Below, piece after piece: positions 1 through 64,000 of a stretch of 64,000 nucleotides of DNA. Made by a program: the position numbers and the translations under genes. The notes under the pieces were generated by a model. That model searched no databases. It worked only from the letters and a program-made list of their open reading frames with translations, and was not told the DNA's origin. Source of the DNA: an uncultured Bacteroidota bacterium (GTDB lineage Bacteria; Bacteroidota; Bacteroidia; Chitinophagales; Chitinophagaceae); the NCBI GenBank assembly GCA_903929425.1, contig CAIYUO010000058.1, positions 51,368 to 115,367 of the forward strand, written 5' to 3'. Each line of letters starts with the position of its first letter. The stretch's first letter is position 1.

Positions 1-576
1 GATTTTGAGGGTATTCATAAAGTAATCGTTGATAATACAAAAGCAGCCTTTGATGGCACTGAACATTTGATCAAAAAAGGATTTAAAAATATTGCCTGCG
101 TTGCGAGTTCGTCCAATTTATCCATTACAAAAGAAAGAGTGAAAGGTTATATTGAAGCCTTGCAAAAATATCAACTTCCTGTTCACGAGTCCAATATTCA
201 ATATATAAACCATGGGGGAGTAATTTTAGAAGAGATATCAGAAGCAATGCAGCAATTATTGAGTCAAAAAAATAAACCTGATGCTTTAATTGTATGCTCT
301 GACCGTGTTACTACCAATGTAATGCGCTATTGTCAAGAAAATAAAATACAAATACCTGATCAACTTGGCATGATTGGATTTAGCAATATTGATTTAACCG
401 ATTTACTAACGCCTTCCTTATCCGTATTAAGACAACCTGCATACGAAATAGGCCGAACTGCCGCCGATTTGCTCATAAAAATGATAGAAAGTAAAAGACC
501 CATCACCGAGTTTGAAACAGTGGTACTTACTTCTAATCTTATTGAAAGAAATTCATCCGTTCCTAAAAAGAAATAA
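1..576 (+). CDS. LacI-family transcriptional regulator, C-terminal sensor domain (5' end outside window)
   Basis: The ORF is open from base 1 in frame 1 (DFEGIHKVIVDNTKAAFDGTEHLIKKG...). It has periplasmic-binding-like motifs (PDALIVCSDRVTTNVMRYCQENKIQIPDQLGMIGFSNIDLTDLLTPSLSVLRQPAYEIGRTAADLLI) typical of LacI effector domains. Confidence 0.9.
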   Translation, partial: DFEGIHKVIVDNTKAAFDGTEHLIKKGFKNIACVASSSNLSITKERVKGYIEALQKYQLPVHESNIQYINHGGVILEEISEAMQQLLSQKNKPDALIVCSDRVTTNVMRYCQENKIQIPDQLGMIGFSNIDLTDLLTPSLSVLRQPAYEIGRTAADLLIKMIESKRPITEFETVVLTSNLIERNSSVPKKK

Positions 577-577
577 T

Positions 578-1012
578 TTAACTAGTAGGCTTAACGGCTT
601 GTCTTGCTAACATTTTCCAATCCCCATTTTCTTTTGTAAAAACTAATAATATTTTAAGTTTTACGGTAGCTGGTTTTCCTCCATCATTTGTTTGGGCATC
701 TAAATTATGCCTAACAATTGCCGTATTGCCATACACCCTAATAGTTTGTTCCGTAATATTAATACTTACAAAATCTGATTTTCCAGATGCAATTTTTTCT
801 ACAAATTCTTCCTTACCTTCTACATGACCACCTGAATGACCATAACTTAAACTATCGGATACACTTTCGTTTAATGCAGCTCGGTCGCCACTAATCATTG
901 CGGCAACTAAACGATTTACAGATTTTTCAACGGCTGCTACTTTTTTATCTTGTGCATTTACTAATTGGAAACCACCTAATAAAAGAACCAATAATACTAA
1001 TAATTTTTTCAT
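578..1012 (-). CDS. Exported nuclear transport factor 2-like (DUF4440/SnoaL-like) protein
   Basis: Signal peptide MKKLLVLLVLLLGGFQLVNAQ; NTF2-like pattern (AAMISGDRAALNESVSDSLSYGHSGG...ENGDWKMLARQAVK). Confidence 0.75.
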   Translation of the reverse strand: MKKLLVLLVLLLGGFQLVNAQDKKVAAVEKSVNRLVAAMISGDRAALNESVSDSLSYGHSGGHVEGKEEFVEKIASGKSDFVSINITEQTIRVYGNTAIVRHNLDAQTNDGGKPATVKLKILLVFTKENGDWKMLARQAVKPTS

Positions 1013-1074
1013 ATGCGATTGTTTTTTGAAACATGAATAAACAAAGAAAGTATAAAATTAAATATCAACCATAT

Positions 1075-2067
1075 TTAATTTAGAGGATTCCAATCACCAA
1101 AAATATTTTTTAAAGTATAGGCACTTGCTTCAGCATCGGTTAGTTGACGAGACCATGATACTCTTTCATTTGTGTTTGAACCTTCGCCTTTAGATTGATA
1201 CTCGGCATAAAAAGCAGTTTGTTCATTCGCAACATTATCCCAATTATGCCAACCTGCAGATGTAATATGTTTTCCTAACGAACAGCGGATAAAAACCGTT
1301 TTTGCATTAGCCCTCCAAGGTCGTCCTAAATACTCCTTTGTACATTCTTCATTTGCAATCAAATCACAATCCATAAACACATATCCAAATTGTTGATGAG
1401 GCATGGTTGATGCTGCAGTGACATAAGAATTCGTTAAAGACTTGATAATACAATTTTTGAAAACAGCTGTAGCACTTCCAAAAATAAAATCAGTTGTGCC
1501 TTCAATATAGCAACGATCATAAAACTGCTTGCTTTCGTCATTGGTGGCAAACAAAGTGTCTTGGTTGCCAATCAAATTGCAATTTCTTAAAATAAATCGA
1601 CTTCCATTTACATGCAAGGCCAATGCTTGACCTACTCTTCCAGCTTCATTTTTGATAGTTAAATTTTCCATAGTAATATCGTTACCATATACAAACCAAG
1701 TTGCTGAAGTGAAGGTGGTATGTTTGTTTTTATTATTAACAGTATCCATTGAAAAAAACTTGCCAGCATAATCCTCAAAACTGACGATGGTTTTTTCTTT
1801 GCTTTCACCTATAATGGTCAAGTTTCCAACCCATGCTGGTATTGTTACCTTTTCATGATACAAGCCATTTTTTATTCGAATTGTAACTGGCGTTGGTGTA
1901 TAGGCTCTTACCGCATCAATCGCTTCTTGAATAGTTGTGTAATCACCTGATCCATCCTTTGCAACTAAGATATTGGGTTTATAAAAAGGCCTCACATTTG
2001 CTTGTTGGCCTTTTACATTTAAAAAAGTCAACACAAAAAAACCAATGGTGAAAATAAATTTATGCAT
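1075..2067 (-). CDS. Pectinesterase (CE8), secreted
   Basis: Signal peptide; VAKDGSGDYTTIQEAIDAV, GNQDTLFA, CYIEGTTDFIFGSATAVF and YLGRPWRANAKTVF are classic CE8 motifs. Confidence 0.95.
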   Translation of the reverse strand: MHKFIFTIGFFVLTFLNVKGQQANVRPFYKPNILVAKDGSGDYTTIQEAIDAVRAYTPTPVTIRIKNGLYHEKVTIPAWVGNLTIIGESKEKTIVSFEDYAGKFFSMDTVNNKNKHTTFTSATWFVYGNDITMENLTIKNEAGRVGQALALHVNGSRFILRNCNLIGNQDTLFATNDESKQFYDRCYIEGTTDFIFGSATAVFKNCIIKSLTNSYVTAASTMPHQQFGYVFMDCDLIANEECTKEYLGRPWRANAKTVFIRCSLGKHITSAGWHNWDNVANEQTAFYAEYQSKGEGSNTNERVSWSRQLTDAEASAYTLKNIFGDWNPLN

Positions 2068-2079
2068 GTTTGTTGTTAA

Positions 2080-3618
2080 TTATTTTAAGGTTAAAACCAC
2101 TACTGAATTCGGAGGCAATTGAATCGTTAATTTATTATTATTCAATTTGGCACCATTAAATACGATAGGCTTAATGGCTTCAGGATTTTCAAATGAATTA
2201 TAATCCTGAATTTTTTTTGAGGTTAAAATTCTTCCTGTAACAATACTATACTTTTCGCCACGCATTTCCAATGACATATCCTGCGCTTTAGCCGGATCAA
2301 TATTCACCAAGCTAATATGAGTAAACCCTTGTACATCCTTTGAAGCGGAAGCTGAAACTGCAGGCAATTTTTCATTGCCAAAAACATAGTCATTGGTTTT
2401 AATGTTCAAAGGCAACATAGTAGCATCCTGATGTACATTGTACATTTCCATAACATGATAAGTTGGCGTTTTAATAATTGCCGTTCCCTTTGTCAATATT
2501 ACTGATTGTAAAACATTGACAATTTGCGCCAGATTTGCCATTCTAACACGATCACAATGATTATTAAAAATATTTAAAGTAACCCCTGCAATCATGGCAT
2601 CACGAATCGTATTTTGTTGGTATAAAAAACCTGGATTAGTGCCTGGCTCCACGTCATACCATCCGCCCCATTCATCCACTACTAAAGCGGTTTTCTTTTT
2701 TGGATCATATTTATCCATAATGGTTGAGTGTTTAGTTACAAGCTCTTCCATTTGTAATGCATTCCTGATAATAGTGAAATATTGTTTTTCATCAAAAGCA
2801 GTTGCGGACCCTTTTGCATTCCAATCAATTACTGCATAATGATGCAATGCAATACCTTCCATTAAATTTTGTGGAATATCTCGCATTAATACTTCCGTCC
2901 AATTATAATCGTTGCCACTTGATCCTGATGCTACTCTAAATAAATGTTCACCATTATTCAAATCGCCCATAAATGTGGAATACTGTCTGTAAATATTAGC
3001 ATAGTATTCCGGTTTCATATTACCACCACATCCCCATGCTTCATTACCTACTCCCCATATTTTTACATTCCAAGGATTATCTCTTCCATTTTCAACCCTC
3101 CATTTGCTCATTGGACTTGAACCTGGTTTACCATTTACATATTGTGTCCAGTCAATTAAATTTTGAACGGTCCCACTTCCAACATTAGCTGCTAAATAAG
3201 AATCCGCCCCCATCAGTTCACACATATTTAAAAAGTCGTGTGTACCAAAACTATTGTCCTCGGTAACACCACCCCACCATCTGTTAACCATTGAAGGACG
3301 TTTGTCTTTAGGACCCACGCCATCCTTCCATTGATAAGTGTCGGCAAAACATCCACCAGGCCAACGTAACACAGGTACTTTTAATTCTTTCAGCGCTTGA
3401 ATCAAATCGTTTCTTACACCATTTGTATTAGGTATTAATTTATTGGTATCACCTACATAAAAACCATTGTAAATACAATTACCCAAGTGCTCAGCAAAAT
3501 GCCCGTATATATTTTTATTGATTTTATCCTTACCTAAATCAGTATTGATGACAATTACATTTTGTCCAAAAACATTGGCAACCACAAATAGTGCTATAAT
3601 CGTTATTACTTTCTTCAT
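2080..3618 (-). CDS. Alpha-L-arabinofuranosidase (GH51), secreted
   Basis: IYGHFAEHLGNCIYNGFYVG, LRWPGGCFADTYQWKDGVGP, WGVGNEAWGCGG, VVDEWGGWYDVEPGTNPGFLYQQNT are GH51 motifs including the acid/base NE. Confidence 0.95.
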   Translation of the reverse strand: MKKVITIIALFVVANVFGQNVIVINTDLGKDKINKNIYGHFAEHLGNCIYNGFYVGDTNKLIPNTNGVRNDLIQALKELKVPVLRWPGGCFADTYQWKDGVGPKDKRPSMVNRWWGGVTEDNSFGTHDFLNMCELMGADSYLAANVGSGTVQNLIDWTQYVNGKPGSSPMSKWRVENGRDNPWNVKIWGVGNEAWGCGGNMKPEYYANIYRQYSTFMGDLNNGEHLFRVASGSSGNDYNWTEVLMRDIPQNLMEGIALHHYAVIDWNAKGSATAFDEKQYFTIIRNALQMEELVTKHSTIMDKYDPKKKTALVVDEWGGWYDVEPGTNPGFLYQQNTIRDAMIAGVTLNIFNNHCDRVRMANLAQIVNVLQSVILTKGTAIIKTPTYHVMEMYNVHQDATMLPLNIKTNDYVFGNEKLPAVSASASKDVQGFTHISLVNIDPAKAQDMSLEMRGEKYSIVTGRILTSKKIQDYNSFENPEAIKPIVFNGAKLNNNKLTIQLPPNSVVVLTLK

Positions 3619-3682
3619 AGACTTGTTTTATAAAAATAGATTGAAAGGTTATTTTTTATTTTTTGTAAGTAAAATAAAGTGT

Positions 3683-4804
3683 TTATTTCAGTTTATAAAT
3701 TTCTGTGCCTGCTAATAAAAATGCGCCGAGCCCATAATCTTCAAAATCTGGAACACTATCAAAGGTTACGGGTTGTCCATCCTTTGGCTCTTTTCCAGTG
3801 CCTTGTACATAGCCTAACTTTCCATTTTCATGCAAGGCCTCGGTGGACATACCATTCCATGCCTTAATGATAGCAGGAGCATATTTTTTCTTATCTAAAA
3901 TACCCTCGTTTATACCCCATGCAAATCCATAAGTAAATAATGCAGTGCCCGATGTTTCCTTTCCTTCAAAATGATTAGGATCCATTAAACTCACATTCCA
4001 AAAGCCATCTGTTCTTTGTAATGGCAAAAGGGCAACAGCCATGTCTTTAAAGTCTTGAAGGTACTCGGCATAATGTGAATCAGATTTTGGCAACAAGCTT
4101 AAAGTTCTGGCCAATGCAGCAAATGCCCAACCATTGCCCCTGCTCCAATAACAATTTTTCCCATTGGGCTCTTTGTAAGGGGGTACAAAATCCTTATCTC
4201 TCCACCATAAATGATCATTGCGATTATACAAACCATTATCGCCATGTTGATTTTTAGTAAATGAATATAAATCATACATTTTTCTAAAGTAATTCGTGTC
4301 ATTATAAATTACACCTAATTTAGTAAACACCGGCATAGCCATTTGTAAAGCGTCCACCCATGACCAATCGTCTTTTTTATCAGCATTTACCATCATGTCA
4401 ATAGAGGCTTTTATGTCTTTAATTCTTTCTTCTTTTTTATCTATTAAATACAAGTCAATATAAGTTTGACCCGCACAATGATTATCTGCATGAAGCGATT
4501 TGAAACCCCAGGCTAATTGCCATTTGTGTTTTTCACCCCATTGAACAGCATAATCGTAATACTTTAATTGAGGATCAATTGTATTTAAAGCCATGAGGCC
4601 TTCATAGTAAACGGACCGAGTCCAAATAGTGCTTTGACGTTCTTTGTTGGTGATAATTGTTTTTCCTGCATCGGGCCATTTGTCCATAAAATATTGATTC
4701 GCCAATTGCATCGAAGACAATATTTTATTTTTTGATGATAAAGATTGTGCTTGTAATTGCGTAATCGTTAAAATACCTATTCCAAAAGCAACCCATTTTT
4801 TCAT
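3683..4804 (-). CDS. Unsaturated rhamnogalacturonyl hydrolase-like glycoside hydrolase (GH105/GH88 type), secreted
   Basis: WTRSVYYEGLMALNTIDPQLKYYDYAVQWGEKHKW, ADNHCAGQTYIDLYL, YWSRGNGWAFAALARTLSLLP, ETSGTALFTYGFAWGINEGIL. The likely start is the ATG at 4804 before signal peptide MKKWVAFGIGILTITQLQAQ; the ORF track extends upstream to 4894. Confidence 0.9.
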   Translation of the reverse strand: MKKWVAFGIGILTITQLQAQSLSSKNKILSSMQLANQYFMDKWPDAGKTIITNKERQSTIWTRSVYYEGLMALNTIDPQLKYYDYAVQWGEKHKWQLAWGFKSLHADNHCAGQTYIDLYLIDKKEERIKDIKASIDMMVNADKKDDWSWVDALQMAMPVFTKLGVIYNDTNYFRKMYDLYSFTKNQHGDNGLYNRNDHLWWRDKDFVPPYKEPNGKNCYWSRGNGWAFAALARTLSLLPKSDSHYAEYLQDFKDMAVALLPLQRTDGFWNVSLMDPNHFEGKETSGTALFTYGFAWGINEGILDKKKYAPAIIKAWNGMSTEALHENGKLGYVQGTGKEPKDGQPVTFDSVPDFEDYGLGAFLLAGTEIYKLK

Positions 4805-4817
4805 AAGCAAGCATTTA

Positions 4818-4831
4818 AAGACAATTGTCTT
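4818..4831. promoter_or_regulatory. 14-bp perfect palindrome AAGACAATTGTCTT just upstream of the GH105 start codon
   Basis: Direct reading of bases 4818-4831; the sequence equals its reverse complement. It lies 14 bp upstream of the ATG of the minus-strand gene. Confidence 0.55.
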
Positions 4832-4955
4832 AACATCTAATTTATACATTTTATAATAAGTTGCCATCATGTTGTGTCCTGCATGTTTCAACAAAATTTA
4901 TACATCCACCAGAAATGAATATTTTTTCCTAATTTAATACCTCAATACTCGATTT

Positions 4956-5834
4956 ATGAAAATATGGCTTGCCTTAATAATGCTTTTGTTCGCAACCAAT
5001 TCCAATAGTCAAAATATAAAAATAGACCTTTGGCCCGAGGGTGAAATTCCTTTAAGTATTCCCAATAAAATCCAAGAAAAAGTTGAAATCACGGATGCTA
5101 CCAGAATAAGTAAAGTTCAGGTCCCTCAGTTAGAGGTATTTTTACCCAATAAAAGAAATGCAAATGGACAAGCAGTCATTATTTGTCCTGGCGGCGGCTA
5201 TGCCAGACTTTCCTATGATTGGGAGGGAACAGATATTGCCAAACTATTGAATACACATGGCATTGCGGCATTTGTTTTAAAATATCGATTACCTGATTCC
5301 TTATCAAGTACAAACCCAGATAAGGTTCCATTATTAGATGCAAAACAAGCAATTCGTATGGTAAGATCAAGAGCAAAGGAATGGAATATTAACCCCATTT
5401 ACATTGGTATCATGGGCTTTTCAGCTGGCGGTCATTTGGCTTCCACTTTATCAACTCAGTTTGAGGAGGATACTAGGCCAGCTTTTAGCATATTAATTTA
5501 CCCTGTTATTTCAATGGATAAAACTATTGCACATACTGGTTCAAGAAATAACCTCATAGGCTTAGAACCTTCAAACGATCTGATAAAATTATATTCAAAT
5601 GAATTTCAAGTAAAAGCCAATACGCCTCCTACTTTTATTTTACATGCAACCGATGACAATTCGGTTCCTATTGAAAATAGTTTGTTGTATTACGAAGCCT
5701 TAAAGAAAAATAAAGTACCAACTGAAATGCATGTTTACCCAACGGGTGGGCATGGATTTGGAATGGCCTTAGGAAAAGGCTCATTAGAGAAATGGCCTAA
5801 TTTATTATTTGACTGGCTAGCACTTCAAAAATAA
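4956..5834 (+). CDS. Alpha/beta hydrolase, exported acetyl esterase-like (xylan/pectin acetylesterase type)
   Basis: Signal peptide; AVIICPGGGYARLSYDWEGTDIAKLLNTHGIAAFVLKYRLP, IMGFSAGGHLAST (GxSxGG nucleophile elbow), HATDDNSVPIENSLLYYEAL, GGHGFG. Confidence 0.9.
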   Translation: MKIWLALIMLLFATNSNSQNIKIDLWPEGEIPLSIPNKIQEKVEITDATRISKVQVPQLEVFLPNKRNANGQAVIICPGGGYARLSYDWEGTDIAKLLNTHGIAAFVLKYRLPDSLSSTNPDKVPLLDAKQAIRMVRSRAKEWNINPIYIGIMGFSAGGHLASTLSTQFEEDTRPAFSILIYPVISMDKTIAHTGSRNNLIGLEPSNDLIKLYSNEFQVKANTPPTFILHATDDNSVPIENSLLYYEALKKNKVPTEMHVYPTGGHGFGMALGKGSLEKWPNLLFDWLALQK

Positions 5835-5842
5835 TTTCAATA

Positions 5843-7186
5843 TTAGTTATCTAAGCTTTGAATAGTACTATCATTCATTTCAAATTTGTGCGTGTTCAAT
5901 AAATTGATTACTTCAGCTCCTGCTAATAAGACCGGTCCATAGCCATGCGCTGCATAAACACTTATTGGTCGGTAATAATAAAATGCTGGATCAAAGGCCA
6001 TACCTGTTCCTACGCATGTGCCTTCCACTTGTCCTTCCTTGTTAATTTTAGTAGCCACTGCATTCCAAGCCAATAAAACCATGGGTGCATAAGTTTTTGC
6101 ATCGATCCATTTGTTATTAATCGCTCTTGCAATTGCATAACAATAAATAGCAGTCGCCGAAGTTTCTAAATAACTATCGTTTCTATCAATTAGCTGATGC
6201 CAAAAACCAGTACCTGTTTGGTATGCAGCTAACCCTTTTACATGCAAACGCAATTGTTGCAAAACTGCCTCTCTTTTTGGATGTTCCTGAGGCAGCACAT
6301 CTAATAATTCAACCATGGTTAGCACTGCCCAGCCATTGGCTCTAGCCCAATGAAATTCAGGATGCACCTTCATTTCAGACACCCATCCATGCATGTATAA
6401 ATTTTTGTCTTTATTAAACATACGATCTGAAAATTGCAAAACCTGTTTCACTGCATCGTCATAATATGCTTTATTGCCAGTATACTTTCCCGCTTGAGCC
6501 AATGCAGGAACACTCATAAACAAATCATCCAACCAAAGGGTGTTGGGTTGTGGTCTACTTCTTGCCAACGTTCCATCAGCTAGCCTTTGTTGTTTGGTAC
6601 TAATATATTGTAAGAAATTATCGGCCATGGGTAACAAATTTTTATCGTTACTTATTTGTAAAGTTTTAAAAATGGCAGCACACATGGCTCCAGCATCATC
6701 TAATGCTCGAGGATCCAAAACAGAATGCATTGGATTTTCCCTGCTATGGTTTTTCTCATATTGTAATTTAAAAGCTGGATAACTTGCGCCCAATAAACCT
6801 AATCTGTCGGTTGCATATTTAATATATTGTTGATCATTGGTAGCTTTACCAACGGCTAGCATACCCGCATAAGTTACACCCCATTCATAACTAGTTAATC
6901 TAAAATCGCCCGTTTTGAATATTGTATTGGTATCAATTTTGGAAGCCTCAACATAAGTACCCGTTTTTTTATTAATTAATTGACAAGGAGTTACTTCGTT
7001 TAAGTATTGATAAACAACATCCAATTTTTGTTTAACATTATTGATTGTGGTAATATCATAGGATACTGGATAATCAGGCTTAAGTGCATGCAAAGGCGTA
7101 TTGACATCAGTTATTTTCTGAGCTTTTACGATAGAAGGAGAAATGAATACAAGACCTGCTAATAAAAAATTAAAGATCAATCTCAT
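5843..7186 (-). CDS. GH88/GH105-type unsaturated uronyl hydrolase, secreted (second copy)
   Basis: Signal peptide; TLWLDDLFMSVPALAQAGKYTGN, HWARANGWAVLTMVELLDVLP, SYLETSATAIYCYAIARAINNKWI, GYGPVLLAGAEVINLL. Confidence 0.88.
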   Translation of the reverse strand: MRLIFNFLLAGLVFISPSIVKAQKITDVNTPLHALKPDYPVSYDITTINNVKQKLDVVYQYLNEVTPCQLINKKTGTYVEASKIDTNTIFKTGDFRLTSYEWGVTYAGMLAVGKATNDQQYIKYATDRLGLLGASYPAFKLQYEKNHSRENPMHSVLDPRALDDAGAMCAAIFKTLQISNDKNLLPMADNFLQYISTKQQRLADGTLARSRPQPNTLWLDDLFMSVPALAQAGKYTGNKAYYDDAVKQVLQFSDRMFNKDKNLYMHGWVSEMKVHPEFHWARANGWAVLTMVELLDVLPQEHPKREAVLQQLRLHVKGLAAYQTGTGFWHQLIDRNDSYLETSATAIYCYAIARAINNKWIDAKTYAPMVLLAWNAVATKINKEGQVEGTCVGTGMAFDPAFYYYRPISVYAAHGYGPVLLAGAEVINLLNTHKFEMNDSTIQSLDN

Positions 7187-7400
7187 GACAATAAGTTTAA
7201 TAAATACGAAAATAAATATAATTGAAGCTAATACACAAACTATAAATTTTAGTTTACCAGAATGAATATTAACACAATATAAAAATTGGCTTACAAAATA
7301 CCATCATGCTCCTTCCTGCGGCATAAATACATTATAAAAAACAAGCAAAAATCATTAAATTGCTTTTAATAGATTGTACCTAAACACAAACAAAATAACT

Positions 7401-9125
7401 ATGGGGTCATTTAATATTAATTTGAATCAATCCAATACTTACGACGCTATTGTTATCGGATCAGGTATTACGGGAGGCTGGGCAGCAAAGGAATTATGTG
7501 AAAAAGGATTAAGTACCTTGGTTTTAGAAAAAGGTAATATGGTAAAGCATATTGAAGATTATCCCAATGCAAACAAAGATGCATGGGATGAGCCTTTCAG
7601 AGGAATGCTTTCGGATGAAGATAAAGCAAAGCAACATGTTCAAGTACGAAGTGGATATATCAATGCCTTTTCACGAAATTTTTTCACCAATGATTTAGAA
7701 AATCCCTATCAGGAAGTGCAAAGATTTGATTGGTTTAGAGGCAATCAAGTTGGAGGTCGTTCCATTACATGGGGAAGGCATACTTACCGTTGGTCTGATT
7801 TAGATTTTGAAGCAAATGCTAAGGAAGGCATTGCCATTGATTGGCCAATTAGATATAAAGACATTGAACCCTGGTACACTTATGTTGAAAGATTTATAGG
7901 GGTTGCTGGAGAAAAAAGAAATTTACCTCATTTACCAGATGGTGATTTTTTAAAACCATTGGAAATGAATTGCATCGAAAAACATTTTGCTGATCAGGTG
8001 CAAGATGGATTTAATGGAAGGCCTGTTATGATGGGCCGAGTGGCGCATTTAACGGAAACAAAGCCATGGCATGAAGCATTGGGAAGAGGTACTTGTCAAA
8101 ATAGAAACCGTTGTGGTAGAGGCTGTCCATTTGGTGCTTATTTTAGTAGCAATGCTGCAACACTTCCTGCTGCTAATAATACAGGTAAACTTACCATAAG
8201 ACCTAATACAGTAGTCCATTCCATTATTATGGATAAAAATACAAATAAGGCAAAGGGCGTTTTAATTATAGATGGTGAAACAAATAAAACAATTGAAGTA
8301 TTTGCTAAAGTCATTTTCCTATGCGCTTCAACATTAGCAAGTACACAAATATTAATGCACTCGAAATCGGAGCGTTATCCTAATGGTCTTGGAAATGAAT
8401 CAGGCGAGCTAGGACACAATGTAATGGACCATCATCACAATGTTGGTGCTATGGGATCATTTGATGGAATGAAAGATAGTTATTATAAAGGACGTAAGCC
8501 TGCGGGTTTATTTATACCTAAGTATGTTAACTTAAATGAACAAACAAAACAATCCACCTTTAAAAGAGGATTTAATTACCAAGGAGGTGATGCGATTAGG
8601 AAAAGTTGGAGTCGAGGTGTAAATGAAGTAGGCGTTGGCGCTTCCTTCAAGGACAGTTTGATGAACCCAGGCGATTGGCATATGAGTATTATGGCATTTG
8701 GTGAAGTGTTGCCATATCATGAAAATAAAGTTACACTTCATCCAACACTTACAGACAAATGGGGCATTCCTCAATTAGTTATTGATGCAGGATTTAAGGA
8801 CAATGAATGGAACATGCGAAAAAAAATGAAAACAGACGCACAAGAAATGTTTGAAAAAGCAGGATTTAAAAATATTAAGTCATTTGATAACCCTACCGCA
8901 TTAGGAAATTCAATTCATGAAATGGGTACAGCTCGAATGGGCAAGGATCCAAAAACCTCGGTGTTGAATGCACACAACCAAGTCCATGGCATTCCAAATT
9001 TATTTGTAACAGATGGCGCATGCATGACCTCCTCCAATTCCGTAAATCCGAGCTTAACATACATGGCGCTAACAGCAAGAGCAGTTGACTTTGCAGTTAG
9101 TGAATTAAAAAAGCAAAATTTATAA
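7401..9125 (+). CDS. GMC-family FAD-dependent oxidoreductase (sugar dehydrogenase large-subunit type)
   Basis: YDAIVIGSGITGGWAAKELCEKGLSTLVLEKG (FAD Rossmann), GNQVGGRSITWGRHTYRWSD, cysteine motif CQNRNRCGRGCPFG, C-terminal HEMGTARMG...VTDGACMTSSNSVNPSLTYMAL. The ORF track starts at a TTG at 7374; the ATG at 7401 is a better start. Confidence 0.95.
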   Translation: MGSFNINLNQSNTYDAIVIGSGITGGWAAKELCEKGLSTLVLEKGNMVKHIEDYPNANKDAWDEPFRGMLSDEDKAKQHVQVRSGYINAFSRNFFTNDLENPYQEVQRFDWFRGNQVGGRSITWGRHTYRWSDLDFEANAKEGIAIDWPIRYKDIEPWYTYVERFIGVAGEKRNLPHLPDGDFLKPLEMNCIEKHFADQVQDGFNGRPVMMGRVAHLTETKPWHEALGRGTCQNRNRCGRGCPFGAYFSSNAATLPAANNTGKLTIRPNTVVHSIIMDKNTNKAKGVLIIDGETNKTIEVFAKVIFLCASTLASTQILMHSKSERYPNGLGNESGELGHNVMDHHHNVGAMGSFDGMKDSYYKGRKPAGLFIPKYVNLNEQTKQSTFKRGFNYQGGDAIRKSWSRGVNEVGVGASFKDSLMNPGDWHMSIMAFGEVLPYHENKVTLHPTLTDKWGIPQLVIDAGFKDNEWNMRKKMKTDAQEMFEKAGFKNIKSFDNPTALGNSIHEMGTARMGKDPKTSVLNAHNQVHGIPNLFVTDGACMTSSNSVNPSLTYMALTARAVDFAVSELKKQNL

Positions 9126-9128
9126 TTC

Positions 9129-9725
9129 ATGAATCGACGAGAATACATACATCAGTCCACGCTATTTTTAGGATACACATTAGTATCAGGATCCGTCATG
9201 AGTTTATTGGCATCCTGTGAGCAAAAAGCAAATTTACCATGGACACCTACTTTTTTTACGAAAGCAGAGGCATCAACTTTATCCGCTATTACTGATACAA
9301 TTTGCCCAGCGACTAAAACACCAGGGGCCAATGAAATTGGCGTTCCTCAATTCATTGATTTATTAACAAAAAATTTGTTAGGCGAAAAAGAACAGTCATT
9401 TTTTAAAAAAGGAATTGAAGAAATTAATACTGACGCCAATAAGCAGTTTGGAAAGAACTTTGAATTGTGCGACAACACTCAAAAGGAACAAATATTAATT
9501 GCACTTGACAAGTCGTCGGCGCCAACTGGCATGACTATGTGGGGAAAGCCAATGGAAGAAAATCCAGCACCATTAAGTTTTTATAGAAAAATAAAAAACT
9601 TAACGCTGATGGCATACTTCACAAGTGAAAAAATTGGAAAAAACTATTTAGCTTACGATCCTAATCCGGGTAAGTTTGAGGCATGTAAGCCTTACAAAAA
9701 TGAACCCAATTGGACTGAATCCTAA
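9129..9725 (+). CDS. Gluconate 2-dehydrogenase subunit 3-like protein, exported
   Basis: Twin-arginine-like N-terminus MNRREYIHQSTLFLGYTLVSGSVMSLLASC; ITDTICPATKTPGANEIGVPQFIDLL and LTLMAYFTSEKIGKNYLAYDPNPGKFEACKP are typical of this subunit. Starts 4 bp after the GMC stop. Confidence 0.9.
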   Translation: MNRREYIHQSTLFLGYTLVSGSVMSLLASCEQKANLPWTPTFFTKAEASTLSAITDTICPATKTPGANEIGVPQFIDLLTKNLLGEKEQSFFKKGIEEINTDANKQFGKNFELCDNTQKEQILIALDKSSAPTGMTMWGKPMEENPAPLSFYRKIKNLTLMAYFTSEKIGKNYLAYDPNPGKFEACKPYKNEPNWTES

Positions 9726-9739
9726 TCAATATTTACAAT

Positions 9740-11098
9740 TTATTTTTTAGTTTGAGCAAGTGTTAGTGCTGAACTAGTAGTGTAATATTTAGCTAACATA
9801 TTGGGTACTTCCCAATTAGGCATATTATTTTTATCCAAGTATCCTAAATAAGATTGCACCACTCTTGCAAAGTGTTCTTCATGATTTTCAATATATTTTG
9901 CCGGTATGGTTACCTTATAGCCTTCATTTGTTTTTTCAACACCTACGCCTTCAAAGTCCTTTTGCAATTTAGTTATACTAGCATTTAAAGCTTTTTCAAA
10001 TGCTGAATTATTATTGTTAGGTATGATATATAAAACTGGCTTAAAGGATTCATTTGGTCCTTGCTGAATTTTTAACGTGGCATTGGTCCCTCTCATATAA
10101 GAAGAATACATATCACCAGCACCATATTCAGATTTATAATTCCAAAGCGTAGTCGTTTTCACATACGTTCCTTTAAGTTGATATAAAATTTCACCATTAC
10201 AATAATATGGTAAAATTGAATCCTTAATGATTTGATTTTGCAAATAACTTGGGAATGATGTCGCTCGCGTTAATGAACTAAACTGACTCAACGTTAAATT
10301 AGTAGGCCAATGATTAGCATCAATGATTTTAATATCTTTTTTATAGTCAATCACCTGATTAGGAAAACAAACCCATTGCACTAAGTCCACCACATGCGTC
10401 ATTACATCCGCTATACCCTCACCCTGTTTTGTAATATCCATAAACCACTCAGGCCTAGTTAATACATTACCTGAAACAGTTTTATACAGCATGTGAACGT
10501 TTTTCTTTTCAATAGCTGGATGCTCCTTTGTGCCTTTTTCCAATTCACCAAACACTTGTGACTCCTGCGCAAATAGTCTTTGTAAAATAGAAGTGATTTC
10601 AAGTCGCTCCGTCATGATATCATACAACTGCAATTTGTTTTGCTTAGCAATCAAAAAGGATTTTTTTATTTTATCGAACCCTTTTGCATCAATTGCCATT
10701 GGCTTGTCAGCAAGCACATTAATTCCATTTTGAAGTGAGGTTAAAATATATTCCGATTTTAATTCATTGTTGCCTGATAGCATAACAACATTGGCTTTTT
10801 TATCAGCAATCATTTTTTTAAAAAAATCATCGCCCGTATACAAAACCTCTTTCCAATTGGTTGGATTTTCTTTTCTGTTATTATAATCAGTAATTCGCTT
10901 TAAGTGCATATCTAAGTCAGCACTTGGTTTTGCATAAACATACACTTCCGTGGAAACATTCGGGTACATGGTTTTTTGCACTAAAGCTGCATGAAAATGT
11001 CCAGGATCTAATGTCGCAATGGTATACAGCTTTGTTTTTTGTGCAAACATAAATGTAGAAAAAGTCACTAAAAAAAAGGATATCAAAAATCTTCTCAT
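9740..11098 (-). CDS. Gfo/Idh/MocA-like oxidoreductase with 'putative oxidoreductase C-terminal' type domain; Sec signal peptide
   Basis: MRRFLISFFLVTFSTFMFAQ signal; TIATLDPGHFHAALVQKTMYPNVS, VVMLSGNNELKSEYILTSLQNGINVLADKPMAID, EGIADVMTHVVDLVQWVCFPNQ. Confidence 0.85.
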   Translation of the reverse strand: MRRFLISFFLVTFSTFMFAQKTKLYTIATLDPGHFHAALVQKTMYPNVSTEVYVYAKPSADLDMHLKRITDYNNRKENPTNWKEVLYTGDDFFKKMIADKKANVVMLSGNNELKSEYILTSLQNGINVLADKPMAIDAKGFDKIKKSFLIAKQNKLQLYDIMTERLEITSILQRLFAQESQVFGELEKGTKEHPAIEKKNVHMLYKTVSGNVLTRPEWFMDITKQGEGIADVMTHVVDLVQWVCFPNQVIDYKKDIKIIDANHWPTNLTLSQFSSLTRATSFPSYLQNQIIKDSILPYYCNGEILYQLKGTYVKTTTLWNYKSEYGAGDMYSSYMRGTNATLKIQQGPNESFKPVLYIIPNNNNSAFEKALNASITKLQKDFEGVGVEKTNEGYKVTIPAKYIENHEEHFARVVQSYLGYLDKNNMPNWEVPNMLAKYYTTSSALTLAQTKK

Positions 11099-11111
11099 TA
11101 TTATTTATATT

Positions 11112-12560
11112 TTAAAAATCATACTTTTTTCTTCTAGCGCGAGACAATAAAGCAGTTGCTTCGGTGTCATTATTTTTAAAGGCTTCTTTTGCTGGATCCC
11201 AATAAACTTTTCGTTTTAATTTCATAGCGATATGGTGTAGCAAACAGGCACTACATGAGCGGTGGCCTACTTCAATTGGTGCAGCAAGTGGTGTTCCATT
11301 TTTAATGGCTTCCAACCAATTCACATGTTGTTCAGGGCTATCATATAAATGTACTTCCTTAGGTCCTATTAGGGATTGTAAAATTTTGGGATTACTTGCA
11401 TCAATTGGTTTAACGCCGTTGTTATCACTCACGGGATCAGTATCAGTAACACGATAATTTCCTCTGGTACACCATATCCATCCTTCAGTTCCAATAAATT
11501 TCACACCATTTGGTAATTCATTTGAAACAATCATATTTACTCCATTGGCATACAAGGCCTCTGTTCTAAATATTCCATGTACATCCCAAAGCCCTTTATA
11601 ATTCGGATCGTCAGTTGGAAAATTTGCATGCCCCCATATTTCAGTTGGCCCAGAATATTCCATATCCATACCCCAATGTGCAATGTCAATATGATGGGCT
11701 CCCCAACCCGTAATCATACCCGCACCAAATTGTTCCATTCTTAACCAACCTGGTCTTGAGCTAATTCCTTTTACCGAGGTATCATGTGAGTGAACACGAT
11801 CCTCAGTATAATATATTTCTGGAGTAGGACCTAACCAAGCATCATAATCTAAATTTTGAGGTGTTGGCATTTGTATTCTATTTCCACCACCTGGATCACC
11901 TGGCAAGCCTACTTCAACAGTTTTTAATTCTCCAATTCTTCCATTACGAACTAGCTCACATGCTTTTTTAAATTGTGGCCAAGGATTATTTCCTCTTTGC
12001 TGACTTCCTACTTGAAATAATCTTCCTGTTTTTTTAACCGCATTGCTTAAAATTCTTCCTTCCTCAATGGTCAACGAAGCGGGCTTTTGCAAATAAACAT
12101 CCTTACCTGCATTGACTGCATGTACACCCACAACTGCATGTTGATGATCGGGTAAACTAATGTGAACTGCATCAATATCTTTATTATTTAGTAGCTCTTT
12201 ATAATCGTTATATACTTTAATTTCCCAATCGGCTTTAATGCCACCATTCAATGCTGCTTGTTTTTCATAATTCAATTTAACAGCTGCTGGACCTGCATTG
12301 GCTCTGTCGCGGTCTACATCACATACTGCCATGATTCTTGCACCAGCAAATCGAGCAATCTCCGTCATATCATGGCCTGTGGATATACGACCACAACCAA
12401 TGGATGCAACATTTATAATATTACTAGGTGCGTATTTCCCCAACACGCGCGCTGGTACAATAGTTGGAAAATTTACGGCAATAGCAGTACCTAATGAGGC
12501 TTTTAATGTGCTTCCAATAAAGTTTCGTCGATCTACATTTTGTTGTGTTTGTTTTTTCAT
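11112..12560 (-). CDS. Gfo/Idh/MocA family oxidoreductase, Tat-type signal
   Basis: Tat-like VDRRNFIGSTLKASLGTAIA; NVASIGCGRISTGHDMTEIARFAGARIMAVCDVDRDRA, VHISLPDHQHAVVGVHAVNAGKDVYLQKPASLTIEEGR, GWGAHHIDIAHWGMD. Confidence 0.92.
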   Translation of the reverse strand: MKKQTQQNVDRRNFIGSTLKASLGTAIAVNFPTIVPARVLGKYAPSNIINVASIGCGRISTGHDMTEIARFAGARIMAVCDVDRDRANAGPAAVKLNYEKQAALNGGIKADWEIKVYNDYKELLNNKDIDAVHISLPDHQHAVVGVHAVNAGKDVYLQKPASLTIEEGRILSNAVKKTGRLFQVGSQQRGNNPWPQFKKACELVRNGRIGELKTVEVGLPGDPGGGNRIQMPTPQNLDYDAWLGPTPEIYYTEDRVHSHDTSVKGISSRPGWLRMEQFGAGMITGWGAHHIDIAHWGMDMEYSGPTEIWGHANFPTDDPNYKGLWDVHGIFRTEALYANGVNMIVSNELPNGVKFIGTEGWIWCTRGNYRVTDTDPVSDNNGVKPIDASNPKILQSLIGPKEVHLYDSPEQHVNWLEAIKNGTPLAAPIEVGHRSCSACLLHHIAMKLKRKVYWDPAKEAFKNNDTEATALLSRARRKKYDF

Positions 12561-12563
12561 AAA

Positions 12564-13721
12564 TTATTTTTTTATGATGAGTGGTTTTGCATTTTTTTGT
12601 GCAATCAATGCTAATTCAGTAGCTAAAAAACAATGTGCTTGCGACATAGCAGTTTCAGTTCTATTTAAAATATCATCAACTAATAAACGACCAAAGGGAA
12701 GTTCCTCGTTGTTGCAATCCATATATATCATTTCCTTATTATTGGCCATGTATAAGTGATTACCTCCTTTATGCCCTGAAAGAATATCGGTATTTTTTCT
12801 TACTTCAATATATCCCTCGGTTCCTAAAATGGTTAACCTACCATCACCCCATGTATCTAAGCCGTCTGGCGTAAACCAGTCCACCCTAACATAACCCGCT
12901 CCACCATTACCACTTAACATTACATCACCAAAATCTTCAAACAACGGATATTGAGGATAATGCACATTCCCTATTTGCGACATTAATACCTGGGCTTGTG
13001 TACTTCCTGTAAAATATAAATATTGATCAAACTGATGTGATCCAATATCAGTTATAATACCACCAAATCGTTTTTTATCAAAAAACCAGTCTGGTCTAGT
13101 AGGAATTTTCATTCTATGAGGTGCTAGATTTACGGTTTGGATCACTTGACCTATCGCCCCTTGTTTTATTAAATCACCTGCTTTAGTGGTGGCTTTATTT
13201 TCCAAACGTTCACTATACATAATCATGTAAATGCGTTTGGTTTGTTTTTGCACTCTTTTTACTTCCGCTAATTCCTCCAAGGTAATAATACCTGGCTTAT
13301 CCGTTAAGTAATCCTTGCCATTTTGCATTACTCGAATACCCAAGGAAGCACGTTCATCGGGAATGCCGGATGATAAAATAAGCTGAATGGTATTGTCTTC
13401 TAAAAGTGATTTTTCGTCTTTTGCTACTGGGCAATTAGGAAATGCTTTTGTAAACCCTGCTAAAAGTTCTGGTTCTTTTGCATAAACTCCCACTAATTCA
13501 CCTCCACCTCTAACAACTGCTCTAACCATACCATTAATATGATCATGGTTTATATTAATTACTGCGAAGCGAATTCGATTTGGCTGAAAATTTACTTTTT
13601 TTGGAAATAAGGAGGATTTAACTTCCTTTGCTCCTGCAAATAATGGCATCATCATCATGGCTCCGGAAGCTTTTGTTGCATTTTTTAAAAAAGATCGTCT
13701 GTGTTGGTTATTATAATTCAT
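12564..13721 (-). CDS. Gfo/Idh/MocA family oxidoreductase, Tat-type signal
   Basis: Tat-like NQHRRSFLKNATKASGAMMMMPLFAGA; LILSSGIPDERASLGIRVMQNGKDYLTDKPGIITLEEL, FGGIITDIGSHQFDQYLYFTG, LTILGTEGYIEVRKN. Confidence 0.9.
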   Translation of the reverse strand: MNYNNQHRRSFLKNATKASGAMMMMPLFAGAKEVKSSLFPKKVNFQPNRIRFAVININHDHINGMVRAVVRGGGELVGVYAKEPELLAGFTKAFPNCPVAKDEKSLLEDNTIQLILSSGIPDERASLGIRVMQNGKDYLTDKPGIITLEELAEVKRVQKQTKRIYMIMYSERLENKATTKAGDLIKQGAIGQVIQTVNLAPHRMKIPTRPDWFFDKKRFGGIITDIGSHQFDQYLYFTGSTQAQVLMSQIGNVHYPQYPLFEDFGDVMLSGNGGAGYVRVDWFTPDGLDTWGDGRLTILGTEGYIEVRKNTDILSGHKGGNHLYMANNKEMIYMDCNNEELPFGRLLVDDILNRTETAMSQAHCFLATELALIAQKNAKPLIIKK

Positions 13722-13762
13722 GCAACAATTTAAACATTATTTTGGATAAGAAATTACCATTC

Positions 13763-13800
13763 AAAAAAAATACGCAACAGAATTTTCTGTTGCGTATTTT
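13763..13800 (-). terminator. Rho-independent terminator after SusD 1
   Basis: AAAATACGCAACAGAA / TTCTGTTGCGTATTTT inverted repeat (13767-13782 with 13785-13800), followed on the minus strand by an 8-T run. Confidence 0.8.
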
Positions 13801-13825
13801 ATATATTAAACCCAATTTTTATCGA

Positions 13826-15829
13826 TTAATATCCAGGATTTTGCATTGCTTGTTTTTGTGTTGAAGTTAAACTCAACCCAGACGCTTGAATGCCATCCAA
13901 GAAATTTTGTGGTATTGGACGCAAAACATGAAAATCTTTGATATTTGCTGCACCTTCTGCATTGAAAGCTTTTACTCTTGAAACTAAAGTTTTAGTTCTA
14001 GCTAAGTCCTCCCAACGCACATATTCACCTGTAAGTTCACGTGAACGCTCATTTAATACTAATGCTAACATTCTATCATATGTACTAGATAAACCTAAAG
14101 TACTAATAACGAACTCATCTTGTGCTGGTAAAGTGGCAACATTCGTAATTGCTAAACTAGATGCAGCTGCAGTAGTAGCTGTTGCAATATTATTAGACTC
14201 GTAATATGAATTACCTGCATAAAATGAATTGCCTACACCTGGTGATTGTAATGAAGCTGATAATAAAGTGTTACCGCCATCCCAATAGCCATCTCTTTTT
14301 TCACCACTTGCAAATTTAGCACGTTCTCTTACTGCATTGATATAAGGTAATGCATCAGCATAACTGCCGGTACCTGCTTGCGCTAATCTAATTTTTGCTT
14401 CAGCAGCAATTAAATAAGTTTCAGCGGCTCTTGCCAATATAAAGTCTCTATGGCCTTGTACATCGTTTAAAGCATTTCTTGAACCATCAATGTGTTTACT
14501 CATTGACGGGAAACCTTGACCAACAGTTGTTGGATCGCTATAAAGTGCACCATCAGTTGTTTTACCATTTGGATAAGCAACATATGTTGTAGGAATGTCT
14601 CTTCCTGTTCCACGCGTATCTTTAACTAAGTTTGTACCTGCAGTACTTTTACTAATTTTAGTTAAGCTAAAACGAGTGTCGCCTGGCTGGTTAATAACAA
14701 ACATGATACCTAAATCACCTTGAACATTAGGGCTAACTGGCTTAGCAGCATTTAAAGCACTTTTTGTTCTAAATGATTTCCAAAAACGAGAATCGTTTAC
14801 CATATCATAAATACGATAATCATAGTATGTTGTTGCTAATCGACTGAATGGGCGATCACCTGTTAAGTCACGTGCCATTTGGTCTTGCACATCATATCTT
14901 GAAACAAAATATAAGTGTTGCGTACTACCTGTATTTTGCAATGTATTTACGTCATTTGTAAATTGAGCTGACAATATTAACTCAGGTAAACTTTCGTTAG
15001 CAGAGTTTTGGGCAGTAAATTTCCATAAATCGCCAAAATTTGAAGTTAATGGGTGTTTAGCAATAATCGCATCACATAATGGGGCAATTGCAGCTAGATC
15101 AGCAGCTTTTGTATCACCATTCCAAGAACTGTTAATTTCACTTGCTCTGCTTAATAAAGCTTTCGCTAAAAAGTGGTTAGCCGCATCTTGCGAAATTCTA
15201 GTTGGGCTACCAGTTGTCGGTAGTAAGCTTGCAGCTTTTGTGAAGTCAGCAATTACTTGAGCGTAAACTTCTTTTGCAGTTGCACGCGTAAACTCAGTTT
15301 TTACAGTATTAATTGGCGTTAATTGTAAAGGAACACCACCATATTGGCTTACCAACCTGAAGTAGTTAAACGCACGTAAAAAGTAACCTTCCCCTAACGC
15401 TGTATTTTTGATTGCAGTCGAAGTTGAAGTGCTCTTGGTTGCATTAGCTATTAACAAATTAGCATCCCCAACACCAGTAAACAATGCATCCCATTGATAG
15501 TTTGATAATGCAGTATTACTACCTGAAGCAACTACAGTTGGTCCGTATGTCGCATCATAGTTATTCCAAGGTGAGTTGGAAGGGTCACCACCAATATGAT
15601 ACTCATCCGTTCCATATTGTGTAGCACAATAAATCCACTCTCCGTTTAAAGGAACGTTAAAAACTTGATATTGTGTTCCAACAGACAACTGTTGAATACC
15701 TGCATCTGTTAAAAAGAAGTCGGTAGTTCTTGCAGTGGTTAGCGTTTCAGTTAAAAAATCCTTATTGCATGACGAAGTAAAAAATACTGCCGCAACAATT
15801 AAAAGCTTATTTAAAAAATTATTTTTCAT
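13826..15829 (-). CDS. SusD/RagB-family nutrient-binding outer-membrane lipoprotein
   Basis: Lipobox (VAAVFFTSSC); LGEGYFLRAFNYFRLVSQYGGVPL, EVYAQVIADFTKAASLLP, RAAETYLIAAEAKIRLAQAG, RSRELTGEYVRWEDLARTKTL. Confidence 0.96.
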   Translation of the reverse strand: MKNNFLNKLLIVAAVFFTSSCNKDFLTETLTTARTTDFFLTDAGIQQLSVGTQYQVFNVPLNGEWIYCATQYGTDEYHIGGDPSNSPWNNYDATYGPTVVASGSNTALSNYQWDALFTGVGDANLLIANATKSTSTSTAIKNTALGEGYFLRAFNYFRLVSQYGGVPLQLTPINTVKTEFTRATAKEVYAQVIADFTKAASLLPTTGSPTRISQDAANHFLAKALLSRASEINSSWNGDTKAADLAAIAPLCDAIIAKHPLTSNFGDLWKFTAQNSANESLPELILSAQFTNDVNTLQNTGSTQHLYFVSRYDVQDQMARDLTGDRPFSRLATTYYDYRIYDMVNDSRFWKSFRTKSALNAAKPVSPNVQGDLGIMFVINQPGDTRFSLTKISKSTAGTNLVKDTRGTGRDIPTTYVAYPNGKTTDGALYSDPTTVGQGFPSMSKHIDGSRNALNDVQGHRDFILARAAETYLIAAEAKIRLAQAGTGSYADALPYINAVRERAKFASGEKRDGYWDGGNTLLSASLQSPGVGNSFYAGNSYYESNNIATATTAAASSLAITNVATLPAQDEFVISTLGLSSTYDRMLALVLNERSRELTGEYVRWEDLARTKTLVSRVKAFNAEGAANIKDFHVLRPIPQNFLDGIQASGLSLTSTQKQAMQNPGY

Positions 15830-15849
15830 ATAATCTAAAGTTATTATTA

Positions 15850-18800
15850 TTAAAATGTTGCATTAATTCCAAGTGTAAAGCCTTTGTTCCAAGTTGGTCC
15901 AACTACGTCCATATCAAGATGCTTGATTTTTGAGAATAACATACCTGGATTTGAAACTTGTAAATATGCTTTCAAACTAGAAATTCCAGATTTAGTTCCC
16001 AATGATTTAGCATCAAAAGTATAGCCAAGTGAAATGTTTCTAACTTTCACGAAAGAGGCGTCCATGTAACCCAAAGCTGTGAAATAAGGATCACTAGTTG
16101 CACCACCCGCATTAAATACTGGCTTTTGATAATATGCACCTGGATTCAAAGGAGTATAGTAATCAATTACTCTTTGCATTGTTCTTGCTGCCTGACCTTC
16201 ACCACCTGTATTATATAAGTAGTTTAAACGGCTGTATATAAAAATAGAGAAATCCCAATTTTTATAATTTACAGCGTTTGTCATACCTAATACCCAACGT
16301 GGTCTTGTCCATCCAATAATTTGACGATCGTTATTTGGATCAATTTTATTATCCTTGTTCAAATCGGCAACTCTTACACTACCTGCAGTAAACGAATTTG
16401 AGGTGTAAGATTTAAATAAAGACGAATCGCCTGCTTGCCAAATACCTAATGCTTTGTAACCATAAATTACACCAATTGGTTGGTTAATGAACCAGTTATT
16501 ATTGATATCATCTTGCTTACCGTTTGACAAAGAAACAATATTTTCTTTCTGCCATCCTGCATTAAGTGTAGTTGACCATTGAATGTTTTTTTGCTGAACG
16601 TTAACTGTAGTTAAACTAATGTCAACCCCTTGGTTTGCTGTTTTACCAATATTAGCAAATGTTGTTGTGAAACCAGTTACTGTAGGGATTGATCTTTGCA
16701 TTAATAAATCAGTTGTTTTTGAAGTGTATGCATCAACAGATCCAGTTACTCTTCTTTTAAAGAATGCAAAGTCGATACCTGTATTAAATTGTGTTGTTTT
16801 TTCCCAACCTAAGTTTAAATTAGCCAATGTTGAATTAGGAATTGAACCCGCAACATTTGTACCACCATAGGCAATGAATAAAGAACTGATTGAACCTAAG
16901 GTTGAATAAGGATCAATTGCAGAGTTACCTGTAACACCTGCACCTATTCTTAATTTCAAGTCATCCACCCAATTAACTTTAAAGAATTTTTCTTTATTGA
17001 TTCTCCAAGCTAAGGCAGCTGAAGGGAACATTGAGAATTTTTTACCTTCCGCTAACTGAGAAGCACCGTCATTACGAACTGATGCTGTTAACACGTATCT
17101 GTCTTTATAGCTATAGTTTAATCTAGCCATATAAGACATTAATTGTTGTTGCACTAAATTCGAAGCAGTACTCAAACTACCCGTAACTGTACCACTTGTT
17201 AAAGCATTCCACTTTTGAGATTGTAATGGTACACCTAAACCAATGATACTATTAGTTTCTTTATCAAAAGCAGTTTGGCTCATTAATAAAGTTACCCCTA
17301 ATGTATGACTACCAAATGTTCTATCATAATAAACCAAGTTGTCTAAAGTATAAGAGAAATTCGTGTTTTTATATAAAGCAGCATAACTAGTGCTTCCTCC
17401 ATTTTGAACTGAATTTGCATCTACATACACTCCATTACGATAAAAAGAAATGTCTGGACCAAAATTTAAACGGTATTTTAAACCTTGTAAGAAAGGGACT
17501 AAGTTTCCAACATTCACTTGTGTGAATATGCTACCCATAGCACGCAAAGTAGCTCTTTGTTCTTGACTGTACTTCCACTCATCCACAACATTCTTAATTG
17601 CATTATCACCACCTGGGAATAAAATTCTATTTCCTAATGAATCATAAGGTAAAGCATAAGGATAAACACCTCTTGCAGACTCATATAACCCACTAGCTGG
17701 AGAACCAATTGTATTGATACCTGCACCATTTTGACCATATTCTTGCACACTATAAGTAGCACTAATATTGTTTCCAAATTGCAACCATTTTGTAGCATTA
17801 ATGTCAACACTTGCTTTCGCAGAATATCTTTTATATGATTGACCTTTAATAGAACCCGTGTTGTCTAAAAATCCAAATGAAGCATATCCCTTCATTTTAT
17901 CTGTACCACCACTTACGCTTAAAACGTGGTCAGTCGTAATGTTTTGTTTTGATACTAAACCTCTCCAATCAGTGTTAGCTACTTTTGAGCCATCCCATGT
18001 TCCAGATGCCCAACCATTTGCGATGTTTTTCCAAGCAGTTGGGTCAGCTGTTGCAGCGAATAATGTTCTATCATTTGCAATAGTAGGTTGATCTCCACTT
18101 GGATATTTGCTTATTCCAGTTTTATTATCTAAACCTGAATAGTAATAAGCCCATCTTTTATAAGTAATATAATCAGCGGAATTAAACATTTCAGTATTAT
18201 CTACAAGGTTATCAAGTCTAACTGAAGAGTTTAAACTCATTGTTATTTTGCCAGTTTTACCTTGCTTAGTCGTAATAATGATTACGCCATTTGCACCACG
18301 AGATCCATAGATCGCTGTTGCAGAGGCATCCTTCAATACATCGATTGTTTCAATGTCATTAGGATTTAAGTAATCAATACCCCCCGTAATTAAAGGAATA
18401 CCATCCACCACATATAGTGGAGAATTAGAGGCAGTCAAGGAACGTACACCACGAATATTGATACTTCCTACTTGACCTGGACGCTCATTTGATGAGATGT
18501 CCACACCAGCAACCTTACCTTGCATAGCTTCTACAGCATTGGCAACAGGTCTTGATCTAATATCGCTTTGACTAATTCCCGAAACGGCGCCGGTTACATC
18601 TTTTCTTTTTACAGTATTGTAACCCACTACCACCACTTCATCCAAGGCTTTAGATTCTGGTGTTAATGATACATTTACATTTAAACTTGTTTCACTAAAC
18701 GAAACTGTTTTTTCTTCATATCCTGTAAATGAAAAACGCAATTCCCCTTTTGAGGTAACTGTTAATTTAAATTTACCGGCAGCATCTGTCAATGATTTTG

Positions 18801-18978
18801 CGTTGCTATTAGTAGCAGCAACAACAACACCTTGAAGGGCTTCTCCTTTTTCATTTCTGACAGTTCCTTCAATCGAGCGAGAACTGCCCTTTTGTGCATA
18901 TACGTTTTGTTGGGTTAATCCAAGCATCATAACGCTTAAGAAAAACAAACGCATAAAAAACATACACTTTTTTTTCAT
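15850..18978 (-). CDS. SusC/RagA-family TonB-linked outer-membrane transporter
   Basis: Carboxypeptidase-like regulatory domain (IEGTVRNEKGEALQGVVVAATN), DEVVVVGYNTVKRKDVTGAVSGI TonB box/plug, IDVLKDASATAIYGSRGANGVIIITTKQGK, C-terminal beta-barrel. Confidence 0.97.
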   Translation of the reverse strand: MKKKCMFFMRLFFLSVMMLGLTQQNVYAQKGSSRSIEGTVRNEKGEALQGVVVAATNSNAKSLTDAAGKFKLTVTSKGELRFSFTGYEEKTVSFSETSLNVNVSLTPESKALDEVVVVGYNTVKRKDVTGAVSGISQSDIRSRPVANAVEAMQGKVAGVDISSNERPGQVGSINIRGVRSLTASNSPLYVVDGIPLITGGIDYLNPNDIETIDVLKDASATAIYGSRGANGVIIITTKQGKTGKITMSLNSSVRLDNLVDNTEMFNSADYITYKRWAYYYSGLDNKTGISKYPSGDQPTIANDRTLFAATADPTAWKNIANGWASGTWDGSKVANTDWRGLVSKQNITTDHVLSVSGGTDKMKGYASFGFLDNTGSIKGQSYKRYSAKASVDINATKWLQFGNNISATYSVQEYGQNGAGINTIGSPASGLYESARGVYPYALPYDSLGNRILFPGGDNAIKNVVDEWKYSQEQRATLRAMGSIFTQVNVGNLVPFLQGLKYRLNFGPDISFYRNGVYVDANSVQNGGSTSYAALYKNTNFSYTLDNLVYYDRTFGSHTLGVTLLMSQTAFDKETNSIIGLGVPLQSQKWNALTSGTVTGSLSTASNLVQQQLMSYMARLNYSYKDRYVLTASVRNDGASQLAEGKKFSMFPSAALAWRINKEKFFKVNWVDDLKLRIGAGVTGNSAIDPYSTLGSISSLFIAYGGTNVAGSIPNSTLANLNLGWEKTTQFNTGIDFAFFKRRVTGSVDAYTSKTTDLLMQRSIPTVTGFTTTFANIGKTANQGVDISLTTVNVQQKNIQWSTTLNAGWQKENIVSLSNGKQDDINNNWFINQPIGVIYGYKALGIWQAGDSSLFKSYTSNSFTAGSVRVADLNKDNKIDPNNDRQIIGWTRPRWVLGMTNAVNYKNWDFSIFIYSRLNYLYNTGGEGQAARTMQRVIDYYTPLNPGAYYQKPVFNAGGATSDPYFTALGYMDASFVKVRNISLGYTFDAKSLGTKSGISSLKAYLQVSNPGMLFSKIKHLDMDVVGPTWNKGFTLGINATF

Positions 18979-19082
18979 GTGGCAATGGTTTTTTAATATC
19001 TAATAATAAACTTTTGTTTAATTAATGATTTGCAGGCAAACACATTTTGTAAAATCACTTAATGAAATTAGCAAGCATATCA

Positions 19083-19094
19083 ATAATCGATTAT
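19083..19094. promoter_or_regulatory. 12-bp perfect palindrome ATAATCGATTAT upstream of SusC 1
   Basis: Direct reading; CG-centred palindrome about 105 bp upstream of the SusC start, with a related TAATCGTTTGCA at 19149-19160. Confidence 0.4.
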
Positions 19095-19280
19095 GAATAT
19101 ACGGTGTTAACTAGACATATATTATCAATTTATTAACAATTATTTACGTAATCGTTTGCACCCAAAATAGGGCGCTTTTCGCAAAGGGTGTTAAAGGACC
19201 TGAAAATTCCATAAAACCCTTTATCCTATTATATTACACGTGATTTTGTTTACCCTAAAATCAACTGTATTATTTCAGGA

Positions 19281-19330
19281 CAGTACATAACAGTGCAATA
19301 CAGTTTTTTAACAGTTTTTAAGCAGTTTTT
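19281..19330. repeat. Five CAGT units phased every 10-11 bp with phased T-tracts
   Basis: CAGT starts at 19281, 19291, 19301, 19312 and 19323; T-tracts follow the last three units. Confidence 0.7.
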
Positions 19331-19370
19331 AGCAATCTGCCAAACATTGAACCGATTCAATAAATCGAAA

Positions 19371-20531
19371 TTAGATGCTTTTACTCACGCCAAGTTCTAA
19401 TCCTCTTAATTCTGCTAGCCCTTTTAGCCTTCCTATTGCACTATATCCAGGATAAGTGGTTTTATGTAAATCATCCAGCATTTGATGGCCATGGTCTGGA
19501 CGCATTGGGATTGAAATATTTCGACGTCTCATTAATTGAACCACTTTTTTCATGACTTCATACATGTCGGTATCGCCAGTTAAGTGGTCGGCTTCATAGA
19601 AATCACCGTTTTCATAACGCTTTGTATTTCTTAAATGTAGGAAATGAATCCTATCTCCAAATTTTTCTAATAAAGCTGGCACATTATTATCAGGTCTAGC
19701 TCCTAATGAACCAGTACAAAAACACAATCCATTGGCTGCAACATCAACACAATTAACAATATCTGCTAAATCCTGTTCATTACTTACTATTCTAGGCAGA
19801 CCTAATACTGAATAAGGAGGGTCATCAGGGTGAATGGCCATTTTTAACCCGTGGGCTTCAGCCACTGGTGCAACTGCTCTTAAAAAAGCAAATAAATGTT
19901 CCTTTAATTGCATTCTGTCAATGCCTTCATATGTTTTTAAGGCTTCTAAAATTTGTGCAGCTGTAAAACTATCATCAGTTCCTGGCAAGCCCAATAAACA
20001 ATTTTTAAATACATAATCCTTTTCAGCATCGGTCATAGATTCGTACTTATTTTTTGCTCTTTCTAAGTCCTTTGCTGAATATTCTTTTTCAGCATTGGGT
20101 CTTTTTAATAAGTATATATCAAAAACCATGAATTTTTCAAATTCGAAAAATAAGGCCTTACTACGATTCGGTAATGTATAAGCCACATCTGTTCTTAACC
20201 AATCCAAAATAGGCATGAAATTATAAGTGACCACCTTTAAACCACATGCAGCAACATTTATTAAACTAGTTTTATAGTTCTCTATGTATAATTCATATTG
20301 ACCGTTACGCTTTTTTATATCCTCATGTACTGGCAAACTTTCAATAACCGTCCAAGTCATTCCAGCTTCTTCAATTAAAGCCTTGCGTTTATTAATCTCT
20401 TCTACTGTCCAAACTTCTCCCACCGGAATTTGATGCAAAGCGGTTACAACGCCTTCGCAACCTGCTTGTCGTATATCCCATAAGCTTACTTTATCATTTG
20501 GGCCATACCATCTCATTGTTTGATGTAGCAT
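19371..20531 (-). CDS. uxuA: Mannonate dehydratase
   Basis: MRWYGPNDKVSLWDIRQAGCEGVVTALHQIPVGEVW, HPDDPPYSVLGLPRIVSNEQDL, CFCTGSLGARPDNNVP, IHFLHLRNTKR, RPDHGHQMLDD are UxuA motifs. Confidence 0.97.
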   Translation of the reverse strand: MLHQTMRWYGPNDKVSLWDIRQAGCEGVVTALHQIPVGEVWTVEEINKRKALIEEAGMTWTVIESLPVHEDIKKRNGQYELYIENYKTSLINVAACGLKVVTYNFMPILDWLRTDVAYTLPNRSKALFFEFEKFMVFDIYLLKRPNAEKEYSAKDLERAKNKYESMTDAEKDYVFKNCLLGLPGTDDSFTAAQILEALKTYEGIDRMQLKEHLFAFLRAVAPVAEAHGLKMAIHPDDPPYSVLGLPRIVSNEQDLADIVNCVDVAANGLCFCTGSLGARPDNNVPALLEKFGDRIHFLHLRNTKRYENGDFYEADHLTGDTDMYEVMKKVVQLMRRRNISIPMRPDHGHQMLDDLHKTTYPGYSAIGRLKGLAELRGLELGVSKSI

Positions 20532-20693
20532 AAAAAAATATTTTATCTAAGGTATTAAAAAACTGCATTGAGCTGGATTAAATTTTAAAAATTTCAATAG
20601 AATGTATAGATTTACACAATGCACTCTTTTGCATAAATAATGATACCTACATGTTTTCACTAAGCAATAATTTGCATCAAAGAATTAAGAAAT

Positions 20694-22808
20694 ATGAAAA
20701 ATAAATTTATATACATTGTATTATTTCTTATAGCTGCTTCAAAATTTAGTTACGCTGCAGACGGCTATGATTTATGGTTGGGTTATCATAAAATAAATAA
20801 CCCCTCCCTAAATACCCATTATAAAAAAATATTTAGTAGCATTTATTTTAATAATAAGCAAAAAAATGCAACCATAAAAATTATAAAAAATGAATTGTCC
20901 TTGGCTGCGAAATCAATGTTTGAGGTAAACCCCGTTTTTACAAATGATAATATAAATGCTAGTTTGCTTTTTAGGATTGATGAAAATTATAAAGCCATTA
21001 ATGAAGATGGATATGCGATTAAAACTTTAGTGAATAATAGTAAAAATCAAATTGTTATTACTGCAAAAAACGAAGTTGGATTACTTTACGGTTGTTTTGC
21101 GCTATTAAGGTCAATGCAAATGCAAGAAAATCCCAGCACCCTTAATATAATTAGTTCCCCTTCCTTAAAAATTAGAATGCTCAACCACTGGGATAATATC
21201 AATAGGACAGTTGAAAGAGGATACGCGGGTAATTCAATTTTTAATTGGCATACACTACCCGACTATATTGATAAAAGGTACATTGATTATGCAAAAGCCA
21301 ACGCTTCAATTGGCATAAATGGAACGGTTGTTACAAATGTAAATGCAAATGCATTATTTCTGACCCCTGCTTATTTGGATAAAGTAAAAGCACTTGCCGA
21401 AGTATTTAGACCTTATGGTATAAAAATATATTTAACCGCAAGATTTTCTGCTCCCATCGAAATTGGTAATTTAACAACAGCTGATCCTTTAGACACCAAA
21501 GTAAAAAAATGGTGGGCTGATAAAGCAAAAGAAATTTATGATTTAATACCAGATTTCGGGGGATTCCTTGTAAAAGCAAATAGTGAAGGTCAGCCAGGTC
21601 CACAAAACTATAATCGATCACATGCTGATGGCGCGAATATGATTGCTGATGCAGTTGCACCTTATCATGGTATTGTCATTTGGAGAGCCTTTGTATATAG
21701 CAACGAAACTCCAGAAGATAGATTCAAACAAGCCTTTACAGAGTTTAAACCATTGGATGGAAAATTTAATAAAAATGTGTTGGTGCAAATTAAAAATGGC
21801 CCCATTGATTTTCAACCTCGTGAACCATTTCATCCATTATTTGGGGCAATGACAAAAACACCTGAAGTATTGGAGTTTCAAATTACACAAGAATACTTGG
21901 GCCAATCCACTCATTTGGTATATGAAGGCCCCATGTTTCAGGAAGTATTAGAAAGTAAAATAAATGCTACTCAATCAGTTATGGAATTTTTGGAAAATCC
22001 AGTTGCTGGTTTAAGTGGCATGAGTGGTGTTGCCAATATTGGAACTGATATCAATTGGTGTGGCCATCCATTTGCACAAGCTAACTGGTATGCTTTTGGA
22101 AGGTTAGCATGGAATCCTCATAATAGTGCAAAAGATATTGCGAATGAATGGATTCAACAAACCTGGAGTCAGGATAAAAAAGCGGTTGACACGATACAAA
22201 ATATCATGATGGCATCTTATGAAAATATGGTAAAATATATGACGCCTATTGGCTTACATCATATTATGGGAAACGGTCATCATTATGGGCCAATGCCATG
22301 GGGTAATACTTTAAATAGAGCCGACTGGAATCCTGTTTATTATCACAAGTCCGATGCTTATGGAATTGGATTTGATCGCACTGCAACGGGCAGTAACGCC
22401 ATTGCACAATTTGACCCATTTGTACAAAATCAATGGAAAGATAGTAGCACTTGTGATGAAAAATTTTTATTATGGTTTCATCATGTAAGCTGGAATCATA
22501 AAATGAAAAATGGAAATAGTTTATGGAACGAATTGTGTTATCAATATAATGAAGGCGTAATGGGCGTGCGACAAATGCAAAAGCAATGGAAGCAAATTGA
22601 AACAAGTATTGATCAGGATCAACATCATCAAGTCTCACAATTATTAGCCATTCAATTGAAGGATGCCATTTGGTGGAGAGATGCTTGCTTACAATATTTT
22701 CAAACATTTAGTAATCAACCGCTACCTAAAGGTTATCCTTTACCCGCACATGATTTAAAATATTATCAATCTTTAAACTTTCCTTACGCCCCAGGCAATG
22801 GAAAATAA
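20694..22808 (+). CDS. Alpha-glucuronidase (GH67), exported
   Basis: Signal peptide; DGYDLWLGYHKI, LRMLNHWDNINRTVERGYAGNSIF-like segment, GGFLVKANSEGQPGPQNYNRSHADGANMIADAVAPYHGIVIWRAFVY, MGNGHHYGPMPWG. Confidence 0.96.
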   Translation: MKNKFIYIVLFLIAASKFSYAADGYDLWLGYHKINNPSLNTHYKKIFSSIYFNNKQKNATIKIIKNELSLAAKSMFEVNPVFTNDNINASLLFRIDENYKAINEDGYAIKTLVNNSKNQIVITAKNEVGLLYGCFALLRSMQMQENPSTLNIISSPSLKIRMLNHWDNINRTVERGYAGNSIFNWHTLPDYIDKRYIDYAKANASIGINGTVVTNVNANALFLTPAYLDKVKALAEVFRPYGIKIYLTARFSAPIEIGNLTTADPLDTKVKKWWADKAKEIYDLIPDFGGFLVKANSEGQPGPQNYNRSHADGANMIADAVAPYHGIVIWRAFVYSNETPEDRFKQAFTEFKPLDGKFNKNVLVQIKNGPIDFQPREPFHPLFGAMTKTPEVLEFQITQEYLGQSTHLVYEGPMFQEVLESKINATQSVMEFLENPVAGLSGMSGVANIGTDINWCGHPFAQANWYAFGRLAWNPHNSAKDIANEWIQQTWSQDKKAVDTIQNIMMASYENMVKYMTPIGLHHIMGNGHHYGPMPWGNTLNRADWNPVYYHKSDAYGIGFDRTATGSNAIAQFDPFVQNQWKDSSTCDEKFLLWFHHVSWNHKMKNGNSLWNELCYQYNEGVMGVRQMQKQWKQIETSIDQDQHHQVSQLLAIQLKDAIWWRDACLQYFQTFSNQPLPKGYPLPAHDLKYYQSLNFPYAPGNGK

Positions 22809-22817
22809 TTTGAACAC

Positions 22818-23567
22818 ATGAAAAATAAAACACAACCTATTGCCATTATTACTGGAGGAGGATCTGGTATTGGAATGGCTATTGCTGAAACATTTGTAAA
22901 AAACAAAGTGAAAACAATTATCATAGGCCGAGACCAAAAAAAATTAAAAGCAGTACAAGCAAAATTGGGTAAGGATTGTGAAATTCAATCCTTTGATTTA
23001 AAGGAAAGAAAAAACATTCCTGCACTAGTGAACAAGCTAGTAAAAAAATATGGTGCCATTGATATCCTTATTAATAATGCAGGCATCAATATGAAAAAGC
23101 CATTGATTGAAGTAAGTGATGAAGATTTTGATAATATTATTGAAACCAACTTACAATCGATATTTACATTAACGCGAGAAGTGGTAAAACATATGTTGCC
23201 AAGAAAAAAAGGAGCTATTATAAATATTAGTTCGATGGCTTCTCAGTATGGAATTCCAAAAGTAATTGCCTATACAGCATCAAAGGGTGCCATTGAAGCA
23301 ATGACAAGGGCCTTAGCTGTCGAGCTTTCGCCAAATGGTATTCGTGTTAACTGCATTGCACCTGGATTTATTGCTACTGAGATGAGTGCGAAGGCTTTAA
23401 ACAATGATCCTGAACGCAAAAACAAAGCACTAGGTAGAACGCCAATGGGATATTTAGGAGAACCAAAAGACATTGGAACTACTGCATTATTTTTAGCGAG
23501 TGACGCTGCTAAATATATTACAGGTGTTATTTTACCTGTCGATGGCGGCAACTCAATTGGTTTCTAA
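22818..23567 (+). CDS. Short-chain dehydrogenase/reductase (gluconate 5-dehydrogenase / uronate reductase-like)
   Basis: IITGGGSGIGMAIAETF, LINNAGINMKKPLIEV, YTASKGAIEAMTRALAVELSPNGIRVNCIAPGFI, LPVDGGNSIGF. Linked to GH67 and UxuA. Confidence 0.9.
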   Translation: MKNKTQPIAIITGGGSGIGMAIAETFVKNKVKTIIIGRDQKKLKAVQAKLGKDCEIQSFDLKERKNIPALVNKLVKKYGAIDILINNAGINMKKPLIEVSDEDFDNIIETNLQSIFTLTREVVKHMLPRKKGAIINISSMASQYGIPKVIAYTASKGAIEAMTRALAVELSPNGIRVNCIAPGFIATEMSAKALNNDPERKNKALGRTPMGYLGEPKDIGTTALFLASDAAKYITGVILPVDGGNSIGF

Positions 23568-25100
23568 AAAACCTGCGTCATTTGTTGTATGGTTAGATGC
23601 GCAATAAAAACCATATTTTGCGCCCACCCATAAGCCTTCCACTGCGTTGAAATTTGCTGGGATTTCAACAAATGTTTTTCCATCAATACTATATTCAAAA
23701 TTAGCCTTAGCGCCTGCTTGTAAATTCATACGAATGTAAATAGATGCTGGCGCATTGGTTAATAAGGTAGTCGATTTTTCAAGATTACCTTTATCGGCTT
23801 TGTTACACTCAATATAGTTAAGCTGTAAGCCATTCACTGTTTTTAACAATTCAACAGCTGCATATGATTTTCCAAATATAATTAGACCTGCTCTTTCCCC
23901 AATTTGCAAGCTCGTAAATTTAAGTTCCTTAGTTATCGTAAATTTTTCAGCAGGCAACTTTGCTAAATACAAGGCTGGAAAATTCCAAAGGTTAGGCATG
24001 CTGTCATTTTTAAAAACAGCATAATGTCTGAAACCATTTCCATATGCCATTCTCCAAGTACTGAAGGGTGTTGCATTCCATTGAAAATTTAAAGAAGTCT
24101 CTTTCGATAAATTTAAGTCGGCATCATTGGCATTGTTCAAATGTGGATGTAGCATTTTTGGAATGGCATAAGTAGATACTGGGTTACCTATACCATCATT
24201 ATCAGAATCAATACCAATTATTGGCCAATCATTTTTCCAGGTCATGGGTTGCAAATGTGTAATTCTTCCATAAGGACCTTTATCTTGAAAATGTAAAAAC
24301 CAATCTTCGCCTGTGTTTGTTTGCACCCATGCGCCTTGATGTGGACCATTGGTATTTGAATTGCCTTGCTCCATTACTTTTTTTCTTTCATAAGGGCCAT
24401 ATATATTTTTTGACCTTAATACAATTTGCCAACCAGTAGTCACTCCACCTGCTGGTGCAAAAACATAATAATAACCATTACGCTTATAAAACTTAGGCCC
24501 TTCAACTGTTGGGTCTATTCCATGTCCATCATAAATAAGTTTACCCTCGCTCATTATGTTTGTTCCAGCCGCATTCATTTCTTTTAATGCCAATACCGAT
24601 TTAATGCCAGCTCTACTTCCTGCATAGGCATGTATTAAATACGCCTTGCCATCCTCGTCCCATAATGGACAAGGATCAATTAATCCTTTTCCAGCCAATA
24701 CTAATACAGGCCTACTCCAAGTACCCAAAATGTTTTTTGATTTAATCATGTATATACCAAAATCAGGATCAGGGTAATAAATGTAAAACTCATTATTGTG
24801 AAAACGAATACTTGGCGCCCAAACACCTGCGCCATGTTGGACTTTTTTATAATAGTCAGCGGGAACATTATTTTTTAAGGCATAACCCATTAATTGCCAA
24901 TGGACCAAATCGGGGGATCGTAAAATAGGTAAGCCAGGAACTGATGTAAAACTTGATGCAATCATATAAAACCAATTACCTACTCGAATGGCATCAGGAT
25001 CACTATAATCCTCGTGAATAATAGGATTGGTATATGTTTGTGACTTTACGCCTCCAAAAAAGGATAAACAAAATAAAAATGCGATCAATAATTTTTTCAT
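23553..25100 (-). CDS. Glycoside hydrolase family 43 with C-terminal concanavalin-like domain, secreted
   Basis: YTNPIIHEDYSDPDAIRVGNWFYMIASSFTSVPGLPILRSPDLVHWQLMGYAL, GVWAPSIRFHNNEFYIYYP, GIDPTVEGPKFYKRNGYYYVFAP. Confidence 0.95.
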   Translation of the reverse strand: MKKLLIAFLFCLSFFGGVKSQTYTNPIIHEDYSDPDAIRVGNWFYMIASSFTSVPGLPILRSPDLVHWQLMGYALKNNVPADYYKKVQHGAGVWAPSIRFHNNEFYIYYPDPDFGIYMIKSKNILGTWSRPVLVLAGKGLIDPCPLWDEDGKAYLIHAYAGSRAGIKSVLALKEMNAAGTNIMSEGKLIYDGHGIDPTVEGPKFYKRNGYYYVFAPAGGVTTGWQIVLRSKNIYGPYERKKVMEQGNSNTNGPHQGAWVQTNTGEDWFLHFQDKGPYGRITHLQPMTWKNDWPIIGIDSDNDGIGNPVSTYAIPKMLHPHLNNANDADLNLSKETSLNFQWNATPFSTWRMAYGNGFRHYAVFKNDSMPNLWNFPALYLAKLPAEKFTITKELKFTSLQIGERAGLIIFGKSYAAVELLKTVNGLQLNYIECNKADKGNLEKSTTLLTNAPASIYIRMNLQAGAKANFEYSIDGKTFVEIPANFNAVEGLWVGAKYGFYCASNHTTNDAGFLETN

Positions 25101-25846
25101 TAATTGGCTTTTGGAACAATAATGTAATTATTCAAATTGGTATTTAAAGCTTTAATTTCTTTTAAAACTAATTGCGCTATTAAGCGTGCCCCTAATTCCG
25201 AAAAATGGGTGTTGTCAATTTTGCCTTCAGGATAATTGGGATGTTCGCCTGGTTGTAGTTGTAAAAACAATAAAGTAGACTTTTCTTTTCCAAATGCTTG
25301 ATATAACTCCCTACTCTTGGTATCTAAGTCAATAAATAATACCTTTTCATTTATGGCCACCTCTTTAACTAACTCATCATAAGCTTTATGATTTTCAAGC
25401 GCAATCCCTGTGCTATCAAATTGCCTTCTTGATACGGGTGTAAATAAAATAGGAATTGCTTTTAAGGCGCGGGCTTCTCTAACAAATTTGGAAAGGTTTG
25501 ATTTAAAATCCTCAGGATTGGTATAGCTTTTCTTTTCAGGTACTTCGTCGTTATGTCCAAATTGTATGAACACATAATCCCCCTCCTCTGCACCGTCCAA
25601 TACTTGTTGCCAAAGTTGTTCATTGATAAAGCTTTTAGTACTTCTGCCATTTTTTGCTAAGTTATTTACTTGCACTGTTGAATCCCAGAAATAAACAAAA
25701 GGCATGCCCCAGCCAGTTTCTGGAAAAGCAGTGGTTTGCTTTATCGCAATAGTACTATCGCCGCATAGCCAAATTTTAATTTTTTTGGGAGGTGTGGCGG
25801 ATATTAATGTTACTGCCAATAAAATACATGCGATTTTTATTTTCAT
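25100..25846 (-). CDS. Rhamnogalacturonan acetylesterase-like SGNH hydrolase (CE12)
   Basis: IWLCGDSTIAIKQTTAFPETGWGMPF, NLAKNGRSTKSFINEQLW, DYVFIQFGHNDE, DNTHFSELGARLIAQLV. Confidence 0.92.
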   Translation of the reverse strand: MKIKIACILLAVTLISATPPKKIKIWLCGDSTIAIKQTTAFPETGWGMPFVYFWDSTVQVNNLAKNGRSTKSFINEQLWQQVLDGAEEGDYVFIQFGHNDEVPEKKSYTNPEDFKSNLSKFVREARALKAIPILFTPVSRRQFDSTGIALENHKAYDELVKEVAINEKVLFIDLDTKSRELYQAFGKEKSTLLFLQLQPGEHPNYPEGKIDNTHFSELGARLIAQLVLKEIKALNTNLNNYIIVPKAN

Positions 25847-25940
25847 ACTTAATAAATTTAAATCATTTTAATGTTTATCTGTTATTACAAATTAGCTGTC
25901 AATTTCTATATACCCTTGCCATTGCTTCACTTTTACGCTA

Positions 25941-26735
25941 CTATAATAAATATTTTCTAAGTCCTTTATATTTATTATTTCTAATGGCCTCAATGACTAC
26001 CTCTGTATTTAATAAGGCTCCCTCTTTATTGGTGTGCGTATGGTCCTTTGGAAAGAATTTATTTACAGCGCTTTCTCCTAGAGCATCATATCTGTCAGCA
26101 ATATTGCTGTTTAAATCAATGTAATAGGCGCCGGTTTCTTCAGCGATTTGCATAGCCCAAACGCGGTAATCATTGCTTCTGTTTATTTTCCCGTTTTCCC
26201 AATTATTTCTGGGGACCAATGAACAAATAATAGGGATGCCTCCCTTTTGTTTTGTTTCATTTACAAATTTTCGAAGATACCAACCGTAGGTATGAACCAC
26301 TTCATTCATTTTTCTGATAGGATTATATATTGCAACACTATCATCACTAATCCCTTTCATCGTTCCTCTTGCTCTTGCAGTATCATCCAATGGACTTGCA
26401 TCATTATGTCCAAATTGGATTAGCACAAAATCCCCTTTTTTTAAATCATTTAAAATTTTATCCCATCTTTTATCCGTAATAAAGGTTTTTGTACTTCTGC
26501 CACCAATCGCATGATTCTGAATGTCAATTTTAGTCGTGTCAAAGTAGGGTTGTATCAAGCTACCCCAACCCCATAAAGTATCCTTGCCGGTTCCGTCGCC
26601 ATTTTTAACCGTAGAATCCCCGATAATATACAATACTGGCTTAGTGTGCTCGTAAATAACAAAGGAGCTTAGTAAGATAAATGCAATGAATAAAACTAAA
26701 TGAAAACGCAAATTAAAATGGGAAGTTTTTTTCAT
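25941..26735 (-). CDS. Rhamnogalacturonan acetylesterase-like SGNH hydrolase (CE12), second copy
   Basis: LYIIGDSTVKNGDGTGKDTLWGWGSLIQPYFDTTKIDIQNHAIGGRSTKTFITDKRW, FVLIQFGHNDAS, FPKDHTHTNKEGALLNTEVV. The ATG at 26735 precedes the signal-like segment. Confidence 0.92.
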   Translation of the reverse strand: MKKTSHFNLRFHLVLFIAFILLSSFVIYEHTKPVLYIIGDSTVKNGDGTGKDTLWGWGSLIQPYFDTTKIDIQNHAIGGRSTKTFITDKRWDKILNDLKKGDFVLIQFGHNDASPLDDTARARGTMKGISDDSVAIYNPIRKMNEVVHTYGWYLRKFVNETKQKGGIPIICSLVPRNNWENGKINRSNDYRVWAMQIAEETGAYYIDLNSNIADRYDALGESAVNKFFPKDHTHTNKEGALLNTEVVIEAIRNNKYKGLRKYLL

Positions 26736-26782
26736 AACAATAAATTTATCAAATTTTGGACGAACTTTTAACACTTTAATTA

Positions 26783-29700
26783 CTACTTAATATAACGAAC
26801 TGGTTTAATCACAATATTTCCGTCAAGTCCTGATGGTTGTATTGGCCATGTTGAAGCATCAAAGCCTTTGTAGTTAATATTGACAAAATTAATTTCATGA
26901 TACTTGCGCCATGCTATATTATTCCTGTCCATATATGCAATTCTATTGGCCATTAAATTAGCCACTTCAATATCAATAGTATTATCCCCTTCCTTTAAGA
27001 ACTTACCAATATTTAATTGATAGGGAACACTCCATATATACCCAGCTTCTTTTCCATTCACTGTCACTTTTGCTGATTCGTATAATTTATCCAATCCTAA
27101 AATATAATCATCGGCATCTTTTTTACGAACCTTAAAATGTGTAGCGTAAGTGCCCGCACCCGAAAATGATTGCGTTAAGGAGTCGTTTGTGATATTTGTC
27201 CAAGGTTGTAAATGATCTAGCATTTTATCAGATGGAGTCAATGGACCACCATTTGAAAAATGCAAATTCCATTGACCACTTAATAAAATAGGCTCACTTG
27301 AATTTGTATAATACGGATAAGGTTTATCCTTAACCGTATTTAAGGAGGCTTTTACAAATAGGGTTTCGCCTGGTTGCAATTGAAGTTTAACCAATGTTGT
27401 ATTACCCTGTTTAGTATATTTTGCAACCCCCGTTTCGCCATTTAATGGATTCAATATTAATACTGAATTACAGCTAATATTCAATGCAATATCCTTGTCA
27501 ATTGTTTTTGAAGTATGATTTACGATATAATAATACTTGTCACCATTCACTTCTCTTCTAATAAATTTAAGGCCTAGGTCAGTTAAAGTTTCACGATTTA
27601 ATTGAATGTATTCCAAACCCTTTTCAACATTATTTGCAATTACAATACGACCACTTCCAACTAACGCTTCTTTGATGTCCTTATTTATAGTTGTAACGTT
27701 TAAACTTTTGATGAATACATTTAACTGCTCATTTACATTCCCTTGCAATTGTAATCCCGGCAACTGCATTGGAAAGTCTTGTAAAATCACCGTCATGCCT
27801 TTTGATGCTAAAGCAATTATGTTTTTAAAAGTTGACATGGGCATGTATTTACTTTTAGAGACAAGCAATACTTTATATTTAGCTCCCTTTTCTGAAATTT
27901 TTATTTCATGATTTTGCACCATTGCTTCTGCTAACATTTTATCAGAGGCGAAATCAATACTATAACCTATAGATTGAAGTGAACTTACATTTTTATAAAA
28001 TGGGGTGGGATGCAGCCATTCGTCAACATTGTGCACTTTAAAAGTCATGTCTAATCCCTTTTCATTAGACCATTGATCATACACTGGCCAGTAGGCAAGT
28101 ACCTCATTGTCGGCATTACCTAATTGCAAAATAGACTGACATCTTGTAACATAATCATTTAATCCACCAATATGAGGCCATAAACTATTGGTAGGAACAA
28201 AATTTACAGACGCATAAAACAACCAGCCCGGCCACGCTACATGGTAAGGACTATAGGTAGTGCCATGATAAAAAACATGATTTACGCCCGCCAAAAAGGT
28301 TTGTTCTAATTCAGGTTTACATTGACTCCATGATGTTTTGAAATGTTCGGTCAACCAGGTAAAAGTCTCACTTGAAACAAATGGTTTTCCCATAGTATGC
28401 GCAGCAGAAGAGGCGAATTTTAACATAATAGGGTCAGGATCTACATTTCTAACATCTGCAGCATCTCGACGAATACCAGGTATATCAAACTTGCTGCTTC
28501 CAAATGTTTCAATTTCGGGAATATCAACGGCTGCATATAAGTCTAATATATTACCTGGAGAACCATGTGATTCATTGGTATTTTTGGATTGCTTGTTATT
28601 TGCCCACTTTGTAAATTGATTGGCAAAATTTTGTAATAACAAATCGTTTATCGTTTCCCGATAATCGCATTTTATTTTTGATGTAATGGAATCGGAAACA
28701 TTGTTAACTAAATATTTTAAATAGGGTCGTAAATCATAGCCTCTTAACAATTTAAAATCATCAAAGAAATTAGGCGTCCAATCAGCATCAAAAACTTCAT
28801 AACTATCATTATAAAAAGAACGTACTCCATGATTACTATTTCCAAATGCAGTATCAAATGTTTTAAAATAGTTTGTCACTGCGTTTGCTGAAAAGTGATC
28901 TAACACCCACCCTTCTCCCCCATAAGCAGCACGTTTTACTTTTTGTCCAGTTTTGCCAATGAACGCAGCATATATGTCCCAATTGCCTTTAACATCTGGC
29001 CAACTTAATTGACCATCCATCCCCACTTTGTTGGTTATATCTAACACATTCCCTATTGAATCATATGCCATAACAGTGGACAAATAACTGCCTAGCACAA
29101 TAGCTTGGTTTTTGTCTTTATATAAAATTTTATCGTTAAACGGTTGCGATGCATTGATACGATATGGTTGTACAATTAATTTCGTTGCAGCTTCCTCCCT
29201 TTTTACTTGAGCTCCACCAATTGGCCAACCTGTTCCTACGGAAATATCAATGCCCATATGAAGTTTCGACGCTTTTTGTGTTGTATAGTCCAATACCGAC
29301 ATCCAATTTGGACTGAGGTAATTAATATATTTATCTTCAAAACCAATGGCACCATATATTGGAACGACAGCTGCTCCACCAAAACCAGCTTTGTTTAAGA
29401 ATGTTAATTGTTGGTCTAATCCTTCTTTATCAACTGCACTTCCCATCCACCACCATCTCGTCCAAGGTTTAGCCTCCTTATTTACTATTGGCCATTGCGT
29501 TATTTTAAATTGTGGATCTTTTTTTATTTCAACTGCATACACATTATCGGTCCCTTCAAAATTGGCCCTAAAAATTATCCACTTTCCGTCAGGGCTAAAA
29601 TGCACATTTGGTTCTAAGCGATAGTTTTGATGTTGCATGTTTACCAATCGCTCACTTTGTAAACTATCACCTGTTGGTTTAAAATAATAAATCCATTGTC

Positions 29701-30769
29701 CATCTTTTGCCCTGGCAACTTGGCCAGGATCTCCACCATCACCACAAAATTGATTCAAGTCATCTGAGATATTAAAGTGAATACTCCACTCATCTCTTTT
29801 CAATTTATACTTAACTTCTTTACCGGTTTCAACATGAGTGCCTGCAACAAAAAAGTTTTCTCCTTTAGGTTGTTGTAAATCAAACCAAATGGTCTTACCG
29901 TCAGGCGCAAACCATTCATGACCTGCAATTTCCATATCCATTGTGCGCTTGTGCATTAACTTAACCTCCTTGGTGTTAATATTAATATGCCATATCCTAT
30001 CCAATTTATGCCAAGGACCTTCATGACAAAACATTAATAAATTAGGTTGTGTTGGTGAAAATTGAACATGTCCAAGCCAAGTGGGTTCCGTATGAATTAC
30101 TTCAAGTTTGCCTGTTTTAATATTGATGGTAAATAAATCATTAGGTTCATGTGCGTCAAAAATTCGATCAAAAAAATCTTTCTTATCTGGATATTTTTTT
30201 CCAATCGCAATTTGTGCATCGCTTGCTTTTGAACCTGCTAGCATCGTTTCATCTGAATTCACTGTTGCAATATATCCTTTGTAATTTGCTGGAAAAACAA
30301 ATAACAATTTTGATTTTTTAGTTTTCAAGTTGGCAACAAATACACTGTCATTGTATTGGTAATATAAATTTTGGTATTTCTTGCCTACAATTTCTCCAGT
30401 AATTCCTTTTTCAGCATATGTTACTTGCTCAATGGCAAGACTTTTTAAATTAACTGTAAAAGCATTTCTTAAAGACTGCTCGATTCCAAAAAAAATCATT
30501 TTAGATTCTTTTGTAACTGGGTCAATGATAAAAGGGTTATTGTGAAAATAAAAACTAATGTTATTGCCTGCTCTTCGAGTTAGTTTAACAATTTTATGTC
30601 CCGTACGATTATCAATCCATTCATTAGGCATGGTACCATTGCCTGTCTCTAAAACAGGAATTTTTGAATTCAATGGCGATAAATTATTTTGTGCAAATGA
30701 CTTTAAAGAGAAGATGGCTAACAATAAAATAAAATTCAACCTTAAACATAATTTACACATAGTATCCAA
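26783..30769 (-). CDS. Fusion protein: N-terminal oligogalacturonate lyase-like beta-propeller (PL22) plus C-terminal alpha-L-rhamnosidase (GH106)
   Basis: Residues ~30-415: WLGHVQFSPTQPNLLMFCHEGPWHKLDRIW, GHEWFAPDGKTIWFDLQQPKG, NVHFSPDGKWIIFRANFEGTDNVYAVEI (PL22). Residues ~425-1328: KEAKPWTRWWWMGSAVDKEGLDQQLTFLNKAGFGGAAVVPIYGA, DISVGTGWPIGGAQV, SYEVFDADWTPNFFDDFKLLRGYDLRPYL (GH106). Single uninterrupted ORF. Confidence 0.88.
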   Translation of the reverse strand: MDTMCKLCLRLNFILLLAIFSLKSFAQNNLSPLNSKIPVLETGNGTMPNEWIDNRTGHKIVKLTRRAGNNISFYFHNNPFIIDPVTKESKMIFFGIEQSLRNAFTVNLKSLAIEQVTYAEKGITGEIVGKKYQNLYYQYNDSVFVANLKTKKSKLLFVFPANYKGYIATVNSDETMLAGSKASDAQIAIGKKYPDKKDFFDRIFDAHEPNDLFTINIKTGKLEVIHTEPTWLGHVQFSPTQPNLLMFCHEGPWHKLDRIWHININTKEVKLMHKRTMDMEIAGHEWFAPDGKTIWFDLQQPKGENFFVAGTHVETGKEVKYKLKRDEWSIHFNISDDLNQFCGDGGDPGQVARAKDGQWIYYFKPTGDSLQSERLVNMQHQNYRLEPNVHFSPDGKWIIFRANFEGTDNVYAVEIKKDPQFKITQWPIVNKEAKPWTRWWWMGSAVDKEGLDQQLTFLNKAGFGGAAVVPIYGAIGFEDKYINYLSPNWMSVLDYTTQKASKLHMGIDISVGTGWPIGGAQVKREEAATKLIVQPYRINASQPFNDKILYKDKNQAIVLGSYLSTVMAYDSIGNVLDITNKVGMDGQLSWPDVKGNWDIYAAFIGKTGQKVKRAAYGGEGWVLDHFSANAVTNYFKTFDTAFGNSNHGVRSFYNDSYEVFDADWTPNFFDDFKLLRGYDLRPYLKYLVNNVSDSITSKIKCDYRETINDLLLQNFANQFTKWANNKQSKNTNESHGSPGNILDLYAAVDIPEIETFGSSKFDIPGIRRDAADVRNVDPDPIMLKFASSAAHTMGKPFVSSETFTWLTEHFKTSWSQCKPELEQTFLAGVNHVFYHGTTYSPYHVAWPGWLFYASVNFVPTNSLWPHIGGLNDYVTRCQSILQLGNADNEVLAYWPVYDQWSNEKGLDMTFKVHNVDEWLHPTPFYKNVSSLQSIGYSIDFASDKMLAEAMVQNHEIKISEKGAKYKVLLVSKSKYMPMSTFKNIIALASKGMTVILQDFPMQLPGLQLQGNVNEQLNVFIKSLNVTTINKDIKEALVGSGRIVIANNVEKGLEYIQLNRETLTDLGLKFIRREVNGDKYYYIVNHTSKTIDKDIALNISCNSVLILNPLNGETGVAKYTKQGNTTLVKLQLQPGETLFVKASLNTVKDKPYPYYTNSSEPILLSGQWNLHFSNGGPLTPSDKMLDHLQPWTNITNDSLTQSFSGAGTYATHFKVRKKDADDYILGLDKLYESAKVTVNGKEAGYIWSVPYQLNIGKFLKEGDNTIDIEVANLMANRIAYMDRNNIAWRKYHEINFVNINYKGFDASTWPIQPSGLDGNIVIKPVRYIK

Positions 30770-30770
30770 T

Positions 30771-32138
30771 TTATGGTTTGATAGCTTGATATGCCTTTAA
30801 AGAAATTAATGAAGTAGGTAATGCTTTTGTATTCCAGGCTTCATGGATGACCATGGCCGCTCCCCTTGAAGAACTTTGAGGTAATAAAGCTGCAAATATT
30901 TGCAATGATGGAAATACATAAGCCAATAAACTCATGTAAATCGCATTATTACTAAAACCTCCGTCGACAAAAATGGTTTTAATTTCTTGATTTAAAATTA
31001 AAGAAGTAGAAAAATATTGTTGCTTTATGATATCCAATATAAAATCATGATAAGCTGCGTCATAATGAGCATAATTATTCAAATCCTTTGTTGAAAAGGA
31101 AGAAGGATTGACACCAACTGGGATAACTGTATCCAAATCGCCTAAATTGGATTGATTAATTAAGCTAAAATCAAATAATATTGATTTATAATAATCTAGT
31201 GGCTTGTTAAAATGTTTTGCCAATTTAACGATTACCTGCTCATGTTCATATCCTGCAAATAATCTTGCAGCTTTTACTGGCTTTCCAGTATATCCCATAT
31301 AACATAAACAATCATTTTCTAATTGATGGTGTGTTAATGGTGTGTCATTAAATGGATTCAAACTTATACACCAGGTACCGGTAGAAATTAAAATGAAGGG
31401 CTCTTGAAAATATTTTAAATAGGGAATTAGAGCTGCACTACTATCATGCAAACCAATACCAACATGTATATGCTTGTGATTGAAGTTTGCATTTTTTGTT
31501 AGATTAGAAGCCGTAATTTTCGCTAAATACTGATCCATGCCTTCCTGAATTACCCACTCATGGTATGTTTGTTTTTTATAATCCCATAAAGCGGTATGAC
31601 ATCCGATACTTGTGATATCAGTAGCGGCATATTTTGTAAACAAAAAACTAATGTATTGTGGCAGGTGCATAATTGCCGTTACTTTTTCAAACAGTTCAGG
31701 TTGTTCTTGCTTGAAACGATAAAGCTGCAAACCTGAATTTAAACTTCCTAATTTTGGTGAAGCCGTATGTATATAAAAATCGCCTTCTTTGTTGTATTTT
31801 TCTTCAAAAGCTAATTGAAGTTTTTCGGGATAACCTTTTAAATAATTATATAATGGCGTTAATGGATTACCATCCTTGTCAACATACATAAAACTTGCGC
31901 CATAGGCCGAAAAATTAATGGCTTTAATATCGAAATCGGTATGATCAATAACATATTGTATGCTCTCTAAAGCCCATTTTGTTAATGCGATGATGTCCTC
32001 GCAAACTTCCCCATCCTCATCCAATGTTTCATTAAGTAATTGCGATTGTTCAAAAACAACTTCGTATTGCTCATTAAACAACAAGCATTTTTTATTGGTC
32101 TTACCAATATCCAATATAGCAATTACGGGTACAGGCAT
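30771..32138 (-). CDS. rhaB: FGGY-family carbohydrate kinase, probable rhamnulokinase
   Basis: IAILDIGKTNKKCLLFNE, HVGIGLHDSSAALIPYLKYFQEPFILISTGTWCISLNPFN, IFVDGGFSNNAIYMSLL; lies next to rhaI/rhaM/rhaT. Confidence 0.85.
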   Translation of the reverse strand: MPVPVIAILDIGKTNKKCLLFNEQYEVVFEQSQLLNETLDEDGEVCEDIIALTKWALESIQYVIDHTDFDIKAINFSAYGASFMYVDKDGNPLTPLYNYLKGYPEKLQLAFEEKYNKEGDFYIHTASPKLGSLNSGLQLYRFKQEQPELFEKVTAIMHLPQYISFLFTKYAATDITSIGCHTALWDYKKQTYHEWVIQEGMDQYLAKITASNLTKNANFNHKHIHVGIGLHDSSAALIPYLKYFQEPFILISTGTWCISLNPFNDTPLTHHQLENDCLCYMGYTGKPVKAARLFAGYEHEQVIVKLAKHFNKPLDYYKSILFDFSLINQSNLGDLDTVIPVGVNPSSFSTKDLNNYAHYDAAYHDFILDIIKQQYFSTSLILNQEIKTIFVDGGFSNNAIYMSLLAYVFPSLQIFAALLPQSSSRGAAMVIHEAWNTKALPTSLISLKAYQAIKP

Positions 32139-32152
32139 ATTTAAATCGTAAA

Positions 32153-33427
32153 TTATAATCCTGTGGCGAAGGATTTTTCACCTCTTGTTTTAATTAGCTT
32201 AGCTCTTACATCTGCAGCTCTAAACAAATGCAGTGGATCTAAAGCAGCACCTGCTCTTATTCTTGCTTCTGCAACAATTGTTCTCACATCAGTTCTAAAG
32301 GCAGCTTGTAAAATTTCCTGACATTTTACCGTATCTAAGTTTAATTGAGCTTCTTTTAAAGCCTTAACATCAACTAACAATGCTTGTGCATATGCGATTT
32401 TAATGGCTTCCACAGATTGCAATAAATCTTCTAATGGATCTTTCACATTATGGCTTGCATCAATCATCCAACCTAGATCCTTCGCATGGTTCATGCTTCT
32501 GGCATCCATACCTTCCACTAATTCATTGAAAATTAAAAATAATTTATAAGGATCAATGCTTCCAACGGTTAAATCATCATCGCCGTATTTAGAATCATTG
32601 AAGTGAAAGCCTCCTAACTTTTGCTCATTTAAAAGCAATGCTACAATTTGTTGAATATTAGCATTGGGTAAATGATGTCCTAAGTCAACTAATGTGTATG
32701 CTTTTTTTCCCAGCTTAGTTGCATACAATAAAGATTGACCCCAGTCTCCAACTGTCATTGAATAAAAATTAGGCTCAAATGCTTTGTATTCAATAAACAT
32801 TTTCCAATTATCCGGCAAGGCTTTATAAATTTCTTCTAAACCTTGTAAAGTATTATTAAATGCATTCCTGAAATTCAATTGTCCTGGAAAAGATGACCCG
32901 TCAGCTAGCCAAACTGTCAATGAATCAGAACCTAAGTCGATACCATGTTGTATCACCTCTATATTGTGGTCAATGGCTTGTTGGCGTGTGTTTTTACTTA
33001 CATGCTGTAATGATCCAAACTTATAACTATGTTTTTGATTTGGTTGATCCTGAAAAGTGTTGGAATTCATGGCATCAAACTTTAACCCATAGTCAGCAGC
33101 CAAATTTTTAATTGCCTTAGGATTTGCAGGAATATCCCATGGGATATGTAATGAAATAGCCCCACTCGATTTATTTAAAGCATGCATCAAACCAATGTCT
33201 TCCATTTTTTCTTCCAAATTCCGCGGCTCTCCACCACCTGCAAATCGGCCAAATCTTGTACCACCCGTGCCTAAAGCCCATGAGGGAATAGCAATTTGAA
33301 AGGCTACTAATTTTTCAATGATTGCTTCAACACCAACCATTTCCTCTTTTAATAGCGCATACTTTTTTTGATGCTTTACCATTAAGTCAGCATTATGACT
33401 TTCAATTATTTTTTTATCAACTAACAT
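32153..33427 (-). CDS. rhaI: L-rhamnose isomerase (RhaI / TIM-barrel type)
   Basis: IAIPSWALGTGGTRFGRFAGGGEPRNLEEKMEDIGLMHALN, ISLHIPWDIP, LTVWLADGSSFPGQLNFR, GHHLPNANIQQIVALLL, DASHNVKDPLEDLLQSVEAI. Confidence 0.93.
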   Translation of the reverse strand: MLVDKKIIESHNADLMVKHQKKYALLKEEMVGVEAIIEKLVAFQIAIPSWALGTGGTRFGRFAGGGEPRNLEEKMEDIGLMHALNKSSGAISLHIPWDIPANPKAIKNLAADYGLKFDAMNSNTFQDQPNQKHSYKFGSLQHVSKNTRQQAIDHNIEVIQHGIDLGSDSLTVWLADGSSFPGQLNFRNAFNNTLQGLEEIYKALPDNWKMFIEYKAFEPNFYSMTVGDWGQSLLYATKLGKKAYTLVDLGHHLPNANIQQIVALLLNEQKLGGFHFNDSKYGDDDLTVGSIDPYKLFLIFNELVEGMDARSMNHAKDLGWMIDASHNVKDPLEDLLQSVEAIKIAYAQALLVDVKALKEAQLNLDTVKCQEILQAAFRTDVRTIVAEARIRAGAALDPLHLFRAADVRAKLIKTRGEKSFATGL

Positions 33428-33472
33428 AATTCATTTATTTAAAACCCTTAGGTACGGTATATAATTATTTCC

Positions 33473-33787
33473 TTAAGGTAAATAAAACACTTCTGATAGT
33501 GAAATATTTACAGGAGAATTATCAGGATTCGTTTCCATGATGTCCTGCATGTGACTCCACCACTTTTTCATAATAGGCTGTGATGGTAAACTTTCGAGCG
33601 CTACCGTATCATGAATCTTGAAATAAGCGAATAAAATAAGCGTTTCCGCATCAAAGAAAATGGAATACTCACTAATGCCCGTGTCACTTAATAATTTCAC
33701 CAGTTCAGGCCATATTTCGTCATGTCTTTTTTTATATTCTTGTTCAAAACCTTTTTTCAAAAACATTTTAGATCCTATTCTTTTCAT
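33473..33787 (-). CDS. rhaM: L-rhamnose mutarotase
   Basis: 104 aa; GFEQEYKKRHDEIWPELVKLLSDTGISEYSIFFDAETLILFAYFKI, MKKWWSHMQDIMETNPDNSPV. Confidence 0.95.
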   Translation of the reverse strand: MKRIGSKMFLKKGFEQEYKKRHDEIWPELVKLLSDTGISEYSIFFDAETLILFAYFKIHDTVALESLPSQPIMKKWWSHMQDIMETNPDNSPVNISLSEVFYLP

Positions 33788-33837
33788 AACACCTGATTTT
33801 CTGTTTTAAAAATGCTTTATCCATTTGTCAAATATTA

Positions 33838-35958
33838 TTATCTAACAAATGCAGCTGCTACTCCTCCGTCAACATTTAAAACCCCTCCAGTCGTTTTGCT
33901 TAATAAGCCGCCAACAAAAGCATAACAAGCATTTGCAATATCTTCTGGCAAAATAATTTCATTTAATAAAGTACGTCCTGCATAATAAGCAGGCAATTCT
34001 TCCACTTTAATTCCGTAAGCTTTTGCTCGGCCTTCCGCCCATCCTCCACTCCATATATTACTGCCTGCAATCACCGCATCGGGATTCACTACATTCACTC
34101 GAATTTTATCCTTTCCTAACTCAGCTGCATTTAATCGACTCAAATGAAATTGAGCTGCTTTTGCTGAACCATAACCAGCGTTATTAGGGCCACTAACTAA
34201 TGCATTTTTACTTACAATATTGATAATATCACCACCCATATTTTGCTTACGCATTATTCCAACTGCATTTTGTGTTACCAACATTTGTCCCTTCACTAAA
34301 ACATCATACAATAAATCCCAATCTTGAATGGTATGATCTTCAATTGTTTTTGAGATAGATAAACCTGCATTATTTACAATTAAATCCAATCCGCCAAAAC
34401 GCAATGCTGCTTCTTTAGCGGTTGCTTGAATTGTTTCAGCGCTGGTAACATCCAATATGCTTGAAGCAACAACATCCTTTCCAAATAAGGCTATAAATTC
34501 TTGTTTTGCTTCTTCTAATCGCTCGGCATTATTATCGGATAATAAAACGCATGCACCTTCACTCGCAAATTTCTTAGCAATGGCTTTGCCAATACCACCG
34601 CCACTTCCAGTGACTAAGGCAACTCGACCACTTAATGCTTTTGGCTTTGGCATTCTTTGCAATTTAGCTTCCTCTAATAACCAATATTCAATATTAAAGG
34701 CTTCTTGTCTTGGCAATGAAGTGTAGGAAGAAATGGCTTCAGCCCCTTTCATTACATTGATTGCATTAATATAAAATTCAGCAGCTACCCTTGCAGTTTG
34801 CTTGTCCTTTGCAAAACTAAACATACCAACGCCTGGATACAATATGATCACCGGATTCGCATCACGCATAGCAGGACTATTAGCATGTTTGCATTTATAA
34901 TAATAGTCGGTATACATTTGACGATAAGCAACAAATAAAGGCTCGATTTTTTGTTTGATGGAAGCGATATCAGCTAAATCATCAGCAGCTCCCAAGTTTA
35001 AAACCAATGGTGAAATTTTAGTTCTCAAAAAATGATCAGGACAGCTTGTACCCAAAGGGGCTAAACGAGCTAAGTCATTTGAATTGATAAATTCTAAAAC
35101 ACGCGCATCGTCCGTAAAATGACCAATCATTTTTGTTTGAGCCGAACAAAAGCCTCTTAAAATAGGCGCTAATGCCGCTGCTTGAGATAATCGTTTTTCT
35201 GCATCCAATGATTGTATTTTTTGACCCGCAAAAACGGTTGATTGTTTTGCAATATTTTCTTGCAAGTATTCCGCACATTTTTCAATTACTTCTAAAGTGT
35301 TGATATAGCTTTCATAAGCGGTGTCTCCCCATGTAAATAAACCATGTGAACCTAACATGATACCTATAATGCCAGGGTTATTATCCAAGCATTGTTTTAA
35401 TTGTAATCCTAAATCAAACCCCGGCTTTTGCCAAGGCACCCAACCAATTTTTCCGCCAAATAATTCCTTGGTAATTTTTTTACCATCCTTACTTGCGGCA
35501 ATCGCAATCGCAGCATCAGGATGTAAATGATCAATATGTTTGAACGGCAAAAAACCATGTAAAGGGGTATCAATACTTGGCGCTTTTGATGCTAAATCAT
35601 AAATACAATGATTAAACAACTCCACCATTTCGTCCTCATGCGCTAACCCACGATAAACATTTTTTAAACTTCTTAAGCGGTCAACATATAATGCAGCCAA
35701 GCCATTTCTTTGCATGGTCCCTAAATCACCACCACTTCCCTTTACCCACATTACTTCTACCTCCGCTCCCGTTAAAGGATCCTTTGTCATCGCTTTGCAG
35801 GATGTATTACCTCCACCATAGTTTGTTAATCGCAAATCGGCTCCTAATAAATTAGAGCGATAAACCAACAAGGCCACTTCGTCACCTGTCATGGTCGCCG
35901 CTTTTTGCTTATCCCACAAATAACTTACATGCTTGTACTTTGTCTCTAAATTTTTCAT
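33838..35958 (-). CDS. Bifunctional aldolase / short-chain dehydrogenase (rhamnulose-1-phosphate aldolase / lactaldehyde dehydrogenase type)
   Basis: N-terminal class II aldolase (NYGGGNTSCKAMTKDPLTGAEVEVMWVKGSGGDLGTM, HGLFTWGDTAYESYINTLEVIEKC); C-terminal SDR (GRVALVTGSGGGIGKAIAKKFASEGA, NNAGLSISKTIEDH, GYGSAKAAQFHLSRLNAAELG). Confidence 0.95.
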   Translation of the reverse strand: MKNLETKYKHVSYLWDKQKAATMTGDEVALLVYRSNLLGADLRLTNYGGGNTSCKAMTKDPLTGAEVEVMWVKGSGGDLGTMQRNGLAALYVDRLRSLKNVYRGLAHEDEMVELFNHCIYDLASKAPSIDTPLHGFLPFKHIDHLHPDAAIAIAASKDGKKITKELFGGKIGWVPWQKPGFDLGLQLKQCLDNNPGIIGIMLGSHGLFTWGDTAYESYINTLEVIEKCAEYLQENIAKQSTVFAGQKIQSLDAEKRLSQAAALAPILRGFCSAQTKMIGHFTDDARVLEFINSNDLARLAPLGTSCPDHFLRTKISPLVLNLGAADDLADIASIKQKIEPLFVAYRQMYTDYYYKCKHANSPAMRDANPVIILYPGVGMFSFAKDKQTARVAAEFYINAINVMKGAEAISSYTSLPRQEAFNIEYWLLEEAKLQRMPKPKALSGRVALVTGSGGGIGKAIAKKFASEGACVLLSDNNAERLEEAKQEFIALFGKDVVASSILDVTSAETIQATAKEAALRFGGLDLIVNNAGLSISKTIEDHTIQDWDLLYDVLVKGQMLVTQNAVGIMRKQNMGGDIINIVSKNALVSGPNNAGYGSAKAAQFHLSRLNAAELGKDKIRVNVVNPDAVIAGSNIWSGGWAEGRAKAYGIKVEELPAYYAGRTLLNEIILPEDIANACYAFVGGLLSKTTGGVLNVDGGVAAAFVR

Positions 35959-35969
35959 TCCTTTTTTTA

Positions 35970-37031
35970 TTATTTTAATGAATTGCCATAGCCCACCACC
36001 AATACTGATATAATAATGGTTGCGATACCTATCACAATTGTTGTTAACGTTTTTTTACTTACCCCTTTCCATTCTTTTAAAAATAATCCCCACATATTCG
36101 CTACCAATATAATAAAGGCCATATGCAGAATCCATGAACTTGGACCATTGCCTAATCGGCTTTCGCCCATTCCATAAAAAAAGAATTGTAAAAACCAGGT
36201 GGTTCCAGCTAGTGCTGAAAAAATATAATTTTTTAATAATGGAGTTTGCTTATTGGAATAATCACTAAATGTTTTATTTCTTGCATTCAATACCATGCAC
36301 CATATAAAATTTGTCGTGAGACCACCCCATAACAATACTACATAAATAACATTATTGCGATATAAAAATTCACCTTCCCCTGGATGTGCAATTTTCCATG
36401 TATCATTTGCAATGGTTGCCATATTTTGTCCTGCTTCCAAACCAAAATTAAAACAAGCACTCAACACGCCAGATACAATGGCTACAAACATGCCCAATGC
36501 AAACTTATATTCAGTAGACACTTCCTTCATTTCTTTTTCTTTCAACACACCTGCTTTACCACTAATGATAATTCCCAACATACAAATTGCCAAACCTGCA
36601 ATCACTGTTAAACCCCAGCCTGAATGGATCATTGCACTAAATGTGTCTTTACCTTCTACAGGATTAAAATCATAATATATAGCTGGAATAATTGCACCAA
36701 ATACCATGCATAAACCAAGTATCACACTACTTCCTAAGGATACCCCTAAATATCTAACACCTAATCCATAGGTTAGCCCACCAATTCCCCAAAGCACGCC
36801 AAAAGTATAGGTTAACCATAAAGTAGCAGTTGGTGTGTTTTTAATAATATCAGCAAAACCAGGTATTGTTAGGTACGCTGCTAAAGGGGGTACAATTAAC
36901 CATGAAAAAAGGCCACCCACAATCCAAAAACTTTCCCAACTCCATCCTTTAACTTTTTTAAAAGGCATATAAAAACTGCCTGACGCGAATCCACCAATAA
37001 AATGAAAAAGAACGCCAAATAATACTAACAT
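35970..37031 (-). CDS. rhaT: L-rhamnose/proton symporter RhaT
   Basis: MLVLFGVLFHFIGGFASGSFYMPFKKVKGWSWESFWIVGGLFSWLIVPPLAAYLTIP and multiple TM helices; start placed at the ATG at 37031. Confidence 0.95.
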   Translation of the reverse strand: MLVLFGVLFHFIGGFASGSFYMPFKKVKGWSWESFWIVGGLFSWLIVPPLAAYLTIPGFADIIKNTPTATLWLTYTFGVLWGIGGLTYGLGVRYLGVSLGSSVILGLCMVFGAIIPAIYYDFNPVEGKDTFSAMIHSGWGLTVIAGLAICMLGIIISGKAGVLKEKEMKEVSTEYKFALGMFVAIVSGVLSACFNFGLEAGQNMATIANDTWKIAHPGEGEFLYRNNVIYVVLLWGGLTTNFIWCMVLNARNKTFSDYSNKQTPLLKNYIFSALAGTTWFLQFFFYGMGESRLGNGPSSWILHMAFIILVANMWGLFLKEWKGVSKKTLTTIVIGIATIIISVLVVGYGNSLK

Positions 37032-37092
37032 AGGTTTAAATTTCAATAGGAAAAGCAATATTGCGCAATCATCGTAAAGTTAAATATTAGGA

Positions 37093-37136
37093 TTATTAAA
37101 CTATCCTGCACTATCATAGTAAAATAGGGTTAATAA
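37093..37136. promoter_or_regulatory. Nested inverted repeat between divergent rhaT and GntR regulator (putative operator)
   Basis: Outer arms TTATTAA (37093-37099) / TTAATAA (37130-37136) and inner ACTAT-C-ATAGT (37110-37120), centred within 1 bp of each other. Confidence 0.5.
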
Positions 37137-37174
37137 ACAGGTATTTACAAATTTTATTATAAATTGGGGTTCTA

Positions 37175-38209
37175 ATGATGAAAAACAATCCAATATTTCA
37201 ATTACTTGCAATTGACTACATTTCTGCCACTCCCAAATACCTGCAATTAGCAAATGGGGTCATTAAGGCCATTGGAGAGGGGAAGTTGGTGAAAGATGAT
37301 TTACTGCCATCCATTAATGAATTAAGCTTTGAGTTTGAAATATCTAGGGACACTGCCGAAAAAGGTTATAAATATTTAAAGGAAATGGGTATTGTTGGCT
37401 CGGTTCCTGGCAAAGGGTATTTTATTAAATCGGTTGATACGAAAATTGAACTGAAAATATTTTTATTATTCAATAAACTAAGCCCCCATAAAAAAATAAT
37501 TTATGACAGTTTTGTGGAAGCGCTTGGAGATATTGCATCAATTGATTTTTATATTTACAATAATGACTACTCATTTTTTAAAAAACTAATTGAACAAAAA
37601 AAGAATGATTACACACACTATGTAATTATCCCCCACTTTAATGAGGGTGGCGAAAATGTGCAAGAAATATTGAACTCAATCCCATCTGATAAATTAATAT
37701 TATTAGACAAACTTCAACCAGGCATTAAAGGTAAATTTGGAGCCGTGTATGAGGACTTCGAAAATGACATTTACCATGCATTAGAACAGGCATTGCCTAG
37801 GTTATCAAAATACAATGCCATTAATATTATTTTCCCAAGAGACAGTTATTTCCCGCAAGAAATTCTTCAAGGGTTTTATAAGTTTTGTCAACAATATGCA
37901 TTCGCTTATAATGTAATACACCAAATACAAGATCATACAATAAAAGCAGGTTCGGTATATTTATGCTTGATGGACCTTGATTTGGTGAACTTAATAGAGC
38001 AAATATTACCTACTAAATTAAAAGTTGGTAAAGAGGTGGGTGTAATTTCATACAATGAGTCTCCAATGAAAAAAATTATCTTAAACGGCATTACTACGAT
38101 ATCTACCGATTTTGAAATGATGGGCATGAAAGCAGCACAATTAATTATTGATAAATCAACTGCACACATTCCTATTCCATTTTCATTAACACTTAGACCT
38201 TCTTTATAA
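37175..38209 (+). CDS. GntR-family transcriptional regulator with periplasmic-binding-like effector domain
   Basis: ATPKYLQLANGVIKAIGEGKLVKDDLLPSINELSFEFEISRDTAEKGYKYLKEMGIVGSVPGKGYFI (GntR wHTH); C-terminal ...GVISYNESPMKKIILNGITTISTDFEMMGMKAAQLII. Confidence 0.93.
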   Translation: MMKNNPIFQLLAIDYISATPKYLQLANGVIKAIGEGKLVKDDLLPSINELSFEFEISRDTAEKGYKYLKEMGIVGSVPGKGYFIKSVDTKIELKIFLLFNKLSPHKKIIYDSFVEALGDIASIDFYIYNNDYSFFKKLIEQKKNDYTHYVIIPHFNEGGENVQEILNSIPSDKLILLDKLQPGIKGKFGAVYEDFENDIYHALEQALPRLSKYNAINIIFPRDSYFPQEILQGFYKFCQQYAFAYNVIHQIQDHTIKAGSVYLCLMDLDLVNLIEQILPTKLKVGKEVGVISYNESPMKKIILNGITTISTDFEMMGMKAAQLIIDKSTAHIPIPFSLTLRPSL

Positions 38210-38243
38210 TTGAAATTATAAATTGCCAATGGCGGAAAGTAGG

Positions 38244-40430
38244 TTATTTACATTCTACATTTTGAGTAAGAAAATCAGCTGCTCCCAATGCCTTGCTTCT
38301 TTCCGTTGGAGCCGACCCGCCAACCATTATTTTAAGTGCTCCTTTAACAAAAACACTTTGTCCTGATTCGTTTATTAAATTAAGCATCTCAGGGGTGATA
38401 GTAAATTGAACTGTTTTACGCTCACCTGGCGCTAATGAAATTTTCTTGAAATTTTTCAATGCCATAATGGGTGCATCATTACCTGCATTAGGATGTGAAA
38501 CATATAATTGAATTACTTCCTCACCCAACATTTTACCAGTATTGCTTATGGTAACAGTTGCAGTCAATGGCTCATTTTTTGAAATGGTCGACTTCGAAAG
38601 TTTTAAATCTTCGTATTTGAAATTGGTATAGCTTAAACCAAATCCAAAAGGATACATTGGCTCAGCATTCATAAAACGATAGGTTCTACCCTTCATTGAA
38701 TAATTTTCATACGCAGGTAATTGATCTAATGACTTTGGGAAACTAATGGGGAGTTTTCCTGATGGAGCTACTTTACCAAAAATAATATCTGCAACTGCAT
38801 TACCGCCTTCTTCACCCGGATACCAAACTAATACTACTGCATCAGCTATTTCATGTACTTCTGATAAATTCATTGGGCTTCCTCCAGTAATTACAGCAAT
38901 TACAGGTTTTGTATTTTTAAGTTTTAGCGCCTTTAAGTATTCAATTTGATTAGCAGGGATATTATAATCTAATCGATCACCGCCTGTTTTTGATAAAACA
39001 GACTCACCTTCCTCCCCTTCTAAATAACCCGTAATACCCATTACAACAATTGTAGCATCAGATACTTTTGCTTCACCAGTTGAAAATTTAGACGCTCTTG
39101 TACTATCACCCACCAATGGAGTACCTACTCGGTACTGCAATTGAGATCCGTCTTGTATAGCGGCGGTCAATCCTTCTAAAATAGTTACATATTTATCATT
39201 AACCCCATAATAATTACCCATTAAAGCGTCCATGCTGGCAGCATTAGGACCAGTAACAAAATATTTTTTTAAGTCATTTTTTAAAGGTAGTACTCCATTG
39301 TTTTTTAACAATACAATTGACTGCTGAGCTACTTTTCTTGCCAATGCTCGGTGTTCAGTATTGTTTATGGATGTTTCGGCTAAGTTGTCATATGGCGTGG
39401 AACCAACTGGATCAAATAGTCCAAGTTTAAATTTAGTCCTCAATAAAATACTTAATGAATTGTCAATTTCTTGTTCTGTAACTAATCCTTTTTTAACTGC
39501 TTGAACTAAATATGGGAATGCATTACCACATTCTAAATTAACGCCTCTTTTCAATGCCAATGCGGATGCTTCAATAGGACCAGGTAAAATTTTATGTCCG
39601 CCGAAAAAATCACCGATAGCCCAGCAATCAGATACTACATGTCCCTTGAAATTCCATTGTGTTCTTAATACTTCCTGAAGTAAATATTGATTACCACAAC
39701 AAACTTCATCATTCGTTTTATTATAGGCACACATAACCGCCTCCACATTATTTTCAACCAAAGCTTTAAATGCAGGTAAATAAGTTTCCCATAAGTCTTT
39801 CATAGACGCTTCCGCGTTAAACTCATGGCGCATTTTTTCAGGTCCACTGTGCACTGCGTAATGCTTAGCACAAGCAGCAACTTTTAAATAGGTAGGATCA
39901 TTGCCTTGCAATCCTTTGACAAAAGCGATGCCCATTTTTGTAGTCAATACCGGATCTTCACCATAAGTTTCTTGACCACGACCCCAACGAGGATCTCTAA
40001 AAATATTGATATTAGGTGACCAAAAAGTAAGTCCGCCATATTGCATGCGATAATCTTTTTTAACAGCTACATTGTACATTGCCCTTGCTTCATCCGAAAT
40101 AACATTAGCTTCTTCAAAAACTAATTCATCATTAAACGTAGCAGCCAATCCAATGGCTTGAGGGAAAACAGTTGCTCTACCACTTCGACCCACACCATGT
40201 AATGCTTCATTCCACCAATTATATTGAGGTACACCTAATCTTGGAACACCAGGTGCGTTATATAACATTTCATTTACTTTTTCTTCCAAAGTCAATTGAC
40301 CTACTAAATCCTTGATACGCTGATCAATGCTTAAATTTTTATTTTGGAAAGGATAAGATGGTGATTGAGCTATTAAATTTGAAACATTGAAAATCAATAG
40401 GCATAAACCCAATAGAAATTTGTTTTTCAT
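38244..40430 (-). CDS. Glycoside hydrolase family 3 (beta-xylosidase/beta-glucosidase), secreted
   Basis: YNWWNEALHGVGRSGRATVFPQAIGLAATFN, TFWSPNINIFRDPRWGRGQETYGEDP, VVSDCWAIGDF, LLKNNGVLPL, YPFGFGLSYTNFKYEDL. Confidence 0.95.
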   Translation of the reverse strand: MKNKFLLGLCLLIFNVSNLIAQSPSYPFQNKNLSIDQRIKDLVGQLTLEEKVNEMLYNAPGVPRLGVPQYNWWNEALHGVGRSGRATVFPQAIGLAATFNDELVFEEANVISDEARAMYNVAVKKDYRMQYGGLTFWSPNINIFRDPRWGRGQETYGEDPVLTTKMGIAFVKGLQGNDPTYLKVAACAKHYAVHSGPEKMRHEFNAEASMKDLWETYLPAFKALVENNVEAVMCAYNKTNDEVCCGNQYLLQEVLRTQWNFKGHVVSDCWAIGDFFGGHKILPGPIEASALALKRGVNLECGNAFPYLVQAVKKGLVTEQEIDNSLSILLRTKFKLGLFDPVGSTPYDNLAETSINNTEHRALARKVAQQSIVLLKNNGVLPLKNDLKKYFVTGPNAASMDALMGNYYGVNDKYVTILEGLTAAIQDGSQLQYRVGTPLVGDSTRASKFSTGEAKVSDATIVVMGITGYLEGEEGESVLSKTGGDRLDYNIPANQIEYLKALKLKNTKPVIAVITGGSPMNLSEVHEIADAVVLVWYPGEEGGNAVADIIFGKVAPSGKLPISFPKSLDQLPAYENYSMKGRTYRFMNAEPMYPFGFGLSYTNFKYEDLKLSKSTISKNEPLTATVTISNTGKMLGEEVIQLYVSHPNAGNDAPIMALKNFKKISLAPGERKTVQFTITPEMLNLINESGQSVFVKGALKIMVGGSAPTERSKALGAADFLTQNVECK

Positions 40431-40460
40431 GGCAACCAGTTTTAAATAAAAATCCGAATA

Positions 40461-41936
40461 TTAAATGTGTGTAGATAATGTTTGATTCCACTCATGATAT
40501 AAGTCTTGATACAAGGAAAGATTTGTTGGTTCAATAACACCCAAAGTTTTTTGAATACTGCAAGCTTCTTCGGCAGATGCATAAAATCCAAAGCCAATTC
40601 CTGCTCCTTTTGCAGCACCTGCACTTCCGTCCGCCTCATACAATTCAATAGGCACCCCTATCACATTCACAAATGCTTCGGTGAAAATGTTGCTCAAAAA
40701 CATGTTTGCCTTTCCTGCTCTAATCATTGTTGGATTCATTCCATTTGATTTCATAATGTCAAACCCATATTTAAATGCAAAAGCAATGCCTTCTTGTGCA
40801 GCACGGAAAAAATGTGCTTTGGTGTGTTTATTTAAATCGATATGCTCGAAATGAGCCCCAACTATATTATTGTTAAAAATTCGTTCAGCCCCATTACCAA
40901 ATGGCAAAATATGTAATCCATCACTACCCACATTTACTTTAGATGCTTGTTCATTCATTTCGGTATATGACAAATCTGAACCCGCCAATTGCTTAACATA
41001 CCTATTCATAATTCCCGTACCATTAATACATAGTAACACCCCTGTTCTTGTTTTTGTATTTGTATGATTCACATGTGCAAAACTGTTTATCCTAGTTTCA
41101 TTATCATAAACCAATTGATTTGACACTCCATAAATAACGCCCGAAGTACCAGCCGTAGCAGCAAACTCACCCTCATTTAATACATTTAATGATAAAGCGT
41201 TATTGGGCTGATCACCTGCCTTATAAGTAACAGGTATTCCCTGCTTTAATCCGATTGTATCTGCTATGTGTTTAGTTAATAAGCCATGTTCACTGAAAAC
41301 ATCTTGAATTTTTGGGAACATGCTTTCCTTAAAACCAAAATAATTTAAAACATCGGCTGATAAAGTATTGTTTTTGAAGTCCCAAAAAATACCTTCTGAC
41401 AAGGAGGAAGCGGATGTTGTAACTTGTCCCGTTAATCGATAGCTTATATAATCGCCAGGTAATAAAATTTTATCAATTTGATCAAAAATTTTCGGTTCAT
41501 TTTCTTTTACCCATGCTAATTTAGCAGCAGTAAAATTACCTGGAGAATTTAATAAATGCGTTAAACATTTTTCTTTACCAATGGCAGCATAAGCAGCTTC
41601 ACCATAAGGTACTGCTCGACTATCACACCATATAATACTATCACGTAAAACTTGACCCTGTTGATCAATTAAAACCAAACCATGCATTTGATAAGCAATG
41701 CCAATGGCGCCAATATCACTTGGATTGTATTTGCCAGATGCATTCACTTTTTTGATTGCTATTTGCACATCATTCCACCATTGAACAGGTGATTGCTCGG
41801 CCCATCCTTTTTGTAATGAAATAATTTCTGATTCGGTTTCAGGATGTTGAGCAGATGCAATTATATTTTGACTTGCTGCATCAATGACTGAAACTTTTAT
41901 CGAAGAAGTGCCAATGTCAATACCTAATAGTAACAT
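40461..41936 (-). CDS. xylB: Xylulokinase
   Basis: MLLLGIDIGTSSIKVSVIDA, GWAEQSPVQWWNDV, IAYQMHGLVLIDQQGQVLRDSIIWCDSRAVPYG, AATAGTSGVIYGVS; next to xylose isomerase. Confidence 0.95.
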   Translation of the reverse strand: MLLLGIDIGTSSIKVSVIDAASQNIIASAQHPETESEIISLQKGWAEQSPVQWWNDVQIAIKKVNASGKYNPSDIGAIGIAYQMHGLVLIDQQGQVLRDSIIWCDSRAVPYGEAAYAAIGKEKCLTHLLNSPGNFTAAKLAWVKENEPKIFDQIDKILLPGDYISYRLTGQVTTSASSLSEGIFWDFKNNTLSADVLNYFGFKESMFPKIQDVFSEHGLLTKHIADTIGLKQGIPVTYKAGDQPNNALSLNVLNEGEFAATAGTSGVIYGVSNQLVYDNETRINSFAHVNHTNTKTRTGVLLCINGTGIMNRYVKQLAGSDLSYTEMNEQASKVNVGSDGLHILPFGNGAERIFNNNIVGAHFEHIDLNKHTKAHFFRAAQEGIAFAFKYGFDIMKSNGMNPTMIRAGKANMFLSNIFTEAFVNVIGVPIELYEADGSAGAAKGAGIGFGFYASAEEACSIQKTLGVIEPTNLSLYQDLYHEWNQTLSTHI

Positions 41937-41997
41937 AATGAATATTGAATGTTGATTGTTGATTGATTTATGAATGATGAACAAATCATTTATTTAA

Positions 41998-43689
41998 CTA
42001 CCAAAATTTAGCATAAAGCGCAGTTAATATAAGAATAATAGAAACAATCATTACAATATGAACTGGTTTAACTTTAAACATGCTTTTATCAAACTCAAAT
42101 GCTTTTGGATTTACTTTAGGACCGGCTAAACTTAATACAATCATTACAATCACAGTAAAAACAAAGGCCCATCCCATATTAATTAAGAAAGGAATATCAT
42201 ATCCACCTTTGCCATTTGGAAAAGCTGTATATAACAAAGTCTCCGTCCCAAAAATGGAAACAACATAACTATTAAAGAATATAGAAAGTAAAAATCCAGT
42301 TAGTAAACCAGCAACTGCTGCTGTGCCAGTAGTTCGTTTCCAAAACATACCTAATAAAAACAAGGCAAATACCCCTGGACTAATAAATCCAGTATATTTT
42401 TGAATAAACGTAAATCCACCTTCGCCACCAATACCTAGTAAATCCTTCCATGTAAATACAATCGCTAAAAACATAGCTACAAGCATTGTTAAACGACCTA
42501 TCCAAACCTGCTTAATTTCAGGTGCATTTGTGTTAAGGTACTTTTTATAAATATCCAAAGTAAAAATAGTTGAAATACTATTTAATTTACCCGCAATAGA
42601 AGCAACGATGGCAGCTGTCAAAGCAGCTACAGACAAACCTTTTAAGCCTGAAGGCAAAAATGCTAATACCGATGAATAGGCAGTATCTTTTACGCCATTA
42701 AAACCTTCTAATCCTCCATTTTTATAAATTACATAGGCAGCTATACCAGGAAGCATAACTATCAAAGGCATCATCAATTTTAAAAACGCTGCAAATAAAA
42801 TACCTGAACGAGCTGTTTGCAAATCAGCCCCCAATGCTCGTTGCGTAATATATTGATTACAACCCCAATAATTTAAAGCAAGTACCCATTGGCCGGCAAA
42901 ATACATACAAATGCCAGGTAAAATTAAATATTTATTCATGTAGTCTTGTGAATCAACACCTACAACGGGTTTGTGTAACATTAATTTAAAATGATCAGGT
43001 GCGTCTTTAATTAACATCTTAAATCCAGTAATGGCGCTACTATCTAAATGAAAAGTCTCACTCACTTTAGTCAATGCTAAATAGGATGTAGCCAAGCCAC
43101 CAATAATTAAAACTGCCACTTGTAATACATCGGTATATCCAATAACCTTCATTCCCCCTAACGTAATCAATAATCCCATTATGGCGAGTACAATCATGAT
43201 TACATGTAAGTACTCACCTCCAACTAAACTATTAATTGCAACAGATCCTAAATAAAGGATTGAGGTTAAATTCACAAATACATATAAGAATAACCAGAAA
43301 ATACCCATTATTAAAGCAACTGTTTCATTATACCTCGTTTTTAAAAACTGAGGCATCGTAAAAATTTTATTTTTTAAATAGATAGGTATAAACCATACTG
43401 CAATAATAATTAAAGCAATGGAAGCACCCCATTCGTATACTGCAACAGCAATACCCACAAAAAAACCATCACCACTCATTCCAATAAATTGCTCGGCTGA
43501 AATATTGGAAGCAATCAGCGATGCACCAATTGCCCACCATGTAAGAGAACCTTCGGCTAAAAAAAAGTCTTGGGTAGAAGCGCCTGCCGCAGCTTTGTTT
43601 TTTGCATAAATATAATATCCATAGGAAGCAAGTATTACAAAGTATAGTCCAAATACAATATAGTCAATTAATACAAGTTGATTATTCAT
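41998..43689 (-). CDS. Sodium:solute symporter (SSS family), probable sugar/xylose transporter
   Basis: DYIVFGLYFVILASYGYYIYAKNK, FLAEGSLTWWAIGASLIASNISAEQFIGMSGDGFFVG, multiple TM helices, WALNYWGCNQYITQRALGA-like segment. Confidence 0.94.
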   Translation of the reverse strand: MNNQLVLIDYIVFGLYFVILASYGYYIYAKNKAAAGASTQDFFLAEGSLTWWAIGASLIASNISAEQFIGMSGDGFFVGIAVAVYEWGASIALIIIAVWFIPIYLKNKIFTMPQFLKTRYNETVALIMGIFWLFLYVFVNLTSILYLGSVAINSLVGGEYLHVIMIVLAIMGLLITLGGMKVIGYTDVLQVAVLIIGGLATSYLALTKVSETFHLDSSAITGFKMLIKDAPDHFKLMLHKPVVGVDSQDYMNKYLILPGICMYFAGQWVLALNYWGCNQYITQRALGADLQTARSGILFAAFLKLMMPLIVMLPGIAAYVIYKNGGLEGFNGVKDTAYSSVLAFLPSGLKGLSVAALTAAIVASIAGKLNSISTIFTLDIYKKYLNTNAPEIKQVWIGRLTMLVAMFLAIVFTWKDLLGIGGEGGFTFIQKYTGFISPGVFALFLLGMFWKRTTGTAAVAGLLTGFLLSIFFNSYVVSIFGTETLLYTAFPNGKGGYDIPFLINMGWAFVFTVIVMIVLSLAGPKVNPKAFEFDKSMFKVKPVHIVMIVSIILILTALYAKFW

Positions 43690-43727
43690 ATAGCAGTTTT
43701 AAGTTTTTAAATTTAATCAAATAATTA

Positions 43728-45056
43728 TTAAATAAATCTATTAATTAAATTTTCTAAAAACTCTTGTTTTCCGCTTATCACCTCAGGCACACCGCTTTTC
43801 GCAGCAATATCACGTAAATCAGTTAAACTTAACTTGCCATTTTCAAATGCTTGACCATTGCCCGCATCAAAACTTGCATATCTGTTAGCCCTGATTTTTT
43901 TATAATCTGATTTTTGTAAAATTTGATCAGCAGCAATTAACGCTCTCGCAAAAGTATCCATACCACCTATATGTGCATAAAATAAATCAGCAGGGTCGGT
44001 ACTGTTACGTCTGATTTTTGCATCAAAATTAATACCTCCTGGATTTAACCCACCCGCTTCAATAAATATAAGCATGCACTCAGTTAGTTCGTTGATGTTA
44101 TTAGGGAACTGATCGGTATCCCATCCATTTTGCATATCACCTCTGTTGGCATCCATACTTCCTAATAAACCAGCGTCAGCGGCAATTTGCATTTCATGTT
44201 GCATTGTATGACCTGCAAGGGTTGCATGGTTTACTTCTAAATTTAATTTGAAGTCATTTAATAAATCATATTGTCTTAAAAATCCAATTACTGTTTCGGC
44301 ATCATAATCATATTGATGTTTACTAGGCTCACATGGTTTAGGTTCAATATAAAAACTTCCTTTAAATCCATTGGCACGCGCGTAGTCTCTTGAAACTTGC
44401 AAAAATTTAGCTAAATGTTCTTTTTCTCTTTTCATGTTTGTATTCAACAAACTCATATAACCTTCTCTACCGCCCCAAAATGTATAACCAGTGCCGCCTA
44501 ACTTTATCGTTGCATCAATGGCTGATTTTACTTGAGCAGCAGCATGTGTCAACACCAAAAAGTCAGGATTAGTGCTTGCACCATTCATATACTTTGTATT
44601 GGAAAACAAATTGGCCGTACCCCAAAGCAATTGAACACCACTTGCTTTTTGTTTTTCGTGCAAATAATCAGTTATTGTAGCTAACCTTTTTTCATTATCA
44701 ACTACATCATCCGTATAATCAACTACATCAACATCATGAAAACAATAATAACCTAATCCTAATTTTGTAAAAAATTCAAACGCAGCATCCGCTTTGTCTT
44801 TAGCTCTTTCAACTGCATCCAATTTTTTATCCCAAGCAAAAATATGCGTTGGTGCGCCAAATGGATCAGCCCCAGTTCCACAAAAGCTATGCCAATAAGC
44901 GCCAGCAAATTTTAACCATTCTTTCATTGGTTTGCCGGCCACTACTTTGTTTTCATCGTACCATCTAAATGCTAATGGATTATCACTTTCTTGTCCCTCG
45001 AATTGAATTTTTGGAATTCCTTTAAAAAATTCTTGTTCTCCTAATAATAAACTCAT
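43728..45056 (-). CDS. xylA: Xylose isomerase
   Basis: FAGAYWHSFCGTGADPFGAPTHIFAWD, YYCFHDVDVVD, LLWGTANLFSNTKYMNGASTNPD, YTFWGGREGYMSLLNTNMKRE, FYIEPKPCEPSKHQYDYDAETVIGFL. Confidence 0.98.
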   Translation of the reverse strand: MSLLLGEQEFFKGIPKIQFEGQESDNPLAFRWYDENKVVAGKPMKEWLKFAGAYWHSFCGTGADPFGAPTHIFAWDKKLDAVERAKDKADAAFEFFTKLGLGYYCFHDVDVVDYTDDVVDNEKRLATITDYLHEKQKASGVQLLWGTANLFSNTKYMNGASTNPDFLVLTHAAAQVKSAIDATIKLGGTGYTFWGGREGYMSLLNTNMKREKEHLAKFLQVSRDYARANGFKGSFYIEPKPCEPSKHQYDYDAETVIGFLRQYDLLNDFKLNLEVNHATLAGHTMQHEMQIAADAGLLGSMDANRGDMQNGWDTDQFPNNINELTECMLIFIEAGGLNPGGINFDAKIRRNSTDPADLFYAHIGGMDTFARALIAADQILQKSDYKKIRANRYASFDAGNGQAFENGKLSLTDLRDIAAKSGVPEVISGKQEFLENLINRFI

Positions 45057-45086
45057 GACTATACTTTTTATTGTTAAAGGTTAAAT

Positions 45087-47009
45087 TTAATAAATAATTG
45101 CGGAAAATGGAGATGCAGGCAGTCCTTCTTGATTATATAATTTGCCGCCTTCTGGATTATCAGCCCATGCATACCTAATATAAACAGGGGCTTTGATTTT
45201 ACTATTGTAAACAATGACTTGATTGTTTACAATTTCAGCTTTTGCCCATTTGAATTTTTTGTCTGCCCCTGCTACTTGGAATTGACTCAAAATAGCACCC
45301 CCTTTTATCACTAAACCTGAACCGATTTCAGAAAATGTTAAAACACATTTTTCATTATTCAATTTCACTGATTTAAATAAAGGCCCTTGCGCAACCTTAT
45401 TTTTTTCATTGTAAATGTTTTTTTCAGCTAACAAAGCTAGTCTATGTGCAACATCCAATTTATTTTCAGGGTGTATGTCATTCCAATCACCTAAGTCAAT
45501 GGCAACAGCCATGGCAGTATTTGGTACACTCATTACATTTAGTTGTTGCTGCCTTAATTCAGCCCAATTGCTTTCAACAGGTTCTTTAGTAGGCTCCATA
45601 AAATTAGGCAACTGAACATATAAAAATGGGAGATTTTCATTATTCCATTTTGCTCTCCAATCAATTATTAAAGTTTGCATAAGCGCACTATAATTTGACG
45701 GATTACTTGTATTTGCTTCCCCTTGATACCACAAAAAGCCTTTAATAGCATAATTAGTCAAGGGAGCAATCATGGCATTATATAATCCAACTGGCTTCCA
45801 TCTAATAAAATTTTCACTTGGCAAACTAGTCGCCAAAACCCCTAATTTATATTTCCATTCCCCTTTTAATTGAATGGTATCCTTTGTTGTAGTTAGTTCG
45901 TATTTTTTATCTGCAATAAACCCACCTCTTCCACTATTATTAATGACTCTAATAGTGATATCATTTTCACCTTCATGAAGTACATTATTTGCTAATTCAT
46001 ACCGACGAGGGGGATATTGATAAGAAGTTGTTCCAACAAATTGCTCATTTACAAAAACCGAATCAGCGTCAACAATTCTTCCCATCTCAAGCTTTACTGG
46101 CTTTCCAACCATTGAAGCGGGCACTTTAATTTTTTTTCTAAACCAAACAACACCATTTACATTACCTAATTGCGTATCAGCCCAATATCCCGGTATGGTC
46201 ATTTGATCCCAATTTTGATCATCCAGTTTTGACGATTTCCAATTATCTGCAATTCCTTTATCAAAAACATCAATATAATGATACCAAGCTTTAGCTATTA
46301 ATTGATTATTCGTTTCTACGCTTTTAATAAATTGATCGTCTTTGTATTTATTTGCTTCGTTAAAGTATTCAGGAAATGTGCTTATTGCTGATTCGCTAAT
46401 CCAAGCTTGCGCAGGAGAACCACCTAAAGCAGTATTGATAATACCCACAGGAACATTATATTTTGCATTAATTTCCTTAGCAAAAAAATAAGCGACTCCT
46501 GAAAAATCTAAAATATTTTTTGGGTTTGCAAATAACCAACTACCCTGTTCTAAATCCTTTAATGGACTTTTAAAATCATACTTATCCGGCACTAAAAATT
46601 GTCTGATTTGGCTGTTATTCACCGTTTCAATTTCTTTTGCATATTTATATTTCAATCTACCCATCCACAATTCCATATTTGATTGCCCACTACACACATA
46701 TACATCCCCGAATAATACATCCTTCAATTTAATTTCATTGCTGCCTTTAATTGTTATTTCATATGGCCCTCCTGCTGCATGGGGCTTTAGTTGAATTTTC
46801 CATTCTCCTTGAGCATTAGCTAATGTTTGATAATATTGATTCTCAATAACAACATTTACTTGTTCATACACCCCTGCCCATCCCCAAATGTTTACAGCTA
46901 TATCACGTTGCAAAATCATTCCATCGCTAATTAAGCGAGGAAGTTTTATTTGTGCATTGGTTTGAAAAAAAGAAACAATCAATAAAATAAAGAATATAAA
47001 TTTTTTCAT
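45087..47009 (-). CDS. Sialate O-acetylesterase-like SGNH esterase with inserted jelly-roll domain (probable xylan/glycan acetylesterase), secreted
   Basis: VYVCSGQSNMELWMGRLKYKYAKEIE, VAYFFAKEINAKYNVPVGIINTALGGSPAQAWIS, GFLWYQGEANTSNPSNYSALMQTLIIDWRAKW, DIHPENKLDVAHRLALLA. Confidence 0.92.
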   Translation of the reverse strand: MKKFIFFILLIVSFFQTNAQIKLPRLISDGMILQRDIAVNIWGWAGVYEQVNVVIENQYYQTLANAQGEWKIQLKPHAAGGPYEITIKGSNEIKLKDVLFGDVYVCSGQSNMELWMGRLKYKYAKEIETVNNSQIRQFLVPDKYDFKSPLKDLEQGSWLFANPKNILDFSGVAYFFAKEINAKYNVPVGIINTALGGSPAQAWISESAISTFPEYFNEANKYKDDQFIKSVETNNQLIAKAWYHYIDVFDKGIADNWKSSKLDDQNWDQMTIPGYWADTQLGNVNGVVWFRKKIKVPASMVGKPVKLEMGRIVDADSVFVNEQFVGTTSYQYPPRRYELANNVLHEGENDITIRVINNSGRGGFIADKKYELTTTKDTIQLKGEWKYKLGVLATSLPSENFIRWKPVGLYNAMIAPLTNYAIKGFLWYQGEANTSNPSNYSALMQTLIIDWRAKWNNENLPFLYVQLPNFMEPTKEPVESNWAELRQQQLNVMSVPNTAMAVAIDLGDWNDIHPENKLDVAHRLALLAEKNIYNEKNKVAQGPLFKSVKLNNEKCVLTFSEIGSGLVIKGGAILSQFQVAGADKKFKWAKAEIVNNQVIVYNSKIKAPVYIRYAWADNPEGGKLYNQEGLPASPFSAIIY

Positions 47010-47105
47010 AGCATTTGTTAATAAGAAAATGATGTTAAGGATGATATTGTGTTCGATAAAGAATTATGTTACTTTAACTTGAGATGATAATTGAATAAAA
47101 TGAAT

Positions 47106-48122
47106 TTATAAATAAGGATCAAGGGTAATTATTTTCCCATGTTCATCGTACTTAATTTCAGCCATTTTAATGGACCGTAAGTGTGTAACCCCTTTTGATA
47201 AACTTGAATCATGATAAAATAAATACCACTTACCTTCAAATTCACAAATAGAATGATGTGACGTCCATCCCACTACTGGGTTTAAAATTCGACCCATATA
47301 GATAAATGGCCCATAAGGATTGTCCCCAATGGCGTAACATAAATAATGGGTGTCTCCTGTTGAATATGAAAAATAATATTTGCCATTGTATTTATGCATC
47401 CAAGAAGCTTCGAAAAAACGTCTGTCATTATCTTCAGCTAGCAATGGATTACCCGCTTCATCTAAAATGATAATTTCCCTTACCGTTTCAGCAAATTGCA
47501 ACATATTATCAGTTAACATCGCTACCCTTGGCCCAAGTGCAGGCAAACCAGCTAAAGGTTCTTTATGGTTTATATCATAATCATTGTTACGATAGGATTG
47601 TAATTGTCCACCCCATATACCTCCAAAATACATATAATATTTTCCATCGTCATCCATAAAAACGGCTGGATCAATCGAGTAACTTCCATCGATTGGAGCC
47701 ATCTCCGCTATAAATGGTCCTTCCGGTTTGTCACCAACTGCGACTCCAATTTGAAAAATACAATCTGCTTTTTTTGCAGGAAAATATAAATAGTATTTAC
47801 CATTTTTTGTGGCTGCATCTGGGGCCCACATTTGGCGGTCAGCCCATGGCACTTGATTGATATGTAAAGCGACGCCATGATCTATCGCATTCGCATTAGG
47901 ACTTACTAAAGAAATAACATGATAATCCTCCATCGCAAAATGGCTACCCAAATCATCAAAAGGGATACCTGTATCAATATCGTGCGAGGGATAAATAAAA
48001 ATTTTACCTTCAAAAACATGAGCCGATGGATCGGCTGTGAAAATATGATTTACTAATGGCTGCGAAATGGCCCTTTTATTTAAATCATCAAAATCAATAT
48101 GTTCAATACTATCTTCTGGCAT
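47106..48122 (-). CDS. Glycoside hydrolase family 43 (probable beta-xylosidase/arabinofuranosidase), cytoplasmic
   Basis: FTADPSAHVFEGKIFIYPSHDIDTG, WADRQMWAPDAATKNGKYYLYFPA, SIDPAVFMDDDGKYYMYFGG, FFEASWMHKYNGKYYFSYSTG; no signal peptide visible. Confidence 0.93.
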   Translation of the reverse strand: MPEDSIEHIDFDDLNKRAISQPLVNHIFTADPSAHVFEGKIFIYPSHDIDTGIPFDDLGSHFAMEDYHVISLVSPNANAIDHGVALHINQVPWADRQMWAPDAATKNGKYYLYFPAKKADCIFQIGVAVGDKPEGPFIAEMAPIDGSYSIDPAVFMDDDGKYYMYFGGIWGGQLQSYRNNDYDINHKEPLAGLPALGPRVAMLTDNMLQFAETVREIIILDEAGNPLLAEDNDRRFFEASWMHKYNGKYYFSYSTGDTHYLCYAIGDNPYGPFIYMGRILNPVVGWTSHHSICEFEGKWYLFYHDSSLSKGVTHLRSIKMAEIKYDEHGKIITLDPYL

Positions 48123-48148
48123 TCGTTATGTTTTATTCAAACTTACAA

Positions 48149-49615
48149 TTATGTATTACGTCTACTTTTTAAATCGTTTTCAATTTTTAGTTCCATTTTT
48201 TTATCTATTTCGTACCAATATAAAATAGCAGATGCTAAAATGAAAATGACCCCTGGATAAACACTAACAGACATCTTAATTCCTTCAATAGCTGAATTTG
48301 TTTGTTTCGCTAATTCAGCAACATAACCATATTTAGCTAGAATGGCTGCTCCTAAAGAACCTCCAACACTTAATCCAATTTTTAAGCCAAATATCATGGC
48401 TGAAAAAATGATTGCAGTTGCTCGTCTATTATTTTTCCACTCACTATAGTCAGCTACATCGGCAATCATTGCCCATAACAATGGAATGGTAACGCCATAT
48501 AAAAAACCATGGGCCATTTGTGTAATAAAAACGGTGCCTATAGCATCGGGTGAGAAAAAATTAAAGGCAAGTAATGATAAAGCAGATAAAAATAAAAAGC
48601 AGCCGAATATATTTCGTTTTCCAAATTGATCAGCTAATGGTTTTGAAAACATGATACCAACAATCATGAAAATAATACCACCTGCATTAAATAAGCTATT
48701 TGCTGAGGTAGCAGCATCTTTTGGCCACTCAAATTCACCTAGTCCAAGGCCCGCAAGTGAATTATTTAAACCAGCAATAAAATGATTGAATCCTATATTT
48801 TCTAAAAAGTTGGCTTGTGCCGTTTCGTTTAAATAGTACTTGAAATAATAAATGTACATACCCCCCTTCAAAGCCAAAGTGATGAAAACTAAAATGGTCA
48901 ATAACAACATAATAATCCAAGGGATATTTTTTGATAAATCACTTAAATCTGTTTTAACAGATGATTTTTCGGCTTGTACTGGAACAATTCTTTCTTTCGT
49001 GGTAAGAAAGGTGATCAAAAAGCAAACAATACCAGTAATGGCAAAAAACAACATTACTTTTTCAAATCCTACTGCTTTGTCTCCATGTCCTAAGGAAAGT
49101 GCTAAGGGTAATAATAAAGATTGAATAATGAATTGAGCCACCATTACTGCAACAAAGCGATAGGACGAAATACTATTTCTTTCCTTCATATCACCAGTGA
49201 TAACGCCACTTAACGCAGCATAGGGTAAGTTGTTTGCCGAATAAACGATAATTAAAAGAAAGTAGGTTGTAAATGCATAAATTATTTTACCCGTTTCACT
49301 AAAATTAGGAGTAGAAAATGCAAGTAAGGAAATCACTCCAAATGGTACAGCTGTCCATAACAACCAAGGTCTAAATTTTCCCCAACGCGTATTGGTTCGA
49401 TCCGCAATGGCCCCCATAATAATATTAAAGAAGGCACCAAAAAAACCACCTACAAAAATAATTATACTTGCCGTTGATGCTGGTATTTTATAAACGTCAG
49501 TATAGAAATAGGCAAGAAAAGTCATTAAGGTTTGAAAAATTAAATTGGCAGCAAGATCCCCTAAACTATAACCCACTTTTTCTAGTACTGAAATTTTTTG
49601 TGCAGTTGTATTCAT
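48149..49615 (-). CDS. MFS glycoside-pentoside-hexuronide (GPH) symporter
   Basis: EKVGYSLGDLAANLIFQTLMTFLAYFYTDVYKIP, GAIADRTNTRWGKFRPWLLWTAVPFGVISLLAFSTP, ADVADYSEWKNNRRATAIIFSAMIFGLKIGLSVGGSLGA are strong GPH motifs. Confidence 0.95.
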   Translation of the reverse strand: MNTTAQKISVLEKVGYSLGDLAANLIFQTLMTFLAYFYTDVYKIPASTASIIIFVGGFFGAFFNIIMGAIADRTNTRWGKFRPWLLWTAVPFGVISLLAFSTPNFSETGKIIYAFTTYFLLIIVYSANNLPYAALSGVITGDMKERNSISSYRFVAVMVAQFIIQSLLLPLALSLGHGDKAVGFEKVMLFFAITGIVCFLITFLTTKERIVPVQAEKSSVKTDLSDLSKNIPWIIMLLLTILVFITLALKGGMYIYYFKYYLNETAQANFLENIGFNHFIAGLNNSLAGLGLGEFEWPKDAATSANSLFNAGGIIFMIVGIMFSKPLADQFGKRNIFGCFLFLSALSLLAFNFFSPDAIGTVFITQMAHGFLYGVTIPLLWAMIADVADYSEWKNNRRATAIIFSAMIFGLKIGLSVGGSLGAAILAKYGYVAELAKQTNSAIEGIKMSVSVYPGVIFILASAILYWYEIDKKMELKIENDLKSRRNT

Positions 49616-49646
49616 TTTTAAAATTGTAATGATAGTATCTTAGTTT

Positions 49647-50753
49647 CTATTTAGTTAAAGCAATGACTTTAAAATAAGCTTCTTTAGGCTGATAATTTCT
49701 ATCAAATAATAAAGGATAATTAGTGCGCCCTTTTATAGGCCAGCCATTTAACCAGGATTGACCATCATGAACGCCCCAAAATGTAACTCTGCTAATTTTG
49801 TTTTTATGTTTTATAAAGAGTTTAAATAAAGACTCGTACCCTTCGGTAAATTTCATTTGAACTGAATCAGGCAAACCATTCATATATGGGTTCATTTTAG
49901 CACTATAAGTTGCTTTCATATTTACATCAGCAGCATCACTATCCCATGGATTTGGCAATACGCCTAAATCCAATTCAGTAAACATAACCTTAACACCTAA
50001 GTTTGAAAACTCGATTATACTTTGTTCTATTTCTTTAAAAGGTATTTTATTATAACGCCAATGACCTTGAATACCAACACCATCAATACGTATTCCTTTA
50101 GCTTGTAAATCTTTTATGATAGCTATAGCACCTGCGCGTTTTTTAGGTTGTTCAATATTATAATCATTATAATATAGCTCCGCATTAGGCGAAGCCTTTT
50201 GTGCTAATTGGAAGGCTTCTGCTATATAAGAGGCGCCTAATTTTTCTAAAAAAATAGATTTCCTTAATGTACCATCCTCCTCTAAAGCCTCATTTACAAC
50301 ATCCCATGAAAACACTTTCCCATCATATCGTTTTGCAACTGTCTCGATATGATTAACAAAAAAGTTTCTAACGGAATCGGCGCTTTGCATGTGCTTCATG
50401 AAAGCGGGTAATTGACTATGCCAAATTAATGTGTGGCCATTTATTTTTAATTGATGCGCTTGGGCATATTCAACCATTTTATCGGCAAGTGAAAAATTAT
50501 ACACTTCCCACCCTGGATGTATAACCTCACTTTTCATGATGTTTTCAGGGGTAACGGCATTAAATTCATTGGTAATTAAAGTGCTCGCTTTTGAATCTAA
50601 CCCCTGAATTTGCGGAGCGTTAATCGCTGTACCAATTAAAAAAAAGTTATGATAAGATTTCTGTAAACTAGTTTTTTGTTGTGCGAATAAACTTTGATAC
50701 TGAATCAGTATAGACACTGACATAACTAAAAAAGAAACTATACTTTTTCTCAT
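49647..50753 (-). CDS. Endo-1,4-beta-xylanase (GH10), secreted
   Basis: FNAVTPENIMKSEVIHPGWEVYNFSLADKMVEYAQAHQLKINGHTLIWHSQLPAF, VFSWDVVNEALEEDG, LYYNDYNIE, VMFTELDLGVLP, VTFWGVHDGQSWLNGWP. Confidence 0.97.
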   Translation of the reverse strand: MRKSIVSFLVMSVSILIQYQSLFAQQKTSLQKSYHNFFLIGTAINAPQIQGLDSKASTLITNEFNAVTPENIMKSEVIHPGWEVYNFSLADKMVEYAQAHQLKINGHTLIWHSQLPAFMKHMQSADSVRNFFVNHIETVAKRYDGKVFSWDVVNEALEEDGTLRKSIFLEKLGASYIAEAFQLAQKASPNAELYYNDYNIEQPKKRAGAIAIIKDLQAKGIRIDGVGIQGHWRYNKIPFKEIEQSIIEFSNLGVKVMFTELDLGVLPNPWDSDAADVNMKATYSAKMNPYMNGLPDSVQMKFTEGYESLFKLFIKHKNKISRVTFWGVHDGQSWLNGWPIKGRTNYPLLFDRNYQPKEAYFKVIALTK

Positions 50754-50882
50754 GACTATCAAATAATTAAATAATTATCGAATATAACCTTTTGATTTAA
50801 ACTGTAATCATTTGTAGTTGAATTTAGATAAAAAATTATAAATCCAACTATAGTTAGTAGAAAAAGCTTTGCAAGTCATTGA

Positions 50883-51323
50883 AATACACAAAACTTATGT
50901 GATATTGCTTCAAAAGGTGGTAACTATTTATTAAATGTTGGGCCTAAAGCAGATGGCAGTTTCCCGATCCAAAGTATTGAAAGACTAAAAGAAATGGGGA
51001 GTTGGTTACAAAAAAACAAACAAGCAATATATGGGAGCCAACCAAGCCAAATTGGAAGCTTTGATTGGGGTCGTAGTTCCACTCAATTAACAAAAAATGG
51101 ACTTGCTATATATTTAATGGTTTTTAATTTGCCAAATAATAATGAGCTTTCAATTCCTTTGATTAAAAATGAAATTGATAATATAAGCGTGCTTGAAACT
51201 GGCGTAACATGTAACTATCATAAAGATGAATCAAAAATACTTATTTCAATCCCTACAAGTGCCCCTAATAATAAAGTGTCGGTCATTAAATTATTATTAA
51301 AAGGGGATCGTGTCATTTTGTAA
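50883..51323 (+). pseudogene. Remnant of alpha-L-fucosidase (GH29), C-terminal part only
   Basis: Continuous frame after a TGA at 50880-50882 reads NTQNLCDIASKGGNYLLNVGPKADGSFPIQSIERLKEMGSWLQKNKQAIYGSQPSQIGSFDWGRSSTQ..., matching the GH29 'LVD..SKxGNxLLNxGPxxDGxIP' region. The catalytic N-terminal part is absent upstream. Confidence 0.8.
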
Positions 51324-51546
51324 TGTGTACATGATAAAACATTTTCACAATTAATGTACTGATTTAAGGTATTGATTTTTAAGTAATTACAATATTTAAA
51401 TTTATCAGCACACCCCATTTGGGCTATTTACTTTATAGTTTTGTTGCCGTATAAAGTTTATATTAATTATTTATTTTAGTTTCTTTTTGATACTTATATG
51501 TTATATATTTATAACAACATTTTTAACATATAAAAAACAACAAAAC

Positions 51547-52230
51547 ATGAAAAAACTATTGCTACTGGTATTATTACTAGCATCTATTAATGCTTTCTCA
51601 CAAACATTAGCCTTTTGGTGTGTAGAAATTAAGGCTAAGCCTCGTACCGAAAAATATATAGAAGCTGCATTTGAAAAAGCATTTAAAGAAGTAAAATACA
51701 ATAAGGCGAATTTTAGAATACAAAAAATTTCCACTGGACCTAATAATGGCATGACACACAGAATTATTTGGCATTATACCCTTGGTACAGAACCAGTAGA
51801 CACTAATTCAATTAACATAGATAGAGACGAGGCTTTTTGGGCAAAAATGTTTGATTATGTAGAAACATGGGGACATAGTTATTCAGGAAGATTTTTAAGC
51901 TGGAAAAGTAGTGAGAAGAAGGATTCCATTTATCATATTTGGGATTTTAAAATTAAAGACCAAGCAAAATTCAAAAATGCGCACGACTTAGCATTAAAAG
52001 ATTTGAAAGAAGAATTTGCCGGAAGAGCAGTTGGATTTGGCACTTATGATATTGGAAGACCAAATGGCGCAACGCATTGGATTGGTGTTTCATGCATAAA
52101 TGATAATGATCATTTATTGCTCATTGAAAAGCTTGAGAAAAACCCAAGATTTATTAAGTATTTGCAAGACAGAGGAGAGGTTGAAGATGTTAAAGATTAT
52201 ATGATTGAAGATTTTAAAGTAAAAAATTAA
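51547..52230 (+). CDS. Exported protein of unknown function
   Basis: Signal peptide MKKLLLLVLLLASINAFSQ at ATG 51547 (ORF track start 51487 is upstream); no family recognised. Confidence 0.75.
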   Translation: MKKLLLLVLLLASINAFSQTLAFWCVEIKAKPRTEKYIEAAFEKAFKEVKYNKANFRIQKISTGPNNGMTHRIIWHYTLGTEPVDTNSINIDRDEAFWAKMFDYVETWGHSYSGRFLSWKSSEKKDSIYHIWDFKIKDQAKFKNAHDLALKDLKEEFAGRAVGFGTYDIGRPNGATHWIGVSCINDNDHLLLIEKLEKNPRFIKYLQDRGEVEDVKDYMIEDFKVKN

Positions 52231-52251
52231 TCATTAAAAAATAAAATAACT

Positions 52252-52980
52252 ATGAAAAAAACAATGCTCTTACTTGCTTTATCCTTTATTGGAATAGCAA
52301 CATTTGCACAAGAGAAAACCATGAACACCCTTTTTCAAAAAGTAAAGCAGGGTCACTCAATCCCCTATGTGGATGCAGTTGAAAATTTATTTACTAAATT
52401 TTTTCCTGCAAAAGATGGTGGTTTTATTACTTATAGCATTACTGGCGGAAAACATCATGGTGAATATATGTTTTTGTATAATGTTGGAAAAAGCTTTACT
52501 GACAGGGATAATTCAACAGCACCTACCATTGACAATATCAGATGGTCTGATAATTGGTCAATTACTGTAGCACCACATATTGAAAGTATTTCAAGCGATG
52601 TGATTGTTTATCAACCTGACTATTCAAATAGTAAGTTTGAAGAAAGATCTGACAAAGCAATTGTTACAGAATATGCTATTAAAGGCAATGGTAATAGAAA
52701 GCCATTCAATGATATTTTAAAAAGATTTCCAAAAGTATGGGATAAATTAGGATGGAAATATGCAATATATTCTGCTACAACTGGAACTGATAGAATTTTA
52801 TCAGTTAGACGTTTACCTAATGGATGGAAAGAATTAGACGAACAAAAGGATTTTTCAGCTGTTTACGAAGAACTTTATGGTAAAGGATCATTTGATAGAG
52901 ATGCTGCAATCGTTTCAAGTTGGCAGACAAGAACTGACAGGTGGATGATGACAAAAAATACAAGATTAACAAGTAAATAA
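52252..52980 (+). CDS. Exported protein of unknown function
   Basis: Signal peptide MKKTMLLLALSFIGIATFAQ; no family recognised; similar size and layout to the preceding gene. Confidence 0.75.
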   Translation: MKKTMLLLALSFIGIATFAQEKTMNTLFQKVKQGHSIPYVDAVENLFTKFFPAKDGGFITYSITGGKHHGEYMFLYNVGKSFTDRDNSTAPTIDNIRWSDNWSITVAPHIESISSDVIVYQPDYSNSKFEERSDKAIVTEYAIKGNGNRKPFNDILKRFPKVWDKLGWKYAIYSATTGTDRILSVRRLPNGWKELDEQKDFSAVYEELYGKGSFDRDAAIVSSWQTRTDRWMMTKNTRLTSK

Positions 52981-52988
52981 ACAACAAA

Positions 52989-53507
52989 ATGAAAAAACTA
53001 TTATTAAGTTTTCTAGTATCAGCTACATTGATAGCATGTACAAACCAACCAAAAGCTGATACAGCTTCTGCTAATGCCCCGTTAAGATCCTACGGAGTTG
53101 GCGTTGATAGCTCAGCAAATATTGATTTAATTAAAAAATCAAACAGTTGTATTGCTGATGTTAAAAATGATTTTGATACCTACAAAACCACATACTCAGA
53201 CACAGCAGTTTTCCATGATAATGGCAAAAAAATTACCTTAAATGATAATTTAGCCATTCTTGAACAATGGAAAAAAATGGGTTTATCCGTTTCTTTTGAA
53301 TACAATGCTTCTTGGGAGGATGTATTGAATAAACCAGATGCTAAGGGATCATCAAACCATGTTTTCTGTTATTTAACAGCAACCTTTAAAAAAGGGGACA
53401 AAACAGCATCAGTTGCAATGTTTCAAGCAGATAGAGTTAAAGATGGAAAAATTATTGAAGAATGGGTTATATATGATTCAGCACCAATTACAGAACTTTT
53501 GAAATAG
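52989..53507 (+). CDS. NTF2/SnoaL-like lipoprotein
   Basis: Lipobox LVSATLIAC; VKNDFDTYKTTYSDTAVFHDNGKKITLNDNLAILEQWKKMG...VAMFQADRVKDGKIIEEWVIYD. Confidence 0.7.
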   Translation: MKKLLLSFLVSATLIACTNQPKADTASANAPLRSYGVGVDSSANIDLIKKSNSCIADVKNDFDTYKTTYSDTAVFHDNGKKITLNDNLAILEQWKKMGLSVSFEYNASWEDVLNKPDAKGSSNHVFCYLTATFKKGDKTASVAMFQADRVKDGKIIEEWVIYDSAPITELLK

Positions 53508-53531
53508 GAAAAATTTTAAGTTTGGAAATAC

Positions 53532-53561
53532 AAAAAGGCCTCTAGCAATAGAGGCCTTTTT
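53532..53561. terminator. Rho-independent terminator, 13-bp stem AAAAAGGCCTCTA/TAGAGGCCTTTTT, GCAA loop
   Basis: Perfect stem 53532-53544 with 53549-53561, located 25 bp after the stop of the lipoprotein gene. Confidence 0.88.
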
Positions 53562-53724
53562 ATTTATTATTAAGTTCTTGAAATATTATTTAACATAATA
53601 TATAGTCGTAATTGATAAATATTATAGAATAAATACTGATTCATTTATATAAATCTCAATTTTCCTTAGTTTTTAGACTAATAATGATATAAATAATGTT
53701 AAATTTATTGTAATATTAACGCTC

Positions 53725-53760
53725 AATAGTTTCTATTTTCTTTAAGGAATTGAAACTATT
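53725..53760. promoter_or_regulatory. Inverted repeat AATAGTTTC...GAAACTATT upstream of SusC 2
   Basis: 9-bp perfect arms 53725-53733 and 53752-53760, 30 bp upstream of the SusC 2 start. Confidence 0.45.
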
Positions 53761-53790
53761 TGAAGCAATTAAAAACCAAAACAGATAACT

Positions 53791-56700
53791 ATGAGAAAAT
53801 TTCTTCCGTTTATGTTTTTCTTGATTTGTTTAATTATGTCTGCGAAGCCATTATCAGCTCAAGAAAAAGCAATTACGGGTAAAGTATTAGGAGAAGATAA
53901 CCGCCCAATTAGTGGCGTTACTGTCCTAGTTAAAGGAACAAAAAATGTAACGACTACCAATCAAAACGGTACGTTCACCATTAAAGGAGATTCCAAGCAA
54001 ACACTTGTTTTTACATCATTAAACTATCTTAAAAAAGAAGTTTTAATAGGATCAAAATCAGAAATTAATGTGCAGTTAACACCATCACAAGATCAACTTG
54101 ATGAAGTGGTGGTAGTTGCTATGGACATTAAACGTAATTCAAGGGAACTTGGTTATTCTACTCAAAATGTAACCGGTAAAGACATTCAGTCTACACAAAG
54201 AGATAATTTTGTAAACAGTTTACAAGGTAGAGTTGCCGGGATCACCGTAACACCTACAACTGGTGCTGCAGGTGCTTCATCTGGAATTATCCTTAGAGGT
54301 TTCAATACATTGTCTGGTACTAACCAACCCTTATTTGTTGTGGATGGTATTATTTTAGACAACTCAACATTAAACACCAACTCACAAGGTGGAGCAGGTA
54401 TTGGTCTCGCTTCGGATTTACCAAATAGAAACAATGACTACACAAATCGTATTGCTGATATTAATCCAAATGATATTGATAATGTAACTGTACTTAAAGG
54501 ACCAGAGGCTACTGCGCTTTATGGTAGCCAAGCTAGTAATGGTGCGATTGTTATTACAACAAAGAAATCTAAGTCTACAAGTGGTAAGATTTTAGTGACT
54601 TATGATAATAACTTCAGAAGTCAGGAAATAAATCGTTTTGCTCAAGTGAATAATGATTATGGACCAGGTTCAAGCAATGGTATCCCAACTGCTCCTCCAC
54701 TTGCTGGACAATTTCAAAGCTTTGGACCAGTATGGCCAGCAACAACTAAGTTATATGATAACCTACATCGTTTTTATAAAGTAGGTATTACACAAACACA
54801 TAATATTGGAATGGAATTTGGTAAAAAAGATATGAGCTTCCGTGTTTCAGGTCAATACCTAGACAATCAGGGTGTGATTCCAAATAATATGTTACAAAAA
54901 TTCAATTTTAAAATATCAAATAGTTCTAAAATTGGAAAATACATAACCATTGCTCCTTCATTTACCATCACGAGTTCAAACAATGTCAAGCCTTTGAAAG
55001 GTGGAGCATCAACTGGTGGATTCTTATTGAGCTTATACCAATGGCCTGCTAACAATGACATGACTAATTTTGAAACTTCAAACGGTAGTAAAACAACTTT
55101 GTTTAACGCTAATGGAAATTCAGATTATGATAACCCATTATGGAGTGCAAATAATAACTATAGTGGTGATAAAACAAAACGTTATGTTGGAACATTAGGT
55201 ATTGATATTAATCCATTCTCATGGCTTACAGTTGCTGGTCGTTTTGGATATGATACTTATAAAACAGATGGTTACTTATTATTACATCCTCAGTCTTATG
55301 CGTTAACGCCTGCAACAAGAGGTTCATTAGATAATTACTACAGAACTTACAAAGGATACAATCACACGATTACAGCAACTGCCAAAAAGAATTATGGAAA
55401 ATTCTCCACAAGAGCCATGGCTGGAACAATGTGGATGGATAATGAAACACAACAATTCAGTGTTAAGGGAACACAGTTAATTGATTCATTAGGTCCTGCT
55501 TCAGGTGCAATGTATAAATTTGGTCAGGTTTTTTCTAGCTTAAACCCTACCGATAGTAATACTTCATTAGTTGGTTCAAGAGTAAGATTGTTGAGAAACT
55601 ATTTTGGATTACCTAACTTAAGTGTGTTTAGAGAACTTGCCTATTTTGGTGAGGTTTCAGTTGGGTATAATAATGTTGCTTTCTTGACTTACTCTCATCG
55701 TTTTGAGATTGCTTCTCCTTTACCTTCTCAAAACAGAAATTATAATTTCCCTGGTGCTAGTTTAAGTTTAATTATGTCAGATATCTTCCCAATCATTAAG
55801 AGGGGGAATATTGTTGACTACTTTAAATTAAGAGGATCCATGGCAAACACTGCTCGTTTAAATGATCCTTATTCAAACCAAGCGGTTTTTGTAAATAACC
55901 AAAATAGTTCAACAATTCCTGGATTTACTTATGGCTTTACGAATGCGAATCCAGCATTAAGACCTGAGCGTCAACAAACATTTGAAATAGGAAGTGAAAT
56001 TAGAATGTTGAAAAATGCTATTACAATTGAAGGTGCTTATTATAACACACTTTGTACAGACCAAATTAGCCAAGGATACCGTGCTAGTTATGCAACAGGT
56101 TTTATCTTAAATACAACCAATGCCTCTTCACTTCGTAATGAAGGTATTGAATTAACTGTTGGATTATCACCAATCAGAAAAACTAATTTCACATGGAATC
56201 TTAATTTCAACTATAACCAAATGTGGAGTAAGGTATTAACATTGCCAGCATCAATTGGCATTTTAAACGACTATTACAACTCTGATACTTATGTTTCAAA
56301 CGTAAGAGGTGGTCTTATTAGAAACCAACCAACTGGTACATTAACAGGTTCTACTTATACTAGAAACACTGCTGGAAATATCCTTATCAACCCAACAACT
56401 GGTATTCCAGTTGTGACTACTGGTAACTTATTAATCGCAGACAGAACTCCTGATTTTACATTAGGTATTTCAAACTCATTTAGATATAAAGATTTTAGTT
56501 TAAGTTTTTTATGGGATTGGAGAAGAGGAGGAGATATTTACAATGGTACCGATCAAGCACTTACTGCTTTGGGTAAAAGTGCAAGAACTTCCGACAGATC
56601 AACCCCTCTAGTGGTGAAAGGAGTATTAAACGATGGTTTGCAAAATTCTGCTAATCCAACAAAAAACACGATTGTAATTAACCCTTACTTCTTAACAAGC

Positions 56701-57000
56701 TATTATACTTCATTACCTGATGAGGAATTTATCCAAAAGGATGTGAACTGGTTAAGACTTAGAGATGTTAGTCTTAACTACACATTACCTAAGCGCGTAA
56801 TGAATAAAATAAAGGCTGTGAAAAGTATTAGCTTTTTCCTAACTGGAAACGACTTAGTATTAATCACCAACTATCGTGGAGCAGATCCTGCTGTTAACTC
56901 TAATAACCCAAGTACAGGTGGTGTAGGTGGTTATGGTATTGACTTAGGTAGTGCGCCAACTCCAATCAGTTACAGTTTTGGATTTAGAGCTAATTTTTAA
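53791..57000 (+). CDS. SusC/RagA-family TonB-linked outer-membrane transporter (second pair)
   Basis: ITGKVLGEDNRPISGVTVLVKGTKN, QDQLDEVVVVAMDIKRNSRELGYSTQNV, GRVAGITVTPTTGAAGASSGIILRGFNTLSGTNQPLFVVDGI, VTVLKGPEATALYGSQASNGAIVITTKK. Confidence 0.97.
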   Translation: MRKFLPFMFFLICLIMSAKPLSAQEKAITGKVLGEDNRPISGVTVLVKGTKNVTTTNQNGTFTIKGDSKQTLVFTSLNYLKKEVLIGSKSEINVQLTPSQDQLDEVVVVAMDIKRNSRELGYSTQNVTGKDIQSTQRDNFVNSLQGRVAGITVTPTTGAAGASSGIILRGFNTLSGTNQPLFVVDGIILDNSTLNTNSQGGAGIGLASDLPNRNNDYTNRIADINPNDIDNVTVLKGPEATALYGSQASNGAIVITTKKSKSTSGKILVTYDNNFRSQEINRFAQVNNDYGPGSSNGIPTAPPLAGQFQSFGPVWPATTKLYDNLHRFYKVGITQTHNIGMEFGKKDMSFRVSGQYLDNQGVIPNNMLQKFNFKISNSSKIGKYITIAPSFTITSSNNVKPLKGGASTGGFLLSLYQWPANNDMTNFETSNGSKTTLFNANGNSDYDNPLWSANNNYSGDKTKRYVGTLGIDINPFSWLTVAGRFGYDTYKTDGYLLLHPQSYALTPATRGSLDNYYRTYKGYNHTITATAKKNYGKFSTRAMAGTMWMDNETQQFSVKGTQLIDSLGPASGAMYKFGQVFSSLNPTDSNTSLVGSRVRLLRNYFGLPNLSVFRELAYFGEVSVGYNNVAFLTYSHRFEIASPLPSQNRNYNFPGASLSLIMSDIFPIIKRGNIVDYFKLRGSMANTARLNDPYSNQAVFVNNQNSSTIPGFTYGFTNANPALRPERQQTFEIGSEIRMLKNAITIEGAYYNTLCTDQISQGYRASYATGFILNTTNASSLRNEGIELTVGLSPIRKTNFTWNLNFNYNQMWSKVLTLPASIGILNDYYNSDTYVSNVRGGLIRNQPTGTLTGSTYTRNTAGNILINPTTGIPVVTTGNLLIADRTPDFTLGISNSFRYKDFSLSFLWDWRRGGDIYNGTDQALTALGKSARTSDRSTPLVVKGVLNDGLQNSANPTKNTIVINPYFLTSYYTSLPDEEFIQKDVNWLRLRDVSLNYTLPKRVMNKIKAVKSISFFLTGNDLVLITNYRGADPAVNSNNPSTGGVGGYGIDLGSAPTPISYSFGFRANF

Positions 57001-57025
57001 TTTTAAAAGAAAAATCAACAGTTTT

Positions 57026-58678
57026 ATGAAAAATAAAATTTATAAATCGCTTCTGTCAGTTGGATTAATTTGTACACTTGGTGCTATGTCATGTAGTAAA
57101 AAAATTGACGAAGCATATAAGAATCCAAACGCAGCAGTTGTTCAACCAATTGAATCTATCCTGTCGGGGGTAATTGGAAGTTTTACTGCTTTCTATTCAT
57201 CTGCAGGTACTGGATATGGCGTACAAGCCGATGGTATTTTACTTGGCAGGTACATTCAATATTGGGGAACCACAACCAATGGTGAAAACTATGGTCAAAT
57301 GGGTGGTACCATAAACAGTGATAATACCGGTTCTATTTGGGCCGCGGTATATTATGGTCAAGGACAAAATGTAAATAAAATTATCCAATGGGGTTCGGAG
57401 CAACAAAAATGGGATTATGTTGGTGCAGCTACTGCCATTAGAGCTTGGGGTTGGTTGGAATTAACCAACGAATACAGCGACGCTCCTTTAAGAGAAGCAT
57501 TTAATACCAACTTGGTTCAATTCCATTACGAAACCCAACCTGAATTTTATGATAGCACAAGAGCAGTATGTTTTAGAGCATTAGGTTTCTTAAATCGCAC
57601 CGATGGTAAAGTGAACAAAGAAAACTTAGCAATTGGAGACGCTTATTTTTATAACGGAGATGTAGCTAAATGGAAAAAATTTGTTTATGGAATTTTAGCA
57701 AGATCTTATATCAACTTAAGTAATAAAGAAATTTTCACCAAGAATAGTTATGCTGATTCTGCTATTAAGTATGCGAACCTTGCAATGGTAAATAACTCAG
57801 AAAATGCTGTCGTAAGAGTAGCTGGAGGCTTAACCTCTGCAGTGAATAATTACTTTGGGCCATTTAGAAGTAATATTGGTACAATCAGACAATCTTCTTA
57901 TATCGCAGATTTAATGTCTGGTAATAATGCCGACGCCTTTAAAGGTGTATCAGATCCAAGAAGGTGGTATATGTTACGTGAAAATGGTAACAAAACATTT
58001 AAAGGATTAACAGTTTGGGCTGGTACCACTGGGGTAAGTGCCACAGATTATCCTCAAAACTTTTGGGGTAACCCTACAGCAAGTGCAACCACTGCACCAA
58101 CTGTGGACAGTAGCCGATACTTATATCAAAATACAAGTCCATGGCCTTTAATGACAGCATCTGAAATGCAATTTATTATTGCAGAAGCTGCTTTAAGAAA
58201 AGGAAATTCATCATTAGCATTGAGTGCATATAAAAATGCAATTAGCTTGAATTTTGATATGTTGACAACAACATACAATCAAAATATTCCAGCGGCTAAT
58301 GTGATAACACCTGCAGCAGTTACAACCTACTTAGCAGATCCCGCAGTCGTTCCTGCTTCAGCAACTGGACTTACCCTTTCTCATATTATGTTGCAAAAAT
58401 ATATTGCACTATATGGTTGGGGAGTGCACCAAACTTGGATTGACATGAGAAAATTCCATTATACCGATACCGATCCTGCAACAGGAAAACAAGTATATGC
58501 GAATTTCACACCTCCATCAGGTGCGAACTTAATTTCAACTAATAATGGTAAGCTTGTTTACAGATGTAGACCAAGATATAACTCAGAATATTTATACAAT
58601 ATTCCTGAATTAACCAGAATCGGAGCCTATCAAAATTTAGATTACAACACCTACGAAATGTGGTTCTCTCAGAAATAA
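57026..58678 (+). CDS. SusD/RagB-family outer-membrane lipoprotein
   Basis: Lipobox LICTLGAMSC; AATAIRAWGWLELTNEYSDAPLREAFN, MTASEMQFIIAEAALRKGN, LQKYIALYGWGVHQTWIDMRKFHYT; start at ATG 57026. Confidence 0.93.
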   Translation: MKNKIYKSLLSVGLICTLGAMSCSKKIDEAYKNPNAAVVQPIESILSGVIGSFTAFYSSAGTGYGVQADGILLGRYIQYWGTTTNGENYGQMGGTINSDNTGSIWAAVYYGQGQNVNKIIQWGSEQQKWDYVGAATAIRAWGWLELTNEYSDAPLREAFNTNLVQFHYETQPEFYDSTRAVCFRALGFLNRTDGKVNKENLAIGDAYFYNGDVAKWKKFVYGILARSYINLSNKEIFTKNSYADSAIKYANLAMVNNSENAVVRVAGGLTSAVNNYFGPFRSNIGTIRQSSYIADLMSGNNADAFKGVSDPRRWYMLRENGNKTFKGLTVWAGTTGVSATDYPQNFWGNPTASATTAPTVDSSRYLYQNTSPWPLMTASEMQFIIAEAALRKGNSSLALSAYKNAISLNFDMLTTTYNQNIPAANVITPAAVTTYLADPAVVPASATGLTLSHIMLQKYIALYGWGVHQTWIDMRKFHYTDTDPATGKQVYANFTPPSGANLISTNNGKLVYRCRPRYNSEYLYNIPELTRIGAYQNLDYNTYEMWFSQK

Positions 58679-58700
58679 ATTACTTATAAAAATAAGCACA

Positions 58701-59489
58701 ATGAAAAAAAATATATCCTTAATTCTAATATTGGCGGCTAGTATAAGTGGTCTATTATGGTCATGTTCCAAGACAACACCACTTGTGAACATTGCTGTAA
58801 GTTCAAACCCTACTGGGAGCGCCTTTATTAAAATTGTACACTTTTCTCCAGCTTTCAGACTGGCGACGTCAAACAGTGATAGTTTGAATATTTTCTTGAA
58901 TGGGTCTAAGCTAAACGGAAGTTTTTTAACTTTTGGTTCCTTATTCCCATCAACTACTAATTTGTATGCTGCTATCCCAGCTGGAGCAGCAACCATTAAA
59001 CTTTCCACTGCAGGAGTACTTACTCCAGATTCTATTGCGGTAGTAAGTCTGAGTAAAACAGTAGAAGCAGGAAAATATTATTCCTTAATCATTACTGACT
59101 CTATATTAAACTCAAGCAGTAGTAAACAAATATTTACCCAAGACAACTTTGTATTATCAGATACAAACACCTTCACCATGAGGTTTGTACATGCTATTTT
59201 AAATGATAGTGCTGGAAAAAATGTCGATATCTACTCAACAAGACGTGCTGGAAATATGTTCTCTAATATAAGTCCAGGAACAGTTACAGATTTTAATGCT
59301 CAACCCTATAATTTTATTACAGATACTATTATAGTAAGAAGAACCGGTAGCAATTTTGAATTGGCAAGATTCACCACTGCGGCCAATCCATTAGCTAGAC
59401 AGAGGGCATATACCTTAATTTATAAAGGTACCCCAAGTGTAACTACCGCTCCAAAAGGAAGAGCATTAGCTACTTTCGCGAATCAATAA
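58701..59489 (+). CDS. DUF4397-like surface lipoprotein
   Basis: Lipobox ASISGLLWSC; AFIKIVHFSPAF...LNIFLNGSKLNGSFLTFGSLFPSTTNLYAAIPAGAATIKLSTAG, MRFVHAILNDSAGKNVDIYS pattern. Confidence 0.75.
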   Translation: MKKNISLILILAASISGLLWSCSKTTPLVNIAVSSNPTGSAFIKIVHFSPAFRLATSNSDSLNIFLNGSKLNGSFLTFGSLFPSTTNLYAAIPAGAATIKLSTAGVLTPDSIAVVSLSKTVEAGKYYSLIITDSILNSSSSKQIFTQDNFVLSDTNTFTMRFVHAILNDSAGKNVDIYSTRRAGNMFSNISPGTVTDFNAQPYNFITDTIIVRRTGSNFELARFTTAANPLARQRAYTLIYKGTPSVTTAPKGRALATFANQ

Positions 59490-59505
59490 AATTGATTGTT
59501 TTTCA

Positions 59506-59541
59506 AAAAAAGGCTGGCTCTTATTAGAGCCAGCCTTTTTT
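59506..59541. terminator. Rho-independent terminator after SusCD 2 operon
   Basis: 16-bp stem AAAAAAGGCTGGCTCT/AGAGCCAGCCTTTTTT with TATT loop. Confidence 0.88.
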
Positions 59542-59574
59542 ATTGAATATATTTGAGTAACCTTAAAACACACA

Positions 59575-60528
59575 ATGAAAAAAATATTAATTGCTATAAT
59601 AATGGGATTGTCTTTCATGCAAACCAATGCTCAGTGGAAGGATGTTTCAGAAGTATTCGGATTTTATGCTGAAAGTATAAAAGTTTTTGAATGGCAGGGA
59701 ACTTATCATGATAGTGCATTTAAGGCATACTATGTTCAAATCGACACAAAGGACAATAAACTTAAAATCAACTCTGATACTACTTTATTTCGACGTTTAA
59801 CACCAATGCAATTTTACAACCGATTGAATAAGCCTGCAGTTGTAGTTAACGCTTCTTTTTTTGAATTTAAAAACAATACAAATTTAAATTTGATAGTTAA
59901 GGATGATCAAATAGTTTCATACAATATAAATAGTATGTTAAATAAAGGAAAGGACACCTTTACCTATACGCATGTATTGGCTTCAGCAATTGGAATGAAA
60001 AAAAATGGACTATTTAAGAAAAAGGAATTAGATATAGCATATACTTTTACGGATTCAGCAATGAGTAAGGTTTATTATCAATCAAACCCACTTACCCCAT
60101 TCAAGGATTCAAATTCAAAATTAAATTTATCACATCCAAAGCTTTTTCAATTAGCACCATGGAATGTTAGCTGGGCGGTGGGCGGTGGCCCTGTATTAAT
60201 TAGAGATGAGCAAATAGCAATAAGTAATGAAGAAGAAAAAAAATTTGCTGGAAAAGCAATTTTAGATAGACATCCTAGAACAGCAATGGGATATACTAAG
60301 GACGGAAAGTTAATGATACTAGCTATACAAGGAAGAATGAAAGGTATTGCTGTTGGTGCTACCTTAAATGAAACAGCATCTTTGTTATTAGATATTGGTT
60401 GTATTGAAGGATTGAACTTAGATGGTGGCGGGAGCTCCTGCTTACTTGTAAATGGTAAAGAAACCATCAAGCCATCGGACCCAACTGGTGAAAGACCTGT
60501 TCCAGCTATATTATATGTAAGTCAATAA
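59575..60528 (+). CDS. Phosphodiester glycosidase family (NAGPA-like), exported
   Basis: Signal peptide; KPAVVVNASFFEFKNNTNLNLIVKDDQIVSYN, WAVGGGPVLIRDEQ, DRHPRTAMGYTKDGKLMILAIQGR, LLLDIGCIEGLNLDGGGSSCLLVNGK. Confidence 0.92.
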   Translation: MKKILIAIIMGLSFMQTNAQWKDVSEVFGFYAESIKVFEWQGTYHDSAFKAYYVQIDTKDNKLKINSDTTLFRRLTPMQFYNRLNKPAVVVNASFFEFKNNTNLNLIVKDDQIVSYNINSMLNKGKDTFTYTHVLASAIGMKKNGLFKKKELDIAYTFTDSAMSKVYYQSNPLTPFKDSNSKLNLSHPKLFQLAPWNVSWAVGGGPVLIRDEQIAISNEEEKKFAGKAILDRHPRTAMGYTKDGKLMILAIQGRMKGIAVGATLNETASLLLDIGCIEGLNLDGGGSSCLLVNGKETIKPSDPTGERPVPAILYVSQ

Positions 60529-60559
60529 ATTTGTGTTCGTTTGAGCTAGTGCGACATTT

Positions 60560-61006
60560 TTATGAATACACTCTTAAATTAGAACCTGTTAGCGTTGTCT
60601 TATATTGTTTTAGTGCTGCAGTTGCGGGGCCAATTGTTACCGATCCGGTAGCATCAAATGCTGAACCATGAGCAGTACAATAAAATCTGTTTGCATTGGA
60701 CTGAAATTCTACATTAACTCCTTGGTGCGTACATAATGAGCTAACTGCAATAAACTCATTTTTTAGCGTTCTAGCAATGATGATACTATTTACTGTATCA
60801 ACAAAAAAACCTCCGGCCGTGTTTAAGTTAGTATACGGAGAAGCCGAAATATTAATCGTAAAATCAACTTGCTTATTTGTTGCATTCTTGTTGGAATTAT
60901 TGCTACTTGAAGCAGTATCCGATTTAGAACAGGCTTGCATACAGCCAAAAATTAATATACTTGCACTGCTAAGGCCAACTTGTTCGATAAAATCTTTTCT
61001 TTCCAT
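60560..61006 (-). CDS. Rieske [2Fe-2S] domain protein, exported
   Basis: CTHQGVNVEFQSNANRFYCTAHGSAFDATGSVTIGPATAALKQYKT contains CxH...CxxH Rieske ligands; N-terminal lipobox/twin-basic region MERKDFIEQVGLSSASILIFGC. Confidence 0.92.
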   Translation of the reverse strand: MERKDFIEQVGLSSASILIFGCMQACSKSDTASSSNNSNKNATNKQVDFTINISASPYTNLNTAGGFFVDTVNSIIIARTLKNEFIAVSSLCTHQGVNVEFQSNANRFYCTAHGSAFDATGSVTIGPATAALKQYKTTLTGSNLRVYS

Positions 61007-61279
61007 ATAATTTTTTTTGAAAATACTAACTTTACAACACATAATAACTCTTTTAAAAAAAATCTATTACTTTTTTCAACTTAAAAACATAAAATGAAAC
61101 TTATCGCGCAAAGTTTTATATAAAAATTGAGGAAATGTTATATGTATTTGATTTTCAATTAGTTAAATTTAATAGGTCTCCATATGTATCACTTTCTAAG
61201 TTAAAAGAAAGGAGCATTTATACACGAATATTACCTAACTACTATTAACTTTAAAAATAGAAAATTGAAAACAACAATT

Positions 61280-63963
61280 ATGAAAAAAAAGATACTATTT
61301 ATTGCCATTCTATTGATAAATTTTTTTGCTGTTATCGCTCAAGATAGAATTTCAAGTACCGTAAATTCGAATTGGCAATTTTGCAAAGGGGATACTTCTA
61401 AAACAATATCACCCAAAAAATGGTCATTAGTTTCTATCCCACATACCTGGAATGCAGAGGATGTTAATGACGAGGAGCCTGGCTATTATAGAGGTGAGGG
61501 TTGGTACAAAAAAACAATCCAAATTCCAGTAAGCTGGAAAGAAAAAGAGGTATATATATTTTTTGAAGGAGTGGGTCAGGTTGCAGAAGTTTATTTAAAC
61601 GGCAAACTTGTTGGAAAACACATAGGAAGTTATAATGCCTTTTCTTTTCCTATTTCTAGTTATATAAATTATACTACACAAGAAAGTACTACTAACGAGT
61701 TAATTGTTAAAGTGGATAATAGTCATAACGAAAATATCCCTCCGTTAGCAGCAGATTTTACTTTTTACGGAGGAATATACCGTGATGTATATTTGAAAGC
61801 AATTAATAAAGTTCATTTTGATGCTGATAACTATGCATCAACTGGCATATTTATTAATACACCAGTTGTAAATAATACTAATGCGATTGTAAATATTAAA
61901 GGGAGTTTAGTTAATAAAACTGAAGCTAAACGAAAGTTAATAATTAGTAACAAAATTTTGATGCTCAAGGAAAATTATATTTAGAACAAAACAGTCAAGT
62001 AGTTGTTAATCCGGGTCAAAAAACTGACTTTATTCATTCCTTTAAGAATATTAAAGATCCAAAATTATGGTCAATAGAAAATCCATACTTATATCGAGTG
62101 GTATCCACTTTATTTGATGCTGGCAATAATCAAAAATTAGACGAAGTAGTAAACCCTTTAGGTTTTCGTTGGTTTAATTTTGATCCAGATAAAGGATTTT
62201 TCTTAAATGGAAAATCGGTAAAATTAATGGGTGCAAGCCGTCATCAAGATTATAAAGGATTAGGCAATGCTTTATCTGATGCCATGCACGTGCAAGATGT
62301 TGAGTTAATTAAGCAAATGGGTGGTAATTTTTTACGTATCGCACACTATCCTCAGGATCCTGCAGTTATTGAAGCTTGTGATCGTTTAGGTATTTTAACT
62401 TCTGTGGAAACACCTATCGTGAATAGAATTACAGAATCAGAAATTTTTTCCAACAATGCAAAAGAAATGCATGTAGAAATGATGAGACAATATTATAATC
62501 ATCCAAGTTTAATCATGTGGACGTATATGAATGAAGTTCTCTTGCAGCCTAGATATACAAAGGGATCGGATCAACAAGAAACCTACTTCAAGTCAGTGGC
62601 AAAATTAGCTCAAGAATTAGAGGACATTACACACAATGAGGACAGTTTAAGATATACTATGATACCTAATCACGGTGCTTGGGAATTATACAATAAAGTG
62701 GGACTAACAAAAATTCCAAAACTGGTTGGATGGAATTTGTATCAAGGATGGTATAGTGGGACATTGCAAGATTTTGGGAAATTTTTAGATAATCATCACA
62801 AAGAATTACCCAATAAACCTGTTTTAGTAACGGAATACGGATCTGATGCAGATGTCAGAATACATAATTTTAAACCAGAGAGGTTCGATAAATCAATTGA
62901 ATATACCACCATACTACATCAGTCCTATTTAAAGGATATCATGAACAGACCCTTTGTTTCAGCAGCTATCATATGGAATTTAGCAGAATTTAATTCGGAG
63001 CAAAGAGCTGAGACTACACCTCATGTTAATGCAAAAGGATTATTAACTTGGGACAGGCAACCTAAGGACGGTTATCGCTTTTATCAATCAAATTTACTAA
63101 AAAGCCCTTATATACAAATTGGTTCCAAAGAATGGAATAAGCGCACCGGATTTGCGATTTCAGAAACTGAACTTTTCTGCGTTCAACCCATAACGGTTTT
63201 TAGCAATCAAAAAACGGTAACCTTAAAATTAAATGGCAAAGAAATAAGTAGTAAAGAGACAGTACAAGGAGTAGTCAATTTTGAGGTTCCTTTCATAAAT
63301 GGAAATAATCATATAACGGTTAGCGCAAATGAAAATGGTAATGAGATGACAGATGAAGCGGCAATATATTTTACTATGCTTTCACAAAATTTACAAAGTG
63401 AAAAAGTACCCTTTACATCAATGAACATTAGCCTGGGAGATAAGCGATTCTTTTTTGATGAAAAAACGGGTCAAACATGGATACCTGAACAACCCTATTC
63501 AACAGGTACATGGGGGTATACAGGTGGGCAAGTATTTATAATTAAAGGGAGTACAAGGACTGGATACGGTGCGACTAAAGATATCATAGGAACAGCATTA
63601 GAGCCTATTTATCAAACACAAAGAACCGGTATTCAACAATTTCGTTTTGATGTTCCTAATGGCGTATATGAAATTACTTTTCATTTTGCTGAATTATTAT
63701 CTCCTTCAAAAGGAAATGACTTAGTTTATAATTTAGGAAATACAGTAGCAGCTGAAGAATTTAAAGAAAGAGCCTTTAATGTTATATTGAATGGGCAGGA
63801 ATTAATTACAAATTTAAGTACTAGTGGATACCTTGAACCTTTACATGCTGTTTTAAGTAAACATAAAGTCATTGTAAATAATAATACTGGCATAATACTA
63901 GATTTCACCCCTATTAAAGGCGAACCCATTTTAAATGGAATACAGTTAATGCGAGTATATTAG
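61280..63963 (+). pseudogene. Glycoside hydrolase family 2 (beta-galactosidase-like) with C-terminal malectin-like domain, split by a single-base frameshift near 61956-61959
   Basis: N-terminal ORF 61280-61984 (GH2 sugar-binding: WNAEDVNDEEPGYYRGEGWYKKTIQIP, VAEVYLNGKLVGKHIGSYNAFSFPI); C-terminal ORF from before 62098 to 63963 (VNPLGFRWFNFDPDKGFFLNGKSVKLMGASRHQDYKGLGNAL, NFLRIAHYPQDPAVIEACDRLGI, HPSLIMWTYMNEV). Reading -1 at the T-run restores SNKIFDAQGKLYLEQNSQVVVNPGQKTDF. Confidence 0.85.
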
Positions 63964-64000
63964 CGTGATTTTGATAAATTCAAATCTTAGTATCATTAAA

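Follow-up and report, generated by a model that had tools for sequence, protein, structure and literature searches.

The 64,000-nucleotide stretch of DNA analyzed here (hereafter, the window) carries on its minus strand a single ORF, at 26783..30769, in which a PL22-like propeller is joined to a GH106 alpha-L-rhamnosidase. Counted from a TTG codon, the ORF runs uninterrupted for 1328 codons and, as the original prediction had stated, contains no internal stop. An ATG at nt 30760, three codons into the ORF, opens a typical Sec signal peptide, MCKLCLRLNFILLLAIFSLKSFAQ (predicted residues 4-26, 30692..30760 on the minus strand, with cleavage near SFA/Q by inspection), and judged from the sequence is the likelier true start, which would give a protein of 1325 aa. 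Export of the fused protein via this one predicted signal peptide is well supported, and its location is presumably periplasmic. The fusion gene is single copy in its own 2.2-Mb draft genome.

Both modules are complete and undamaged. The seven-bladed PL22-like propeller occupies residues 52-417 (29519..30616, minus strand). Pfam Pectate_lyase22 (PF14583) matches residues 52-414 with 74.2 bits against a cut-off of 30, and by sequence residues 53-416 come nearest, among PDB entries, to two oligogalacturonate lyases, 3c5m and 3pe7. An AlphaFold2 model of residues 30-420, built with 58 homologues, is a confident propeller (pLDDT 93.9) with seven blades like that of the oligogalacturonate lyase YeOGL, and Foldseek of this model against the PDB again returns 3c5m and 3pe7 as top matches, with a TM of about 0.8. 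The GH106 alpha-L-rhamnosidase follows as residues 424-1322 (26804..29500, minus strand). Here Pfam Glyco_hydro_106 (PF17132) matches residues 572-1119 with 229 bits against a cut-off of 29, the nearest PDB entries by sequence are the GH106 structures 5mqm and 6q2f, and the Pfam and NCBIfam profiles place a C-terminal GH2-like jelly-roll portion at 26906..27283 (minus strand). The NCBIfam model AlphaRhamBT4145 (NF049897) spans residues 424-1322 and is covered from position 3 to 896 of 897, with a score of 1003.8 bits that lies below the equivalog cut-off of 1300; the module is of BT4145 type. The last PL22-homologous residue is 417 (nt 29519) and GH106 homology resumes at 424-425 (nt 29500), leaving a linker of ~7 residues (418-424; 29498..29518, minus strand). 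These Pfam, NCBIfam, PDB, and AlphaFold2 boundaries bear out the predicted order of a full propeller followed by GH106, as well as a junction expected near nt 29,490-29,520.

Rhamnosidase activity of the GH106 half is well supported by its family membership, given a full-length module that scores above the PF17132 gathering threshold and retains the catalytic glutamate pair. These residues, Glu658 and Glu801, lie at 28367..28798 (minus strand) and align to E461 and E593 of BT0986, which we take to be the two catalytic glutamates of that enzyme. The first is Glu in all 84 homologues aligned at that position and the second in 80/80. BT4145 itself has been described as an RG-I-specific alpha-L-rhamnosidase (PMC8002723).

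The surroundings fit such a substrate. Directly upstream, at 30771..37058 (minus strand), are the rhamnose catabolism genes for an FGGY kinase, an isomerase, a bifunctional aldolase/dehydrogenase, and RhaT, the first three being syntenic in Sediminibacterium roseum (L062). GDSL esterases come after the fusion gene, the next gene downstream being a rhamnogalacturonan acetylesterase-like member (25941..26774, minus strand) with a downstream homologue also in loci L049, L160, and L161. The same cluster holds two GH88/GH105-type unsaturated-uronyl hydrolase genes (3683-4894 and 5843-7186, minus strand), and the window further encodes a pectinesterase, a GH51-type arabinofuranosidase, and SusC/SusD. 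The recurrent neighbors of homologues elsewhere are GH28, GH88/105, GDSL esterase, GH2, and SusC/D. Taken together, these surroundings point to RG-I and rhamnose use, and the pectin/rhamnose setting that had been proposed is supported. Xylan and glucuronate genes (UxuA, GH67, GH43, GH10, and an MFS transporter) at 19371-25100 and 47106-50762 flank the rhamnose/RG-I genes on both sides, making this a mixed hemicellulose-pectin cluster.

What the propeller half does is less readily read from its family name. H242 of YeOGL was reportedly assigned as the catalytic base by Abbott in 2010, and we take H287, Q350, H353, and H355 to form its Mn site; these identities agree with the 3PE7 sequence. The counterpart of the base, H284, and that of the Mn ligand H287, H331, are found at 29777..29920 (minus strand), and both are invariant in the clade of 105 propeller sequences. 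The other three Mn-site positions (29606..29623, minus strand) are occupied by Y383, E386, and N388 in place of Q350, H353, and H355; E386 and N388 are again invariant, and Y383 is kept in 104/105. Further invariant residues are H390, R258, H76, H234, and H273, and H249 is, like Y383, nearly so. The expectation that PL22 catalytic residues would be conserved thus holds for H284 and H331 but not for three of the four ligand positions, which are substituted clade-wide.

This is not the pattern of a decaying enzyme. PF14583 matches 59/59 clade members, and wherever 95% or more of the members agree at a column (105 columns), the window copy has the consensus residue. With the fold and the presumed base kept and three of four metal ligands exchanged throughout the clade, a changed enzyme is indicated. 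The clade is probably a functionally distinct subfamily, and our best guess is that the propeller is a lyase acting on RG-I oligosaccharides with a remodeled carboxylate/metal site. A narrower version, in which this E-P-N-x-H clade is a distinct lyase subfamily with a rebuilt Mn site that acts on the Rha-GalA or GalA-Rha linkages of RG-I, so that the fusion releases rhamnose by elimination and hydrolysis together, is put forward only tentatively. We found no biochemical characterization of any member of this clade.

Two other functions for the propeller must be weighed. One, which we consider unlikely, is that it has lost its lyase activity and serves the rhamnosidase as a carbohydrate-binding or structural module. 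The altered Mn site, a fold common to non-enzymatic propellers such as TolB, and its absence or reduction beside GH106 in the related genomes G294 and G010 would all agree with such a role. However, 9 of the 11 inspected positions (His, Arg, Glu, and Asn) are invariant in the 105 sequences and the remaining two nearly so, which is enzyme-like, and nearly all clade members are separate proteins rather than modules. Distinctly unlikely, in our view, is the function first proposed, a true Mn-dependent PL22 oligogalacturonate lyase acting on di-/oligogalacturonate, in which case the fusion would couple homogalacturonan-oligomer lysis to rhamnose removal. The PF14583 score above cut-off, the fold match to 3pe7 and 3c5m, and the retained H284 and H331 are what one would expect of it, but the exchanges of Q350 to Y, H353 to E, and H355 to N are (near-)invariant, PL22-like proteins more distantly related within the phylum retain the His-x-His pair of the Mn site, and the neighbors are RG-I and rhamnose genes. 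Because three of the four Mn ligands are replaced throughout the clade, the name “oligogalacturonate lyase” that a Pfam match would suggest is probably misleading, and we retain the reading of a changed lyase on RG-I oligosaccharides.

In relatives, the propeller and the GH106 enzyme are two neighboring genes for exported proteins. Most relatives of the propeller, about 410 aa long and from Bacteroidota, are exported as stand-alone proteins. They too have a signal peptide, so its presence is not special to the fusion. At 36 of the 72 testable loci, a GH106 homologue starts no more than 600 nt downstream of the PL22-like gene on the same strand, and GH106 genes next to stand-alone PL22-like genes have signal peptides of their own. 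In the nearest relative (G897, locus L049), which is of the same genus as the window, the genes are separate and their products are 72% and 64% identical to the propeller and GH106 halves. Between the conserved flanks of the junction, L049 has 121 nt versus 36 nt in the window. The 85-nt shortfall covers the stop of the first gene, the greater part of the spacer, and the entire GH106 signal peptide, and for this reason a point sequencing error or a missed stop is ruled out. The PL22-like gene, as predicted for a natural fusion, now stands in place of the deleted GH106 leader. The linker residues DPQFKIT are probably translated from what was once spacer DNA. For both halves, dN is well below dS against L049, a signal that mostly predates the fusion and comes with dS near saturation. 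A misassembled or chimeric junction is very improbable: the draft genome is in 110 contigs and the fusion is seen in one genome only, but the join is in frame, links a domain end to the point where the mature second protein would begin, and has lost exactly what a viable fusion must lose, and the order of the genes on either side is matched in G897 and G294.

On balance, we favor a real, lineage-specific fusion in which neighboring genes of an operon for rhamnogalacturonan-I (RG-I) utilization were joined, and the propeller half of which is probably a lyase. It is a new domain architecture of known domain kinds, made by the ordinary joining of operon neighbors. Within this genus, the locus exists in four states: separate (G897), fused (the window), with a C-terminal propeller remnant (G010), and propeller-less (G294). 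In G010 (L003 / L161), whose genome is one contig, all that is left of the PL22-like gene is ~85-89 C-terminal residues, with a GDSL esterase gene on one side and, on the other, a GH106 gene that encodes a signal peptide of its own; this relative is in the process of losing the propeller. No propeller was found beside GH106 in the syntenic locus of G294, nor in G812, where synteny is less. Given the propeller-less G294 locus and the G010 remnant, the propeller is not essential for rhamnosidase function.

In a check for the same architecture elsewhere, neither 104 full-length homologues nor 147 genomes of the genus yielded a further PL22-GH106 fusion. In G816, G835, G896, and G358, open frames of 1368-1391 aa seemed to span both modules, but on direct translation these proved to be distinct ORFs divided by a stop. 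In its GH106 region, G816 (L136) matches S. roseum L062, which makes Sediminibacterium the probable genus. An alignment that combined stand-alone PL22-like proteins with GH106 proteins was dropped, as its GH106 rows were misaligned onto the propeller. A literature search, with most subscription journals outside its reach, found no paper on a PL22-GH106 fusion.

Other joined genes occur in these operons. Two Bacteroidota MAGs encode a GDSL esterase fused to the N-terminal side of this PL22-like domain (L083:283-2220 and L085:5242-7182), and a polysaccharide deacetylase is joined N-terminally to it at L007:1495-3417 (minus strand). At L050, a deacetylase-like gene is a separate ORF immediately upstream of the PL22-like gene. 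In Puia dinghuensis, a 1357-aa GH106-GH28 fusion (L069:7142-11212) lies immediately downstream of a separate PL22-like gene. The merging of neighbors (GDSL-PL22, deacetylase-PL22, and GH106-GH28) thus recurs.

We propose that a net deletion of ~85 nt, which took with it the stop of the propeller gene, the bulk of the spacer, and the signal peptide of GH106, gave rise to a single exported, presumably periplasmic, bifunctional protein. Its GH106 half, with Glu658 and Glu801 for acid/base catalysis, would cleave alpha-L-rhamnose from the ends of RG-I oligosaccharides. The propeller half would most likely act by histidine-based beta-elimination, its substrate being a short RG-I oligosaccharide that contains a uronate; H284 would take the C5 proton of the uronate, and the carboxylate would be held, with or without a metal, by a site that includes H331, E386, and N388. 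Fusion would set the two activities at 1:1 and spare one export signal, with no channeling implied. A model of the joined protein, supported by read-through rows from adjacent in-frame PL22-like/GH106 gene pairs, shows two domains on a low-confidence linker at residues 421-423 (pLDDT 78, pTM 0.63) and is too weak to tell how the domains face each other. Co-localization is therefore the sole benefit of fusion with support, and we claim neither channeling nor the processive action once suggested, for which we found no support.

The fusion serves as a Rosetta-stone clue that ties the exported PL22-like group to RG-I rhamnose removal. The effect of fusion on RG-I turnover lends itself to a comparison of the window protein with the naturally unfused pair of G897/L049. 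The more durable lead is the propeller clade itself, which is widespread, apparently uncharacterized, and has replaced metal ligands.

It is worthwhile setting the fusion beside known systems. The fungal PL42 L-Rha-alpha-1,4-GlcA lyase FoRham1 is a seven-bladed propeller that frees rhamnose from a uronate by means of a His acting as base-acid (PMC8377490), and its active site is metal-free with an Arg neutralizer (PMC8377490). It was not among the PDB fold matches listed by Foldseek for the window propeller and is offered as a functional model only. The PL22 oligogalacturonate lyases YeOGL (3PE7) and VPA0088 (3C5M) resemble the propeller in fold (TM about 0.8), PF14583 membership, the proposed base His, and one Mn ligand. 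In contrast to them, the window propeller, about 21-22% identical over the structural alignment, is exported and fused to GH106, has Tyr/Glu/Asn for the Gln/His/His of the Mn site, and sits in an RG-I rather than a homogalacturonan context. BT4145 and BT0986 (5MQM/5MWK) are, like the window protein, full-length GH106 enzymes with both catalytic Glu, whereas the window GH106 is without a signal peptide of its own and has an N-terminal propeller. The adjacent pairs of other Bacteroidota (e.g., L049, L051, and L062) encode these two proteins within RG-I/rhamnose clusters, on one strand and with the propeller gene likewise first, but as two ORFs with two signal peptides, the GH106 homology beginning about 70-400 nt past the first stop.
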